From NCBI GenBank assembly GCA_022539475.1, contig VCMS01000202.1, forward strand, positions 36,457 through 100,456: a DNA stretch of 64,000 nt. The letters are read 5' to 3'. This DNA is from Gracilaria domingensis (lineage: Eukaryota > Rhodophyta > Florideophyceae > Gracilariales > Gracilariaceae). Below are positions 1-64,000 of the stretch, in pieces (positions within the stretch are counted from its first letter, which is position 1; each line of letters opens with the position of its first letter). The position numbers and the translations under genes are program-made. The notes below the pieces were generated by a model, which worked only from the letters and a program-made list of their open reading frames with translations, ran no database searches and was not told where the DNA came from.

Positions 1-478
1 AGTAAATCGTCCGCATAACTCCGTTTTCTCGAGTCATACCATCCACATCCTTCGACTGTACTTGTCACGTTTGCATCTTCTTTTCATCGTTGCTCATCAT
101 CAATCCGCTTAGTGCCACTCGTTCTGAGATGCTGGTGAACGAGAAAGAACATACCTGTTCTTCAAACGCGATAATACTGAGGATTGAGATCGGCTTCATA
201 TTCATGGCGGCCACCGAGCATTATATATCGTACTCCGTATGCATCTGTAATAGATCTATCAACCGCGGTCAATCGAAAGATACTCCAAAAACTGGACGAT
301 GGCGGAACATTCCCTTGCGAAACGCTCGCTTGTTACTGTTTTAGTTCGTAAAACACCTCTCTCTCTCTTTCTCTCTTTCGGTAGCTGTAGCTAGCCTCCG
401 TCTTTTGACTCTAAACAGTGTGGGAAAAACAAGCATTGAGCGCACACGGTATTCAATAGATTTCCAAGCGTTCGCCAA
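1..478. other. No gene seen; CT-rich microsatellite
   Basis: I see no supportable gene here. A CT-rich simple repeat lies at about 357-380. The short open frames have no protein-like character. Confidence 0.4.
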
Positions 479-858
479 ATGATTGCCTGGGAGAAAGAAG
501 AAGAACGGGACCTAGGCTATGTTCAGACTTTTTCATATGCAGCGCCTCGATTGAAAATTACCGACACGTTAGGAAGCCTTCTAATACAAGAGGTAACCTT
601 AAACCGCCCCGCCACAATGTAGATCCGATCTCAACCGCTGGCTTCCAAACTATTGAGATGGACTGCTTCCCCTCGTCCTTAAGAAAAAGCCCTCGGGGTT
701 CTAGCGATCATACACCTGAGCAAAATGTAAGAGAACTACTCCCGAGTGAATTCTCTCATGAGCAAGAGAACGTCGCAATGGAGTAGACCAACGATTTCGA
801 CAGGCATTTAGTCCGCTCGGCGAATTTTACATCACAACCCTTTGCATCCTGAGGCAGG
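479..858 (+). pseudogene. Decayed unrecognised protein-coding fragment
   Basis: Two consecutive blocks read like real protein but lie in different frames. The first starts with an ATG at 479 and runs to a TAG at about 620. The second runs from 622 to a TGA at about 856 and contains one in-frame TAG. Both blocks are hydrophilic, rich in Glu, Ser and Gln. I do not recognise a family. The sequence could be the ruin of a host gene or of a transposon protein. The region 860-1573 shows no coding signal I would defend. Confidence 0.25.
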
Positions 859-1573
859 TTCAGGGAACCTCCTTTGACTAAACAACGACGTAGAGACGGA
901 GAGGTAGACCTTAACGCAGATTTCATGTGGTATTGCGAATGGAGGTTCGTGGTGCTATCGATGATGCGCTCGACCAGAGTACTTATCTGTAACCAGACAT
1001 GCATGTGGGATGGAAATGAGTGTGTGGACAAGTAGAAGATTCCTTAACGTCGACTGGTTCCGAAATCTGCTTTGCTTCATAAAGACTTCATACTTCCGGG
1101 AGCCATCGCGGGGCCGGCAGGTAATTCGTCGCGCAGTTCGGACTTCGTGAAGCAAAACCTGCCATAGCTACTCGTTCGCGGCATAACTCGTTCGTGTCTG
1201 CACCGGTAGGTTCTCTCCTGTTCCGTGTTCGTTCTGTTTGAAGCGGAGCGCCCGCTATCACAACGAGGCATTGTGGCGTCCAGGCTGGAAAGCCCATCTC
1301 AACTTCTGCAGCAGTTTAAAATTTGGCAGCTTCCACTTGAGATATACGATCAGAATTCTGTACCCGGGATGATGTAGCAGTCCGTTTCTCTCTAGTACAC
1401 CAGATGATCGGTCTGGTTCTTCAGTACACCCCCCCATGTCACGTAACTTCGGAGTGCTTTTTATTTCTTAAATTGTACCTCTGACCTGTGGAAACTATCT
1501 AGAGTGTACAACATCTCCAACCCGTGAATGCGGAGCATTCAAAGCGTCACTGAAAGATAGTCGTTTCGCCAAA

Positions 1574-2499
1574 TTGCTACCAACCAATGTGCAGTTGCGA
1601 GATTATCTCAGCGAAGAGATGCCATCATCATTTCCCCTGAAGCAACTGAGAGGGCGTGTGGCTGTGAGTACGGGTGCGAGCAGAGATATTGGACGCGAAA
1701 TTGCCGTGGCTTTGGCTAAGGCTGGGTGTAAAGTTGTTGTTCCGGCCAAGAGCGTGAAAGAAAAGCAAAATCTTCCAGGTACCATTTACACCGTTGCAGA
1801 AGAAGTTCGTTAATATGGATCTGACGCGCTGCCCTTCGAATGTGATGTTCGAAATCCCACAAACTTTCATAGGATGAGACAAAAGGGTTACGAAACGTAT
1901 GGAAGAATCGACTTTCTGATCTGCAACAGTGGTTTCCTTTGGTGGAAGGACGTCAAATCCACCCCAATGACAAGATACGATCTTTGCACGAAGTAGACGT
2001 TCGCGCAACGATTTGTTGAGTTCACGGGGTGCTTCCGATAATGAAGAGAGAAAGGTATGGTCGAATTATTGTCATAAGTCCTGCGGTCGATTTGGGATGG
2101 GTTCAGGGCAAAGTTGCGCATGGTAATTCTAAGTATGGTATGACAATGATAGCCATGGAAGTTGCTGAGGAGGTTGGTGGAACTGGCAGACGCATAACTG
2201 CATTGTGGCCAGCTACAATGATAGCGAGTTACGCGACGAAGAACTTCAAGATGGCCGCACGAAGTCAATGAAGGGAGGAAACGATAGTTGCAGATTGTGT
2301 AGTGAAGATGGTCCAGGAGCCCTCAGAAGTTTTGAATGGAAGAGCAATCATTGACGAGGATTATCTGCGTAGTCGGGGTGTGACAGACTTCAAGAAATAT
2401 CGCTGCGTTGAACAAATCGTGAAGATGAATGTCTGGCCGGCCACTGATGATAGAATATTACATGAGCCAAGGACGCCAAAGGCATTCTTCCAAGGATAA
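1574..2499 (+). pseudogene. HSDL2-like short-chain dehydrogenase pseudogene
   Basis: The conceptual protein resembles HSDL2-type short-chain dehydrogenases (peroxisomal or mitochondrial NAD(P)-dependent oxidoreductases). It shows the nucleotide-binding motif TGASRDIG, then GTIYTVAEEV, then the CDVR and IDFLICNSG segments, and the SKYGMTM region. The reading is broken by TAA at 1811-1813, a frameshift near 1987, TGA at 2017-2019 and TGA at 2269-2271. The catalytic YxxxK Tyr appears replaced by His (AHGNSK). Only the N-terminal dehydrogenase part is present; the SCP2 domain found in many family members is absent. These lesions together mean it is not functional as read. Identification rests on motif recall, not a search. 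Confidence 0.7.
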
Positions 2500-2700
2500 G
2501 TGCTTCCCTCAAGTGTATTACATAAAACCTTGTTACGAATGTCTCTCAAACCAAACGCATCTGAGACGAACAACCGCTAAAGATCTGGGAACGTTCCCGC
2601 CATCCCCATAACAGGAATTTGTTTGCATCGTGTTCGTGTTGCAGACAGACTCGCTCTTCTTCTCGTTTGCTGCAGTTATGTCGCCCTTCCCAACTATCTA

Positions 2701-3444
2701 TCAGATCCTTTTTGACGTGTATGCGTCGGCTTCTAGCGAATACGCAACCACCCTACGCAGCTTCCCGACTTCGAATCCCAGTTTCGTATCATGCTCCAAA
2801 ACCCTTTCCATGGATTCATAACTGCGTCCTATCGCCTCCACAGTCTGCACTAAAGTGGATGAAAGCTCCAAACGCAACATGTGCTCACAAAAAGACTTCC
2901 AGATATCTTCCTGCTTCAGAGGAACAGGGCCGCTGTCGGTGTCATTCAGTTTAACACCAAGCACCTTTGCGGCACAAACTGCTGCTCCGTAACAGTCAAC
3001 ATTGAATTCCTACCCAGTAGATGAATTTGGGCGATATTGCGGATCAAATAAGGAGTGATTGCAGGTAGATGTGTATCGCATCACATCATCAACACCTTTA
3101 CTTCCAACGAGTTTGTGCAGAACATCGATAGAAGCGTTGAAATCGACAAGCAAAACTCAACATGCTGACCAAACGTTTTCTTAAGAGGCGTTGTAGGAGT
3201 CGCCTACCAATTCCACAGCTGTGTTCCTGCGAAATAGAACGTTATCTAGCGTGATATCAGAGTGAACGATATCGATTTCATGCAACATGCATAAAGTTTT
3301 CAACAATTCTACAGACAAGAACATAGCCAATGATTCGGGCAGCACGTTCCTGGGCATCATCTGCAGTACCCCTCTGAATGGGATAATTCGGGACAGGGGT
3401 TTATTTGGGAGACTCTCCCGCCATTTCAGTCCCAACCGAAACAC
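2701..3444 (-). pseudogene. Bub1-like protein kinase (C-terminal lobe) pseudogene
   Basis: On the minus strand one frame carries the catalytic-loop pattern HSDITLDN (Bub1 has HGDIKPDN), then a VDFNASID segment in place of DFG as in Bub1, then a tyrosine-glycine-rich VDCYGAA segment and an IWKSF helix as in the Bub1 C-lobe. Bub1 is a spindle-assembly-checkpoint kinase at kinetochores. The frame is interrupted by TAA at 3181-3183, TGA at 3157-3159 and TAG at 3010-3012. There is no frameshift over 740 bases, so decay is mostly by point mutation. The catalytic-loop Lys is Thr. A short intron around 3157-3200 cannot be excluded, but it would not remove the TAG. The N-lobe is not recognisable upstream (3445-3610). 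Confidence 0.55.
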
Positions 3445-3617
3445 CTCCTTTCCTATCGAACTCTATGCCACGACTACCCCAGAGGTACCTCCAGTTCACA
3501 CGTATATAGATTGGCACTCTTTTGGCGGCTGCTGTAGTACATCTAAAGCGTAGACCACCAATCCGTTGACAATATTCCCATCCCTCCCAATAAAAATACA
3601 CTTGCACCACGCTTCTT

Positions 3618-4462
3618 GTGATGCCTTTTTACATGCGAAACCAGGCCGTTAACCATAAAAAGCGGATTGAGAAGCACTCTCAAGAGGCCGTTAATCGTAC
3701 TGCTGCTATGCAGCTCTTACGAGAGGGGCGTGGCATAAGAGCGGTGTCGCGTATGACTGCCGTAAGCCGAACGACAGTTGGGCGAATTCAAAAGGCCATC
3801 AAAACGAATTGTGCAAAGCTGAACGATATTGTAAGTGCAGCAGTCGGACCGGGTCGCCCATTGACAATCACCAACGAGGAGCAGTCAATGATCCAATGAA
3901 AAGCTCATCGTCGCTGCTGAACGCGGCTTCGCGGTAGATTACTTTACTTTCAAGCATCTACTAAGTAGGATTGCAGCTGACGGCCGCAAGGGTTATCGCA
4001 AAGGGTTGCCAAGCGACGATGCTATTCGAACTTACAGAGCATTAAACCGCGATATTGGCTACAAACATGCAGCGAAAGGTTGAAAAGCAAAAGCAAAAAT
4101 GCAAAAATCGTGAAACTGCTCGTCTTGCTGCTGAGATTTCTTCCGATTAGAAGAAGCGTTGGCGTGCCGAAGAGCACCAAAGGAGGGAAATAGAGCGTAA
4201 GAAGAGGCGCCTAGATGTTGCCCGTCGTAAATTGGAGAGACAGAGTGCAGCTCAAAGAAAGCGGAGGGAGGCAGAGACACGCAAGTATGCGCAGGAGCTG
4301 GGTAGAAAAGTTGTGCTAACTGCTCGAGAGGTAAGCTGCAAGGACAGAAGAACTTCTGTGAGAGGTGGTAAGTTTGCCATAAGGTCTTGCCAGTTTTCGG
4401 CCTTTCTCATTGTTGGCGTAGTAGACTTGGCGGCCGAAACAGGGCTCGGGGAAGGTGAGTGA
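3618..4462 (+). pseudogene. Pogo-like transposase derivative: HTH head and charged tail, DDE core missing
   Basis: The first block (3618-3899) is a helix-turn-helix protein with pipsqueak/pogo-type character: a basic start, then VSRTTVGRIQK and a GRPLTIT linker. After a frameshift a second block (3901-4083) continues with AAERGFAVDYF and a helical segment typical of transposase N-termini. After another frameshift, 4082-4462 encodes an extremely Arg/Lys/Glu-rich helix like the C-terminal tails of DDE_1 transposases, with one TAG. No catalytic Asp triad lies between, so this looks like an internally deleted copy. A separate pogo-type relic with the catalytic core is present at 53402-54113. No terminal inverted repeats were identified. 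Confidence 0.5.
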
Positions 4463-5111
4463 CCCAAATTAACCTATTTGGACTGGGTCGGTTGTTGGCC
4501 AAGTTGAAGACGGTTGATGGATGCCAGGATACAAATTTGAATCTGTGGTCCCAAGTAGTACCTCGTCGGAATTGACTCATTGAGACAAATTTATCTAGCG
4601 CAATATGAGATTAAAGAAGCAGTCTCGTCCTTGAAATGTTTTTAAATCTTTCTTAAGTGTCGCAAATTAACCCATACAGAGGGGTATTTTGGTCAATCAG
4701 GCAACCCCCTTTCTATCTAGCACTAGGAAAGACGTTTCTATACCATGCGAGAACCCCACAGCGAGTACTATACTATCGCTTTGCATGAGCTTGTTCTGGA
4801 AACGCTGTTGAATGGTTTGGTAGATGTAGAATTCCCATACATTCGAGGAATAAGATTGCTTCAGGGCGAATAACGGAACATCATCAATGTCACCAGTACA
4901 CGATAGCGACATATCAGCACCTCCAAACTCATTGTTAACATCCTCAAGAAAAAATATCTGTGACTGTTGAGTAAACCCTGGGCACTGAGACTCCTGAACG
5001 CATCACTGACGTTTAGAAATGAACAACGGCAGTGACGCCCATGAAGGCGATAGGTGAGATGCTGGAAGTGCAATACTCGGGTCGTAAGGAATAACAATCA
5101 ACGCCCGTTTA
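4463..5111. other. No confident gene
   Basis: Several minus-strand open frames exist (4697-5097), but they switch frame and have no recognisable motif. They may be 3' sequence of the neighbouring minus-strand gene. Confidence 0.3.
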
Positions 5112-5960
5112 TTAATTATGCCTGTTACTTTCTTCTTCCGAAATGTGCGTCTGTAGATCAAAAAAAAGAACGAGTTAGAATGTAAGTTGAAATGTTGAGC
5201 ATTACCAACACGTACCGAACGGAAAGCAGGCAGTACGCAAGGCTTCTTTAAGTACCTTCTACCGCACGAAAATTGATACATTATCGTTATATTCCAGACC
5301 CCAAACAAAAGAAGCTTCTTGAGATTGGACGGAACTAATCCACTAAAAATCCTGAACGTCACGAGCGAAAGGTTCTCCAAAGCAGTGTAGTTGATTCTCT
5401 CTGTGACGTAGTGATAGCAACGACGCCTAACTTTGTTGTGAGTACAAAAGAGCTCCATTAGATCATTTAAAACAAGTGTATCTCCGCTGATAGAATTAGT
5501 ATGACTGATAACAACATATTCTTCCACCAAACTCTTGACCATATTAGAGAACGTATTGAACGTTATTTCTTCATAATAAATCGGGAGAGAACCCAGATGA
5601 GCAGTGTAACATTCATCTATAACCAAAATGATATTCATCACGACACGAGTTTTCTCAATCTTCACGAAATGGACGAAGAGAACAAAGTCGTGCGTTAACT
5701 GCTCCGCCAAAATTCGTCTTACGCGCTTCACTATATTAAATTGCATTGTAATGTAATAATTCTGAACAACGGAAAGAATTCGAAGTCTTGTAAGTGGATG
5801 GTGCGCAAACCATGGATGGACCTTAATTAAAGCTTCTCGGAGCGCTATGTACGCACTGGCACGAATCTCAAAGGACAAGCAGTTCACCCACATAAAACGC
5901 GCAACGATATTCACAACTATTTGATATAGATCATTAGAGTACTCTTCGGGTTGTTCTAGA
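5112..5960 (-). CDS. Unrecognised protein with one predicted intron, 5' truncated
   Basis: The minus strand is open from about 5960 down to the 5.0-kb region without a stop, which is long for this AT-balanced DNA. The protein is hydrophobic and helical with many Val, Ile, Leu and Phe; I do not recognise a family. A good intron lies at 5151-5215: donor GTACGT, branch-like TTCTAAC, a run of nine T, then a CAG acceptor. Splicing ends the protein 13 codons later at a TAA (5112-5114). No ATG is available before 5893, so the real start is probably lost at the junction near 5960, where an unrelated plus-strand fragment begins. It is likely a host gene remnant cut by a transposon. Confidence 0.4.
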
Positions 5961-6244
5961 AGTTTCAGCGTGAAGAGGACCTCGCGCTCGCCGACGAGGA
6001 TGACGACGAAGAACGTACCGAAGCCCAGCTATTCGCGTGTGAGGAAGCCCTGTATGACTTTCTTTTCAAGCGTGGAGTGTCGATGGATGAGCTGAAGGAA
6101 AACCTTAGCGAGCTCCCCGAACTATTCGTGCGCGAGATTGGCGTTGGGCTGACGCTTTCCATGATGGTGCTGCGCTCTCCCTCCCGCGCACGTGCGCTTT
6201 ATCTCGTTTATACCACTGTCAAAGCGATGTTGTCGACTGATTGA
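5960..6244 (+). pseudogene. C-terminal fragment of an acidic, helical protein
   Basis: This is an open frame with no start codon that ends at a TGA (6242-6244). It begins immediately after a TAG at 5957. The encoded segment is very acidic, then helical, and ends with a hydrophobic stretch (GVGLTLSMMVLRSP). Base composition is much richer in GC than the DNA to its left, and it runs antisense to the end of the neighbouring ORF. This suggests a boundary between two sequence sources near 5960. Family unknown; possibly the 3' end of a transposon gene, since a hairpin minisatellite follows directly. Confidence 0.35.
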
Positions 6245-6334
6245 TACTCCCTCACGCTTTCTTGCTCTTGTATTAAACTGAGTTTGGCATTGTACTGGTT
6301 CTTACGGCGCGGCGCATGACGTTCACTTCTCTCC

Positions 6335-6782
6335 GCGTTGTCGCGCCCCGGCGGCGCGACGCGTAACATGCTGCATTTGCGTCGTCGCGCCCCGTCAACG
6401 GGACGCGCAACACCCGGTCCTGCGCTGACGCGTCACAGCGGCAGGACGCGCAACATCCTGTTTTTACGCTGTCGCGCCTCGCCGCGGCGCGACGCGTGCG
6501 TCATTCAGTTTCTGCGCCGTCGCACCTCGGCGGCGCGACACACGCATCATTCAGCTTCCGCGCCGTCGCGCCAGCGCGGCGCGACGCGCTCATCATTCAG
6601 CTTCATCGTTGTCGCGCCACCGCGGCGCGACGCGTGCAACAATCAGCTTCCGCGCCGTCGCGCCTCGGCGGCGCGACGCGCGCAACGTCCAGCTTCCGCG
6701 GCGTGGCACCTCGGCGGCGCGACGCGCGCAACGTCCAGCTTCCGCGGCGTGGCACCTCGGCGGCGCGACGCGCGCAACGTGA
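6335..6782 (+). repeat. GC-rich 46-bp hairpin minisatellite, about 9-10 units
   Basis: A tandem array with a period near 46 bp. The last three units are almost identical (each contains CAGCTTCCGCG and GGCGGCGCGACGCGC), and earlier units are increasingly divergent. Each unit contains an inverted repeat, GTCGCGCC facing GGCGCGAC around a 4-base spacer, so the array could form a series of hairpins. Open frames through it on both strands are artefacts of the repeat. Confidence 0.85.
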
Positions 6783-6800
6783 GGCTGGGAAGAAGTAGGG

Positions 6801-6830
6801 GGAAAGTGCAGCTTCCACGCTGCACTTTCC
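6801..6830. repeat. Perfect 12-bp stem, 6-base loop hairpin
   Basis: GGAAAGTGCAGC at 6801-6812 is perfectly complementary to 6819-6830, with loop TTCCAC. It lies just after the minisatellite and before the gypsy-3 RT fragment. It may be a transcript terminator or structured end of an element; no function is shown. Confidence 0.8.
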
Positions 6831-6907
6831 TTATCTCCCTGGCGAGATATGGGAAAAGTCCTGGCGGGGGTGTCCCAAGGACGGCGGGTCACCCCCTAAG
6901 AAACGCC

Positions 6908-7388
6908 ACCACAGTATGGTCAATTTGAATACCTCGTGACACCTTTTGAAATCACAGGAGCCCCACGTTGTTTTCAGACATACATCAACATGCTCTTCAG
7001 GAAGCACCTAGAAGAGTTTATCCCAATATATCTGGAAGACATTGTGAATTATAGTGCGTCAAAAGAAGAACACTTAAGTCATTTAAGAAAAGCCTTTGAG
7101 ATATTAAGAAAGAACAAACTGTTCGGATATCTCAAAAAGTGTCATCTCATGAAAGATTCAATTGATTACTTAGGACACATCATCACATCAAATGGAATCA
7201 AAGGGGTTCCAAAGAAAACTGAGTCAATCTCCGATTGGGAAAAATCCTCCAATGTAAAAGAAGTACAGAGTTTTCTTGGATTATGCAATTACTATACACG
7301 ATTTGTAAAAGATTTCGCTAAAATTGCGGCTCCTTACCAAAAAGGAAGTACCATTCCAATGGTCAGAGAAGGAACAAAACGCATTTGA
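6908..7388 (+). pseudogene. gypsy-3 reverse transcriptase fragment
   Basis: The frame begins inside the RT palm with a YGQFEYLVTPF segment followed by GAPRCFQ. The catalytic YxDD box reads YLEDIV, so the first of the two adjacent Asp is Glu, which should kill polymerase activity. The YLGHIIT and FLGLCNYYTRFV motifs of the thumb and connection follow. The frame ends at a TGA (7386-7388) just as the RNase H region should begin. Upstream RT motifs are absent. Confidence 0.85.
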
Positions 7389-7419
7389 TAACCTGAAAAA
7401 CATGCCAAGTATACTCCCC

Positions 7420-8316
7420 TGTTAAAATGCGCCGATCCTGGACAACCGTATGAAGTCACAACCGATGCTTCAGAGACAGAATTAGGAGCCGTTCTCACAC
7501 AAAAGACGAAATGGGAACGAGACCAGTAGCATTTGCATCCAGAAAACTTTGAGCAGCAGAAAAAGCTTATTCTGCTTCTACACAGAAAAGATGGGGACAA
7601 GTATTTACCTGGATCAGAATTCGCGTACAACAAACATATCAATCAAACAACAAATCAAACACCGTTCTTCATTGAATATGGACATTATCCGGTAAATATT
7701 GCTGACTTCCTCCATCATAATGAAGTCAAAGTATGAAACAACACAACCAAAGAATTTCTGAAAAAAAGCGTATGTTACAGAGGAGGCACAATTATCTCTT
7801 CAGAAATCAAACTGGAAAATGATTAATGAATCAATCGAGAAGGAGAAGCAAAGAAATTTCAAGGAACGAGATTTAGTTCTCTTATAAACAAAGAACCTAA
7901 ACGTCAAAACTGGTGAAGTCAGAAAGTTGTTACCAAAATACATGGGACCCTACAAAGTAAAAGAAGTCTACGCCAACAGCCGTGCATATCGACTAGAACT
8001 ACCGAAAGAACTAGGAAACATTCACCCCACATTTCATGTGTCTCTATTGGAGGAATATCATGAGTCACAAGAATCAAAGCGAAAGATCAATCGAGTCGAA
8101 GAAACCTTCAAAGTTGAACCCGAGAGGATTGACAAGATATTAAATCACAGAATCCATCAAAGTCGACTCGAGTACCTAGTTCACTATAAAGGGACAGATG
8201 AGACGGAGACTATCTGGATCAACAGCGAGTCGCTTATGGAATCTGCCACACCGAAAGTGATTAAGGACTACACTATCCGTTATCAACGCCCAAATGTCCC
8301 TCCGCGTAATGTATGA
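7420..8316 (+). pseudogene. gypsy-3 RNase H remnant, integrase C-terminus and chromodomain
   Basis: A short stretch near 7445-7520 contains the RNase H start TTDASETELGAVL, then breaks. From about 7585 the sequence jumps to integrase C-terminal sequence (FAYNKHINQTT, TPFFIEYGHYP), so the zinc finger and the DDE core are deleted. The frame is broken again at 7734-7930. The block 7927-8316 is clean and holds the integrase tail (GPYKVKEVY, HPTFHVSLL) followed by a chromodomain (ILNHRIHQSRLEYLVHYKG, ETIWI). In living elements a chromodomain steers integration to modified histones. Confidence 0.85.
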
Positions 8317-8758
8317 CAAAATTCTAACAGAATGTACATACTGGCACTACGTTATCGGTGGCACGCGTTTAGAAGTTTGGTTAAGCGCAATCGAGGAAAC
8401 GATCGCCGAGAAAATAATGTTAGTTTGGAATTTATTCCAATATTGGCTTGGATTCTACCAAGTTAATGGACCATTCATCGAATCTACAGAGAAGTTTGAG
8501 GTTTTGTTGAAGTTTTGTACACACATACATCATGGAATCATAAGCTGTTTGGGAGAAGCATTTTTCATCTATTTCTATTCATTTACCGTTGGAAGGTTTG
8601 GACAATTCACATCAGCTCAGTGCTACATAGAAGACTTCATGTATTTCATGCATCAGTTGGAATCAGGAACAGAGTTCGAAGTGAACTTCTTCCCTAAAAC
8701 GCAAAGCTTGAACGTTCCGTATCCTTTCATGATTGAAGTTTTTCCTTCTTCTTCTTAG
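8294..8758 (+). CDS. gypsy-3 post-pol ORF, 154 aa, unknown
   Basis: This ATG-initiated ORF overlaps the last 23 bases of the chromodomain frame and runs unbroken to a TAG 33 bases before the polypurine tract. The protein is rich in Phe, Tyr and Glu, has no obvious signal peptide or membrane helix, and matches no family I know. The rest of this element is riddled with breaks, so an intact 154-codon frame is notable, though it could be chance. Both other chromoviruses in the window also have coding-like sequence in this position. Confidence 0.45.
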   Translation: MSLRVMYDKILTECTYWHYVIGGTRLEVWLSAIEETIAEKIMLVWNLFQYWLGFYQVNGPFIESTEKFEVLLKFCTHIHHGIISCLGEAFFIYFYSFTVGRFGQFTSAQCYIEDFMYFMHQLESGTEFEVNFFPKTQSLNVPYPFMIEVFPSSS

Positions 8759-8791
8759 GAAATAACCAAGATCGAGGACAATCAATTTCTT

Positions 8792-8804
8792 AAGAGGGAA
8801 GTAG
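8792..8804 (+). other. gypsy-3 polypurine tract
   Basis: A purine run (AAGAGGGAAG core) lies immediately before the LTR start TGTAAC at 8806. This is the primer site for plus-strand DNA synthesis in LTR elements. Confidence 0.6.
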
Positions 8805-8805
8805 T

Positions 8806-9356
8806 TGTAACAAATCGCAAATTTGTTTCAAAATATTTGTCAAGTTTCTGCACGAAATAATGTGAAAGTCGTATGAAAAGTTTGGAAAATTGTTTGAAAA
8901 TAGTGTTTAGTTTATTATTTTAAGAAAGTCTATTGCGCAGTGAGTGAAAGATAATTGCGAAGTGAGTGGAATTTACGGAAATTGTGGAACGTATCGGAAT
9001 GTTGGAAGAAAGTGGAACAATTTGGAACGAGATGGAACCGTGACGTGTGACAGGGACAATACCATGAGAAGAAATTTGACAAGGAGTTTTGACAAGTTTT
9101 GACAAAGGTGGAACATGGAATGGACATCTCGTGTTGAAAAGTTATTTTAGAGGTGAATCAAAAACAAGTAGTAGTTTATTAGCGGTTGCTGGTGAGCACT
9201 CAAATATAACGTGGGTTGGACGGGGTAGTTGTATATTTAAGTCCGAGTCGACGACCGCCGACCAGTCTCTTCTATTCTCTCTTCAGGCCAACCTGACACC
9301 AGAGGTTGGATCAGTGTCCTAGTACCTGCCAACCCACAAAAGTGTTCTCACCTGCA
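8806..9356 (+). repeat. gypsy-3 3' LTR (single copy)
   Basis: It starts with TG right after the polypurine tract. It contains a TATA-like GTATATTTAAG at about 9230-9240, followed by a CT-rich start-site region, as expected for an LTR promoter. The CA at 9355-9356 is the most plausible end, but there is no second copy in the window to define it. Confidence 0.5.
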
Positions 9357-10049
9357 ATAATAGGTATAGCCACGTTGCGGTGGTAAAGTACAGAGGCCAG
9401 GTTAGGTCTTGTTGTACACGTGTCTGACGTGTTACAAGTTTCACTTCTATTTGCAAAATGTTAAGCAAAAGTATGTCAAGTTTTATTCCAAAAGCTTGAC
9501 CAGATGCCCCGGCCCAACCTGTCCGCGTCAGCCACGCTGCCCCGTGGTACACGGGAGAATGACTAACAAAGGCCAGTAAGAATTTATTTTTATTTTGGTT
9601 TAAAAACTTTAGATGCCTCAGCCAATGTTGGCTAATCTAACTTTACAATTATCCCAAAGTTTTGGGTACTCTATTTTAAAAAATAAAGTAATCCCAACTA
9701 GAAAGCGTAATTAACGAATTAGCGATATCAAGATCCACTTTAATTAGAAAGTCTAGAATAGAAAAATAGTTGTAGAGCAAGATTCATGGAATAGAATAGA
9801 GCTTACCCTGCTTATTCTTAGGCATTCTTTACTTGATTCGCGAATGTATCAAAATGTCGCTGTATGGCGTTTGCTTACGCTCGTTTGCTCGCGTTTGCGT
9901 AACGGACGGGATGCGTGAGTGTGAGGAAGAAGTGGTAGTTGGATGATAATGCAATGATGAGAGCAGAAGAGAAACCGAAATCCTCTGCTCTGGCCTTTTA
10001 TAGTCTATCAGTACGGTTACTACGGTCTACTGAAAATGCTAGGGCACTC
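9357..10049. other. No gene seen
   Basis: Intergenic sequence with an AT-rich core (9580-9800). Short palindromic words such as AGCCAATGTTGGCT occur near 9612. I see nothing codable. Confidence 0.4.
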
Positions 10050-10269
10050 CTCCACGTCCCATAAGCGGACGTGGAGCCACGCAATTCCCTCGTAGGGTGA
10101 ATTGCGTGGGGTGCGACTGTCGAATTATCAGCACTTGCCTCTTTGCAAGTGCTGATAATTACAACAGGCCGGATGGGATGTCAGAAGGACCCACTACCAG
10201 AACTGGCGACTACCCAAACACGCCACGCAACACCTCGTGTGTGACAAGTGTCGTGTTTGGGTGGTCGCC
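10050..10269. repeat. Cluster of four consecutive hairpins
   Basis: Four inverted repeats stand side by side. (1) 10050-10059 with 10067-10076, 10 bp perfect. (2) 10077-10087 with 10099-10109, 11 bp perfect. (3) 10123-10138 with 10145-10160, 16 bp perfect, loop CTCTTT. (4) 10205-10221 with 10253-10269, 17 bp with one mismatch. Stem sequences differ from one another, so this is not a tandem repeat. It could be a structured RNA, a foldback-type element or a transposon end. No open frame explains it. Confidence 0.85.
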
Positions 10270-10299
10270 CATTACACTGGTGTCCGCCCGAGATGTTTA

Positions 10300-10920
10300 G
10301 TCCAGCTGCAGCCGCTCGTTTGAAAATCAGGGATCCGGCCACCGCTGGTCACGCCGAGGCTGCTTTCACAGCTGATACCAGCGCCACCGCTCACTGCCAT
10401 CGCCGCAACCCGCGTCTAACACAGTCGCCGCTCACTGCCGCTACCCAGCTCACAAAGCCGTTGCATCAACGCCACAAAGCGCAACTGTGGGTCAACCGCG
10501 TCCGTCCCGCTCACAACGCTGCTGCTTCGAGCCGGCACGGCGCTACCGCGCGTCGCCCCCTGCGCTTTCGCTCTGTCCGCGTCTCTAACAATTGTGGCTG
10601 CGCGCATCTTGCGGCGCGCCTTGCATAGGCGGAGGTCTTGCCGGCAACTGTCGATGCTCGATCCTCGGGCAGCAAGGTGCGCCGCACTACCACGACTGTC
10701 TTTGCTCAAGCCTCGCACGAAGGCGCGGCGCACAACGGCGACTGTCCTCCCCCGATTCTCGCGCCGAACGGCGCGCCGCAACTGTCGCTGCGCGATCCTC
10801 GTGCCGCACGGCGCGCGGCACTCCGGCACCTGTCGCTGCTCGATCCTCGTGCCAAAGGAGGCGCCACAACTGTCGCTGCTTAATCATCGCGCCGCAGGGT
10901 GCGCCGCAGTACACCTTCTT
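10300..10920. repeat. GC-rich degenerate minisatellite, 40-48 bp units
   Basis: Repeated words CTGTCGCTGC, GATCCTCG and GCGCCGCA recur at spacings of 40 and 48 bases. Repetition is clear in 10630-10920 and more diffuse to the left. The composition and internal GCGCCG palindromes recall the 46-bp array at 6335-6782, though units are not the same. Open frames on both strands are repeat artefacts. Confidence 0.6.
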
Positions 10921-11790
10921 TATGAATGTCGCACGTTCAGGGGGGGCACGCGTATCGACGCGCCGATGTACTGGCCAAATTATCTTAACTCCGGTGCCAT
11001 CTTTCGGCGCGAGCTTGCGCGTCAGCGCCTCTGTCGGGGAGCGTTGAAACGCCGCACAGAGCGGTTTGAACCAGAACGTTCTCCTATCTCATGAAGTGCG
11101 CCGCCCGGCGCGTCTTTGCCCGCTGGCCGGGACCCCTAACACAAGGAAACCAACCTGCATCTTTTGTTGCCTGTTTCAGGCCGCCGCGTAGGACGCCGAA
11201 TCGGTGTGGTGCACTTAGCATTGCTCCTTGTGGCATGCCGCGCGCACCGCAGTGGGTCTATCGGAGAGAGCAGCGGCGCGCCGCACAGGGCACCGAATTG
11301 GCACCTTCTCTTTCCGTAGCGCGGTGCGTATATCTACGCGCACCACAGCGGGCAGCTCAGGGCTCCATGCCTCTATCGGCGCATATCACAGCGAGCCGCG
11401 CTGGGCGCCGACTTGGTTACTTTAGTTCGCTCTTCGGCTCTCGAGCCTCCTTCAGGAGCGCGTCACGTGGTGTGCCTCCCAACGATTCTAGACTGGAACC
11501 ATCATCTTTTGTCGTCGGTGGCACTGGAAGCGCATGCAGCCGTGGCCGGTCAAGCGTGCTAGCACACTCTCTTGCCGCCGTGACTCAAGGGCGCTAAACT
11601 AGCTAAGTCGAGCGTGCTGGTGGGTCGTGGAGGTAAGAAACTCATAATCCTTTATTCTTCTCTATCAGTATGAGGGACTAACTGTGTCACTTGCTTCCCC
11701 CTCCACACCTCCTCCTCTTCCTTTCCATCGCTCGCATTGTATATCTACCTCACATACTATGGAATGGGCTTGACATTGTGCTTTACAAAC
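10921..11790. other. GC-rich sequence without a supported gene
   Basis: Continues the GC-rich character of the repeat. The 168-codon plus-strand frame (11091-11597) has Ala/Arg/Ser-biased low-complexity composition and no motif, so I do not call it a gene. A change to AT-rich DNA occurs at about 11640. Confidence 0.35.
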
Positions 11791-11799
11791 TAGCACTTT

Positions 11800-12697
11800 A
11801 CGCGATGATTGTAGCGCTCATGATAATTCGTCGTTTTGTCGCAGTACTTGCAGAGAAATTTTAGCTTCTTGTCAACTAGGACTTCGTAATTGAGATTGTC
11901 AATCTTCCGGGACTAAACCTTTTCAAGCTTTTTTTCTCGCTTCTATTTGGACGCTACAACTCCACGGGATGTGCAGCATGTCTTTGACGCCATGTGCGTC
12001 AAAATTTCTTTCCTACTAGTAAACTTATCGTCCACCTTTGCAGTGTGGGCACTTTTTGCTTCCTTCCGGGCTCATGTAGCCATACTTCCCGACTTTAACA
12101 TGCCGCTTACATCCACACGGACATAGAGTAGCCAACTGATAGTGCTCTACAATAATAACTTTCATCCATTGAGAACCACTGTCCGTTTCCCCCACATATC
12201 TAACATCCACCTTCTTCTGAGTCGAATGCGCTGTAGACCTCGTACCAGAAGCCGCACCAGAGTCTATAGAAGCCGACGTTGCACCCTGTTCACTGTGGCG
12301 TGGTGACGATGATGTACCGCAGGAGCTGTACTAACAACACGACGTGCAGTTGGTGCGGAGACATTTCGGGGCGCGGTAGACGGCGGGGTTGAAGGTGCAT
12401 CCACGTGGCGTTGACTGCCGTCGGATGGCGGTGCAGCGCGTGAAGAGAAAGGCGCCCGAGGAGAGGAAAGCTTATGCCGGCCCGTGGAGTCGGAGAGGAG
12501 GATGAAGACGGAGCATGGCGGTCACGACCTGTTGACGTCTTGCGCGGCGCTTTTTTTCCGAATGTCCTACGCGGAGCGGCATTCACAGACATGCGTGCAA
12601 CCCGGGACCGCTTTCGGGATGGTCTAGCGGGGGGGAGGGGGGTAGCCTCGGCGTTCTCATTTTGACGGGCAGGGGGGCGACGCTTTCTCTTTGCCAT
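11800..12697 (-). pseudogene. Decayed basic protein with zinc-binding modules
   Basis: Starting from an ATG at 12697-12695 the minus strand encodes a very basic, Pro/Arg/Ser-rich head (MAKRKRRPPARQ, RKRSRVARMS). After frame changes near 12300, the block ending at 12025 has a Cys cluster, CPCGCKRH followed by a 20-residue loop and CPHC. About 120 bases further on, a third block near 11815-11875 carries CKYC, a 7-residue gap and a HERYNH segment, another zinc-finger pattern. At least two frameshifts or stops separate the blocks. The architecture suggests a DNA-binding protein of a transposon; the family is not recognised. Introns could explain some of the breaks. Confidence 0.35.
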
Positions 12698-12879
12698 CGC
12701 GTCGACGCTTGCGGGTGACCGTGAAAACATCGGCAGTTCTGAAGGTCCAGCGCAACGTCTTATATGCCAGATCGTCTTCTGATTGAAACGGTCCAAAAAT
12801 TTTCGAAAATATTCTTGCAGTATAATCTGGTTTTTGAAAAAAATTGAAATACCAAAACGTCCAAAGGAAATTCGGAGAC

Positions 12880-13214
12880 GTCATGTTGAGTCTAAATTTT
12901 CATATCAGAAGTAAGACGGTTGACAAAGAACTTGTCGAGTGTAGTAGGGAAATTGCTACTTTATTGGAAAATTATACCTCATATACTAATATGACATAAA
13001 CATGTATATTAGACTAGTAATTTATATCATATTTAAGAGCATGGTAAAAATATGCAATTTTTGTTGTTCTAAGTTAGAAATGTATACCAGAAAACAAAGA
13101 ACCAACTGATATATATTATATCCAAGTATCAGGCAAAGGGATATATCATTTGCTGAATTGAGCTCAGTTGATACATTGGAAGTTTGCAGAAAATATAAAT
13201 ATAAACCGTTCCGT
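12880..13214. other. AT-rich intergenic DNA
   Basis: Low-GC sequence with TATA and ATAT runs. No coding or structural feature is seen before the 108-bp repeat. Confidence 0.4.
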
Positions 13215-13322
13215 ACTAATATCTATTATGGTATGTTTTTTACATCATAATCCTATGTGCTTAATTCATACTATTAAAAGGCATGTTTCTAAAATGCGGT
13301 TGACGCGTTGTTTTATTGTGTG
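13215..13322 (+). repeat. 108-bp direct repeat, left copy
   Basis: This sequence recurs at 37876-37983 with two differences in 108 bases. The left copy ends exactly where the gypsy-1 5' LTR begins (the terminal TG is shared). The right copy starts 5 bases after the gypsy-1 3' LTR ends, so the repeat flanks the whole nested structure in direct orientation. Confidence 0.9.
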
Positions 13323-14145
13323 CAGTGCAATGCCCTCTCGGGGATGCCCACTGCTACGGGGTTTCGGCGGTAACGCCCTCCATGGAGGTGGTGCATTGGT
13401 GTTCTGGCCCCATTTCAGGGCATGCCTGTGAAGGGAAGGTTTTCGAACACGTGTAGTGCAATGGCCGCTTGGCGGATATAGTTCGGCTAATTGTAGTAGT
13501 TTCCCACTTGTATGGTTATGGCCGGCATCGCCGGATAGCTAGATATTTTAACATGATATTTTAAAGTGCCGTATATAAGTGGCGGCACTTGCCGCCACTG
13601 TACGGGAAGTAAACTTCAAGGAGGCTTCTGGCTCTGACTTTTTTGCCGCTTGCGAACGGTCTTCGTCCATAAGCGGGCGAACAGCCGCAACCCCGCGCTA
13701 GTCATCCGACCTCTACTAGTGAAGAGTCCTAGATCGTCGTTACGGCATTTTATCTATTGTTTTACTGTTATTATTTCCCTCATACGACTCTTGTCACTCT
13801 GCTCTGTTATACAGGTTTGGCCCACATTTTCTGGGAATATTTCCGGATCTCGCGAGTCAGTGCACTGCTGCGCGGCTCGTATGTTGTCCGTTTTGCCCAA
13901 CACCGTTGGGCTGGATATCCCTACTCGCTGTGGCACGCCGGAACATCCCGATACCTACGCCGATTTTTCCCCTTTACCTCCGACTGCACGCTCACATCGG
14001 GGCCGCCCGGACTTACACCCGGCATCGCGCTGGCCCTATCGGATGGTTTGACTGCTGCATCTACCTCTATAGAGAGCAGGTCTCGAACACCCTGTCGGTG
14101 CGCTTTCCGCGACGCGGCTCTTGTTTGCTCACTTGTGGGATTGCA
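13321..14145 (+). repeat. gypsy-1 5' LTR, 825 bp
   Basis: Matches 23428-24177 plus 37797-37870. It begins TG and ends CA. A TATA box (GTATATAAG, about 13571-13579) is followed directly by a hairpin with 9-bp arms at 13579-13598, which would form at the start of the transcript. In the 3' copy one hairpin base differs. Confidence 0.9.
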
Positions 14146-14153
14146 CCAAAAAC

Positions 14154-14168
14154 TGGTCTCCCGACTTA
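14154..14168 (+). other. gypsy-1 primer binding site
   Basis: TGGTCTCCCGACTTA follows the LTR by 8 bases. TGG at the start is the complement of a tRNA CCA end. The identical start is found in gypsy-2 just inside its 5' LTR, which supports a shared tRNA primer. The tRNA itself was not identified. Confidence 0.65.
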
Positions 14169-14311
14169 CAATCAGCTTTATTTGCCAACATCTGTTGGAG
14201 TTGGTTCGTTTCTTTGAAGTCCATAGTTGGGAATATCCTTTCATACGGTTCTTTCATTATCGGTTTTTGGAAGTTGTCTGATTGTCAATTGGCCGACGGT
14301 GTCGGTGAACA

Positions 14312-16180
14312 ATGTCGTCCCGTCACAGGAGTGGCGCTCCCCGTGCCGCTTCTGTGCCCGGTTCCTCCGGCTTGCCGGCGAGTCTGCCTCCGTTGCCGAA
14401 GGACACGCTCGAGGTCCCAGGTAATGGCGCTCCGAAACCGGCTTCCCGGGGCCTTCGTTCTGATACCGGGACCCCACCCACTCGTGTGCCAACTGAAACC
14501 GCACCTGCGGCTGATTCCGCCGTAGCGGTTGACGTTATGCCGTCACGGTCCGACGAGTACACCCTCCGCGAATTAGAGGCTCAGGTTCGCATCCTGCAGA
14601 ACTCCCAAGTGGGACTCATCCGGGATATTACGAAACTCCAGCAACGGCTCGATGAAGCTGGTGTCCGGGATGTTCCGAGTGACGTCCGTGTACTACGGTC
14701 TGATGTCAACCAGATCATGGAACACAGACAGGTGTCAGCTGCCCTGCACGAGCAGGCTTCCCCGCGCCTGGACGGGGTGGCTACCCGTCTGGAGACGGTC
14801 GAACAAATCATCATTTCCGATGCATTTGCGCCTGGAGTCCCAGTTTCCGAAGGTTCTCGGCATTCGCACCGCTCCCGGGTCGCCCGGCTAAGAAGAAGAA
14901 GGATAAGTTGAAGTATGATTCGTCTTCTTACTCCTCTTCAGAAGAGGAAGCCCAAAATGTGGAATCTTCATCCGACTCGACAGACAGCGAGAACGCTCAC
15001 TCTCGCCAGCGCGCTACCCGTTCGCAGGCTACTGAAGAAACGCAAAGCGTCGCGCGCGGCCGTACGAAAGGACGGAGATACCTTGGATTGAAGGATTTGA
15101 AGCCGACGAATCTACTGTATCGGAAGTTACTAGCATGCCGATATTATCGGCTTGAAGACACGATGCCACAGAGAACCCCACGTAGGACTGGAAAAGTGCG
15201 AAATCATCTCCGACAAATGGAGCTCTCGCTAAAGCCCCATAAGTTCTCTGGGGAAGATCAATTCCTGCCTTGGATTATCTTGGCCGCTTCGTAGCGGAAG
15301 CCGATATACTACGGATGAGTGAGGCGCAGGCCTACATCGCGCTGCCGTACTTTCTAACAGGTGTAGCCGAAGACCAATTCAATTCGGTTCGAGGGTCGAC
15401 GCGCGCATCCGAAGGAAAAGTTACGTGCTGGCCTGAGGCCCTACAATACCTCTTGAGGTTGTACGCTACGGGAATTGCGATACAAGGTGCCATACTAGCG
15501 CTGCGAGACAGAAAGCAGGGGGCTGAAGAGTCGGAAACTGTCTATTCTACCCGCCTCAACAAGGCTTTCTACCGATGCGGCAACGTGTTATCAGCAGCTG
15601 AGCAATGTACAATGTTTGTGGATAGCCAAGACCGTTCGATCAGGACTCTGGTCGCCCGTTATCGGGAGGACAAACGCCCGATTACTTATCTGGAACTCGT
15701 ACAGTACGCCCAAGCTGAGGGAGATGCAGCCGGAGCACGAGCCGGTATCAAGATTCGTACACGCCGCCTCCTTCACGTGGAAGCGCGGGACTCGTCTCTT
15801 CCTCTTTTGCGAGGTTCGGTTCAAGGAGTTTATGATAACCTAAACCTGTTACAGGCCGATGATTCAATGCCGACTTCGGAGTTGCCGTCAACAACGGAGC
15901 CGTCTACTGTCGATGTAGACCCCGCTCTGTACACCGCTCAACAAGTTCCGGCTTTGCACGTGCCACATGCTGGTGGATATCGTAACCAACGCCCTGAATG
16001 GAGGACCCGTATCCTCCACGACAAGAACGCCGGCCGCCCAATGCGGATCTTCTTCGACATCTCATTTGTCATACCTGTAACAAACCCGGGCATATCGCTC
16101 CGAATTGCTTGTTGCCCCTCAGGGATTTTGCAAAGATCGTGCCTCAGTATTAGTCGTTGACTCCCGCTGAACGGGAACGT
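14312..16180 (+). pseudogene. gypsy-1 gag
   Basis: The reading starts at the ATG at 14312: a Ser/Pro/Gly-rich head, a helical segment (LRELEAQVRILQ) near residue 90, then an acidic serine-rich stretch in another frame from 14908. The capsid-like part is 15270-16040 in a third frame, with patterns such as YFLTGVAEDQF and AEQCTMFVDS. A CX2CX4HX4C zinc knuckle (CHTCNKPGHIAPNC) is encoded at 16067-16108, out of frame with the preceding block. At least three frame changes are needed. Gag coats and packages the element RNA. Confidence 0.8.
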
Positions 16181-16572
16181 GTTCCCGACAAATCGTACCT
16201 TCGTGCGAAGGCGGAAACGCAACCTGAGAAACAGGGAACCCAACCGCCTCGAGGTGGGAACGCAGGCGTATCTGCGGAACATTCCGCTGTGCAGACTGGC
16301 GGCGAAGCTCAGGAAAACTGATCATGGGAGCCTCCATCAATGGAGAGGGGTTCCCTGTTTTGGGGTCTGAAGCGCCGGAGGCTGAGAGGCTTCGCTCCCG
16401 GGTTACAATCCTGACAAGAAAAATGGCCACTGCAGAGGTGGACTCTGAACGCCTTGGCGTTTTACGTCGTCCGCGGATACGTTCTAAAACTAGCCGGATT
16501 CCGGGTCGATTTTTGGTCATGGCCTAGAGGAATTACAAGATCTCCGCCGACCTCGGTGTCTCTGACCAGTAT

Positions 16573-17514
16573 ATGGTTCGACAGTTGTCCGTTCTTGACG
16601 CGGGCGTTGGTCCAAATTTCTTGGTTCAGTCTCTGATTCCGCCGCACTTGCGGTCTCGTATGCGCGCACCGCCGCCAATTGATATAGTGGATTGGAACAA
16701 TCAGCTACTTTCACCTGTGGGAGTAATCGAACTGGTTGTCAGGATTGGTCGCTGCATCGTGCAGTTGGAGTTCTTGGTTTGCAACCAGTTAGCAACGCCG
16801 GTTATCCTCGGATACGACTTCTGCGACCGCTTTGTCGAGGCAATTCGACCGCGGAAACGAACCGTTGAGATGGAAGACTGCACGACAGTACCGATTGTTG
16901 GGACACCCCTTCGGCGGGCTTTGAAGAAGCAAGTTCCGCGGCCAGCGGCTCAACAACCGGCGGCTGATGGACGCCTGTTGACGAAACTCCGTGGCGCTCG
17001 GTCTGTCTGCATCCCACCGGAATCGCAGATGTGGGTCTCCGTTTCAATCAAACAATGTGGCTTACAGACTGTTCAACCGCTATCCCAGCTTTACGAGACA
17101 TGTCAGCTTGCTCTTGCTAACGGGATCGTGCTCGTGGAACCGGAGAAGCCTTTTCAGGTATTGGTTGCTAACTTCAGCCGTTGCAAAAAACGGTTGGTCA
17201 AAAACCAAGTTATCGGCTCGATGCTTCCACATCCTGTGGCAATAGTACCTACGCAGGTCTCTACTGCCGAAGGTCTCGGTATCCTTGAAGCTCAGAAGGA
17301 GGAGGCGGAAGGGAAAAATTCTGAAACGAACACTGGACCGACCAGTTCGTCGGAAGACGCTAAGCCGACTCCATCGGATGCGAATGACCGCCATCAGTGG
17401 GAGGAAGTGGTGCCCACCTCGTCGAATGATGAAAAGGGAGCAAGTACTGCTGAAGAGAAGAATAATGCAGTACGGGAGCTCGAGTGTCTTTGTCCCAGAG
17501 TCTCACCGCGATAA
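16573..17514 (+). pseudogene. gypsy-1 aspartic protease and linker to RT
   Basis: A retropepsin-like segment begins with VLDAGVGPNFL; the catalytic triad DTG reads DAG, so Thr is Ala. The later ILGYDF segment is the usual partner of the flap and hydrophobic core. An acidic, low-complexity tail follows. The frame ends at a TAA (17512-17514), and RT resumes in another frame at about 17640. The protease releases gag and pol proteins in active elements. Confidence 0.75.
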
Positions 17515-17639
17515 GTTGCGGCATATGTCACAGACGTTTACGCCCATGTGAGATGGCAAGCTTTGCAAGATCGGAATAACCGAACACAGGATTGACCTAA
17601 TTTCAAACACACGGCCAATCTCACAGCACCCTTACAGGA

Positions 17640-18475
17640 CTGGACCGACAGCTTGGCAAGAGTAGAAAGCTCAAGTTAAGGAAATGCTCCGCGCTGGAGT
17701 TATTGAGCCAGCTGAGTCACCTTGGGCATCGCCGGTGGTGTTCGCGTCCAAAGATGATAGATCTTGGCGATTTCGCATCGATTACCGCCAGCTGAACGCG
17801 GCCACGGTCAAGGATGTGTATCCTATCTCACGAATGGATGAATGCATCGATTCGTTGGGCAACGCGAAAGTGTTCACAACCCTAGACGCGAATTGGAATT
17901 GGGGCTATTGGCCAGTTCCCGCGAGGGCCGAAGGTCGTGACAAGACATCCTTCGTTTGTAATGAAGGATTGTACCGAATCAATAGGATGCACTTTGGGTT
18001 AACGAATGCGCCAGCCACATTTCAGAGGGCTGTGGATATTTTGCTCGCCCACTTCAAGTGGAAGACTTGCCTAGTTTACCTGGACGACATCATTGTCTAT
18101 TTCATTAACCTCGACGAGCATTTGAACCACGTACGGGATGTGATGAGAGTCCTACGCGATGCAGGTATTACGCTGAAGCTCAAGAAGTGTGGGTTCTTCA
18201 CCGAAACCGTCAGGTATCTTGGCCACGTTATCCGTCTTGAACGGCTATCGATGGACAAAGTTCGTGTGAAATCTCTGGAAGACGCTAAACATCGTGGACA
18301 CAGACTGAACTCCGATCCTTTCTCGGCTTGTGGAACGTTTATAGCCGCTTCATTCCGAACTTTGCGGATATTGCATCACCGCTACACAAACGTCTTCGCA
18401 AGTGACAGCCAGTACAATTGGAAGCGTTTGACGACTGCAAGGCTGCGGCTTTTTCATCGCTCGTTGACGCGGTGA
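17640..18475 (+). pseudogene. gypsy-1 reverse transcriptase
   Basis: The RT domain is easily recognised: IEPAESPWASPVVF, FRIDYRQLN, FTTLDANW, FGLTNAPATFQRA, and the catalytic box YLDD at 18077-18088. A short local duplication gives NWNWGYW where related elements have a single NWGYW. The thumb region frays at about 18280, where the frame is lost. It converts element RNA to DNA in functional copies; here it is broken by frame changes before RNase H. Confidence 0.9.
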
Positions 18476-18509
18476 CATCGCCACATGTTTATCTCTACCT
18501 AGGGCTGGT

Positions 18510-18926
18510 TTACCGTATGCCATCGATACAGATGCGAGCGACTACCAAGTTGGCTGCGCACTGTTCCAAACCACTGAAGATGGTGAGCTATCGCCAATTG
18601 GGTATTGGCCACGAAGCCTCTACGTTCAAGCGAGAAATTACTCGGTGTCCAAGAAAGAGTGCTTGGCAGTGGTCTGGGCCATCAAGGAACTGCGCCACTC
18701 CTTAATGGGGAATCACTTTATTGTTCATACCGATCATTCGGCCTTGCGGTGGTTACTCTCTATTACAGAGCCATCTGGCCGCTTGATGCGGTGGAGACTC
18801 CGGTTAGCCGAGTTCGATTTCGAGATTTGGTACAAGAAAGGACTCCTGCATACACAGGCTGATGCGCTTTCTCGCTCGGAAACAGCGGCTGAAGCTGAGC
18901 CAGTCGATGATCGAGAGATACCGTAA
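18510..18926 (+). pseudogene. gypsy-1 RNase H
   Basis: Pieces in two frames show the RNase H pattern: a TDASDYQVG-type start near 18525, SKKECLAVVWAIKELRH, HTDHSALRWLL and ADALSRSE. This domain degrades the RNA strand after first-strand synthesis. The final frame ends at TAA 18924-18926 and a short acidic linker leads to integrase. Confidence 0.85.
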
Positions 18927-18984
18927 TTCCTTGCGGAAGAGGGCTCGGGCGATGCCGATGATGATTCGGAAGGTTGGGATTTCT

Positions 18985-20390
18985 ACGATGCCGTTCTAGC
19001 AGTTTCGGATACGACACCCGTTGCGGGCTCTTTCGTATGGATTACGCCGGAAGAACTCATCCAGAAACAGCACACTGATCCGTTTTGTGGTGAGATTCGT
19101 GCCCGTTTGAACGGCTGAGCTCGCATGCCCTTTGTCACAAACGACCAAAGATTTCTCATCCAAACTGTCGGAATCACGCCACAGATTATGGTTTCTCACT
19201 CGCCCCAATCTCGAGTGCTACACTTGTCACATTATGCCAAATTGTCAGCCTACCTTAGTGGCAGGAAGTTGTACTACACCTTAAGGAAGGACTTCTACTG
19301 GCCAGCTTTGGCTTTTGATGCGTACGCCACTGTCCCTGGATGTTCTGATTGCGCAAAGAACCGCGTTAAACTGCGGAAATATTCCAAACAGTTGGTACTT
19401 TTCCACTCTAGGGCACCACTCGAGTTTGTGGCAATTGACATACTCGTCGAGTTCATACGCACCCGCCGGGGACACCGGTTTCTACTGGTTATAACCGGCC
19501 GTTTTTCTAAGCTTGTACGGACTGCGCCCCTCAAAACTATTACCGCCAGTGCGGTCGCCCAAGCATTCGTTACTCACTGGTTTTTCTTCTACGGACTGCC
19601 GATTGATCTGTTATCGGATAATGAAACGCATTTTACGTCTACGTTCTTTCAGGACGTCTGCCGCATCTTGCGGATACAAAACTGGTTTACGACAACATAT
19701 CATCTCCAAAGTAATAGGCAGGTTGAACGTTTTTAGCGCACAATGCTCAATGATTTGAGGACGTCCGTTGCCGAGCATTCGTCGGAATGGGATCATACAC
19801 CGATGCGGTGACATATGCGTACAATACGCAGCTTCATCCACTACTCAGATCTCGCCGTTCGAGCGTGTGCTATCACGCGTTCTACATTCCATAGCTATCG
19901 AGCCACAGCCAACTTTGGATAAGTTCCCGTCGCCCCGCCTACACAGAGACGCCTAGAAGGGCTGGCTCAAGAACATCATTCCCACAGTTAGGCAGAACAT
20001 TGATAAAGCAGAGGTCGCGTACAAGCGGAATTTTGACCCCAGAGTGCGCAAACATGCCCCTCAGATCAGAGAGGGTAGCTATGTCTTCATAAGAAAGAAA
20101 TACTATAACCCCGAGACGGAGAAGCGTCACAAGCTTTCTCCTAGCGCGGACGGAGCTTACCAGGGTATTGCTTTGACCGACACTACCGTAGTCCTTGACA
20201 TCAACGGAGATCACGAGCGTTCTTCGCGGGACCGCGTAACGCCTGCGCCAGAGCCTGTTTCTCAGGAATCGCAACCGCCATCGTCGGCTCCTACCGCATC
20301 TACTGGGGAACAGCCGTCGAAACAGAAACGCGTGCTCAACTGTCTGTTGTGCCGCACCCGGACCGCGGAATCGCTGATATGCCGACAAAG
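18985..20390 (+). pseudogene. gypsy-1 integrase
   Basis: An HHCC zinc domain (HLSHYAKLSAYLSG then CSDCAKNR) is followed by the catalytic core: first Asp in VAIDIL, second in LLSDNETHF, and Glu in NRQVERF, so the DDE triad is still visible. A TAG follows at 19735-19737. The C-terminal part (YKRNFDPRVRKHAPQIREG, then SPSADGAYQG) continues at 19970-20250 in another frame. It inserts the DNA copy into the genome. Frameshifts at about 19740-19960 inactivate it. Confidence 0.88.
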
Positions 20391-21830
20391 CTGGAAGCTG
20401 ATACGCCAGTTTCGACTGCCGCTCATGTCCACACGAGGATACTGGCCCATTCGCGGATACTCATGACCGCCCCCGCCGCTCCAACTCAGGAGGGGGAGGA
20501 GGAGGCAGGTCGCTCGCTGCAGTTGTCACCGTCGTCGACAGAATTGCCTCTGCGGGCCTCTGTCTTGCACGCAAGTCGTAGTTAAAGCACCCGGAGGCGT
20601 GATATACAGCCAAAGAATCGGAAGGAAACGAGCAAATGGCAGTCATCGCTGAAGCCTGTAGAGGAACGCACCACTTTGGTGGGGCACGAAGCCGGAGACC
20701 CAGAAGAACACCAGGGTGTAGCTGCTGCAGAAGCCGCCGCTTCGCCCGCGGATGGTACTGTACTACCGTCACAGACGGAAGAACAGGAGCCGGCCCCAGT
20801 TGTGCAGCGTGAGACCGGCATGCCGGAAAAGGTTGTGGCAAATACCGCAACAGCCGCGTTTAATGCCGAAAATACACGTTTGCAGCAGTCGAAACTCGAC
20901 AGCGGGAGCGCAACTGCATCAAGGAAAGCCCGAATTCCGGGGAAGAAGCTAGTCAAAAGAGACGGTGTTGTTACGGCAGAGCCGAATTTGGGAGATTTTG
21001 GCGACCCATCAAGTGATGAAGCCGTCAAAAATGCAGAAATAACCACCAGGGTGGCAAGCAGTCAAGCCTCAGGAAGTGGACAAAAGCCAAGTACGGCCGG
21101 CGCGCGCACATCTCACCAAGTGTCGAGCCCCGTGAGAGATTCGCCTCCAAAGGATATCACAGTGCGCAAGCCGGACACGTGCTAGCCACGGAAATGGTGC
21201 CGCCTAAAAACGGAAATTCCGAATTTAAATTGGCACGCGCCAGCCACGAAGCGGTGCATAACTCTGCAACCTCAGCGCGCGGCGAACCGCCGCCACGGCA
21301 CCTGCCAGAACAACACTCGCCGGCACGCCGCATAGCGGACCGTTCACGGTCACTACGGGAGATTGCGACAGAACGCCGGAAGCTTGCGGTTCGAGAAGAC
21401 CAAAAGTTCGGTTACAGACCAGCAACATGGGAGCGAGAACCAGGAGTCTGGAAGCATGAGTGTCAGGAAAATACCATGGTCAAGATGGCACTCGGCTGGC
21501 GTACAGGATGCCTTGCCGTTGGGACATAAGCCGCAAGTAACTGATGAAGCCCATGAAAAGAGAAGTAGCAATGACGCCTCGGGAGAGAATACATCGACAA
21601 GTCGCATCCTGAGCGGAAGGTCCTCGATGAAAAGTATGTCATCGACCGTCTGGTAAGTCACGGCTAGGCCCCTGACGGGGAACTATTGTACCGAGTGCTT
21701 TGGTACGGCTACGTCTCTTCAGAGGATACGCACGAGCTTCTTGAGCATCTACCTCGCTCGAAGGTCTTGCAGTACCACCATCACACACGGCCACCGGTAC
21801 CAGCTACGCTGGGAAAAGCCCAAGTGGTTT
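20391..21830 (+). pseudogene. gypsy-1 pol C-terminal extension with chromodomain
   Basis: A long disordered Ser/Pro/Glu-rich linker (20640-21185 open, then other frames) ends in a chromodomain at about 21620-21790: YVIDRLVSHG, a TAG, then LLYRVLWYGY, EDTHELLEHLPRSKVL. The aromatic cage pattern resembles that of gypsy-2 (46220-46678). Chromodomains at this position define chromoviruses and bias insertion to particular chromatin. The domain is broken by the single TAG. Confidence 0.75.
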
Positions 21831-21871
21831 GACCACCCACAACTTGTGAGATATGCCGTCTCAGACGGAAT

Positions 21872-23431
21872 GTGAAACTTCACGCGGCTGCAACTACGTT
21901 GATAATAACATACCGCTCTAGGCCGAACGCCTTTGCTGAAAAAGAGCGGCAAAACGCGGAAGCCACTTACAGTGGAGAAGAAGATGAAGACGAAAGAAGC
22001 CTAGGAAGAAGGAAAAGAATCCAGGACATTGGAAGGGAGGCTAAGAAGTTTTACCGCTACAATTGCTTCTGGAGAAAATCAGCGCTTTCTTGCGCGCCAT
22101 TCGCAACAGCTTCGAACGAGGTACTGCTCACTGAGGAGGGAGAGAACAAGAAGAAAAATTTGAGCCAAGCCGGCAACGGCTTGATGAATTACCCCTAATA
22201 TACGGGGCATGTCTTATCTTCTATACCATTTTTGTGCCACTACATACCGCACAGTGCCGAGTCTCGTCGGTTGCTTTGCCGCAAACACTGATTTACATTC
22301 GCCATTACCGGGAAACTGCGCTTGACCGTTCTTGCTGTTCACGGTTTCATAGCCCAGTTTTCTTGGGTTGTATGCACGTTCATGGCCGTCTGGCATCTTT
22401 TACACCGTTCTACAGCATTTACGGAGTCCTTTCGTTAACGATATGCCTTCATTCGTGACGAAGGTTTGAGCACTACAGTACTTTCAGTACACTGCTCCGG
22501 ACTTGTGCTGTATCTGTCAAACGGCATTCCCGAAGATCTCGGCATCGCTAGGCCACCTTTCTAGATGTTATAGAGCCTTTTTAAAATGTCATTATACTTG
22601 TGACAAGGCTGGACGCTAAGATCCGAAGTCAGCTCCGTCGGTCAATCAACTTGCCCCTTTGAGATGTCCGAACTGGAACGATCGCGTTTGACCCACTTCA
22701 TCGAGAGCAAATTCCAAATTCTCGGCGTACATCGACTCTATTCCGAGAGATTCGAACTGAAGCAGAATGGCTTATTGCCTTATGCAACGGTTCCGGAGTT
22801 ATGGCGTTCGCGAAACCGCCTTCCGTCGAGATAATTTTAGCACAACGGGGGGGCAATCTATCTCCGAAATACGGATGCCGATTACTCTGGGAACTGGCTT
22901 CCAAATAGACCTCTGATAAAACTACAAGGACTTCTAAAGAACGATGACTTCAGATGGCATTCAAGCCGCCCGGCGGAGATGTTCAGTTCGCCGATTTTCG
23001 GTTGTTTACAGTGAGGCAGAACCGAAAAGACCGCGTTTGAGGCACTTTCCGGTCTTGAAATCCGGCTCTATTTAGCTCAATCGTCTCTTACGAGGTATCA
23101 AAATCACTGGACCAGCCGGTTTGCTCCGTTCGTCAAGGGAAGCCAGAAAGTCAGAACCAGCGAAATTGGTGAACGAGCTACTGTAGCCGATACTAGTTTG
23201 GAGTTTTCGCTCTAGAACAGCTACTTTAATGGAGTGGAGCCTCTCTGCTGAGGACGTAGGACTGCCCGAGGGATGAACAGGGCTTGCTGAAGCCGCCACA
23301 GCGCGGAAGGGAGATTGTTCCCGGTACGATGGAGCAACGCCGAAAATACGGATGTCTGACTGAAGAATCCCACAGTTAGTCGAAGAAGGGGTACTTCTCG
23401 GGTTTTTCAACCTTGAGGAGGGAGAGATGTA
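21872..23431 (+). pseudogene. gypsy-1 post-pol region with decayed extra ORF
   Basis: About 1.5 kb separate the chromodomain from the LTR. An acidic/basic frame (21872-22198) comes first. A block at 22506-22618 encodes a zinc-finger-like CCICQ, a 12-residue gap and HLSRC. From the ATG at 22664 a helical protein-like frame continues with two adjacent stops to about 23012. A further frame from 22944 reaches a TAG at about 23429, crossing the polypurine tract, with five stops. The blocks look like one ruined gene of about 300 codons. Its function is unknown. Gypsy-2 has a comparable ORF at 43770-45063. Confidence 0.4.
23415..23427 (+). other. gypsy-1 polypurine tract
   Basis: GAGGAGGGAGAGA directly precedes the 3' LTR start TGTAG at 23428. 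Confidence 0.85.
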
Positions 23432-24177
23432 GTGCAATGCCCTCTCGGGGATGCCCACTGCTACGGGGTTTCGGCGGTAACGCCCTCCATGGAGGTGGTG
23501 CATTGGTACTCCGGCCCCATTTCAGGGTATGCCTGTGAAGGGTAGGTTTTCGAACACGCGTGGTGCAATGACCGCCTGGCGGATATAGTTTGGCAAGTAG
23601 TAGTAGTTTCCTAGGTGTGTGGTTATGGCCGGCATCGCCAGATAGCTAGATAGTTTTACTTGATATTTTCAAGTGCCGTATATAAGTGGCGTCACTTGCC
23701 GCCACTGTACGGGAAGTAAACCTCAAGGAGGCTTCTGGCTTTGACTTTTTTGCCGCTTGCGCGCGTTCTTCGTCTCTAACCGGACAAACCGCCGCACCCC
23801 TGGGCTAGTCATCCGACCTCTACTAGTGAAGAGTCACAGACCGTCGTAACGGCATCTTATCTATTGTTTTATTGTTATTATTTCTGTCATACGGCTCTTG
23901 TCACTCTGCCCTGTAATACAGGTTTGGACCACATTTTCTAGGATTATTTCCGAATCTCGCGAGTCAGTGCACCGCTGCGCGCCTCGTTTTTTGTCCGTTT
24001 TGCCCAAGACCGTTGGCCTGGATATCCCAACTGGCTGTGGCACCCCGGAATATCCGCATACCTACGCCAAGTTTTCCCCTTTACCTCCGACTGCACGCCC
24101 AGATCGCGGCCACCCGGACGTATACCCGGCATCGCGTTGGCTATATCGAAGGGTTCCACCACTGTCCCTACCCCTAT
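23428..24177 (+). repeat. gypsy-1 3' LTR, first 750 bp
   Basis: Collinear with 13321-14070 of the 5' LTR. It stops abruptly at 24177, where the TIR of the inserted element begins. The missing 74 bp are at 37797-37870. Confidence 0.92.
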
Positions 24178-24199
24178 CGTCTGTGTTTCCGGGATGCTA
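24178..24199 (+). repeat. Left terminal inverted repeat of the 13.6-kb element
   Basis: 22 bp, the first 15 perfectly matched in inverse orientation at 37780-37794. Subterminal repeats of CCATCGGTCC follow at 24431-24466, a typical feature of CACTA-group ends. Confidence 0.88.
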
Positions 24200-24555
24200 G
24201 TTTACAGTCCAAAAATGGCAGAAAAAAAATGCTAGTATTTCATATGTTAAATTGCGATTAGTGGAAGTTTGAAGTGGAAGAAAAACTAGAGTAAACTCCA
24301 GATTCTGCAGTATGGTTTGAATGGAATACTAGGCTTGACTTTCAAACTACGAGCTATTTCTAAGAAATATGAAAGTTGCTAGAATCTTAGAACTAACTTC
24401 CATTTCTGCTAGTTCACTAGTACTACCGGTCCATCGGTCCAAAAGAGCCATCGGTCCGAAAGCACGGTGGAAGTTCCATCCTAGCAGAAATGAATGTTAT
24501 TGATGCAGTATTGCAGGTTCATGCAAGGTATAGCACCACATGAAAACAGGTCCAA
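24200..24555. other. Left subterminal region
   Basis: Non-coding. It contains the repeated decamer CCATCGGTCC (two perfect copies at 24431-24466, further partial CGGTCC words near 24425 and 24555), which may be transposase binding sites. Confidence 0.4.
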
Positions 24556-24559
24556 ACCG

Positions 24560-26060
24560 GTCATCGTACACATCTCCACCCTACTTCCCACCCCCGAAAA
24601 TCCATTCTGACATCACCAAAGAAGCCCTGTATCATTTGGAAGACATTTACGCATCGAAACTCACCGAATAGATACCCTGAAAATGCTCTCGTTGCCCTCA
24701 ATGTAGACATCTCCTTGGTTAGTTTTCTGTTGCCTAGTCTCTTCGTCCATCCCAACATGGAAATAAACACACTTACCTCAACATTCTTCGCCATCTTCAT
24801 CTCCCTAACTCCCTCGAAAACATCTCAACTGCACAATTTCCAGCACCGCCACCGATCCATTGCCATCCAACGCACCTGCACATGCACAAACACAAGCTAG
24901 TCAAATACTCCGTTAGATACTTTTCCATCTTCGAAACTTTCCAAAATGCACACTTATCTACTTACCATGTGTCCCTACCTCACCAATAGCCTCGAAAACA
25001 CGAATCAAACTGTCCCGAAAATCCTGCACATACACATAAAACAGTAACCAGTTAGCATTCTTATCAGAACTCGAACAAAAAACATCTCGTACTTACCCCG
25101 ACGCGTACCTTGCCATCCACACCGAACTCTGACGAACAAGAATTTGGAGTAATTGCAAAGAAGGATTACCTGGAAGGCCTCCGTTGAGGTAATCATTCTT
25201 TCCATGACCCCAAACTCTTGTTCGTCAGAGTTCAGGGTCATTAGCATGATTCCTCTAGAAACCAAACCACCCAGCCACATCGTAACCATTCTCCCTTATC
25301 CACTTCACCTCAAAAGACACGTTACACATAGGAAACGAAGTAAACCACGGCCTTCCGCCCCATCCCCATTCCACTTCCAATCCAAAGATCCCGCACGCTA
25401 TAACTCCATGAACCTATCGCGCTCATTCTCGCAAACAGCCCCCGCCGCGCAGTCACATATCCCGTTAGCTAACTCTTCGCTCTTCGAAACATTCTCAAAT
25501 GAACACTCATCTACTTACCATGTGTCCCCTACCTCACCAATACCCTCGACAACACGCATCAAACTGTCTCAAAAGCCCTACGCATACGCATACAACATTA
25601 TCCAGTTAGCATTCACATCAAAAGTCGAACAAAAAGCTTCTCAAACTTACCCATAGTCCCCCGCCCAAGACATTCACGCTAACCTGCTTCCAAATCCTCT
25701 CCGTGCGTCTCGCAAAATCACGTAACGTTCCGCAGTTAGACTTCGCCAACACCATCAGCATCAAAAGGTCTCACTTACATTGAACCCATTCAGTACGCAT
25801 CCCAAACATAAAAAACCTGAACTACTCCGGTTCCAATCCAAAGATTCCGCACGCTGCAGCTTCATGAACCTGTCGCGCTCATTCTCGCACACAGCCGCCG
25901 CCGCGCAAAAACACTGGTCAGAGTCGCGCATATTCGCCACATCAAACATTTACGCCTCGACTTACCTGTTTCGCACGTTTCACATCCCAGGACAGGACTC
26001 TGAGAGGCAACGCCACTGAAGCTCACAGAAGAAGAACTTCAATCGCAGCCACACTGTACT
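24560..26060 (-). CDS. Multi-exon gene of short exons, with tandem duplication
   Basis: Seven minus-strand GTAAGT donors occur (plus-strand ACTTAC at 24771, 24960, 25091, 25513, 25646, 25773 and 25960). Several predicted exons are bounded by good acceptors: 24966-25023 (58 nt) has a GCTAAC branch point 25-30 nt upstream and a GTGCAG acceptor. A near-duplicate exon is 25519-25577 (59 nt) with the same branch point and donor. Another candidate exon is about 24777-24876, and the last exon begins after TTTTCAG near 24673. The unit of about 550 bp is duplicated (a repeated GCGCTCATTCTCGCA word at about 25418 and 25876). The product is not assembled with confidence and no domain is recognised. It is divergent from the transposase gene. 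Confidence 0.45.
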
Positions 26061-26317
26061 TCAATCATTGCCGGCCGCGTAATGCGCCGTCCGCGAAAAT
26101 TTTTGAAAGTTGTGTTCAGAAAAGTTCGAAATCCTCCCCACACTGAAACATGCAGGAAAGGTACGTAAACGATCACGTGCACGGTGGAGTTGGTGGCATA
26201 TAAACACACTTTATACTCTCCCCTGCAGGGTGCTCCAAGATTCTGCGCCGCACCATCACCACCGACCTCCCTCTGCAAGCAACTTCCCTCACTACTTTCA
26301 TACCCTCTCACCCAGCC

Positions 26318-29300
26318 ATGCACAACTGTTGTTTCCCCCGCTGCTCATTCCATACACAGTCCCTCGCCTCTCTCGCCCAGCATCAGAAGCGATGCAGACA
26401 CAGGAATGACCCAAACCCGTTTCTCACCCCAACACCTCATCGAGGATCCCACTTCCCTCCCTGAACCAAACGCCGCAGACTCAACAACATCGAACCCCCT
26501 TCCTTCCCCCCCTCTAACCGCCCGTCCGATAACGTAGCACTCGCAGACGACGACCCTTATCTCCAGGAACAGCTTGCGCTCTCCCTACGCTCATCCGACG
26601 CAGCACAGATACTCAGCCCGCATCACCAACTCGCCTCCCAGTCCCCTTCCACAGGCTCAGGTAACGCCTTCTCCCCCTCTCCACCCTCACAGAAAGACCA
26701 CATCCATAACCTCGTCACCTACATATCCTCCATCGCCACAAAACTCGGAAAGCGTTCTGCTGACGAGCTCATCAACATTCTCAAGCAATCCACCTTTCCC
26801 TCTTCCCTCTTCCAGACCTCCATCACTTCCGCTGCCGAATGTCTGAAACTGCACTCCAAAATCTTCGAAGAAACAGTCAGCTCCATTGGGTTCACCTCAA
26901 CCATCATCCATGACAAAAACCATAACTTCTCCGCCACCCTCTACCTCAGGGACCCCGTTCAGGTTCTCCTACAACAACTTCGTCTCGCATCCCACAGCAA
27001 CTCCTTCTTTCATCCAGTCAAACAAGCTTCGAGAACAGGAACTACCGCAATCGCACACCCTATGGCTTCGGAACTCGGCCACCATGTCGTCCCGACTATC
27101 AAGAGGCATATCATGCATTCTCCGGACCCCGACGTCATCTGGCACGATCCCAGTATCACCGGCACAAACTCGTTCGTCGGCCTCGTTCAACTATATTCAG
27201 ACAAGTCTTCCACCTCTTTGAAAAGTTCTTCTGTTACGTCGTATCCTCTTCACGTCACCCTCCTCAATTTCAATGACTCCTTCCGCAGAAAGTGCATCAC
27301 GCAGAACTACACACTCGTCGGATACATACCCACATCCTTCACCTCCGACTCGTCCTCCACTGACACAGATTCCTTGGAAGTCGCTCCCTCAACCCCCAGC
27401 GTGACCCGCATTGTGCGCATGCAGCTCGTCCAGAAGTCCCTAGAAACCATCCTCAAACCTCTGTATCATATCGGTATGAAGGGTTTTCCCTTCCGCGACG
27501 CCAAAGGAGTCCTTCGTCAATGCCATCCAGTCATCTCCAACTACAGCGCTGACATCCCCGAAGCCAAGGACATTCTCGCAGTACTTCATGGCACAAATCC
27601 AAGCAAACCCTGCCACCGGTGTCTCCTCCCTCGTTCAAAACTCAACCTCTACCAACCTACTCTCACAGAGCGAACCCTCTCACACACTTTGCAAACCAGA
27701 AAAAGACATGATGACCTACTCCTCGAGGCAAATTCTGCTCTCCTCTCCCATAGACCACGGGTTGCAAGGAACCTCAAAGAAGAAGCTGCAGAACTTCTCC
27801 ACTCCACCTCTCTCTCTCCATACAAGTCCTTTCTGGAATCTTACCCTCTTCTCAACATCTCTTCACTGCTCACTCCTTATTCAATCTTCTCCTTCGAGCC
27901 CCTTCACAACTTTCACCTTGGCATCTCTAAACTCATCAAACTCGCCACAATCGAACGCCTGAAGTCCGATTCTCTTCACACTTCCGTGGGCTTCAATGGA
28001 TCCTCCAGGTCGTTTCGGTCCATCAGAACATCTATTCTTACTCACGCGAACTCCATCCTAGCTGACATCGAACGCTCGTTTCCGGCTCCAGGGCTTCATA
28101 TTGATTTCTCAACATCTGAAAAGGGTAAGTCTCTCAACGGCTTCTTCACCACTGACGGAATCAGAGGCATACTAGAAGCAAAGAACTATCGCGCCCTCGA
28201 CATGGTCTTCCCCTTCATCGGTGCATTCTTCGACCGTTGCTGCGGTGAAGTATCTCCCGCCCCAATAACCACCATTTTCACCTCTTACGTCGATCTCGTC
28301 AATAACGTTCTTCACTACCACACTGCCCCAGAATGGACTGATGATCGCTTACGCTCTTTGGAGACTCTCATCAAGAACTTCAAGACTCAAACTGTCTCAG
28401 TTTTGGGTCCATACCAGGCCTCCAACTTTCGTACTCTCAAATTCCATCTCCTGGATCACATCATTCCAGACATCCGTCGATACGGAGGCCTCCATTTCGG
28501 TGATGCAGGTGTGTACGAGCACGCGCATCTCCTCTTCAAGAACCACTACCGCCGTACCTCTCGCAGAAAATCAACTGCGCATAAGGAAACAGTGGACTCA
28601 ATCCAAGAGTCGCAGGATTTCTTACACTCCATCTCGGTAAGGAAACACTTCTCCATGTCTACCAACTCGGCAAGTCGTTTGTCGCAGCGGTGTCCCTCCA
28701 TGGTTCGTGATGGTAGTTCATTCTCCCTCTTCGACATCATCACGGCCGACAAGTATCTACGGTCCCATCCAAACGTCCCGTCATCTGCTCTCACAGATTT
28801 GTTCTCCAAAACTACATTGCAGTTCATCAACCAAATCTCTCGCGACGCCCTCTCTTCCTTCCGTACCCTAAGCTTAGAAACTCTTCAACCGTTGGACAAC
28901 CCCCATGACATCAAAATCACCGTCGTTAACTCCGCTTACATTGTTTCTGGATTCTGCCCCTCGCTGGATGACTACGATCGTCACTTTCAATGCATTAGAC
29001 TGCGAGAGCCGGAGGTCTCTTTGTGTGAACGTATTTTTGCAACCACTTCTTTCGGCCCTTCCAAGTCCTCAAAATTCTCTACCGTCCTGGTTAATGGAAC
29101 TCCTCCTCCCGGTTGTGACTTCCCGACCGCATGGGTACGCAAAGTCTTTGCCCTGGTTCGCTTTAGCAGATGGAACCAAAGCAATTCCGATTCAGAATTT
29201 GCCTTTGTTCGCTTCTTCGAGGTAACGGAGCCGTTGGATAACATTGACGAATCCTTGAACTGCATTTCCCTGCGCTGGGCCACGGATGACAAGGAAGATC

Positions 29301-29536
29301 ACACATTGCAAACCTCCAATTCTCTAAAACGGTCAACAACTGCATCTGTATCCCCATGGTTCGGTCTCGTCCCATTCTCTTCGATCAAAGGCTCGGTACA
29401 CATCCTCCGACAAAACTATCCCGCACGCCCCTTTTTCCCTCCATTGCACTGGAAGTTCCACCGATTCTACATTAACAGATTCTATCGCAATCCCCGAGCT
29501 CGTTTACACTACCATCCAATCACCAAACTTTCGTAA
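26318..29536 (+). CDS. Plavaka-like (CACTA/EnSpm-group) transposase, one in-frame TGA
   Basis: The frame from the ATG at 26318 spans 1072 codons with a single TGA near 26468. The N-terminus is a zinc finger, CFPRC followed by HQKRC, as in Plavaka-type transposases. A likely nuclear signal (TKRRRL) follows the TGA. The RNase-H-fold core shows VQLYSDKS with the first catalytic Asp, then the paired SADIPEAKDIL and CHRCLL segment typical of this group, FEPLHNFHLGISK, and a C-terminal GVYEHAHLLFKNHYRR that may supply the Glu. It would cut and join the element ends. TGA probably arose from CGA (Arg) at a CpG, so the ancestor was intact. Superfamily is from motif memory; the Tnp2-type CACTA relatives are the alternative. 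Confidence 0.75.
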
Positions 29537-29552
29537 CGTAAACCATAATGCA

Positions 29553-32390
29553 TTAGTGACGTTCTATCCAATTCTCCTCATGTAATCCTTCTTGCACAGA
29601 CCTTTCCCTCACATCCCTCTCTGCAGTTATGTCGTAGAACATACGGTCTCCCCGACTGCAGCATCCAACATAGCAATCCAGTACAGCTCCGAGCTTCTCA
29701 GAGATCTCTCCCATAAACACATCTTCTCGGACAGCAAGGTACATTTTCCTTTTCGACGGAATCCAGTAAACCACAGTGCCCACCCGGTCATCATTTCCAT
29801 GCCGCGCATCTTCAGCATTCGATGGGCCATTTCTGAACTCTGTTGGATAACTCTGCTGCATGCGGACCCTCACGGTCTTCAGTATACTTTCAAGTGCCAG
29901 TGGTAGATATTTCCCGAACAAGTCGGAGAACAACACTTGTCTCTTACTACCTCTCCCTCGTTCAGACTCTGTCGCGCGAACAACGGACGCTATCCAGGCA
30001 TCAAGACGTGCCAGATGCATAATTGTTCCATCCACTGGATCCCTCTCTTCGGTATTCCTCGAACTTGTTTGTAAAACGTCGTAGCCCATGAACTCAAGCA
30101 GCACCTCCAAGCTCAGGCTGTTCCGAAAAAGCAAGTCACATGGTTCATCTTCGGTTGCATGATATGGGTTAAAGCCCGAGAAACATATATCTTCTACCTT
30201 CTGAGTTCTCCACGACGACAGAATCTCACATCCATTTGCATCTTTGGGTAGGAGTTTTTCACGTACCTCTCTGGTTTGTATTTCATACTTGTTCTGCTTC
30301 CTTTCATCATTTTTTATCGGGGTCCTTACAAGCATGTCGTAACCTTGTCCCATCAATAATTTCTCCTTCGCATGGCGTTTTCGAACACCTATTGCGTCAC
30401 TTAAAGCCTGTTTCAACCTTCTGCGCAAACAAATGTCGTGCGTTAACTGTTTCACACAGTCATCTTCCATTTTCATTCCTCGGATAGATTCCCAACGTGG
30501 CTTCATTACCTCCGTCTCCACAATTTGCATCAACAAATGGTCGCCTTCACCACGTACGGATGGCGTGTACGCCCTCATCTCCATGGCAAGATCCATTGGG
30601 CACCGTGGCACTATCTCCTTCCCATCAACAACCAGCACACTGTCGTCTTTCTCAGGTCCAACTGTCTCACTTCGGTTGCCCCAGTTCCTTGCCGGTATAC
30701 TCATCTCGAAGCATAGCTCTCTTGTCTCGTCTTTGGCGTATTGAAGTATGGAGTCATAGACGGTCTTCGCAACACCAACAAACTCGTCGTTCACGTCAAT
30801 GTTGTACCGCTTCCTGCTCTTGTTACTGTCACGTTCGTTCTTTTTCCCTCCACGTCTGAGAGCCTCTCTCAAAGAGTGTATGAGAACCTCTTGTTCTCTG
30901 ACCTTAACCTCCAGTTGCTCTATGTTCTTCTGAGCAAGTCGTACGCTCATTTTCAGACTTTGCTTGTCCTCTATTGTACGATACAGATCTCCCTTCAGTT
31001 TCCCGATCTTTTCCAAAAGCTCGTATTGCGGAGTAAGGGATTCATCTTCATCTTCTTCCATTGCACCATGCAGGGAAAAGCTCCGTGACAAAGCACCACG
31101 ATCAACATCTTTATCGTTCCATACTTCTCTACGGGCGTTTGCTATGACAGGTTGCCGATCGTTCCCCACCCGTCTATTCTCATTTCCATGGTTCGTCCTT
31201 CTTCTGACCTGATTGAACCTGTTTCTCTGTGACTCACCTGTGACTGGTGTTGGTTGTATCTCGTCTTCGTCTTCGTCTTCCTTGTGTCTGGACCCAATAT
31301 GAGGGACGGAATCATGCCTGCCTTCGATGGGAGCCATATGCGTTGCATTTCCGGCGTCCACGTTATCGTTAGCCTCCACGTTATCCTTGTCCTCGACGTC
31401 ACTTGGGATATCTACTGCGTCCGTGGACTCCCGCTCCTTTCTTCTACTGCCTTTCTTGGCACGAGAGACACCCTCATTCATTTTCTCGTTCCTTTTCACT
31501 TTTCTCGGACTGTACCCAACAGAGCGGGATTCAATGACATGGAACCCAAGCGACTTCTTTTCTACAAGCAGGTATGGCAGCAACATCTGCTCACCATCAC
31601 CAAAGCCTAAGGTTGAGGCAAAGAAATCCCATCCCTTACAAATCGTTTGCACTGCATGTGCCATCCGTCTCCCGTGCGTCTCATTCGAAGCTATGTAGCC
31701 GTCGACGAACTGCACAGCTCTATGGGTTCCCTTCCCGGTCCTTCCTCTCTTCGCCGCTGGGAGATTTCTCTCCGAAGTTATATGCTTCACGAAAGAGAGA
31801 TAGAGTAACTGCTGAAAACGAGTGGGAGGCCCAATCCTGAACGTAGTTCTCTTCGTCTGCTTACTGCCTGGACCATGTCGTTTGAAAAGGTCATTCCAGA
31901 AAGCCCGTTCTATGAACGAGTTACCGTTGTCGACATCCTTTTCAAGACTCCAGGTAAACAAATCTCTCACGCGCCGATCAGAATTCTCGTCGTCTAGATC
32001 AGTGATACGCGTATATTTGTAGACCCTGCTCAGAAAACGCACGTCCAGACAGATCTTCGTGAGTTCTTTTGCGGAGTCGTTTTGGAAAGGACCCTTGACC
32101 GCAGTGGTGATGAACTCTCGTGCACATGCCAGGTGTTCACGGTTTGATACAGCGTATTCCACAACTTCCGTGTACCCAACTTCACGCGGATTACCAGTAC
32201 CACTTCTTGAAGCGGCATACGCATCTCGCAACTCAATGAACAACCCCCAACATTTCAAGAAACGCGTTGCCATGCTGGCTGAATCGAACGACGCGCTAGA
32301 GGATGCGCTAGAGGATACCGTGCCGTGGTTCTCATCGGCCAGCATACTCTGCTTAAGAGTCCGAGGAGCGTCATTTCCGGTGGACGGCAT
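29553..32390 (-). CDS. Large coiled-coil protein, unknown function (about 945 aa)
   Basis: An intact ORF. I prefer the ATG at 32388-32390 (MPSTGND); the frame is open upstream to 32507. It has a folded-looking N-terminal region (to about residue 300), a Lys/Arg-rich then acidic disordered middle, a coiled coil (YELLEKIGKLKGDLYRTIEDK onward, around residues 470-530), and a C-terminal domain rich in Val, Glu and Arg. No signal peptide, membrane helix or known catalytic motif is seen. It converges with the transposase gene, with only 16 bases between their stops, and is divergent from the dioxygenase gene across the 76-bp palindrome. I recognise no family. It may be an accessory transposition protein or cargo. 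Confidence 0.75.
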   Translation of the reverse strand: MPSTGNDAPRTLKQSMLADENHGTVSSSASSSASFDSASMATRFLKCWGLFIELRDAYAASRSGTGNPREVGYTEVVEYAVSNREHLACAREFITTAVKGPFQNDSAKELTKICLDVRFLSRVYKYTRITDLDDENSDRRVRDLFTWSLEKDVDNGNSFIERAFWNDLFKRHGPGSKQTKRTTFRIGPPTRFQQLLYLSFVKHITSERNLPAAKRGRTGKGTHRAVQFVDGYIASNETHGRRMAHAVQTICKGWDFFASTLGFGDGEQMLLPYLLVEKKSLGFHVIESRSVGYSPRKVKRNEKMNEGVSRAKKGSRRKERESTDAVDIPSDVEDKDNVEANDNVDAGNATHMAPIEGRHDSVPHIGSRHKEDEDEDEIQPTPVTGESQRNRFNQVRRRTNHGNENRRVGNDRQPVIANARREVWNDKDVDRGALSRSFSLHGAMEEDEDESLTPQYELLEKIGKLKGDLYRTIEDKQSLKMSVRLAQKNIEQLEVKVREQEVLIHSLREALRRGGKKNERDSNKSRKRYNIDVNDEFVGVAKTVYDSILQYAKDETRELCFEMSIPARNWGNRSETVGPEKDDSVLVVDGKEIVPRCPMDLAMEMRAYTPSVRGEGDHLLMQIVETEVMKPRWESIRGMKMEDDCVKQLTHDICLRRRLKQALSDAIGVRKRHAKEKLLMGQGYDMLVRTPIKNDERKQNKYEIQTREVREKLLPKDANGCEILSSWRTQKVEDICFSGFNPYHATEDEPCDLLFRNSLSLEVLLEFMGYDVLQTSSRNTEERDPVDGTIMHLARLDAWIASVVRATESERGRGSKRQVLFSDLFGKYLPLALESILKTVRVRMQQSYPTEFRNGPSNAEDARHGNDDRVGTVVYWIPSKRKMYLAVREDVFMGEISEKLGAVLDCYVGCCSRGDRMFYDITAERDVRERSVQEGLHEENWIERH

Positions 32391-32507
32391 GTAAAAACTG
32401 GGAATCGGAAAGGACGCGAAGTAAACGAGTATTGTGAAACGGTAGAAGTTTCGGAGATGTTTAAATGGGTGGGAAGCGTCGGAAACGTCGGGAAGCGTCG
32501 GAAACAA

Positions 32508-32978
32508 TGGTGGAGAGCGCGGTTGCGACGGATTACCGAGAACTGAGCGGGTAATGAAATAGAGAGACGAGAGTGGGATCTAAACACATCAAACCGGTGG
32601 GGCACCTCAGTATGTGCAGTGCATTATATGTCTAGTATGTAAAACCAACGTAGAAAACACTGGGTTCGTACATCTTTGAACATCGCCCGAGCGCCGTGTG
32701 GGAACCGCGGTTCGCCGAGTTCATAGCCGAGATCATAGCTATGATCTCGGCTATGAACTCGGCGAACCGCGGTTCCGGCACGGCGCATCTGACGAAACGC
32801 CACGTGTATACCGCCGAAAGGACCCCCCCTGAGGACCCCCCTGGAGGACCCCTTGCTGGCGTTTATGTGGGCAGTGACGTCGAATAAACGGGAGAGCGAT
32901 GGAGACGCGGATGACACTTCGGACACATTGTGTAGCAAGCGTGGAAGACGGAGGGGAAGGGCTTGAGGAGGAGAGACG
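32508..32978. promoter_or_regulatory. Divergent intergenic region
   Basis: It separates the coiled-coil gene (-) and the dioxygenase gene (+), so it should hold both promoters. It contains the 76-bp palindrome and a GGACCCCCC-rich stretch at 32820-32850. No clear TATA box was identified. Confidence 0.4.
32691..32786. repeat. 76-bp perfect palindrome, 96 bp with two mismatches
   Basis: 32701-32738 is exactly complementary to 32739-32776 with no spacer. The flanking 10 bases each side are complementary with two mismatches. Within the arm the words TTCGCCGAGTTCATAGCC and GAGATCATAG are single copy. A palindrome this long with no loop would extrude as a cruciform in DNA. Confidence 0.95.
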
Positions 32979-34436
32979 ATGCGGTGGGAGCGGAGCAGCG
33001 CATTGAGGGCGGCGGCCATCGACGGGGACACAGACTCAGATGGAGTACCAATTGTGGTCTCACAGGCAGAGGACACTGACCCGTTCGATGACACAGTACC
33101 GCAGGTGTTGGCGCCAGGTCTGAAGAAGGCTGAAGAAGTAGCATATGAAGGTGACGATTCGTGGCTAAAGTTGGTGAAGACCTTACCAAGCAAGTGGTCG
33201 ACTGGAGTGGAGAATGTCATTAAATCTGTGTACCCGTGGATGGATGCGATACATCTCCAGCAGCAACACCGAGGCCACTTGTTGGAGCCCAAAGACTTTG
33301 AAAGTGTGCACCATGCAGTCTTTTGGCATGCAGCGTATCATGGCCATAAACTCCTGAACGCGGCAATGGGAGGCATGGAGGTCGACGAGAAGACGTTATG
33401 GGGGGATGCACTGAAGAACGACTCTCTTGCGTATGTCTATTTTGTGAAGAAGAACGTCGAGCTTCGAGACAGAGGTTTCTGTATTCTGGACGGCTTTGCA
33501 TCGGATGGAGAGTTGGTGAAGCTGACAGAGAGTTTGAGCGAGCTCATTGACGGGGATGTTAGTGTGGAATTACTGGACTTCTTCCGAAGGGACTTCGAGA
33601 GGGCTCCAGACCTTAGGATACCAGAGAACCGAATCACATGGATACCGATCATCAACGCAGATGGTGGGAGGTACATGACTACGAGAAGAGGCATAGTGGA
33701 TGACATGGAGGCAGCCGTAGAAAAACATGTGCTTGTGAAGAAGAGAGCTTTACTGGATGCCCGACTGGGACAGATATGTGCTTTAATGGGTTTACAAGAT
33801 AATACGGTGGAAAAGGAGAGGATGTATGCGCCGAAGACGGGGGGGAGGGTGTTATGCACTGCAGTTGGATGCAAGCGGCAGCAGTTACATACGGATTTCC
33901 CGACCTTGGCGAATGAGGATAAGCTGGAAGAAAAGAAGAACCCGGGGTACTTTATGATGGTGTCCGGAAGTGTGTCGTTTCCAATTTGGGTATGTGAAGG
34001 GTCTCATACACACTACGCAGTTACTCCCAAGGCATTTGAAGGTTTGGCACGGGGGATGTTTGTGAGGAAGTTTTTCGTTCCGCCTAAGTCTATATTTATT
34101 GGAAGAGGTGATGTGTTCCATGCAGGCGCTTCAAATAAGGATGGAAGATTCGCCGAGATTCCCTTGTTTCGTTACCACATGTACATGGTACCTGAGAAAT
34201 ATAACCTCCCGGATGCGGTACACCTTAACCAACACTTTCGACCTCAGTTCAAGGAGGATGAAGACCTGGTTAGTATGAAGGAGAAGAGGAAGAATCCAGA
34301 ACCGTCGAATTTGGAGGAGGAGAATGATGAGGTGATAGTAGAGGAAGGGGAAGAACAGTATGAAGAAGATGACGAAGATGAGAATTATGAAGTGGAGGAG
34401 ATTGAAAACGATCTTGAGGATGGCGAAGAGGACTGA
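32979..34436 (+). CDS. 2OG-Fe(II) dioxygenase-like protein (PhyH-like), 485 aa
   Basis: The sequence shows the hallmarks of the double-stranded beta-helix oxygenases: iron ligands HxD at residues 304-306 (LHTDF), a VCEGSH turn like the PhyH PGSH motif, a distal His at 381 (GRGDVFHAG) and an Arg at 398 (FRYHMYM) placed to bind 2-oxoglutarate. The N-terminal 280 residues are family-specific, including a VHHAVFWHAA segment; the C-terminal 60 are extremely acidic. These enzymes oxidise substrates using iron, oxygen and 2-oxoglutarate; the substrate is unknown. A paralogue lies at 61691-63220 with the same motif spacing (H to H 76-77 residues, H to R 17). TET/JBP-type nucleic acid oxidation is conceivable, given the transposon context, but not shown. 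Confidence 0.65.
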   Translation: MRWERSSALRAAAIDGDTDSDGVPIVVSQAEDTDPFDDTVPQVLAPGLKKAEEVAYEGDDSWLKLVKTLPSKWSTGVENVIKSVYPWMDAIHLQQQHRGHLLEPKDFESVHHAVFWHAAYHGHKLLNAAMGGMEVDEKTLWGDALKNDSLAYVYFVKKNVELRDRGFCILDGFASDGELVKLTESLSELIDGDVSVELLDFFRRDFERAPDLRIPENRITWIPIINADGGRYMTTRRGIVDDMEAAVEKHVLVKKRALLDARLGQICALMGLQDNTVEKERMYAPKTGGRVLCTAVGCKRQQLHTDFPTLANEDKLEEKKNPGYFMMVSGSVSFPIWVCEGSHTHYAVTPKAFEGLARGMFVRKFFVPPKSIFIGRGDVFHAGASNKDGRFAEIPLFRYHMYMVPEKYNLPDAVHLNQHFRPQFKEDEDLVSMKEKRKNPEPSNLEEENDEVIVEEGEEQYEEDDEDENYEVEEIENDLEDGEED

Positions 34437-34713
34437 GTGAATATGTGATGAAACTTTGTAGTAATCTATGTGTCGAATATAGTTTCGAAGTAAATGATCT
34501 TGTGAATCGAGAGAAAGTTTAAGAATTGTGGAAGCGACGACTCTACCCAAGATTGAAGGGTAGGATAGGATACCATACCAAACACTTCAATCCTGGAGAG
34601 CGTCATGAGCAAGTGGGAACTATGTTTGTAGAGAAGAGATTCTGTTTAGTTGAAACATGTATCAGTTATGTACTTATGTTCGTATACTACTTGTCTCGCA
34701 CTTGGTGAATACA

Positions 34714-35916
34714 TCAGCCAGAAGGCAGTAGATGTTGTGTCGGGGGTCTAGGGTGCTCACCAATGGCGCACAAGTATCGCTTTGAGTTGATTCTTGGTGC
34801 GTGTTTGACGACTCCGGAGCATACAAGTAGTACAATGAACAAGCTGTTTATGAGGAGGGGCGGGATACCTCTGTACGAACCAAAGGATTCGGGGTCCAAA
34901 GACTCAGAGAGTGTGTGTGCGAAGAAAACTGGGACCACTCTGTTCAGAAAAAGTCTGATAGAAAGCAGGAAATCCTGAAGGGACAAAGCTTTCCGGAACG
35001 AGTTTAGAATACAACGGCAGTACGGATTTAGCCCTCTTCTCCGGTATACCACCCGATTGGAGAGCGGAACTATGTTGTTGAACGTATGTTTTGTAGAGAA
35101 ATAGATCCCAAATATGTTGATGAGAATGGTGAAGAAGCCAAAGAAGAAACCGCCGGGGAAGGAGGAAATACATGCAGTTTTGAGAGAATCCATGACATCG
35201 ATTGGAGGAGGACGGAGCTGATAGGTGACGAAGATAGAGAGGTTGAGGACGATAAGCCCACCGATACCCATGCCGAGGTATTTATTCCTCAGTGCCGAAA
35301 CGGTGCTGGATGTGTGCGACGGAGTCATTGGACCATATGCGAGTCTACCATACCTTGTGGCGTGAAGAGAGAATGCCAATTCAAACAGAATAATGTGAAA
35401 CATAGTTTCGAGCATGCTGGACAGGATGGTGAATCCCAGTTGTGTTTGGCGGGAGGAGCGATCGTAGAGAAGAGCGTGTGTTGTGAGAGGCTTTACAATC
35501 CCATAGAGAGCTCCTATGGTTACTGAAACGAAGATGGAGAATGCCAAGAGAGAGGATAGCGAGAGCATGTTCAGGGGATTATGTGAATAAGACCGAGCCT
35601 CTGACATGTAGTTGGGTAGCTCTGAAAGATTCCCAATTGTGTGGAAGAAGGGAGGATGTTCAAGGATTCGGTCATGAATTGAAACTTCGTGAAGTATGTC
35701 ATAAACATCACTGAGTTCATCCAGCAGTTCGGGGGATAAAAGGGTCTGGACTCCTCGAACCGTGGCTTCCCCGGTGTCAACGTCGTACTTCAGTTGAAGG
35801 CAGTCGTCAAAGGTGATGTATGTCCTATGGGGAAATGCGTTGAGATGGATAGGTATGAGAGCAATTTGGTTGCGAAGCTGTACATGCGATACCTTGTGGG
35901 TGTTTTGGAAGGCCAT
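34714..35916 (-). CDS. Multi-pass membrane protein, 400 aa
   Basis: An intact ORF with its ATG at 35914-35916. The first 125 residues are soluble and include a helical LLDELSDVYDILHEV segment. About five membrane spans follow: LLAFSIFVSVTIGALYGIV, a span around TILSSMLETMFHIIL, IGGLIVLNLSIFV, FFFGFFTILINIFGIYF, and LLINSLFIVLLVCSGVV near the C-terminus. No transporter or receptor motif is recognised. It converges on the dioxygenase gene. A membrane protein as cargo of a DNA transposon is unusual; it may be a captured host gene or an element-specific gene. Confidence 0.7.
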   Translation of the reverse strand: MAFQNTHKVSHVQLRNQIALIPIHLNAFPHRTYITFDDCLQLKYDVDTGEATVRGVQTLLSPELLDELSDVYDILHEVSIHDRILEHPPFFHTIGNLSELPNYMSEARSYSHNPLNMLSLSSLLAFSIFVSVTIGALYGIVKPLTTHALLYDRSSRQTQLGFTILSSMLETMFHIILFELAFSLHATRYGRLAYGPMTPSHTSSTVSALRNKYLGMGIGGLIVLNLSIFVTYQLRPPPIDVMDSLKTACISSFPGGFFFGFFTILINIFGIYFSTKHTFNNIVPLSNRVVYRRRGLNPYCRCILNSFRKALSLQDFLLSIRLFLNRVVPVFFAHTLSESLDPESFGSYRGIPPLLINSLFIVLLVCSGVVKHAPRINSKRYLCAIGEHPRPPTQHLLPSG

Positions 35917-36556
35917 TGTGAGCTCTGCTGCCTGTGAGTAGGTAGGAAAGAGGAGAAGAAATGAAGAAAGAAGGGGCGAGGAGAAGATATATTTATTGAG
36001 AACGAAACGAGCAGATATTACCTATAAAAAGGTGTATCGAAGGAGCTATATCTATGTTTTGTTTCCTTTAAGGCTTGTAAATTTGAAGTGAAGAAGGTGT
36101 TCATAAACGAGTGGCGAACTTAGCTTCTGTGATGGAAAAGATATGAAGAGACGGAGTACATGAAGAGTAAAATGTAGGGCGATGAAGAGGACGGAAGAAT
36201 CATGATATGATGGTAGTGGTAGGATTTCATTTCATATACTACTGGCATGAACCATGTATGAAAAGGGATGCCCTTCTCGCAACGGTTGGGAGAACATGGA
36301 GAATGAGAAGCATAGAGAGTGTTCAAAAGTGAAGAATTGTGCCAGTAAATATGAAAATAATTGCGATGCAGAGGTTGGACGGATATGAGCGGGTGCGGCG
36401 GTACTACAGTATCATGGGACGAAAGCGTCTACCCTTGGTACACCGTGATCGGTTTGCGAAGGAACGATCAGCGAGTTCTGTTCTTTTCGGCTTCCCTGAT
36501 TTCTCTTCTTTCGATATCCCTTTTGCTCTTCTACCAGATCTTCTACCAACGCGACC

Positions 36557-37369
36557 ATGAGCGATGACGATTCGCGTTCGAACATTAGGTGGCCGTGGGA
36601 GTCGAACGAAGGGGTACGGTCGCACAAGAAGTTAAAGAGTGTGTTCGAGGAGGAGGAAAAAAAGGACGAGCTGGACTGGTGGGCCACTGCAGTGCTGCGG
36701 TGTGCCGGAGCGATGGGGACGCGCATGGGAGAGGACTTGGGTTGACTGACGAAGAAGGTGACAGGGTTCGTGGTAAGGGAACTGAGGGGGATGAAAGAGG
36801 AGCAGAAGAAGATGATGAAACGCATTGAGAATCTGGAGGGGAGCTCGAAGGAGGTGAATGGGAGAAAGAAGGGCGGGGTAGGGGGTGTGGAGGGAACGCC
36901 GGTAACTCCGGCGCCGAAGACGAAGATCGTGAACGACGTTGGGGTAGGAGTGTGCATCGGAAGCAAGGACGAGGATGCGAGAGACTTTGTACCGGCGACG
37001 GATAGTTTTGGGGCGGATGAGGTGATGGAGGGAGAATTGGTGAGGAAGAGAGGTCTGAAGAGGAAGGTTGGCGAGAAGAGGCCGATCCAACCGAGGAGTG
37101 TGGGGGTAGAAGAGGATGAAATTCAGCCGAAGGTGGGGAACAAGAAAGGAAAAGGGGATAGTAAGAAGAGGACACGGGTTGGGTTCAGGACTGTTCCGAA
37201 GCCGGTGTGGAAAGGGAGCAGTGTTGTTGGATACGAGGAGAAGTGGAGCTGGGAGGATGTTGTGGAGGATGAGGAGGAAACCATTGAGAATGATGATGGG
37301 AAAGAATTTCGTACGCTATCATTCGCGGATGTGGAGGTAGAGGAAGGAGATGAAGGTGCTTTACTTTGA
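36557..37369 (+). CDS. Charged coiled-coil protein, one in-frame TGA
   Basis: The frame runs from an ATG at 36557 to 37369, 270 codons, with a single TGA at 36743-36745. Downstream of the TGA a coiled coil (VVRELRGMKEEQKKMMKRIENLE) leads to a GTPVTPAPKTK segment, Lys/Arg-rich nuclear-signal-like tracts and an acidic tail. A protein of similar layout with GSPVTPKTK is encoded at 55779-56708. The TGA could be a CGA-to-TGA mutation or an ORF division. The upstream 60-codon piece is also protein-like (RWPWESN, DELDWWATAVL). The role is unknown; nuclear localisation is likely from composition. Confidence 0.5.
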
Positions 37370-37772
37370 TTGAGGTGATACAGTAGTTGCCGGGTTGATG
37401 GAGGTAGAAAAGCGGTGGGGGAATGGATGTGCGCAACTACCATTTCATGAATGTTATACTAGCCAGAGTTAGTTTACATTCATTATTTGTGTTTATTTGC
37501 AATCGACAAGTATGCAAGTGCCGTTGGTAGCTTCCAGATCGAGCGACCACCTAATCCGTCTGAGTATACTAGGTACAAAAACTTTCATATCATGGAGGTG
37601 AACTAGCAATTATGTCCGCTTTCACTCATTCTACAAATTCTGTAGTATTGCTTGAATAAATGAAAGTATGGTATCCAAAAAATTTTTTTTGGCTTGCACA
37701 TAGCCGTACATTCAATTCTTTGCACATTTTTTAACGATTCAATCCACGAAATAGCATTCTAGCCTCTTTACA
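37370..37772. other. Right subterminal region
   Basis: AT-rich non-coding DNA between the last cargo gene and the right TIR. No open frame of note. Confidence 0.4.
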
Positions 37773-37794
37773 TAGCGTTCCGGAAACACAGACG
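37773..37794 (-). repeat. Right terminal inverted repeat of the 13.6-kb element
   Basis: Inverse of 24178-24199; the outer 15 bp are identical. It is followed by the AT duplication (37795-37796) and gypsy-1 LTR sequence. Confidence 0.88.
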
Positions 37795-37796
37795 AT

Positions 37797-37870
37797 AGAG
37801 AGCAGGGCTTGAACACCCTGTCAGTGTCTTTCAGAGACGCGGCTGTTGTTCTCCCGCACCCGGGTTTGCA
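37797..37870 (+). repeat. gypsy-1 3' LTR, last 74 bp
   Basis: Corresponds to 14072-14145 of the 5' LTR (shared words AGAGAGCAGG, GAACACCCTGTC, GACGCGGCT, TTGCA). It ends in TGCA like the 5' LTR. Confidence 0.88.
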
Positions 37871-37875
37871 CCACA

Positions 37876-37983
37876 ACTAATATCTATTATGGTATGTTTT
37901 TTACATCATAATCCTATATGCCTAATTCATACTATTAAAAGGCATGTTTCTAAAATGCGGTTGACGCGTTGTTTTATTGTGTG
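37876..37983 (+). repeat. 108-bp direct repeat, right copy
   Basis: 106 of 108 bases match 13215-13322. It starts 5 bases after the gypsy-1 3' LTR end. Confidence 0.9.
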
Positions 37984-38069
37984 AAAGTAATGAATTGGTT
38001 CAGAGAATATTTTCTGCTACGTAGCACTTGGCACCATGTTGTGCTCTTTTGTATATCTGTTTCCATTTC

Positions 38070-40796
38070 TCAATCTTTCTTGTTTTCCTCCAGTACTTTG
38101 GCAAGCATCGCTTCCAGTTTTTCAATCTTTGAATTTAGCTCTTGGATACTGTTTTTCTCTTCTTTTGTACGTCTTCGCCTTTTAGCAATTGGTGTTGACC
38201 TCTTAGCTTTTTTAGGCTGCTGTGCTGGAACCACGGTGCCATCAATTACAATAAATTCTGAAGCATGTGGTTTTCTTGCTTTCGATTGGGTACGTCTTCA
38301 TTCCGGTTTTGATATCTTTTGATACCCTTCGAGAGGTGTTGTTTTGCACAAATTTGCCGCATCCCGTTGATCTAACTCTCTCAAGAGCTTCATTGCATCC
38401 ATAAACTCTAAGCCACGGCCACGTTGCAATGCAAAGTTTGGCAGCGATTTAACCCTGTTGTGGTAGGACTCGTTGGCGTTAGTGTAAAAAAAACAGAGCA
38501 CGATGCCTTTCTGCGGTAAGAATGGAACAATTCAACCTCTGAAACCATAATATGAACGCACATTGGTTACTGCTCAACCAAATAGCAAAAGATTCTCATT
38601 TCTCACCAATGCATTTCATAAAATCCGAAGTCTTGTTGCATTCTTCACGACAGTTTAAGTCCCGAGTTCCTAGAGCGCACTGAAAAAGTGTCGGTTCGTT
38701 CCCCACACTGCAATTTTTCATAATGCATCTCTTTACATGTACATCGCACCCAACTGAAATTGCCTTCAAGTAGTCAATAGCAGACCCTGATTTAAAATTT
38801 TCACTCAGAATGCTCGCTAAGCTAAAAGCATAGGTTGTTTCAAAGTCCGTAGCCATTGTCAGACGATTTTTCCCTGTAGCTCGTAAAGGATCATGAAGGC
38901 CACGTATCGGAGTTGCTTAATGAATTCTTGGAAAAGCAGTGAGCGAGAACTGGATGTCTTCCTAGTACAGAGCTGATGCATTACAGAATACACGCATCCT
39001 ATTTCTCGTCTTTGGCGACAATTGAAACCAATTCGAAGGACAGAAGTTCTCCATTGGCGCCATGGCCGTTCACAATTCCAGAAGTGCCATCGCAGCCAAA
39101 TCTAGGACTTGGAGAGGCCTTGCTCGACAATCTGGGATCTCCAAATATCACTGACAAACGCTTTTGCTCACGTGTTAGTTTGAATTCATCACCTGCTCTA
39201 TGATGATCAATTGACAGCACGTAAGAATGCCCGGTTCCACTGAGCTGCTTTTGAGAGTGAAATGCTTCCAAGAAAGCAGTTAACCAATCTCCAGCTGGAT
39301 ACTGCTCTTTCCGAAAGTCTCTACGGATGCTCTTCACGGTCTCTGGGGAGGGCGCAGAGCCAAACTTTTCCTCTAGCTTTTGAAGAATCATAGAACCAGT
39401 AAAACGTTTAGCCTCTTGGCAAAGGTTTCATATAAAATTATGGACTAGTTCTGGGGATGGCTTTCTCATAGGTCAAGTGTGCCTATCCCTTCCGAGACAA
39501 ATAACCACTGCCCATGATAAGTGTAGTTGTGTTTTATCGTCTTTCATAAGAAAATAGTGGTTTTCGACATGAACTCTTGGGACTCTTGCAAATGAACTGG
39601 ACGTTTGCAAAACTTCCCTCGAGAGCTCAGTGGATAGGGGGGACAGTTTTCACTATCCGCACGGCTTTCGGGAAAGATTGCATGTTGTGCCAATGCCACC
39701 AAACTTCCGACAAAATGAAGATTGCACCTTGCAGGTGAGGAGGTAGTTTGACTAGGGAGCACTTCTTTGGATCTCTGACTCCCTCCTTTCCAAAATCCGA
39801 GAAGCCAATGAAGTCTGGTAACTTGGAACCGGCAATTCTTCCACTCAAATCTTTCTTGTAAGACATCTTTCCTACCGGAAATACCCAGGTTGGGCATCTT
39901 CGTTGCGGATTTGCAGCATGTTGTAGTGCTTCTGGGTGATCCATGCTGGAAGCAAAGTCAACGTGCTTGCAAAGGAGCGGAAAAGCGTTTTGCGCAAAGA
40001 AAAAGACCTGTCTTGCAAGAAATTTGTTTTATTTTGAAACCTGTTCTGCTTCTGCGCCATAAAGTTCTTGTTCAGATATGTTTTCAAGAGAACTACATTT
40101 CTCAGACGTGAGAATAGTATATTTAACTGGATCATATATCCCTCCAAGACACTTTTCCTGGTTAGATGATACTCCGACCAGATTCTATATGTCAGATGGG
40201 GGATTTCTTTTATCCAGCGAATCTTTCGACAATGTCGGATAACCTTATATGTCTTCAAAAAGTCCTTGAGAAGACTTCGGGGTACAATTATCACTGCTCT
40301 TGGTCTCTGTGGCACTTGTATCATTATTAGCCGACTCTATTTCTGCCAGGCTCCATAAACCTTAGTGAGGCTCCTTACATCTTGCTACACTTGTTGCGCA
40401 ACACTTCACACCGAAACACAAAAATGATTTCCTTTTGACTTGGACACGATTGCCTAAAATGTACACAGAGAACATTCTTATAGCCTTAAATCTCATGGAG
40501 TAAGGCGACAATTCACAAAATTTCTCCTCCGTCAGTCCATATCCTTCAAAGTTAATAAATGAAGCAGACCCGTTTTCATGTGTAGGAACGTATGGCGGTG
40601 GTGCTCTGAACACATGACTATGCTCAGCGGTTATATTGCGCGAGATTTTGAATTTTCCATCAGTCTTTCCGAGGAGCAGATCACATGTGTCCCTTTTAGA
40701 AGCGAGGAGGTCATTGGAAGACTTCTTCGCAATAAGATCTTGTATTTTCATTGTAAGCGAAACAAAATACGTGATCTGAGATAATGCAGTACACAA
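38070..40796 (-). pseudogene. Mutator-like transposase relic
   Basis: Minus-strand blocks in several frames. N-terminal block 40796-40362 ends with SFLCFGVKCCATSVARC, resembling a FLYWCH-type zinc module. The block 39391-38999 contains RFGCDGTSGIVNGHGANGEL, like the DGT segment holding the first catalytic Asp of MULE transposases. The block 38856-38596 is Cys-rich. The block 38501-38298 (TNANESYHNRVKSLPNFALQ) recalls the C-terminal region of MULE proteins. After one TGA in the same frame, a Lys/Arg-rich tract and a short coiled coil end at 38070. Multiple frameshifts and stops make it non-functional. No terminal repeats were found. The superfamily assignment is moderate; other DDE transposases are possible. 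Confidence 0.5.
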
Positions 40797-42215
40797 TCAA
40801 AGTTTGCCGAAAGTTTAAATGCGAAGGAAGAACACCAGGTATAGACGAAAGGAACGAAAATCGATAGGAGATGTCAAGACAAGAGGAGTGGATCAATGTT
40901 TCGCAGCCACTGGTACTAGGATGTTCGTAGAAAAATTGTAACCGCTCCAATATTAAAGGCAAGTAGTGGCACTTTTGTCTTTGATATATTCGTTTACGAA
41001 TTTTTGAGTGAATTATCTGTTTATCTGCGTCTTTACCATTTACAACGTATTTTGCAGCAAATTATGTAAATTGAAAACATTTGACAATGTCTTTAATTTG
41101 GGCTCATTGAAAATGAAAGAGATTGAAGAAGAAGAGCAACGTCGCTAATTGTTTGGGATTTTGCAAATGTGCTTGTAATTTAGTTGTAAGAGGCACGACA
41201 GAAACATGAAGTTATAGGTTTTTTCTTCGAAAATCGTAATTGCTTACCTTTTTTATATGCAGTTATAAATGTAACTAAAATGTTATCAAACATTTGAAAA
41301 CAATATCTTCTTTCTACCAAATTTGCACCTCATTATGTCAGTTCTAGCAAAATGATACAAAAGTATATTTCCATCCTTTTGTGTAAACTCTGTAGCATTT
41401 CAAAGAATATGGTGTAAAGAAGAAATTTGTCTATACAGATGTAAAAACATATTATGTCATGAATTTACATAAGCTAAACTATTATCTTACTTTCAAATTG
41501 TATATAAAAAGATCTGCTTCTAGAACGAATAGGTAAGATTAGAGAGAGGTATTGAGAACTGGAAACAAGTGAATGTAGTGTAGCTGGTTGTTTTATCTCA
41601 CTTTTGTTATGTACGCAACTGTTTCTGTTTTGGTGTGATTGTGGCGTATCCCTTGCTAAGCATTAGAAAGTCGTTTATAGTAAGTCGACAAGTCTATACA
41701 TAGGCTTGAAGCGTTTTGGGTATAGTAATGATTGAAACTGGCAGTAGAAAAAGTTCTATCAAAGTATGAAGTAAAGTAGGGACGTTGCCAAAATAGAACC
41801 AGATGTAGAGCAAAGAAGGAGAAGAATTTCGAGAATGATGTCAACAGGTATTTGCGTTTAAGCAGTGAGTGCAAAACAGTTTCATAAATCATAAATTTTC
41901 CGTGCCTAACGTAGGAAGGGCTCCACTATTGTAATGATGAAGCCAAAGCACTTGCCTGAAAACAATCAATTGACAAAAAGGGTTTTGAATTTGAAAATAG
42001 TTTAGGTTTATTAAATTATTTATATTTTGGGTGCAGATGACTTCCAGAGAAAGTTTTATGGTACTACACCCAGTGACCGTACTTAAAGTGGGTAACAGTA
42101 TTTGAAAAAGGCGTTTTGGGGTTGGGGAAACGCAAAATAACGTGGCCCGCATTTTCAATGGTACCACACTAATTGAGGTGCAAACGCAAATAAAGTGGCC
42201 AACATTGTTTATTTC
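40797..42215. other. AT-rich region without a supported gene
   Basis: Low-GC sequence with many stops in all frames. The longest open frames (41889-42272 minus, 128 codons) have no motif. Nothing further seen. Confidence 0.4.
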
Positions 42216-42590
42216 ATCATTAATTAATGTGGGTGATATGCATACCTTGTCCTTCCACAATCTGCCCGTCAAAATGACTGCGATTCTTCGAGATCACCTC
42301 TTGAAGCTTAAGAAAAAGCTGCTTCTCCTCCCAGAGATCATTAACATTCACCGACATTCCTGTTCTTATCATGGCCTTCCGACCATAAGTCAAACCGTCC
42401 ACATCTCTCTGTTGTTTTGCATCTTGCACCGCGAGCGCTGCCAACCTAAGAAAGTAACTCTTTCCTGGGTCCGTCACTTTTCCTGAGCTCGACTATGCAC
42501 CACTTTTGATCTTTCCCATTTTAAAGCGTTCCCAACGTGCGTTCCAAGCACTTTTTATCTCCTGAATGATGAAGGAATCAGCCGGCTGAC
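42216..42590 (-). pseudogene. Pogo/DDE_1 transposase relic, C-terminal part
   Basis: Minus-strand reading continues the protein interrupted by gypsy-2: PADSFIIQEIKSAWNARW, the region after the last catalytic Asp of DDE_1 transposases, then a helical tail (LWEEKQLFLKLQEVI). One TAG lies near 42495 and about 2 bases appear deleted next to the insertion. It belongs with 53402-54330. Confidence 0.65.
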
Positions 42591-42595
42591 ATGTC
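42591..42595. repeat. gypsy-2 target site duplication, left
   Basis: ATGTC, identical to 53402-53406. Five bases is the usual length for Ty3/gypsy integration. Confidence 0.92.
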
Positions 42596-42847
42596 TGTAG
42601 TATAGTGGCACGGGTCACTAACCACGGGAGGAACGGTCCATAGGATGAGGGGCCAACTTAAAGACCACTGGTAGAAAGGTGCAATGGGCGGGCGCTATCG
42701 GTCGTGCCTACAGGAGACGGCGGGCGACGTAGCGATGGCTTGAAAACCTTAAGGTCCTTGGTACTTGCTAACCTATGGGGTCAGATAGTTGCCAAGGGGT
42801 CTCTTACTTTACCACAGGAGGGAAACGCAGCTCGAGCAGCCTAAGTA

Positions 42848-43094
42848 CCCAGGCAAAACTCGTTAAGGGAAAACTAGAAGGGTTTTCAGTAGGCTTGCAA
42901 ACAAGATGACTGGTATAGTAAGGTAATACGACCAACGTCATTGAAAAATAAGTAAGTTTTTGTTTCACTGACATTTCCATGAATGTGATTTTTTGAAAAA
43001 ATTATATTCCTCGAAAGTGCCCTTACATTTTATTGAAAGGCAACATTTCATTTACCGCCGCATGATGATTCAATGAGCATGGGTTTTGCTAGGG
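42848..43094. mobile_element. 247-bp MITE-like element in gypsy-2 LTR
   Basis: Flanked by GTA duplications (42845-42847 and 43095-43097). The ends are CCCAGGCAAAAC and, inverted, CCCCTAGCAAAAC, an imperfect TIR. No coding capacity. The empty site is visible in the other LTR. Confidence 0.85.
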
Positions 43095-43230
43095 GTATCG
43101 GCCGCGAGGCGCCTCGACCTCGGCCGTGGTGCACTGTAACGCGGTGCAACACGTGTATTACCTAATCTAGCTATGGTACAAAAACTAGTACTTAGAAATT
43201 AGCGAGCCGTTCGGGTCAACCAAACACCAC

Positions 43231-43684
43231 CCCAGAGAGGTGACTTGATTTCCGGATGATATCCCCAAGATAACCCACATTAGAATTACGAAACCTGAAG
43301 ATGTACATTTGATCTCCTCAAGATGTCCATGTGATGTACGTAAATGATGCCCAGATGATGCATGATATATACCTAAATGATAACCGCCTGATACGCATAT
43401 GATGTACAAAGAGATGCCCATTGGATTTTTTGATGTCCAAGTGATGCACAGTGGATTTCCGAACATCCATGGGACATATCTTCGTGCATCATATGAATAT
43501 CTTTGGAATAGTTTTTGTACATCCAAAGGACATGTAAAAGGCATCAATTAGGAGCATCCAACGGGGTACCACGGCATATCATTGGGATATCCTGGATGCG
43601 CAGAAGATATCCGACAGACATCCTATAGATTTCCCAAACTTTTATGCGATGGACAGCCATTGCGCATCACTTTATCTCACAGGG
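43231..43684. mobile_element. 454-bp MITE-like element with internal short repeats
   Basis: Flanked by CAC duplications (43228-43230 and 43685-43687). The ends CCCAGAGAGGTGA and, inverted, CCCTGTGAGATAA form an imperfect TIR. The interior is packed with degenerate words of the GATGTCCA/GATGATGC type. It is non-coding. Shares CCC...GGG ends and a 3-bp duplication with the neighbouring insertion. Confidence 0.82.
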
Positions 43685-43768
43685 CACGTTTCCGACCTAT
43701 TGGACACCACCAATTCGACCAGCAATGACCAATACCCCGGGATCAATCCTAAGGCCCATAATACTACA

Positions 43769-43780
43769 TACCTCTTCCCA
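43769..43780 (-). other. gypsy-2 polypurine tract
   Basis: On the minus strand TGGGAAGAGGTA immediately precedes the 3' LTR start TGTAGTAT at 43768. Confidence 0.8.
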
Positions 43781-45063
43781 TAGACTTTTCCGTCTCGGGA
43801 AAGTCGCCATGAATCCAGTTCTTTCTGCTTAAGCCAACGGACCGAGATCACCATATCCCGTTCGAAATCTTGCACCTCCTTTGGATACCTCACCAACGGG
43901 GGCTCTTTCGCTGAAAGGAATTCAGACCTATGGTCCCCATAACATCCAAAACGACACGCTCTGCGATCTCCATCACGGGCCTTCAAACTTATGAGCAGTC
44001 CCTGCGGCGCAGAAGATAGCCGATGAAACGTATCAAGCCACTGCGGCGATGTTCGCCGACGTAAGCCCTCAAGGCTGCTGGAGGCTATGCCAACGTATCC
44101 GGGATTCGCTGGGACCCAGTAGAGTGAGCAAAGGACAAACGATTCGTTACGATAGCAACAGAGGGCCTGCTGTAATCTCAAAGACGAATTGAAGCACATC
44201 AGCGCAACACAAACCGTTGGACACACGAGAGAAAACTTTTGTCCATCATGGGTAGCGGGAGGACTTGTTCGTTTACTGAGAGGCTGAATATCCAGTGTTA
44301 AATCCTTCGGCTTTATCCTGCACGGTAAAAACAGATACATGCTTTCCCAGTGGTTGCTGACGCCTGTAGTCCACGATTAATGAGCTCACATGGAAAGCCA
44401 GTGGTTTAAGAAAACCATTTGAGTACCATACATCCACTGCATGTCGAGAGAACGACAGCGATCATCCACGTCACAGTACTCTGCCGCATGCTGATAGGGA
44501 AGATAATTCACCATTTGCCCATCTCGTTCTCCATTGGTTTTCATCACCGGCACAGAAGAGCGCAGTGTTTCATTACATTCCAACTTGCCATTGGTAGCGC
44601 TACAGAAGCCCAGTACGTAAGCTAAATCAAGCATGTCTCTTGCTGCTAAACGACCATAGGATTCTGTGCCGAATGACCTCACAGTACCAGGGTTTCCAAA
44701 CAAGACAGGTTAATCCTGAGAATGCCCATTGTGAAGTCCCATTAGGAAGCCAGATATCTTGGAAAGTCTCAGTTCTGGAGGAAGGCTAACATCCGGAGGT
44801 TCGCATAGCTTCCAACACTGCCACACAAAGCGCACCGCATTGCCTGGTTTCCAAAAGAACTCTGCCCCACAGTAGGAAGTAGTTATTCCCATTTGGTCCT
44901 CGCAGTCCTGTTCCAACGGGCCACTCCGTAAGATCTCCAATGGTTCATACTCCTTTTTAACGAGCATCTCGTCCGATTGCCACCCGTTTCCCTTGGCAGT
45001 AAACGGAGTTTCATCTCCCCAGCACACTGTAACGGTACCAAATGATATCGGGTTAAACGACAT
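43770..45063 (-). pseudogene. gypsy-2 post-pol ORF, unknown
   Basis: One frame from an ATG (45061-45063) to the polypurine tract, about 430 codons with only three stops (near 44710, 44386 and 44380). It contains several Cys and Trp residues (FVWQCWKLCEPP, CCYRNESFVLC), Arg-rich patches and a SSAPQGLLISLKARD segment. No known env, RNase H or zinc-knuckle motif; no clear signal peptide or transmembrane span. A LPPELRLSKISGFL segment faintly resembles LPNRPLIKLQGLL from the post-pol region of gypsy-1. The long shared frame argues that it was a real gene until recently. Confidence 0.5.
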
Positions 45064-46219
45064 GCTCCAAAGGTTTCAAATCACTGTAACTTTGGCAACG
45101 GAATTGACGCTTCAATCTCTAGACTAGCCGATCGAATAGCACCGAGTTTGTTGTCCCATCAGGTATTGTCCCCTTCTTAACACACGGGGGCCGCCCGATG
45201 TCGGGTGCAGACTTGTCATGCCTCGAGGTGCAGAACTTCCCAGCCGGCGCGGCTTGGCAGGGCAGGCGCGCTGCAATTGCCACTGGTTTCATCAAATAAA
45301 TTAAATGCCAGTTTTCTCGGAGTGCCAAACCGGTTGGAGGGCCTGGCGGCGGCCGATTTGCTAGCGGTTTGATCAAATAAAGTAATTGTCAAATTCTTTG
45401 ATTATTGCCACCCCCTAGAAGAAATTTTTTCATTTTTGTGAGCGCATTTGGAGTGCAAATTTCGCTCTGCTAAACCTCCAAGTGCACTCTCTGTGTACGC
45501 CATCTGCGTTCCATTTGGACACCCCTGCAACGGCAAATCACTTTTTTAATAGTTTATTTCAATTTTCGGAGTGCGCTTGGAGTGCAAATTGACCACGCGG
45601 GGTGCAACATGAGAGCAATGTCGGCGCAGATGGAGTGCAAAGTGTATCGCTTGCACTCATAATGCACTCCATCGGCATGGCGCATGTCCTCCATTTGGAC
45701 ACCTCGAAATTGAGCTACTTTCAGACATCGCGTGCGCTCCAAATGAGGTCCATCTGGCATCCAAGTACCATCCATGAGTGCCGGGCAACCTCAAATTGCA
45801 CTCCTTTTTTCCCAAAAATTTCTTGTAGGGACCTGGTCTCGCGCGCGCCGTCGCACCTGGGCAGTGCACGGCCAGAAATTCGGCCAAATTGACTCCAAAC
45901 GAACACATTTTAGAGGTTCCAAATCCGGTGTCGGCTTGTCTCTGCGCGGCCCAGAAGCCGAGATACGTGCAAGTCTTTGTTTTGGCCCCAAAACCCGAGA
46001 GGCAATCCGTTTCGAAAATTTGCGGCAATTTCCTTTCGATTTTTTGGCGCGCCGCGCGCCGTTGCAAGCAGCAAGTGCGCAGTAAGCAGGCCAATAGTTT
46101 AGCACGTTAGCGTAATTAGCCAGTTAGGTTGATAGTTAGGAATGGGGATATCGAAAACATCCGCGGGACATGTTAACCGTTGACATTCGTGTCCTTCATG
46201 AACAGTTTACCGTAGTGTC
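45064..46219. other. Non-coding segment between gypsy-2 pol and the extra ORF
   Basis: GC- and AT-rich patches alternate. Internal tandem similarity occurs: GGTTT(C/G)ATCAAATAAA at about 45285 and 45365, and the word CCATTTGGACACC at 45513 and 45692 with surrounding GAGTGCAAATT words. There is no supported gene. It could be an insertion into the element or its 3' untranslated spacer; no duplication was found to prove an insertion. Confidence 0.45.
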
Positions 46220-49200
46220 CTACGAGTCGTCCGCGCCAGCCTTGAAGGCGCGCTCCGTTTGGCAACGGCGCTTCCAAAACCTTCGGATAAAGTTTTCCGG
46301 GATGTGCTCTCGTGGCGCCCACTGATCAAACTTCGGTGGATAACCGTACCAACGGACCTTGTAGATGACATTACCGTCGTTATCGATACCAGCCGAGACA
46401 ATGTGGTTGACGACATACTCCTTTGGTAAGACCTCTTCTGTCAAATCCATTGTATCCAATGGGCCAAAGCCTGAAGGAGAAGATGTTTCAACCTGCGCAG
46501 GGCGCTTATCCTCAGCAGCGAGGCCATCTACCAAAGGTTCGAATTCCTGCTCAGGAAGGTCTATCTCGTCGAAAAGAGCGAATCCGTTGGGGTCATCGCC
46601 CGCTGCGGAAGCTTCCGTACCTATGGCTGGATCAGCAGTGAAAACCTTTTGGCGTATCCGTAGGAGGTGCAGTTGCACTCGACCGTTCGGAAGAGGGCGT
46701 TCCTATGGAAGGAGGACCGTTAGTAGGCTTTCGGTTCGGTTGGAACTGAATATCTGCTGTGTACCCGACGTAGGAGGGAGAGTTACCGTTGGGGCCGAAG
46801 AGACGCGATCGATAGCGACCGTGTCTTGAAGGCCGTCGCGCTCTATAGTAACCGTATGGGAAGTCGATCGCAGAACCTTGTAGGGTCTAGTGGAGCGTGG
46901 AAAGAGCTTCCAGGAGGCCAGCTCTATGTCATCTAATGGTTTCTCCGATGGTGCCCTATCCAGGTGCCCCATCTCTCCAGTCTTGAAGGACGGCAAAGAG
47001 CGGAAAGACTTATCGAAGTCCGCCTTGTACCTGAGCTGGGCTCATGACAAGATTGCTTTAGCCGTGTGGAGAATATCGTCGATCCTCCGGCGTGCGTACC
47101 GTTCAGCCTGCATAGGAGCCATACCTTCAGTAGTATCCTGGGGGAACCAAGATGTCTTAACATCCATTGCCAATGGTGACGGCTGTCGAGTCAGGGTGAG
47201 ATCAAAGGGGTTGGTACCAGTAGACTTATGCACCTCAGTGTTGTAGGCGTAGAACAATGGTTCCACGTAGTCATCCCAATCCAATTTGTGCTCAGCCGTG
47301 TAGTATACCAAGCGGTTAACGAGCGTCTTGTTAAACCGTTCGGCTTGACCATTGGTTTGCGGATGGTAAGCCGTCGTAGTGACATGCTTTATACCCAGCG
47401 TGGCACAGACGTGCGAGAAGAACTTGGACACAAACTGACTACCATTATCCGTCAGGAGATACAGAGGCAAACCGTAAGGATAAACCCAATGCGTAAGGAA
47501 CGCCATCGCCACATCCGTTGCAGTGGTGTTCTTGAGCGGAATAGCCCTTGTGGTTTTGGTAAACCTGTCGGTGATAACCAAGATAAACCGATTGCCGTGT
47601 ACCGACTTCGGGAGTAACCCAAGGATATCCATTGCAATAAATTCCAATGGTCCGGCCGCTGGGAACAACTTGAGCTTAGCCTGATGGCGTGCTCGAGTTC
47701 CACGAACCTTCGCGCAGGAAGCACAGGTCCTTGCCGTGTTCCAAAGGTCCTTAGCCATAAGCGGGTAGTAGAAGTGCTTCCTAAGCGTTTGGTACATACG
47801 AGTCCTTCCGGGATGACCCCCAAACCGTGCGTACTGAGCGAGGTAGAGAAATTGTGCCCGTAGGGATTTATGAATGACCTTCTGGGTAGAACCATCTAGC
47901 GGAGACCTTCGGCAGAGTAATCCGGAGCGGTCAAAGTCGAACAGGCATCCCTTGGTCCCTACCAGCTGTGCCTTCCCTGAGCAGAATTCATCTGTCTTCT
48001 GAGCCTGTAGGAGATCTTCTAATGTGATTGGAAGCAGCTCCTTTTCTTCTGGCATGATCATATTAGCCTCTAGGTCCAGTTCCTCATGCTGGCAATTTCG
48101 TGGCCAGTCTACCAAGTAAACCTCTTCTTGGTCAAGGTCACCATCGGGGCACTGTACCGTTGCCCCCAGGAAATCACCCTCTAGATCTTTCTCATATCCT
48201 TCGAGGTTTGACGTGGGTATTTCGTCATCCAAAGGAGTATCGTCATCTCCATCGGTAAGGATGCGACTCAGTGCATCAGCCGATTGGTGCTTCACTCCCG
48301 GCCTGTAGGTTACACCATATTCGAACTCAGACAGCCGTAGCCGCCACCTCGCTAGCCTGCTGGACGCATCAGTCATGTTCAAGAGCCAGCGGAGGGAGTG
48401 ATGATCTGTCCTGATGGTAAATCGAACTCCCTCGAGGTAGTGGCTCAATGTCAGCACTGCCCAAACAATGGCAAGACATTACTTTTCAGTCGTGCTGTAG
48501 TTCCTTTCGGCGCTGTTCAGAGTCCTACTTTAGTAACCAATAGGTCGATAGTCCTTTGGGGACTCCTGTTCCTGTAGGAGAACACATCCAATCTGTCCAT
48601 CGGAAGCGTCCGTGTCCAAAATGTATGGTTTATCCGGCTCTGGTAATGCCAGTACGGGAGGATTCAGTAGTTTACCCTTCAAGGTTTGAAATGATTCGTA
48701 ACGTTCGTCCGTCAGGCAGTCAAATTCCGATGGCGTACCCTTTTTAAGCATTTCGTTAAGGGGTGCCGCAATCTTCGAGGACCCTTCGACAAACCTACGG
48801 TAGACGTTACAAAGCCCAAGAAAAGAGCGCAACTCTGTGTGAGTTCGAGGTGGTTTTGCCAGTCGGATTGCATCCGTAGTTCTCTTGGCAACATGAACCT
48901 TCCCAGGGTGAACCACATGGCCAAGGTAATCCACAAAGGCCTGGAAAAAGAAGCATTTTGGTAGCTTCACAGTTATCCCAGCCTCGCGGAGAATCTTCAG
49001 AGTTGACCTCACGTGGGTGAAATGTTCGCGAACAGTCTTCGAAAATATGATTACGTCATCCAGATAAACCAAGGCAAACTTCCACTTGACCCTAGATAGG
49101 ATTATATCCATTGCCCGTTGGAAAGTCGCCGGTGCGTTCATCAAACCAAATGGCATCCGTGTAAAACGGAATATTCCTTCATGGGTTGTGAACTTCGTCA

Positions 49201-50655
49201 GGGGCTTTGCGTCGTCGTCCAATGGTATCTGCCAATAGCCCCAATTGGCATCCAGCGTGGTGAATACCGTTGCTTCGCCTAAGGAATCGAGACTATCGTC
49301 CATTCTGGGAATCGGCCAACTGTCCCGTTTGTTCATTGCGTTTAGACTTCGGTAGTCAATGCAAAACTTTACGGACCCGTCTTTTTTCGCCGCGAGAACG
49401 AAAAGACTTGCCCATTGGGATTTGTGTGGCGGAGCTGGCTGGATGACGCTAGCTTTTCGCATCTTCGCCAGTTGTTCTGCCACAATCTCGCGTCCCTTAA
49501 GGCCTGTACGGTACGGGTGTTGGTACACCGGCTTAGCGTCATCCTTAAGCTCTATTCGATGTTTCGTAGCCCGAATCTCTCCCAATTGTCCAGACCACAT
49601 GGATTTGAATTCTCGGAGAAGCTCGATAACCTGTGGGCGGTACGATTCGAATTCCTCTCCTAGGTTTACCTCCCCCTCCCAAGTCTCGACTTCCTCGTCG
49701 CCATTGAGAGTGAGTTCATCCCATGAGGTTTCCATGATAGCCATTGGAGCTGGTAGTGCAATACCAATGACAGTACCCTTTGGTAAGCGTACCGGGCGGT
49801 CCCGGAAGTTACTAATATTAACCAGAAAGGGAACCTTCGGTCTGCAGTCCATGGTTCCATTGGCCATTAAGGAAAGATGACGCTGAATCGTCTTCGGATG
49901 ATTCTGAGGCGTCACCAGACCAGCGGTTTCGCAGTGAGCCAGAGCGGCAATTTGCGTCATGGGCGGTATCGTTATCGCCCGTGATAACCGAACCTTATTG
50001 GAAACAGTATTCTTCGCCAACGGAGGGCGACGTGGGTTGGCGTCGGGACCAGATTTGGAACCGATAATCGCCAGTGGACGGGTGGGGCAAAAGGAAACCT
50101 TCCGAAGCCCGGGGTAGATTGTCTTCACGTATCGGTCGATGAAAGACATCCCAAGGAGACATTCGGCACCTAAGGTAGGACAAACAAGGAACCAAGTACG
50201 GACCCGAAGAGCGCCAATCTGCAAGCAGAGAGGAATGATTCCTTTAATATCCATTGGTCGTTTCGATGCATCAGTTACCCTTGGAATCCTTCTAACCTTC
50301 ACGTCGTCCTCCCAGCCAGCCGGTAAAACCTTTGGATGGACCAAGTTCGGCCCTGCTCCAGTGTCCAGGACGCTGTTAACGACCCGTGACCTTGAGGCAG
50401 TTAAACCAATGGTGTGTCTTACTTTGTAATTCTCCTTCCGTAGGATACATATTGGAGAATCCGCTTCGCTGTCCAGTTCGTCACACCATTGTGCCAAACT
50501 TCTGTCTTCTTTTGGTGGCACTGACGGTTGAGTATCTGAAGGCTTCTGAAATTCCCTTGGACAAATTTCTTCACCTTCGGCGGTGAGGCTAGAATCCTGA
50601 GAGGGGCGGCGCGCCTCAAGCCGCTCCTCTACGCGGTTTACGACTGAGTTTTTTC
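46220..50655 (-). pseudogene. gypsy-2 pol: protease, RT, RNase H, integrase, chromodomain
   Basis: A single frame of about 1470 codons with four internal stops: TAA 48530-48532, TAA near 48480, TGA 47042-47044 and TAG 46703-46705. Protease: VLDTGAGPNLV, intact DTG. RT: FCIDYRSLN, FTTLDANWGYW, FGLMNAPATFQRA, catalytic YLDD in LVYLDDVIIF. RNase H: DTDASDGQIGCVL and RTDHHSLRWLL. Integrase: HHCC finger, then MDILG, LTDNGSQF and NGQAERFNK give a DDE triad. The chromodomain (YVVNHIVSAG, VIYKVRWYGYP) ends the frame. The frame opens at an A6 run (50649-50654), in -1 relative to gag, and overlaps its end. Confidence 0.93.
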
Positions 50656-52810
50656 ACCAGTGGTGTACGCGTGACCACTGGCCTGCACTTCTTCTGGAAC
50701 ATCCGTCTGGTGTTCTGAGCTGGCATCATCCACTGGATTCGAAACTGCATTAACCGTTGGAGTTTTGGCCGGAGTTTCAAATGGTGTGGCGTACCTCGAC
50801 GTGCCAGGGGACGACGTATACCGCGGAGCCTGACGGGTGAAAATTACTTCGGATCGCCGTGCCTGGTAGTTCTCGTTCCTTAGGGCCATGAGTTTGTCCT
50901 TCGTTTCCTTCGGTAAGAACTTCATGCAATCGTATGGAGTAACCGTTGACAGGAAAATGTAGCATGCCTGACGGGAGAGTTGGAAGACATCCCTTCGAGG
51001 TTGGATCGGAGAATACTTCGGTGTAGACTGTTCAGAAGGAGTTGTTATTCCAGTCAACGGTATGGAGGGCGCACCTGAAGGAGCTGAACCAAAGGAAACT
51101 GCAAGAACGTTTCCGTCGTTCTCGTAGAAACCTGAGGCACTGCTTTCCGAACTCTCAACTATATGGGCTTGGGAGATTTTCCGGACGGGTGTCGCTTTTC
51201 CTCTGGTGTCAATATCAGTTGACCGGCGGGTAGTTCTATAGGTTTTTCCGTAACCTTCGGCGAAATTCACCAACTGCCTGTAGGAGAGGTTGGAATGGTC
51301 CATATGGTGATTTTGAAAGGTGCGTTCTAATGGCAGACAGCAATCCAGCAATGAAATGCTGCTTCAGCCGGTTCTCGGAAAACACATTCCCACCCCTATA
51401 GGCCTTTCTCCAAAGCTGGTCGGCGTAATCTTTTTCGGTTACGTTCGAACCCTGCCTGTAGGATATAACTTCCTGATGGGCGTCCATGATGACATCATCC
51501 GTCGCATATGTTTCCAAAAGGTAGTGCACAACCTCCGGATAGGACCTAAGGAGTTCCCGATCGGTTGCTTCGACGGCGTGCGTAGTTCCAGAGATTTTAG
51601 AAACCACATGGTCGTGCGCTTGCCCATGGAGGAAAAACTGAAAAACATACAGAGCGGCACCCTCGTGGACGCCGTCCTGATCACAGGCCGTGCGGAACAG
51701 ACTGAAAAACCTAAGGATAGAAATGGGGCCGGATCCCGAAAACTTTTCCGTTATAGTTAGCTGCATCCGTTTGGCCCATTTGGGGACCTTTTTGGCCACC
51801 GAGGTGGAGTATCGCGTTGACCGATTGGCCAGACGATACGTGCAGTAGTCCAATACCCTCTTGAAGAGTTCATTGGTTGTTACCAACGGCTTGAGGCTTC
51901 AAACGGCCGCCTCATCCGTGTCTGAGCCACTGGAACTCGACAAATCCGAATCGGACTCGCTACCGCTGGAGTTCTTCCGGCTTTTCCTCTGGTTCTTCGA
52001 CTTCTTCCTTCTTCCACTTCTCTTCTTTCTACGGTGAGAACTTCTAGCTTCCAATGGCGTCCCTTCATCTTCAGCCTCTAAACCAATGGTTCCTGGGGGG
52101 CCCTGGGCCCCGGTGTACCTCACGGGTGGCACGGCCATTAGGACTTCTTGCCGAGGGACGTCTCTGTTGTCCCCTGGACGTGCGCCCGATTGGTCTACTT
52201 GTGGTTTAACCCGGCGAGGGGCTGGCAAAGCAGCTCCTACCGGTAGTTCGGAACGGGGTTGGCATACAGATACCAATTGATTACTATGAATTCCACCCAC
52301 GGAGGGCGGCGGGCCTACCTGGGGAGTCACCTCACGGCGGATACCTAAGGCAAGCGAGTCCACGAAAGAGTCGGACTCGAAGACCTTTGGTAGGACACGT
52401 TCAGCCAGTTGGTCGGCGTGCTCAGCGAGAGCGACAGAGACTCGGAGATCCAAAAGGGTTTCGAGTCGAGCGTCGAGCATCTCTTGAACCCTAGGCCATA
52501 AGACATCGGCAAGTCCATCGGTAGTTACGGAACCAACGGTTTCCTGCGGTGCTGCCTGTGGTGTGTTGAGTTGCGAGTGGTACTCGTTGAGCCGTTCTCG
52601 GAGTCTTCCAGCCAAAGAGGGGCCACGATTAATCCTCTCGGGATTATCCACTAGTGTGAGGAGATTAACCTGTGGCTGCGAGCAGGTACTCCGACGGTCA
52701 CTCACGTTGTCGCCGGAGGGTCCGGCGACATCAGCGAGCGGTGAAGGAGTCCCGATGGCTTGAGCCACGGGTGTACGAGGGTCTTCTTGAATGAGTTGAT
52801 TGTTATCCAT
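50638..52810 (-). pseudogene. gypsy-2 gag
   Basis: Starts at the ATG 52808-52810. The first 300 residues are disordered and end in a Lys/Arg and Ser-rich tract (HRRKKRSGRRKKSKNQR). A TGA at 51899-51901 interrupts the same frame, which then encodes a capsid-like domain (IDLRFFSLFRTAC-like, ALYVFQFFLHGQAHD, YRGGNVFSENRLKQHFIAGL). A frameshift near 51310 leads to LSYRQLVNFAEGYGKTYR and a degenerate zinc knuckle (ACYIFLSTVTPYDC, with some Cys/His lost). It ends at TAA 50638-50640. Gag forms the particle. Confidence 0.88.
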
Positions 52811-52916
52811 GATGGCGGTTGCTTGTGTTACCAGTCCGTAGGTAGTCCAGATCCAATGGTAGAATTCCGGTAGTTCGTCTTTCCTAAAGGTCGTTCTTCA
52901 CTTCCGTGCGGAATTC

Positions 52917-52931
52917 TAAGTCGGGAGACCA
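52917..52931 (-). other. gypsy-2 primer binding site
   Basis: On the minus strand TGGTCTCCCGACTTA lies 4 bases inside the 5' LTR end. It is identical to the gypsy-1 site. Confidence 0.7.
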
Positions 52932-52935
52932 GAAA

Positions 52936-53401
52936 TGCAGTATAGTGGCACGGGTCACTAACCACGGGAGGAACGGTCCGAAGGATGAGGGGCCAACTTA
53001 GAGACCACTGGTAGAAAGGTGCAATCGGCGTGCGCTATCGGTCGTGCCTACAGGAGACAGCAAGCGACGTAGCGATGGCTTGAAAACCTTAAGGTCCTTG
53101 GTACTTGCTAACCTATGGGGTCAGATAGTTGCCAAGGGGTGTCTTACTTTACCACAGGAGGAAAACGGAGCTCGAGCAGCCTAAGTATCGGCCGCTAGGC
53201 GCCTCGACCTCGGCCGTGGTGCACTGTAACGCGGTTCACTACGTGTACTACCTAATCTACCTTTGGTACAAAAACTAGTAGTTAGAAATAAGCGAGCCGT
53301 TTGGGTCAACCAAACACCACGTGTCCGACCCATTGGACACCACCAATTCGACCAGCAATGACCAATACCGCAGGATCAATCTTAAGGCCCATAATACTAC
53401 A
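52936..53401 (-). repeat. gypsy-2 5' LTR, 466 bp
   Basis: Uninterrupted copy, TGTAGTAT to CTGCA in element orientation. It provides the empty sites for the two insertions in the other LTR. Confidence 0.95.
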
Positions 53402-54330
53402 ATGTCCGTAACATTTGCCGGAAAGTATGCAATGGTTTTGTTAATTTATGCTGCTGCTTGGATTAGGTCGGGAGTAACATTGTGTCCACTGCAGTTGTCT
53501 AAGTACAGTATTCGCTTTCGATCGTTGTGGAGCTTGTTCACCACCTTTCGTTCACGCAGCCATTGAGGCATGACAATTGTGTCCATTCACCCCTTTGGCT
53601 CACTTCTATATGAAACGTTAGGCACGTCGTCTGGGACACTACGAATGGGGTACGAAAGATTATAGTTCTGAAAAAACCATGAACACCAGCTCAATTTTAG
53701 CGTAAACACCACCCCCTATCCGCACCACCATAGTCACTCCCTCACTTCCTGAGACAACGTCGGAGTATTTGACCTCTTTTCCCCCGCACAACCTGAGTGT
53801 TCTGCCGTTATCCAGATTGATTTGAAAGTGTCTCATCAGCATTTTCGACATATCCTTCGCTCAAATGCCCTCCACGAAACGCTCTCGCCAATTTGCCTAA
53901 GTGATATGCGACGGTCTTTTCAATATATTTTTGCTTCTCTGGGGGAACAAGATATTTTGCGGTATGAGAACGACTGACAATGCAGTTGCGATCGGTAAAA
54001 CTCTGGATCGAGGGTCGAGGTATGAGCTCAACTATAGATTTACTGGTTTTGACATCGATTGTGTGCTTGCTATATGTTGGTTTGTTGGATTCATTTATAG
54101 GATCTAGTTTCAAAGTCCGCAGCTACTTCTAATTCAATTTGACTGGAAGATTACCCAAGCGATCGGATTCCAGTACCATGTCCAACTGGAGATCCCGTAC
54201 CCAGTCCCTTTGCTTGCACCCACGTCCAGCCCGTACTTTTAAAATGATTTTCTTGGTGCATTTGTATGTGTTGCGCGTTTTCGTAGATCTTGATCGGCGG
54301 TTTGAAGATGAGCCATTTCCATCAACGTAT
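53402..54330 (-). pseudogene. Pogo/DDE_1 transposase relic, N-terminal and catalytic part
   Basis: Reading leftward: PPEKQKYIEKTVAYHLGKLARAF, then NADETHFQINLDNGRTL (first catalytic Asp, in two frames), VSGSEGVTMVVRI, PQWLRERKVV, and ILYLDNCSGHN (second Asp), ending at YFPANVTDM. The third Asp is in the PAD segment across the gypsy-2 insertion at about 42570. The frame changes near 53840 and has stops near 53620 and 53440. DDE_1 proteins move Tigger/pogo transposons. The N-terminal DNA-binding part beyond 54113 is too decayed to define. Confidence 0.75.
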
Positions 54331-55050
54331 TAATACCGATTTCTGCACAAGCGGCTCGCTTTCATAAGATTGGCCTTGTAGCTGTGCGAAATAAGGAGGA
54401 AAACTGCGATACTGTTTCAGATTTAACATGCTTTGCTCCCTGAGTCAGAGTGGGTTTTGTCGTTTAAGAAGCAATTTTTGTGCGATCTGTGATTGTCAGC
54501 ACATTATGGACTCTCCGTTTGCTGTTTTTTTTGGCCTTGTGGGCCGTAGAGATGGAGATGCTGCTGAGTTCTGCCTGTGAGTTTCGTCAATGAATGTGTT
54601 GGATGCATTGGAGCTTCGAATATTACATGCCGGGGGCAGGGGAGCGTGTGCTTGAGCTCCACGCTGAAAGACGGCAAGTATGGAAGATATGGAAATAGGA
54701 ACTATCATCGTGGAGGGGTGGAACGATGCTGAACATAGGACTGAGGGCGCTGGAACGTTGGTGAGGACAAGTTGTTGGATCAACTGTATGGTACGGTTTC
54801 TGTTCGCGCTGAAGTTCCAGCCTAGCGTTTTGACTTACCCAAATTAAATTAGACAAAGACACAACCTTTCTGCACCTTAAATAAGCTGGCCCACGCTATA
54901 TCTGTTACCACATTAATAAAGCACCTACTTTAATTACGGTTTCTGGGTGTACTGAGTTTGGGTATAGGGTACATTTGATACCCTATATCCCCATGCCTGT
55001 AAGGAGAGGAGATTTCCTCTCTTTAAACTTTTGGTGTGGCAGAAGAGAAT
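54331..55050. other. No gene seen; short inverted repeats
   Basis: Intergenic DNA. A 9-bp inverted repeat TATAGGGTA/TACCCTATA with a 7-base spacer occurs near 54963-54988. Nothing codable. Confidence 0.4.
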
Positions 55051-55368
55051 GTCTCCAAATCACCCTCCTCTGGCCCGTTGGCTGCAGCCTATGGAGAGCT
55101 CTCCTCCAAAAGGAGACTCTCTAAATCCCTCTCCCTCGCGCTTCATTCTCCGAACCCGATTTCGTGACTCCCAAAGTCGTGAGACCAACTTGGGCAATGA
55201 CATCTCGAACACCTCCACGACAGAATTCAAACACTGAAAGAAACCGTGCGGTTGAACGATTTGTACAAAGCCCCCAACGACATAACCACACTGAACTCAT
55301 CGAACCGTGATAAGACTGCGTTTAAATGCCATGCAGGCCTCGTCTGTGTTCTGCAAAGTGGAATATAG
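55051..55368 (+). pseudogene. Short decayed coding remnant, possibly gag-like
   Basis: An ATG frame of 62 codons (55050-55237; Ser/Pro/Arg-rich) is followed in another frame by LKETVRLNDLYKAPNDITTL and a Cys-containing tail to a TAG near 55368. The second block is helical and protein-like. No family is recognised. The word CGTCTGTGTT at 55341-55350 inside it matches the first 10 bases of the 13.6-kb element's TIR. Confidence 0.25.
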
Positions 55369-55778
55369 TCTGTTCGCTTTGGAAACTAAGCTAGTTTTGG
55401 GGCTATTTGGAGCGCGCGAGGGGGTAGCAGAGGCTGGCACTCAAAAAATTAAGAAATTTTGGAATATTAAATTCCATCTCGCGGAGTTTAGTTCTTGGGT
55501 CCCCTAGTTTTTGTAGAGGTTCTACTTCGCCGCACCACCCCATTCACTCTTTTCCGCGACCCTCTCTCAAAACTGCACTCGTGCTAGTTTGCGTTTCCAT
55601 TTTCTCCCATGTTGCAATGCCAATCGCAACTCATCCCACCTCAATCATCCCATCACTTCTTCCCAGTCCACACCACCCCCGCTATTTACCCATTTCTCGC
55701 CCATCACGCGTTCATTTTGTAGAAGTCAGGTGCACAACTCTCCCCCTTCTCGTATACCCGCCTCGCCCCAAAACGGCT

Positions 55779-56708
55779 TCAAATCCCTCCCATCCTTCTC
55801 TCCTCCTGTCCGCTCAGAATCCCCTTCGCAGTCCGCGCTACCTCCGCCGCACTCCTAAACCCAGTCACCACCGGAGCTCCCACTCCCTCCCGCGGCACCT
55901 CCTCCACCACCTTCTTCATCTCCTTACGCCTCTTCTTCAGACGGCTCTTCCCATCCCCAACCCCACCACCCTTTGTCTTCGGTGTCACAGGAGACCCCTT
56001 CTGCACCGCCACCCTTCCCACACTTCCCTTCTCCGTCTTTCCCTCCACACCTCCTTTCACCGTCTCCTCTTCCACCAATCTTTGCCTCTTGCACAGCTCC
56101 TTCACCTCCTTCTCCAGCACGTCCAACCTCTCGTTCAGAACCCTATTCTCCTCCCGCAACTCTCCAACCTCCCTTCCCGCACACTCCACTATCCTATACA
56201 CATGATTTCTCATCTCCACTCCCAATACCGACAACGAATTCCGCAGGCTCGAAATCGCCTCAACCGAAACACCACTACCACCCCCACTCAGCACCACACC
56301 GCCCATTTCCGTTACAATCTCCACAATTCCATCGTCCAGTTGCTCCTTCATCACCAACCCCAACATCCCCACCCTCGCCTTCATCTCCCCCACAAACCGC
56401 ATCTCCCTGTCACCCTCTCCTCCCCCACTCTCTATCTGGTCTCCAACCTCTAACTGACTCAGATGCACCGCACCCCTTCTCTCCATTGCGACCCCCTCCA
56501 CCTCCAATTCTACCCCCTTCTCCACCTCATCACCATCCCCTCTCCTCGCCTCACACTTCTTTCCTTCCTCAGCCACTTCGTTCTTCTGCGACATCCGACC
56601 AGCCGCCGTAATCACGTCCTCTTCCCGCTTTGGTGACGGCGTCTGCGGTACCTCCTTCCCCTCCAACAGCACCCACAGCTCCTCATCCTTCACGTATCCG
56701 TTCGACAT
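55779..56708 (-). CDS. Coiled-coil nuclear-type protein, 309 aa
   Basis: An intact ORF; the ATG is at 56706-56708. An acidic N-terminal third is followed by a helical middle and a clear coiled coil (GELREENRVLNERLDVLEKE, near residues 190-215). Next come a GSPVTPKTKGGG segment, a basic tract (RLKKRRKEMKK) and a TGFRSAAEVA tail. The order coiled coil, PVTP motif, basic tract, GFR segment parallels the product of 36557-37369 in the 13.6-kb element, suggesting they are related. The function is not known. No membrane or signal segments. Confidence 0.65.
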   Translation of the reverse strand: MSNGYVKDEELWVLLEGKEVPQTPSPKREEDVITAAGRMSQKNEVAEEGKKCEARRGDGDEVEKGVELEVEGVAMERRGAVHLSQLEVGDQIESGGGEGDREMRFVGEMKARVGMLGLVMKEQLDDGIVEIVTEMGGVVLSGGGSGVSVEAISSLRNSLSVLGVEMRNHVYRIVECAGREVGELREENRVLNERLDVLEKEVKELCKRQRLVEEETVKGGVEGKTEKGSVGRVAVQKGSPVTPKTKGGGVGDGKSRLKKRRKEMKKVVEEVPREGVGAPVVTGFRSAAEVARTAKGILSGQEERRMGGI

Positions 56709-57029
56709 CTTCAGAAAAAGAAGTAGTAGTTGGATCGAAGTTTCCGCTGCGATACAGTGCAATCGAGCTAAACTGTGCTGTCCACCCCCACTGTCCAACC
56801 ACACGGGCTATATCCAGCACCATGATTGTCCCTGTTTCCCTCATCCCATTTCCCGCCAAAACATCCACTGTACACCTCCGCACCTTCCACTATTTAAGCG
56901 CCATCTCTCTGTCCCCTCTTCACATAGTCCCCACCCACCTCGCCTCGACCGGCGATATTTTTCTCTTCCACCATAACCCCACTCGATGGTTATAGCAAAA
57001 CAGGAAGATATTGCCAGTGGAGGCAAGCT

Positions 57030-57310
57030 AGGGACTAGTGATTGTACTTAGAGTTGCTCACCCTCTGTCTCGACTGGGGGCATGTTCTTCTTCCGTCACA
57101 TCCTTTGTGGGTTGTGACAAAAAAAGAATATGTCACCACTCGACACCGGATGGGTAACAATGATAGCACGTAGAGTAGTTCATCCTCCCTCTCAGCGTCC
57201 ACTGGGGATATATTTATGTTCTCTCACATCCTTTCCCGGTTGTCATACAAGAGAAATACATCTCCAATGGAGACGGAGAATTTAGTTGTGATAACACGTA
57301 AAGGTAACAA
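57030..57310. repeat. Diverged tandem duplication of about 125-130 bp
   Basis: Two copies share GTAGAGT/TTAGAGT, CACTGGGG/GACTGGGG, CACATCCTTT and CGGTTGT/GGGTTGT in order at about 57045-57165 and 57170-57295, both in the same direction. A third partial start is at about 57290. Non-coding. Confidence 0.5.
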
Positions 57311-57344
57311 TGTAATAAACAATAAATTTATGCTACTATCTCTA

Positions 57345-57665
57345 ACCAACCTTTCGAAAACCAGCTATGACATGAGCTGGGTTACTCGAGCCAAAGATGG
57401 CAGATCCTGCAACTGAAATGTTTGCACCGGCCTTCACTACTGCTTTCACAGTACTCAGTCCAATACCTCCATCCACCTGTATCCCTATTCTTGGGTACAA
57501 CTCCCTTGCATGTCGCACCTTATCAAGAACACCCTCCATAAACGCCTGTCCTCCAAACCCTGGCTCCACCGTCATCAACAATAACATGTCTACAACTCCT
57601 TCCTTCATAAGTGCTTCTACGACCTTCATAGACGTATTCGGGCGCAATCCAACTCCATCCTTTTA
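57345..57665 (-). pseudogene. Ribulose-phosphate 3-epimerase, C-terminal fragment
   Basis: Contains the family signature MTVEPGFGGQAFME, then IQVDGGIGLSTV with the second catalytic Asp region, and GANISVAGSAIF, a phosphate-binding loop of the TIM barrel. The enzyme interconverts ribulose-5-phosphate and xylulose-5-phosphate in the pentose phosphate and Calvin cycles. Only about 105 of the usual 220-240 residues are present; the N-terminal half with the first catalytic Asp and metal-binding His residues is missing. The fragment itself is unbroken and ends at a normal position, so it is probably a truncated gene copy rather than an old relic. A remote upstream exon is not excluded. Confidence 0.75.
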
Positions 57666-58059
57666 ATTATGGCAATCCGATTGAAGCTATAAAACCCGTT
57701 CACCTCATTTATGAAGCCAAAATGGCTCCTTTCATCCTGTATTCAAGCTCCCCGTAACTCGTACTTTACAACTACTTTACAACTCAGGTTCGAAATCAGT
57801 TTCATTCATTGCACACTTTCTACTCTTCCACCTACCTTTCATAAAACATCATCACACTTTGTGGCTTGTCGTCTCATACAAGCCCTATCATTCATTCAGT
57901 ACAATCACATATCATACATTTCGCTCACTTTCACAAAGTGAACCATGTTCCCGTTCTGCGCTTCCCAACCGTTTGTACTTACGTATCACTCTTTACCCCA
58001 GCAGTTCTCCGCCCCATCTTCCCTTTTTATCGTCACACAAAAACAATCGAACACTTGCA

Positions 58060-58962
58060 ATGAACTCCCAATCCGACATGCCTCCCACTCCGCCTCCGAG
58101 TCCCAGATACTCTGACGTCCCTCAGGCCTCATCTCCCGCCCGAAGGACTCGGGCCGTTATTGTTGGAAGGGGGCGTATAGGTACCATGCTGGCGAACGAA
58201 GAAGATACGGTCATTTCCGCACACGAATTCTGCAGCATGGCTGCTACCTCTCATCTTTCTGATGTACCGATACTAGTTTGTGGAAGAACGAACACCCTGG
58301 AGACCGTAATTCAGGCTTGCCCTTATTCGCTCAGAGAGAATCTCGTTTTCTTCCAGAATGGAGACATCATACCATTGCTTTCGAAGCTCGGTGTGGACAA
58401 ATGTTCAAAAGTTGTCCTATACGTTGGTGTCCCCTCAAGAAACGCAGCTCCGCAGGATGGTGTCACTCCTCAAAGTCCGGATGGTCTCACTGTCGCAACA
58501 GGAAAGTGGGCCTCCAACGTTGCAGACAGGTTTAGGTCTATGGGTCTCACTTGCGGGGTTGTCGACGAAGACACATTTCTCGTAAGCTATTATCAGAAGC
58601 TCGTGTGGCTATCAGCGTTCAACATCTTCGGGGCCTCAAGAGGTTTCATTCCTATGGACGTAGTCGCTACGGAGTGCAGTACGGTTGTGCTCACAATAAT
58701 GAAAGAGCTGTTGAAGATAGTTTCGCTTAAGACAGGTACTACTTTCAACCTGAAAGAGACCGTTGGGCGACTTCTTGCATATGGGAAAACTCTCGTTGGC
58801 TTCCCTACTTCTTTCTCCGACTTTCAGTTTAGGAACGCGTACTTCTACGACTTTTCCCGCCAAGAAAGAAACATTGTAGGCGGTGACCCCGCTCCTTTTC
58901 ATACAAACTACGTCAACGTTGTTAAGGAAAAGTTATCCCCCTCCCCATTCCCCCAGCTTTGA
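58060..58962 (+). CDS. Ketopantoate-reductase-like NAD(P)-binding protein, 300 aa
   Basis: The ATG at 58060 gives a Pro/Ser-rich leader of about 30 residues followed by a Rossmann start AVIVGRGRIG (GxGxxG pattern), VPILVCGRTN, and LVFFQNGDIIPLL (ketopantoate reductases have a similar FVVQNG segment). The C-terminal helical part has SYYQKLVWLSAFNIFGA, where Lys in QKL corresponds to the conserved catalytic Lys of PanE-type reductases. The substrate is uncertain: many eukaryotic members are not true ketopantoate reductases. The frame is intact; no lesions. It is probably a host gene, although it stands between two element-like genes. Confidence 0.7.
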   Translation: MNSQSDMPPTPPPSPRYSDVPQASSPARRTRAVIVGRGRIGTMLANEEDTVISAHEFCSMAATSHLSDVPILVCGRTNTLETVIQACPYSLRENLVFFQNGDIIPLLSKLGVDKCSKVVLYVGVPSRNAAPQDGVTPQSPDGLTVATGKWASNVADRFRSMGLTCGVVDEDTFLVSYYQKLVWLSAFNIFGASRGFIPMDVVATECSTVVLTIMKELLKIVSLKTGTTFNLKETVGRLLAYGKTLVGFPTSFSDFQFRNAYFYDFSRQERNIVGGDPAPFHTNYVNVVKEKLSPSPFPQL

Positions 58963-59589
58963 GGTTAGAACACATGACTTTTCGGTGTTGTAAACCTTTT
59001 AGAGATAGTTAAACATAAAAGTTACTTTATCGAAATGACCTGTTCCTATTACATTACTTATATTGTTCGTCCTTCTGTGGTTCAAATATGCCCCTTTAAA
59101 TCCTACATCCCTTATCACTAATACTTCGCTAAGATTTTGCTAGATAGAAAATGGTCATTCCATATCATTAAAGTGCACGATACTAGTAACGAAACAAGTA
59201 CAAAAATTGTGATATTTCTGAAGAACTAAGCGTTTGCATTACTTGGGGCACCCGTATAAAGTAAGGTAAACCTTTTATGGGTTTCAACCCATAATGGAGG
59301 TTGTTTTACTCTTCTTGATTTCTAAGCTCATGTTAAAGATATTTACAGTTTTCTTTACCCACTTGAACCCGTACATATAATTTATGACTAAATCATCCTT
59401 TCTTTACTTCAAATCGATGCAAAAACTTCTCCTCCTAGTAACGTTTTAAAACAGTACTACAATACCCGTATATGGTCGTTCTTAGACTCTTTGTATACTA
59501 CGAAACACCTTGTGAACATCAATCACATCCTTCTCATTCGTATACCCACACCCATTTGCAAAACGAACCCTTTCGAAAGCTTTCAAAAC
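58963..59589. other. Intergenic, no gene
   Basis: AT-rich. A small inverted repeat ATGGGTTTCAACCCAT lies near 59277-59292. The frame upstream of the HAD gene is open from 59491 but lacks an ATG. Confidence 0.4.
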
Positions 59590-60468
59590 ATGTATAACTC
59601 GGAAGTTAGAGCCCAAGAAGTAACTCCTCAGCAGCTGGCTAACGAAATATTCGAAAATGGCTACGCCGTGATTAGTGATGTTGACGGTACTCTGAAAAGA
59701 GCTGGGGAGAACATTCCTGCCGAAACAGTCAAATGCATGAAGTACATCAACGCACGCGTTGGTTTCGGAATTGCTACTGGGCGAGATATAGAGGATGCCG
59801 AGAGTTTCATGGAGCACCTGTGTGGCTACACTTTTGGCATCTCTGGAAACCAAGGCGCACGGGTGAGATTATCCAATGGTACCGAAATTGATCAGGACCT
59901 TGACAGGGAAGGCTACGAAAGATGTGCAGCCGAACTTGAGAGATTTGCACTCTCCTTAAATGAATCGCACGGACTTCACGAAGAGCGTCAACAAGCAGTG
60001 GTGAGCACTAGAAAAGACAGTGGACTCCCTAACTTCACGTACAATGGACTGTCGAAGTGGAAAACAGAAGTTAACTCCGGTATTTCAAAAGTGTTGACAT
60101 CCTTTCCGAACCTGGTTGCGTACCCTCAAGATGAAAACTGTGACATAGGGGACATTCGTTTCACGAAAAATAGTGGGGCGCTAGCCTTGGTTGAAAACGA
60201 CCCCCAGTTCGACACACATTTAATCGTTGCTTTCGGGAATGCTTCCAATGATGGCCCTCTATATGAAATGGCAACCCTGGCAGTTCATGTGAAGGGAGAA
60301 GACCATCCAGCAGCCGTAACATATCTTGTTGATGGCGTGGAGGACGTGCATGAGACCATCAGAAGGGTGGCAGAGCTGTACGGGTACAGAAAATGCAAGT
60401 GTCAATGGTTTAGAAATGCTCTTGGAATTTGTTTCAAGTGCTACGATGCCTTTAATACTCAGCTATGA
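59590..60468 (+). CDS. HAD-superfamily phosphatase (Cof-like), 292 aa
   Basis: Motif I is SDVDGTL with the nucleophile Asp30 and Asp32; motif II lies in GIATGRD; motif IV is FGNASNDGPL, matching the GDxxND type. The middle part (residues 90-210) would be the cap. Members hydrolyse sugar phosphates and related compounds; the alternating ATG start at 59590 aligns with that of its paralogue. The C-terminus has a Cys-rich tail (CKCQWFRNALGICFKC). Its partner gene 60515-61354 is convergent, with 46 bases between stops. The substrate is not predictable from sequence. Confidence 0.75.
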   Translation: MYNSEVRAQEVTPQQLANEIFENGYAVISDVDGTLKRAGENIPAETVKCMKYINARVGFGIATGRDIEDAESFMEHLCGYTFGISGNQGARVRLSNGTEIDQDLDREGYERCAAELERFALSLNESHGLHEERQQAVVSTRKDSGLPNFTYNGLSKWKTEVNSGISKVLTSFPNLVAYPQDENCDIGDIRFTKNSGALALVENDPQFDTHLIVAFGNASNDGPLYEMATLAVHVKGEDHPAAVTYLVDGVEDVHETIRRVAELYGYRKCKCQWFRNALGICFKCYDAFNTQL

Positions 60469-60514
60469 TATGAGATCTCAGTAATAAAAGTGTCGTATAT
60501 ATCTCAATACCCTT

Positions 60515-61354
60515 TTATGAATCATGGTGGTTTTTATCCTGCTGCTTTTCCTCGTAGCCGTACAACAGAGCCACCAACATAATTGTCGAATGTACATCCT
60601 CCACGCTTTCGAACAGGTTGTGTACTCCACGCGGGATACAATCTTCTTTGACGTGAACGCCGTACACGCCTACCTCATGCAAAGGCCCGTCGCTCAAAGC
60701 ACTTCCGAACGTCACGACGTCATCCGTATCAATAAATCTCGGTTCATTATCCACAAGATTTTCTCCTCCGCTTCCTTTTGTGTATCGCTTGTCCACAATT
60801 TCGCAACTTTTATCGCCGGGATAGATAACAAACGCATCCATCTTCTGCAACAGGTCCCCAATAGCAGAATCCACTTCTTCTTTCCACTGCCACAGTTTGT
60901 TGTACACGAAATTGGGAAGGCCACTATCACTTCTGGTCTCCACGAACCCCTTGTCATCATCATTCACAATACCATGCCTCCTATTCAAATCCCTTGCCAG
61001 GAACAGTAGTCCGTCAACAGTGTGGTCAAGGGTGTGATCATTGAATGCACCCTTAATTTCCCTCTCGTCAGAGAAACGCATGAAAGCTCCATGATTCGCC
61101 GAGACACCAAACTTATAGTCTCCGAGTCCTTCCATTTTCCCCTCCACGTCGCCCACATCACCCCCTGTGACAAGTCCGAAACCAACACGTTCGTCAATGA
61201 ACTTCATACACTTCACAACTTCTTCTGGAATTGACTCTCCTTCTCTTCTCAACGTTCCATCAACGGAACTTAATATACCGTAACCATTGGCATATATGAA
61301 CTTAGACAAGGTATTTGGTGAAATTTCCGCCAAGTCTCTCTGTTCCTCTGCCAT
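60515..61354 (-). CDS. HAD-like paralogue lacking the nucleophile Asp, 279 aa
   Basis: Aligns along its length with the product of 59590-60468 (ANGYGIL, VKCMKFIDERVGFGLVTG, DSGLPNFVYNKLWQWK, VEDVHSTI). Motif I reads SSVDGTL: the nucleophilic Asp is Ser. Motif IV reads FGSALSDGPL, Asn replaced by Ser. The frame is open and clean, so selection may maintain it as a non-catalytic protein. I chose the ATG at 61352-61354 because it matches the paralogue start; ATG at 61375 is an alternative. Confidence 0.7.
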   Translation of the reverse strand: MAEEQRDLAEISPNTLSKFIYANGYGILSSVDGTLRREGESIPEEVVKCMKFIDERVGFGLVTGGDVGDVEGKMEGLGDYKFGVSANHGAFMRFSDEREIKGAFNDHTLDHTVDGLLFLARDLNRRHGIVNDDDKGFVETRSDSGLPNFVYNKLWQWKEEVDSAIGDLLQKMDAFVIYPGDKSCEIVDKRYTKGSGGENLVDNEPRFIDTDDVVTFGSALSDGPLHEVGVYGVHVKEDCIPRGVHNLFESVEDVHSTIMLVALLYGYEEKQQDKNHHDS

Positions 61355-61690
61355 TTTTCCTGATACAGTCACCATACTGCCACAAGTACCGCATAGACAG
61401 GAACTGTATAGACTTCTCAGTTTCACACTTCTCTTAAAAGCAACCTTAAGTGCAGTTTCAGAAATGTTAGGACGCTACATGTTCAATTGCGAATTGACTG
61501 GTGCCACCAATGATGTTAACGATACCGAGCATTTCGCATGTTGCAATTAGACGCAACTGGACCAAAGACGTTTGACATTTGTTCAATTACCAGCCTGCCG
61601 CACCTTTTCTATGTTCATATGTATAGCCTTGTAATAGTATACTACTCTTAATACTCGCAAGACACACATAATTTACTAATCATCTCATTC
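61355..61690. other. Intergenic, no gene
   Basis: Likely contains the promoter of the HAD-like paralogue and the 3' end of the dioxygenase gene. No distinct element was identified. Confidence 0.35.
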
Positions 61691-63220
61691 TCATCCACTT
61701 CGAGGCGCTCGCAGCCTCATTATTGGCAAATCGTCATCACTACTACTCTCGAGCACTTCGGTTCTACGGGCGTCCGCTTCCACACCAATCTCCACGACCA
61801 CTTGGTCTTCGTCCATGTCAACCGCCCCACCCTCCTTATCGGACAACAGTTCATCCTCCGCCTCCTCCTCCTCGTCACCATTGACAAACGTGGGTCGGAA
61901 ATCCCGCACCCGATGAACAGCATCAGGTAGTGCGTAGCCCTCTGGTACCATGTACATGTGGTATCTAACCAGCAAATCCATAGACTCGGGCCTATCCACC
62001 TTGTCCTTCCCACTTGCTCCAGCATGTGTCACATCACCACGGCCCACGAATACAGAGTACGGTGGGATGATTATCTTCTTCGCTGGATACACCTCCGACA
62101 TCACTCGCAACTGTTGGTTGTTCATCCCCACCAGTTGATGGCTTCCAGCGCTCACCCAGAGAGGAAAGCCCTCTTTCCCAGAGACCATTACAAAGTATCC
62201 GGGGTTGCCAGTATTCATTGTTTCCTTCGTAACCAGACCACTGAAGTCGGTGTGCAGCGTCTGGCGCTTGCACTTTCTCGTCGTCCCCAGAAATCGACCA
62301 CCAGTTTTCGGAGTGTACATCTTCACAGCTTCCCTTTCATTGTCCCATAGTCCCAAAGCCGCAGCAATTGTACCCATTCGAACATCAAGTAAAGCACGCG
62401 ACCTTACAACCCACCTGAGCTCCTCATTATCCTCCGGCTTCTCCACCGTACCCCAACGTGTCGACATCACTCTCCCCTCAAATGGTCCATCGCTACCGTC
62501 CTTCCATCCTTCATCATCGTTGATTATTTGAACAAACGACTTCTGTTCCTCTCCTTTCCGTATATCCGGCATCGCTCCATACTCATTCTCGAAGAAGTCC
62601 ACCAACTTCCCCGACACATCTCCGGACTCCCGAACTTCTTCTAACTCCTCCCATTTAGGGACACCATTATCCGTCGCAAAGCCATCAAGCACGCAATATC
62701 CATTCTGCCTTAGCTCAGCTTGCATTCGGGCGAAGAACATTTGCCCAAATTCGTCATGCTCCTTCGCAGCAACCCACAGCACCTCTTCATCATCCATACC
62801 TGTCGGTCGAGTACGAGGATACTGCATACCAAATGTCTCCGCCCGTAGGCGATGTTCAGCCCTTGCAGCGTGCCAAAAGACAAGATGGTGTACATCTCTG
62901 AGATTCGAGACACTTAGCAGCTCCGACCTATGTCCCTTCGGCAAGTGAATGACTCTGAGCCAGGGGTCCTTGTGCTCAATTACGTTCTTCCCTTGCCATT
63001 CCTGCGGTCTCAGCCTGGCATACCCGCACCATGATGGGTTCAGTGGGCCATCATATGGGTCACCTCGAACAAGTCCGTGCTCCTCAGATTCCGGAAGAGC
63101 TGTAGGTAACTCGTCATCAAATGACCCCCCACCTGTCTCTTGCTGATCGTCTGGCGCAGCATCTTTCTCGACGGTGACAACCCGTGGAGCTGTCACAGAA
63201 AGAAGCTCTTCGTCATCCAC
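61691..63220 (-). CDS. Second 2OG-Fe(II) dioxygenase-like protein, about 500 aa
   Basis: A paralogue of 32979-34436. Shared landmarks: VHHLVFWHAARAEHRL, NGYCVLDGFATD, YTPKTGGRFLGT, iron ligands LHTDF (H323, D325), VSAGSH, GRGDVTHAGASG (H399), RYHMYMVPEGYALPDAVH with the 2-oxoglutarate-binding Arg near 416, and an acidic tail. The frame is intact. The start is uncertain: the frame is open above 63220 without an ATG, and the 63220 codon is GTG, so an upstream exon or a frameshift near 63300 is likely. All metal and cosubstrate residues are kept in both copies, which argues for a working enzyme. The substrate is unknown. Confidence 0.65.
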   Translation of the reverse strand: MDDEELLSVTAPRVVTVEKDAAPDDQQETGGGSFDDELPTALPESEEHGLVRGDPYDGPLNPSWCGYARLRPQEWQGKNVIEHKDPWLRVIHLPKGHRSELLSVSNLRDVHHLVFWHAARAEHRLRAETFGMQYPRTRPTGMDDEEVLWVAAKEHDEFGQMFFARMQAELRQNGYCVLDGFATDNGVPKWEELEEVRESGDVSGKLVDFFENEYGAMPDIRKGEEQKSFVQIINDDEGWKDGSDGPFEGRVMSTRWGTVEKPEDNEELRWVVRSRALLDVRMGTIAAALGLWDNEREAVKMYTPKTGGRFLGTTRKCKRQTLHTDFSGLVTKETMNTGNPGYFVMVSGKEGFPLWVSAGSHQLVGMNNQQLRVMSEVYPAKKIIIPPYSVFVGRGDVTHAGASGKDKVDRPESMDLLVRYHMYMVPEGYALPDAVHRVRDFRPTFVNGDEEEEAEDELLSDKEGGAVDMDEDQVVVEIGVEADARRTEVLESSSDDDLPIMRLRAPRSG

Positions 63221-63995
63221 AAATGCAGAACTGCCTGCGTTCTCTGCATTCGCTCCCTCTCCAATGCCACGAACTGAACCTTCATCGACCTTCCTCTCAG
63301 CACATGTTCATTTAGTTGAGACATCAGGTCATCCGGTGTCATGCTGTTCAGAGTAGATCTCATCTGTTGTGTGAAAGTCTTTCTCCGTTTCTTCCTCGGC
63401 GGAGCCCGCTGTTCTTCTTCAGAGCTATCCAGAACTTCTATGGCACCTCGATTTCGGCCGTGCTCAATTTCCCTATAACTCACCTGCGCCCGTTCTCGTG
63501 CACTTCTTCGCGGCTCCCCTTCTTCACTGGCAGATGTTGCAGCAGCAGCAGCGGGAGTCCTCCTCTTCGTCACGGACTGCTTCACTGGTGCGGGGGGCGG
63601 AATTACCTTGAGCATCGTCCGCAATCGATTCTGAACGGAAGTCGTGGCAGTACTAATTGAGTTCGTCCTGCTCCGAACACGCGGCAATGTGTTGAAGTTC
63701 ACAACTTGTCCCAAAGGAACTGATACACAGCTGCGTTGTTGTCTGGGTCTTCAACGTCATCTTCATTCGATGGAGCAGAAAGACTGACTTCGCGTTTCAG
63801 GAACACTTCCATGGACTCTTCCTCGTTCAGTTCATTTCTCACTGCTCTAGCCGCGCGGAACAGAGACACTGCTCTATCATAAAAGAAACCTCGAACCTCC
63901 TCAAAGCTTTTCCATTGCTTTGTCTTCGTCGACTTGCCCTTCAATAGAAACATCTGAAGACAATCAAGAATGAAGGAAAACTCCTCGGCATCCAA
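63193..63995 (-). CDS. Two overlapping frames, unrecognised; possible upstream exons of the dioxygenase gene
   Basis: The frame 63995-63699 encodes a helical N-terminal piece (FSFILDCLQMFLLKG, FFYDRAVSLFRAARAVRN). A second frame from about 63720 to 63193 encodes a Thr/Ala/Ser-rich, then basic (PPRKKRRKTF) and helical piece. The two overlap and differ in frame, as does the dioxygenase frame after it. Either an intron or frameshifts connect them. The first frame is cut by the window end at 64000. No family recognised. Confidence 0.4.
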
Positions 63996-64000
63996 AAACA

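Follow-up and report, generated by a model that had tools for sequence, protein, structure and literature searches.

The 64,000-nucleotide stretch of DNA analysed here (the window), from the red alga Gracilaria domingensis, contains at positions 24178..37794 a 13,617-bp transposon copy with exact inverted ends. This copy has been shortened by deletion and is non-autonomous; the family to which it belongs consists of giant (~20 kb) Plavaka cut-and-paste elements that carry cargo genes. Its left terminal inverted repeat, CGTCTGTGTTTCCGG, lies at 24178..24192 on the forward strand and its right one at 37780..37794 on the reverse strand, and these are the only exact matches to the 15-mer in the window; the two ends pair perfectly over 15 bp and imperfectly beyond. 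In the host genome, the 15-mer occurs 73 times (30 forward and 43 reverse), while the reversed pattern, used as a control, gave 0 and 1, and a genome-wide search with the ends yielded 12 convergent pairs spaced 13.2-23.9 kb apart. The matching ends noted in a preliminary description of this DNA are therefore a recurring feature, and the other copies that it suggested seeking by them do exist. A fungal host is ruled out: the genome has 11 chlorophyll-binding matches, two of them on C22 and C61, where copies of the element are present as well, and a named Gracilaria domingensis protein is best placed, at 99%, on contig C128, the number 128 also appearing in its locus tag.

The flank of the window copy is a dispersed repeat, for which 40 places were scored in the genome. 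When the joined flanks were aligned with the fetched repeat relatives, all 11 showed a 2-base gap at the junction or a few bases off. This gap in the empty sites indicates a 2-bp target-site duplication, AT, with copies at 24176..24177 and 37795..37796, and bears out the clean insertion proposed earlier. Among nine paired elements, four have matching 2-bp flanks and five do not. A 2-bp duplication is also found in the fungal PlavakaA elements, while PlavakaB elements have 2 or 3 bp (PMC12730594). The termini of the window copy differ from those of fungal Plavaka: they begin with CGTCTG, reading CGTCTGTG..CACAGACG, and match neither TGT..ACA nor CATCA..TGATG (PMC12730594). As the published set of termini covers fungal families, these non-fungal ends likely mark a new Plavaka lineage.

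Gene content of the window copy

The transposase gene (26318..29536, forward strand; 1,072 codons) starts with a zinc-finger-like CxxxxC...H stretch and has one premature stop near its N-terminus; homologues without stops are present elsewhere. The window ORF matches the Pfam Plavaka model PF18759 with 82.6 bits (3.9e-23; cut-off 26.3), and the transposase of a fuller copy, on contig C12, does so with 85.3 bits (5.9e-24). When the latter was scanned with hmmscan at E<=5 against Pfam, which presumably includes a KDZ model, only Plavaka and one sub-cut-off model were returned, and no KDZ model. The motifs YSDKS, SADIPEA, CHRC, HLLDH and VYEHAH, which supply D, D, C(2)C, H(3)H and E at 27194, 27545, 27611, 28445 and 28511, respectively, follow the order described for Plavaka, in which C(2)C and H(3-4)H stand between the second D and the E (PMC12730594). 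Both the profile match and the motif order thus support the earlier recognition of a Plavaka-like transposase.

The membrane protein gene (34714..35916, reverse strand) is unbroken and encodes 400 aa; hydropathy agrees with the five spans originally proposed, one of them borderline, and the protein has 105 matches genome-wide. Near the right end, the gene for a small charged protein (36557..37369, forward strand) is interrupted in this copy and has a longer frame in C25, C120 and C233.

The remaining genes have been altered by deletion. The parts that the window copy shares with other copies are mostly 97-99% identical, and relative to C12 it is missing ~3.3 kb and ~3 kb. The 3.3-kb deletion has created a 984-aa ORF (29553-32507) in which the N-terminus of one gene is fused, near 31506, to the body of a second. 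This ORF had been described as a large coiled-coil protein; it is a chimera of two genes that are separate elsewhere, and we rule it out as a real gene. One part (29553..31505, reverse strand) is the body of a charged, coiled-coil-like gene whose N-terminus has been deleted; C12, C233 and C61 have separate ORFs to which it is 96-98% identical. The other (31506..32390, reverse strand; 97% to a 1,055-aa protein of fuller copies) is a remnant, residues 1-295, of a gene encoding a DNA methylase-SET fusion, from which both catalytic domains have been deleted. It is due to this deletion that the methylase-SET gene escaped the preliminary description. A second deletion has cut a 1,282-aa protein, of which the 485-aa oxygenase ORF of the window is a piece. 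Thus, the transposase, the candidate oxygenase and the membrane protein of the original gene list stand, while the 984-aa ORF is chimeric and the oxygenase ORF partial. Fuller members of the family encode the transposase, the charged coiled-coil-like protein, the methylase-SET fusion, the 1,282-aa protein with an oxygenase-like C-terminal domain, the five-span membrane protein and the small charged protein. We regard this anatomy as nearly certain.

The methylase-SET and oxygenase-like proteins

In fuller copies, the methylase-SET protein is encoded by one unbroken ORF of 1,055 aa. It matches N6_N4_Mtase (PF01555; 55.2 bits, 1.3e-14; cut-off 26.7) and SET (PF00856; 28.4 bits, 2.3e-6; cut-off 22.4), and in a search of solved structures its AdoMet-binding part resembles bacterial adenine methylases. 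The catalytic DPPY precedes the AdoMet motif, which is the arrangement of the permuted (beta) N6_N4 type. There are 13 relatives (P0001-P0013) with 24-39% identity. DPP[Y/F] is present in all 14 aligned family members, and the AdoMet pattern D-x-x-[ASC]GT in 13 of them (P0011 reads DTFAGT). A SET label or above-cut-off match was found in 10 of the 13 relatives, with P0012 below the cut-off and P0002 and P0013 outside the scan. Of two homologue searches of viral contigs, one gave no match and the other a single weak one, confined to the AdoMet part; a search of prokaryote genomes gave four weak partial matches. The protein likely has the biochemistry of a DNA methylase plus that of a SET enzyme. 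The DPPY motif, which is taken as a sign of adenine specificity (PMC8885841), suggests adenine as the methylase target.

The C-terminal third of the 1,282-aa protein (residues ~810-1282), in which the oxygenase-like domain with its HxD...H...R motif lies, is retained in the window at 33015..34436 on the forward strand (95.6% to the C140 copy). With the 485-aa piece as query, five homologues were found. In a five-row motif alignment, from which P0018 was dropped as a mosaic without the HxD stretch, HxD and the distal H are present in every sequence and R in four (G in P0014). Profile searches were largely silent: at E<=1, Pfam gave no match for the window ORF or P0014-P0018, the full protein matched only PRA-CH (E 0.2), no element protein scanned had a TET/JBP Pfam match, and NCBIfam yielded nothing useful. 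Among solved structures, the oxygenase profile retrieved only antibody chains (E 0.005-1.7) and one autoantigen fragment, and the best match to the 1,282-aa protein had an E of 0.13; no homologue of its residues 340-1240 was found at E<=0.001 among 7,998 candidates scored. The protein also has a ParB/Srx-like IDGAHR motif; Pfam returned no ParB match for it, and a comparison with P0012, whose N-terminus looks like ParB, gave nothing significant. From its motif, the C-terminal domain is probably an oxygenase. Of the PhyH-like oxygenase proposed earlier, the candidate oxygenase remains, as one domain of a larger protein, and the PhyH kinship finds no Pfam or usable solved-structure match. It should be noted that the PE type of TET/JBP described by Kojima was recognised solely by structure-based methods (PMC12730594). 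A related oxygenase-like domain is also present in a second Plavaka family, which is abundant.

Recurrence of the cargo and selection on it

At 34 of 35 main-family methylase-gene loci, at least one of the element's partner genes lies no more than 20 kb away, with order and strand as expected. This rules out a one-off capture, i.e. genes trapped once, the possibility against which the preliminary description had set its own reading. Gene pairs are in the expected relative strand in 67 cases vs. 1. For the 57-68% subfamily, a partner is among the matches listed at four of nine loci, and on C231 the methylase-SET and 1,282-aa genes of the 62-63% subfamily lie together. The earlier reading of a cargo-bearing element of Plavaka type is supported.

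The family comprises tens of near-identical copies, many of which carry stops and frameshifts. For the methylase-SET gene, dN/dS is about 0.09 between two subfamilies, with the SET domain and the methylase equally constrained, vs. a near-neutral 0.76-1.9 among recent copies within the family. Strong purifying selection between subfamilies and apparent neutrality among copies imply that the gene is probably maintained because it helps the element itself to propagate. The mutation contexts of element copies reveal no CpG- or CpA-specific (5mC or RIP-like) decay, and hence no trace of 5mC silencing, against which TET-like cargo is presumed to act; a role in 5mC removal receives no support from them.

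Relation to known systems

Chromatin enzymes on transposons are already known. Retrotransposons reportedly carry cytosine methyltransferases (de Mendoza, 2018), which resemble the present case as transposon-encoded DNA methylases and differ in being cytosine enzymes on retrotransposons. The fungal TET/JBP-bearing Plavaka (PlavakaB) and KDZ transposons described by Kojima in 2025 likewise pair a transposase of Plavaka type with a cargo enzyme whose presumed targets are epigenetic marks (PMC12730594), whereas the algal element has a red algal host, a length of ~20 kb, no TET/JBP match, and a methylase-SET fusion among other genes. HarbingerS and MuDR of Phytophthora also bear a SET histone methyltransferase on a DNA transposon, but they belong to other transposase superfamilies, and the available passages on them mention no SET-fused DNA methylase (PMC12730594). 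N4CMT of bdelloid rotifers similarly unites a permuted bacterial-type N6_N4 methylase with a chromatin module in a eukaryote; it is, however, described as a host gene, with SPPY (4mC) and a chromodomain reader, while the algal protein is transposon cargo with DPPY and a SET writer (PMC8885841). Finally, the giant Plavaka repeats of Amoebidium, for which red algal hits were reported, are clusters of intron-poor genes that reach 50 kb and adjoin a Plavaka transposase, but the cargo named in the available account is tyrosine recombinases, with no methylase-SET gene (PMC11244446). The combination of Plavaka, methylase-SET and oxygenase was not found in the literature searched, and the fusion may yet be in print.

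Possible role of the cargo

Overall, the best explanation, which we hold with moderate confidence, is that the window copy derives by deletion from a giant Plavaka family whose cargo would mark the element's DNA and chromatin. The methylase-SET protein would put N6-methyladenine on the element's own DNA and methylate a histone or other lysine at the element, the oxygenase would remove or alter a competing mark, and together these proteins would hold the element in a chromatin state that permits its transcription and transposition. 6mA has been tied to permissive chromatin in several eukaryotes (PMC12695648). That self-marking or anti-silencing is the purpose of the cargo is nevertheless a tentative proposal.

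Alternatively, the methylase could time transposition by tagging the element, so restricting the transposase to hemimethylated copies that have just been replicated, with SET and oxygenase as helpers. Dam times bacterial Tn10/IS10 transposition through such DNA, and the methylase here is of bacterial/phage type and co-mobilised with the transposase. This analogy leaves unexplained both the oxygenase and a fused SET domain that is as constrained as the methylase, and we consider it unlikely. Similarly unlikely is a self-limiting role, in which repressive marks written by the cargo would damp the element, or rival elements, to the benefit of the host: repression is a common effect of SET enzymes, and in bdelloid rotifers a methylase of related type with a chromodomain marks transposons for silencing (PMC8885841), yet with tens of near-identical copies any damping is weak at most, and it is the transposing lineage, not the copies already settled, that is under selection. 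That these are captured host genes, carried between the ends without a role for the element, accords with the many disrupted copies but is very improbable and looks refuted already by the ordered recurrence of the genes, their joint presence at C231 in the diverged subfamily, purifying selection that is confined to the comparison between subfamilies, and the same oxygenase domain on the second Plavaka family.

A bolder reading, which we find possible but rather doubtful, is that one transposon enzyme writes both N6-methyladenine on DNA and histone lysine methylation and, with an oxygenase as eraser, forms a portable active-chromatin programme independent of host marks, the enzyme having relatives in other organisms. 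The role of 6mA in eukaryotes is disputed, and such an enzyme would offer a testable single-protein link from 6mA to histone methylation in a eukaryote. A single shortened copy, as in this window, may conceal a family's key gene. What is believed about transposon escape from, or use of, chromatin silencing usually comes from the study of host factors; in this case, selection for its own spread appears to make an element retain a fusion of two predicted writers, one for DNA adenine and one for histones, and giant cargo-bearing Plavaka elements are now extended to a red alga.

Ends, copies and insertion site

The window element (24178-37794) is bounded by exact 15-bp inverted ends, which were searched for in 77.9 Mb of genome sequence (680 contigs, the window being bases 36457-100456 of contig C202); the published Gracilaria domingensis genome is given as 78 Mb (PMC10388701). 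The terminal 15-mer occurs 73 times, against 0 and 1 occurrences for a reversed control pattern, and the genome-wide match list contains 12 convergent pairs spaced 13.2-23.9 kb. The recurrence of the ends at other copies, which the preliminary description had put forward as a check, is thereby confirmed. Whole elements were compared for the window copy and 8 of the 11 other pairs (on contigs C12, C25, C61, C96, C120, C140, C233 and C469, with C266, C277 and C293 left out). Identity across the common parts is mostly 97-99%, and lower in C140 (91%) and C96 (77-98%). Runs of N are present in 6 of the first 8 elements compared and also in C469.

The DNA flanking the window element is a dispersed repeat found in at least 40 places; a further, 84%-identical copy lies at window 13871-14070 (C202:50327-50526). 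When the flanks are joined and aligned with element-free relatives of this repeat, a 2-base gap coincides with the junction, or lies only a few bases away from it, in 11/11, and the target duplication is therefore AT. Matching 2-bp flanks are found in 4 of 9 paired elements and non-matching ones in 5. The C12 and C233 elements have a common right flank, different left flanks and no matching 2-bp duplications, which points to recombination between copies or to assembly joins.

Gene content and the window copy

Read in the orientation of the element, the full gene set comprises, in order, a transposase (+), a coiled-coil-like gene (-), a methylase-SET gene (-), a gene for a 1,282-aa protein (+), a five-span membrane protein (-, window 34714-35916) and a small charged protein (+). 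The membrane protein has at least 105 genome-wide matches, many of them diverged copies (about 44-73%) away from the main family of near-identical elements, and may ride on several element families.

Compared with the fuller C12 copy, the window copy lacks about 3.3 kb (C12 7498-10843) and, with local rearrangement, a further 3 kb or so (C12 12284-15314). The first deletion has put the N-terminus of the 1,055-aa methylase-SET gene in front of the body of a different gene, which gives rise to a 984-aa ORF; the coiled-coil protein of the preliminary description is this fusion rather than a gene in its own right. With the second, the 1,282-aa protein loses its N-terminal ~810 residues. The oxygenase cargo described earlier stands as an oxygenase-like domain, but the window ORF is only the C-terminal third of that protein and the proposed PhyH kinship is unsupported. 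In the window copy, the transposase gene also carries a single premature stop close to its N-terminus, and the small gene at the right end is broken. Other loci retain stop-free frames: C12, C247 and C227, among others, for the transposase; C12 for methylase-SET; C140, C61 and C434 for the 1,282-aa protein; and many copies for the membrane protein. As judged from split matches and ORF lists, not one of the 9 paired elements compared has a complete set of unbroken genes.

The methylase-SET protein

The 1,055-aa ORF of C12 is unbroken and matches N6_N4_Mtase (PF01555) at residues 528-759 (1.3e-14, 55.2 bits, cut-off 26.7) and SET at residues 887-1046 (2.3e-6, 28.4 bits, cut-off 22.4). Its AdoMet-binding part (about residues 689-763) matches the solved bacterial methylases DpnA (3.3e-6), CcrM (0.0012) and MboIIA (0.0041), and a phage DNA-methyltransferase family matches at 1.5e-25. 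Among 7,539 candidates scored from a collection of 5.77 billion proteins, there are 13 homologues (P0001-P0013) at 24-39% identity. All 13 contain PF01555, and 7 bear a precomputed SET label; in a SET scan of six of the homologues, P0002 and P0013 not among them, P0007, P0008 and P0009 also scored above the cut-off and P0012 below it. DPP[Y/F] is found in all 14 aligned proteins and the AdoMet motif pattern in 13, P0011 having DTFAGT instead. DPPY is described as the motif of bacterial N6-adenine enzymes, and SPPY as that of most N4-cytosine enzymes (PMC8885841).

The N-terminus of P0012 (residues 1-130) resembles a ParB-type domain (VQDGTHRVSAIRAYY), with neither Pfam support nor any significant similarity to the 1,282-aa protein's DG-HR region. 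Interpreting the DG-HR motif itself as ParB-like was not borne out by a profile test.

The oxygenase-like domain and a second Plavaka family

All 4 homologues kept (34-40% identity; P0018, a mosaic, was excluded from the alignment) share with the C-terminal domain of the 1,282-aa protein an HxD and, within GRGD(V/F)xHA, a distal H; 3 of them also share an R ahead of YH(M/T/L)Y, where P0014 has G. This motif pattern (HxD, distal H, R) is typical of 2-oxoglutarate oxygenases, and on that basis the domain is likely, though unproven, to be one. No Pfam model matched the oxygenase ORF, the full 1,282-aa protein or P0014-P0018, and a solved-structure profile search gave little besides antibody heavy chains, hits that we regard as noise.

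P0014 and P0015 are named G. domingensis proteins; the best genomic place of P0014 (FGB62_128g110) is on contig C128 (99%). Eleven matches to chlorophyll-binding proteins in the genome argue against a fungal host. The P0014-like oxygenase has at least 84 genomic copies (92-99% identity), one of them at window 61694-62965, within the second oxygenase-domain ORF of the window (61691-63220, - strand). Window 59491-64000 belongs to a second repeat of very high abundance, which continues past the right edge and also holds two HAD-phosphatase-like ORFs; the 2.9 kb around this oxygenase, including part of a HAD-phosphatase-like ORF, recurs in at least 40 places (itself counted) at 95-100% identity. 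A second set of Plavaka transposases was also found. It forms 14 pairs with P0014-like oxygenases within 25 kb, excluding the window copy, and in 10 of these both genes share a strand, with the transposase 11.0-13.5 kb upstream (4 are arranged otherwise). Because of this pairing, two Plavaka families of the genome appear to carry the oxygenase-like domain.

Linkage and selection

Linkage was counted among the best-scoring 44 of 55, 36 of 44, 49 of 105 and 43 of 50 genome matches, so the counts are lower bounds. Among 35 main-family methylase-SET loci, at least 34 are accompanied within 20 kb by one or more partner genes in the expected position and orientation (transposase at least 15, 1,282-aa gene at least 23, membrane gene at least 25); the same holds for at least 4 of 9 subfamily loci. 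Across all gene pairs within 20 kb among the matches listed, relative strand is as expected in 67 and otherwise in 1. The C96 element (C96:21212-43250) is near the main family in the N-terminal parts of its methylase gene (75-94%) and 1,282-aa gene (84-97%) and diverged in its SET region (36%), oxygenase half (31-35%) and, also strongly, its coiled-coil-like gene, a mosaic that suggests cargo exchange between subfamilies.

Between the methylase-SET genes of C12 and the subfamily copy C157 (65% identity), pN is 0.209 and pS 0.729 over 1,029 codons, and the resulting dN/dS of 0.09 is only rough since dS is near saturation. Silent changes are in excess in both the methylase (pN 0.146, pS 0.775) and SET (pN 0.172, pS 0.657) regions. 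For the DG-HR region, comparisons with two subfamily fragments, over 219 and 202 codons, give ratios of 0.12 and 0.08; between the two oxygenase ORFs of the window, pN is 0.384 and pS 0.811 (358 codons). Main-family copies 97-98% identical give 0.76-1.9 in six comparisons, about neutral, with few changes each. This is the pattern expected of cargo genes selected during transposition and decaying after insertion.

Relation to known systems and possible function

Giant Plavaka repeats are reported in Amoebidium (PMC11244446), and Plavaka is also mentioned for a green alga. Already known are SET genes carried by other transposons and TET genes carried by Plavaka (PMC12730594), as well as a methylase-chromodomain fusion that rotifers encode as a host gene (PMC8885841). 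We found no methylase-SET fusion on a transposon in the literature searched, which takes in few subscription papers; this does not imply absence from print.

Architecture, mobility, co-inheritance and selection of a cargo-bearing element are shown here. As for its action, the methylase-SET protein would methylate adenine in DNA as well as lysine, and the oxygenase-like domain would oxidize some substrate. These activities could serve to time transposition or, alternatively, to limit the element itself. Mutation contexts lend no support here to escape from 5mC, which has been proposed for fungal TET elements: across two alignments, of 8 and 7 copies, C-to-T changes exceed A-to-G overall (72 vs 23 and 163 vs 92) with no context preference, per-site rates being alike in CA, CC, CG and CT, and CpG observed/expected is 0.99 outside the element and 0.89 inside. 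Over these rivals of timing and self-limitation we favour self-marking, by which the cargo would keep the element active, because a number of eukaryotes show an association of 6mA with permissive chromatin (PMC12695648).
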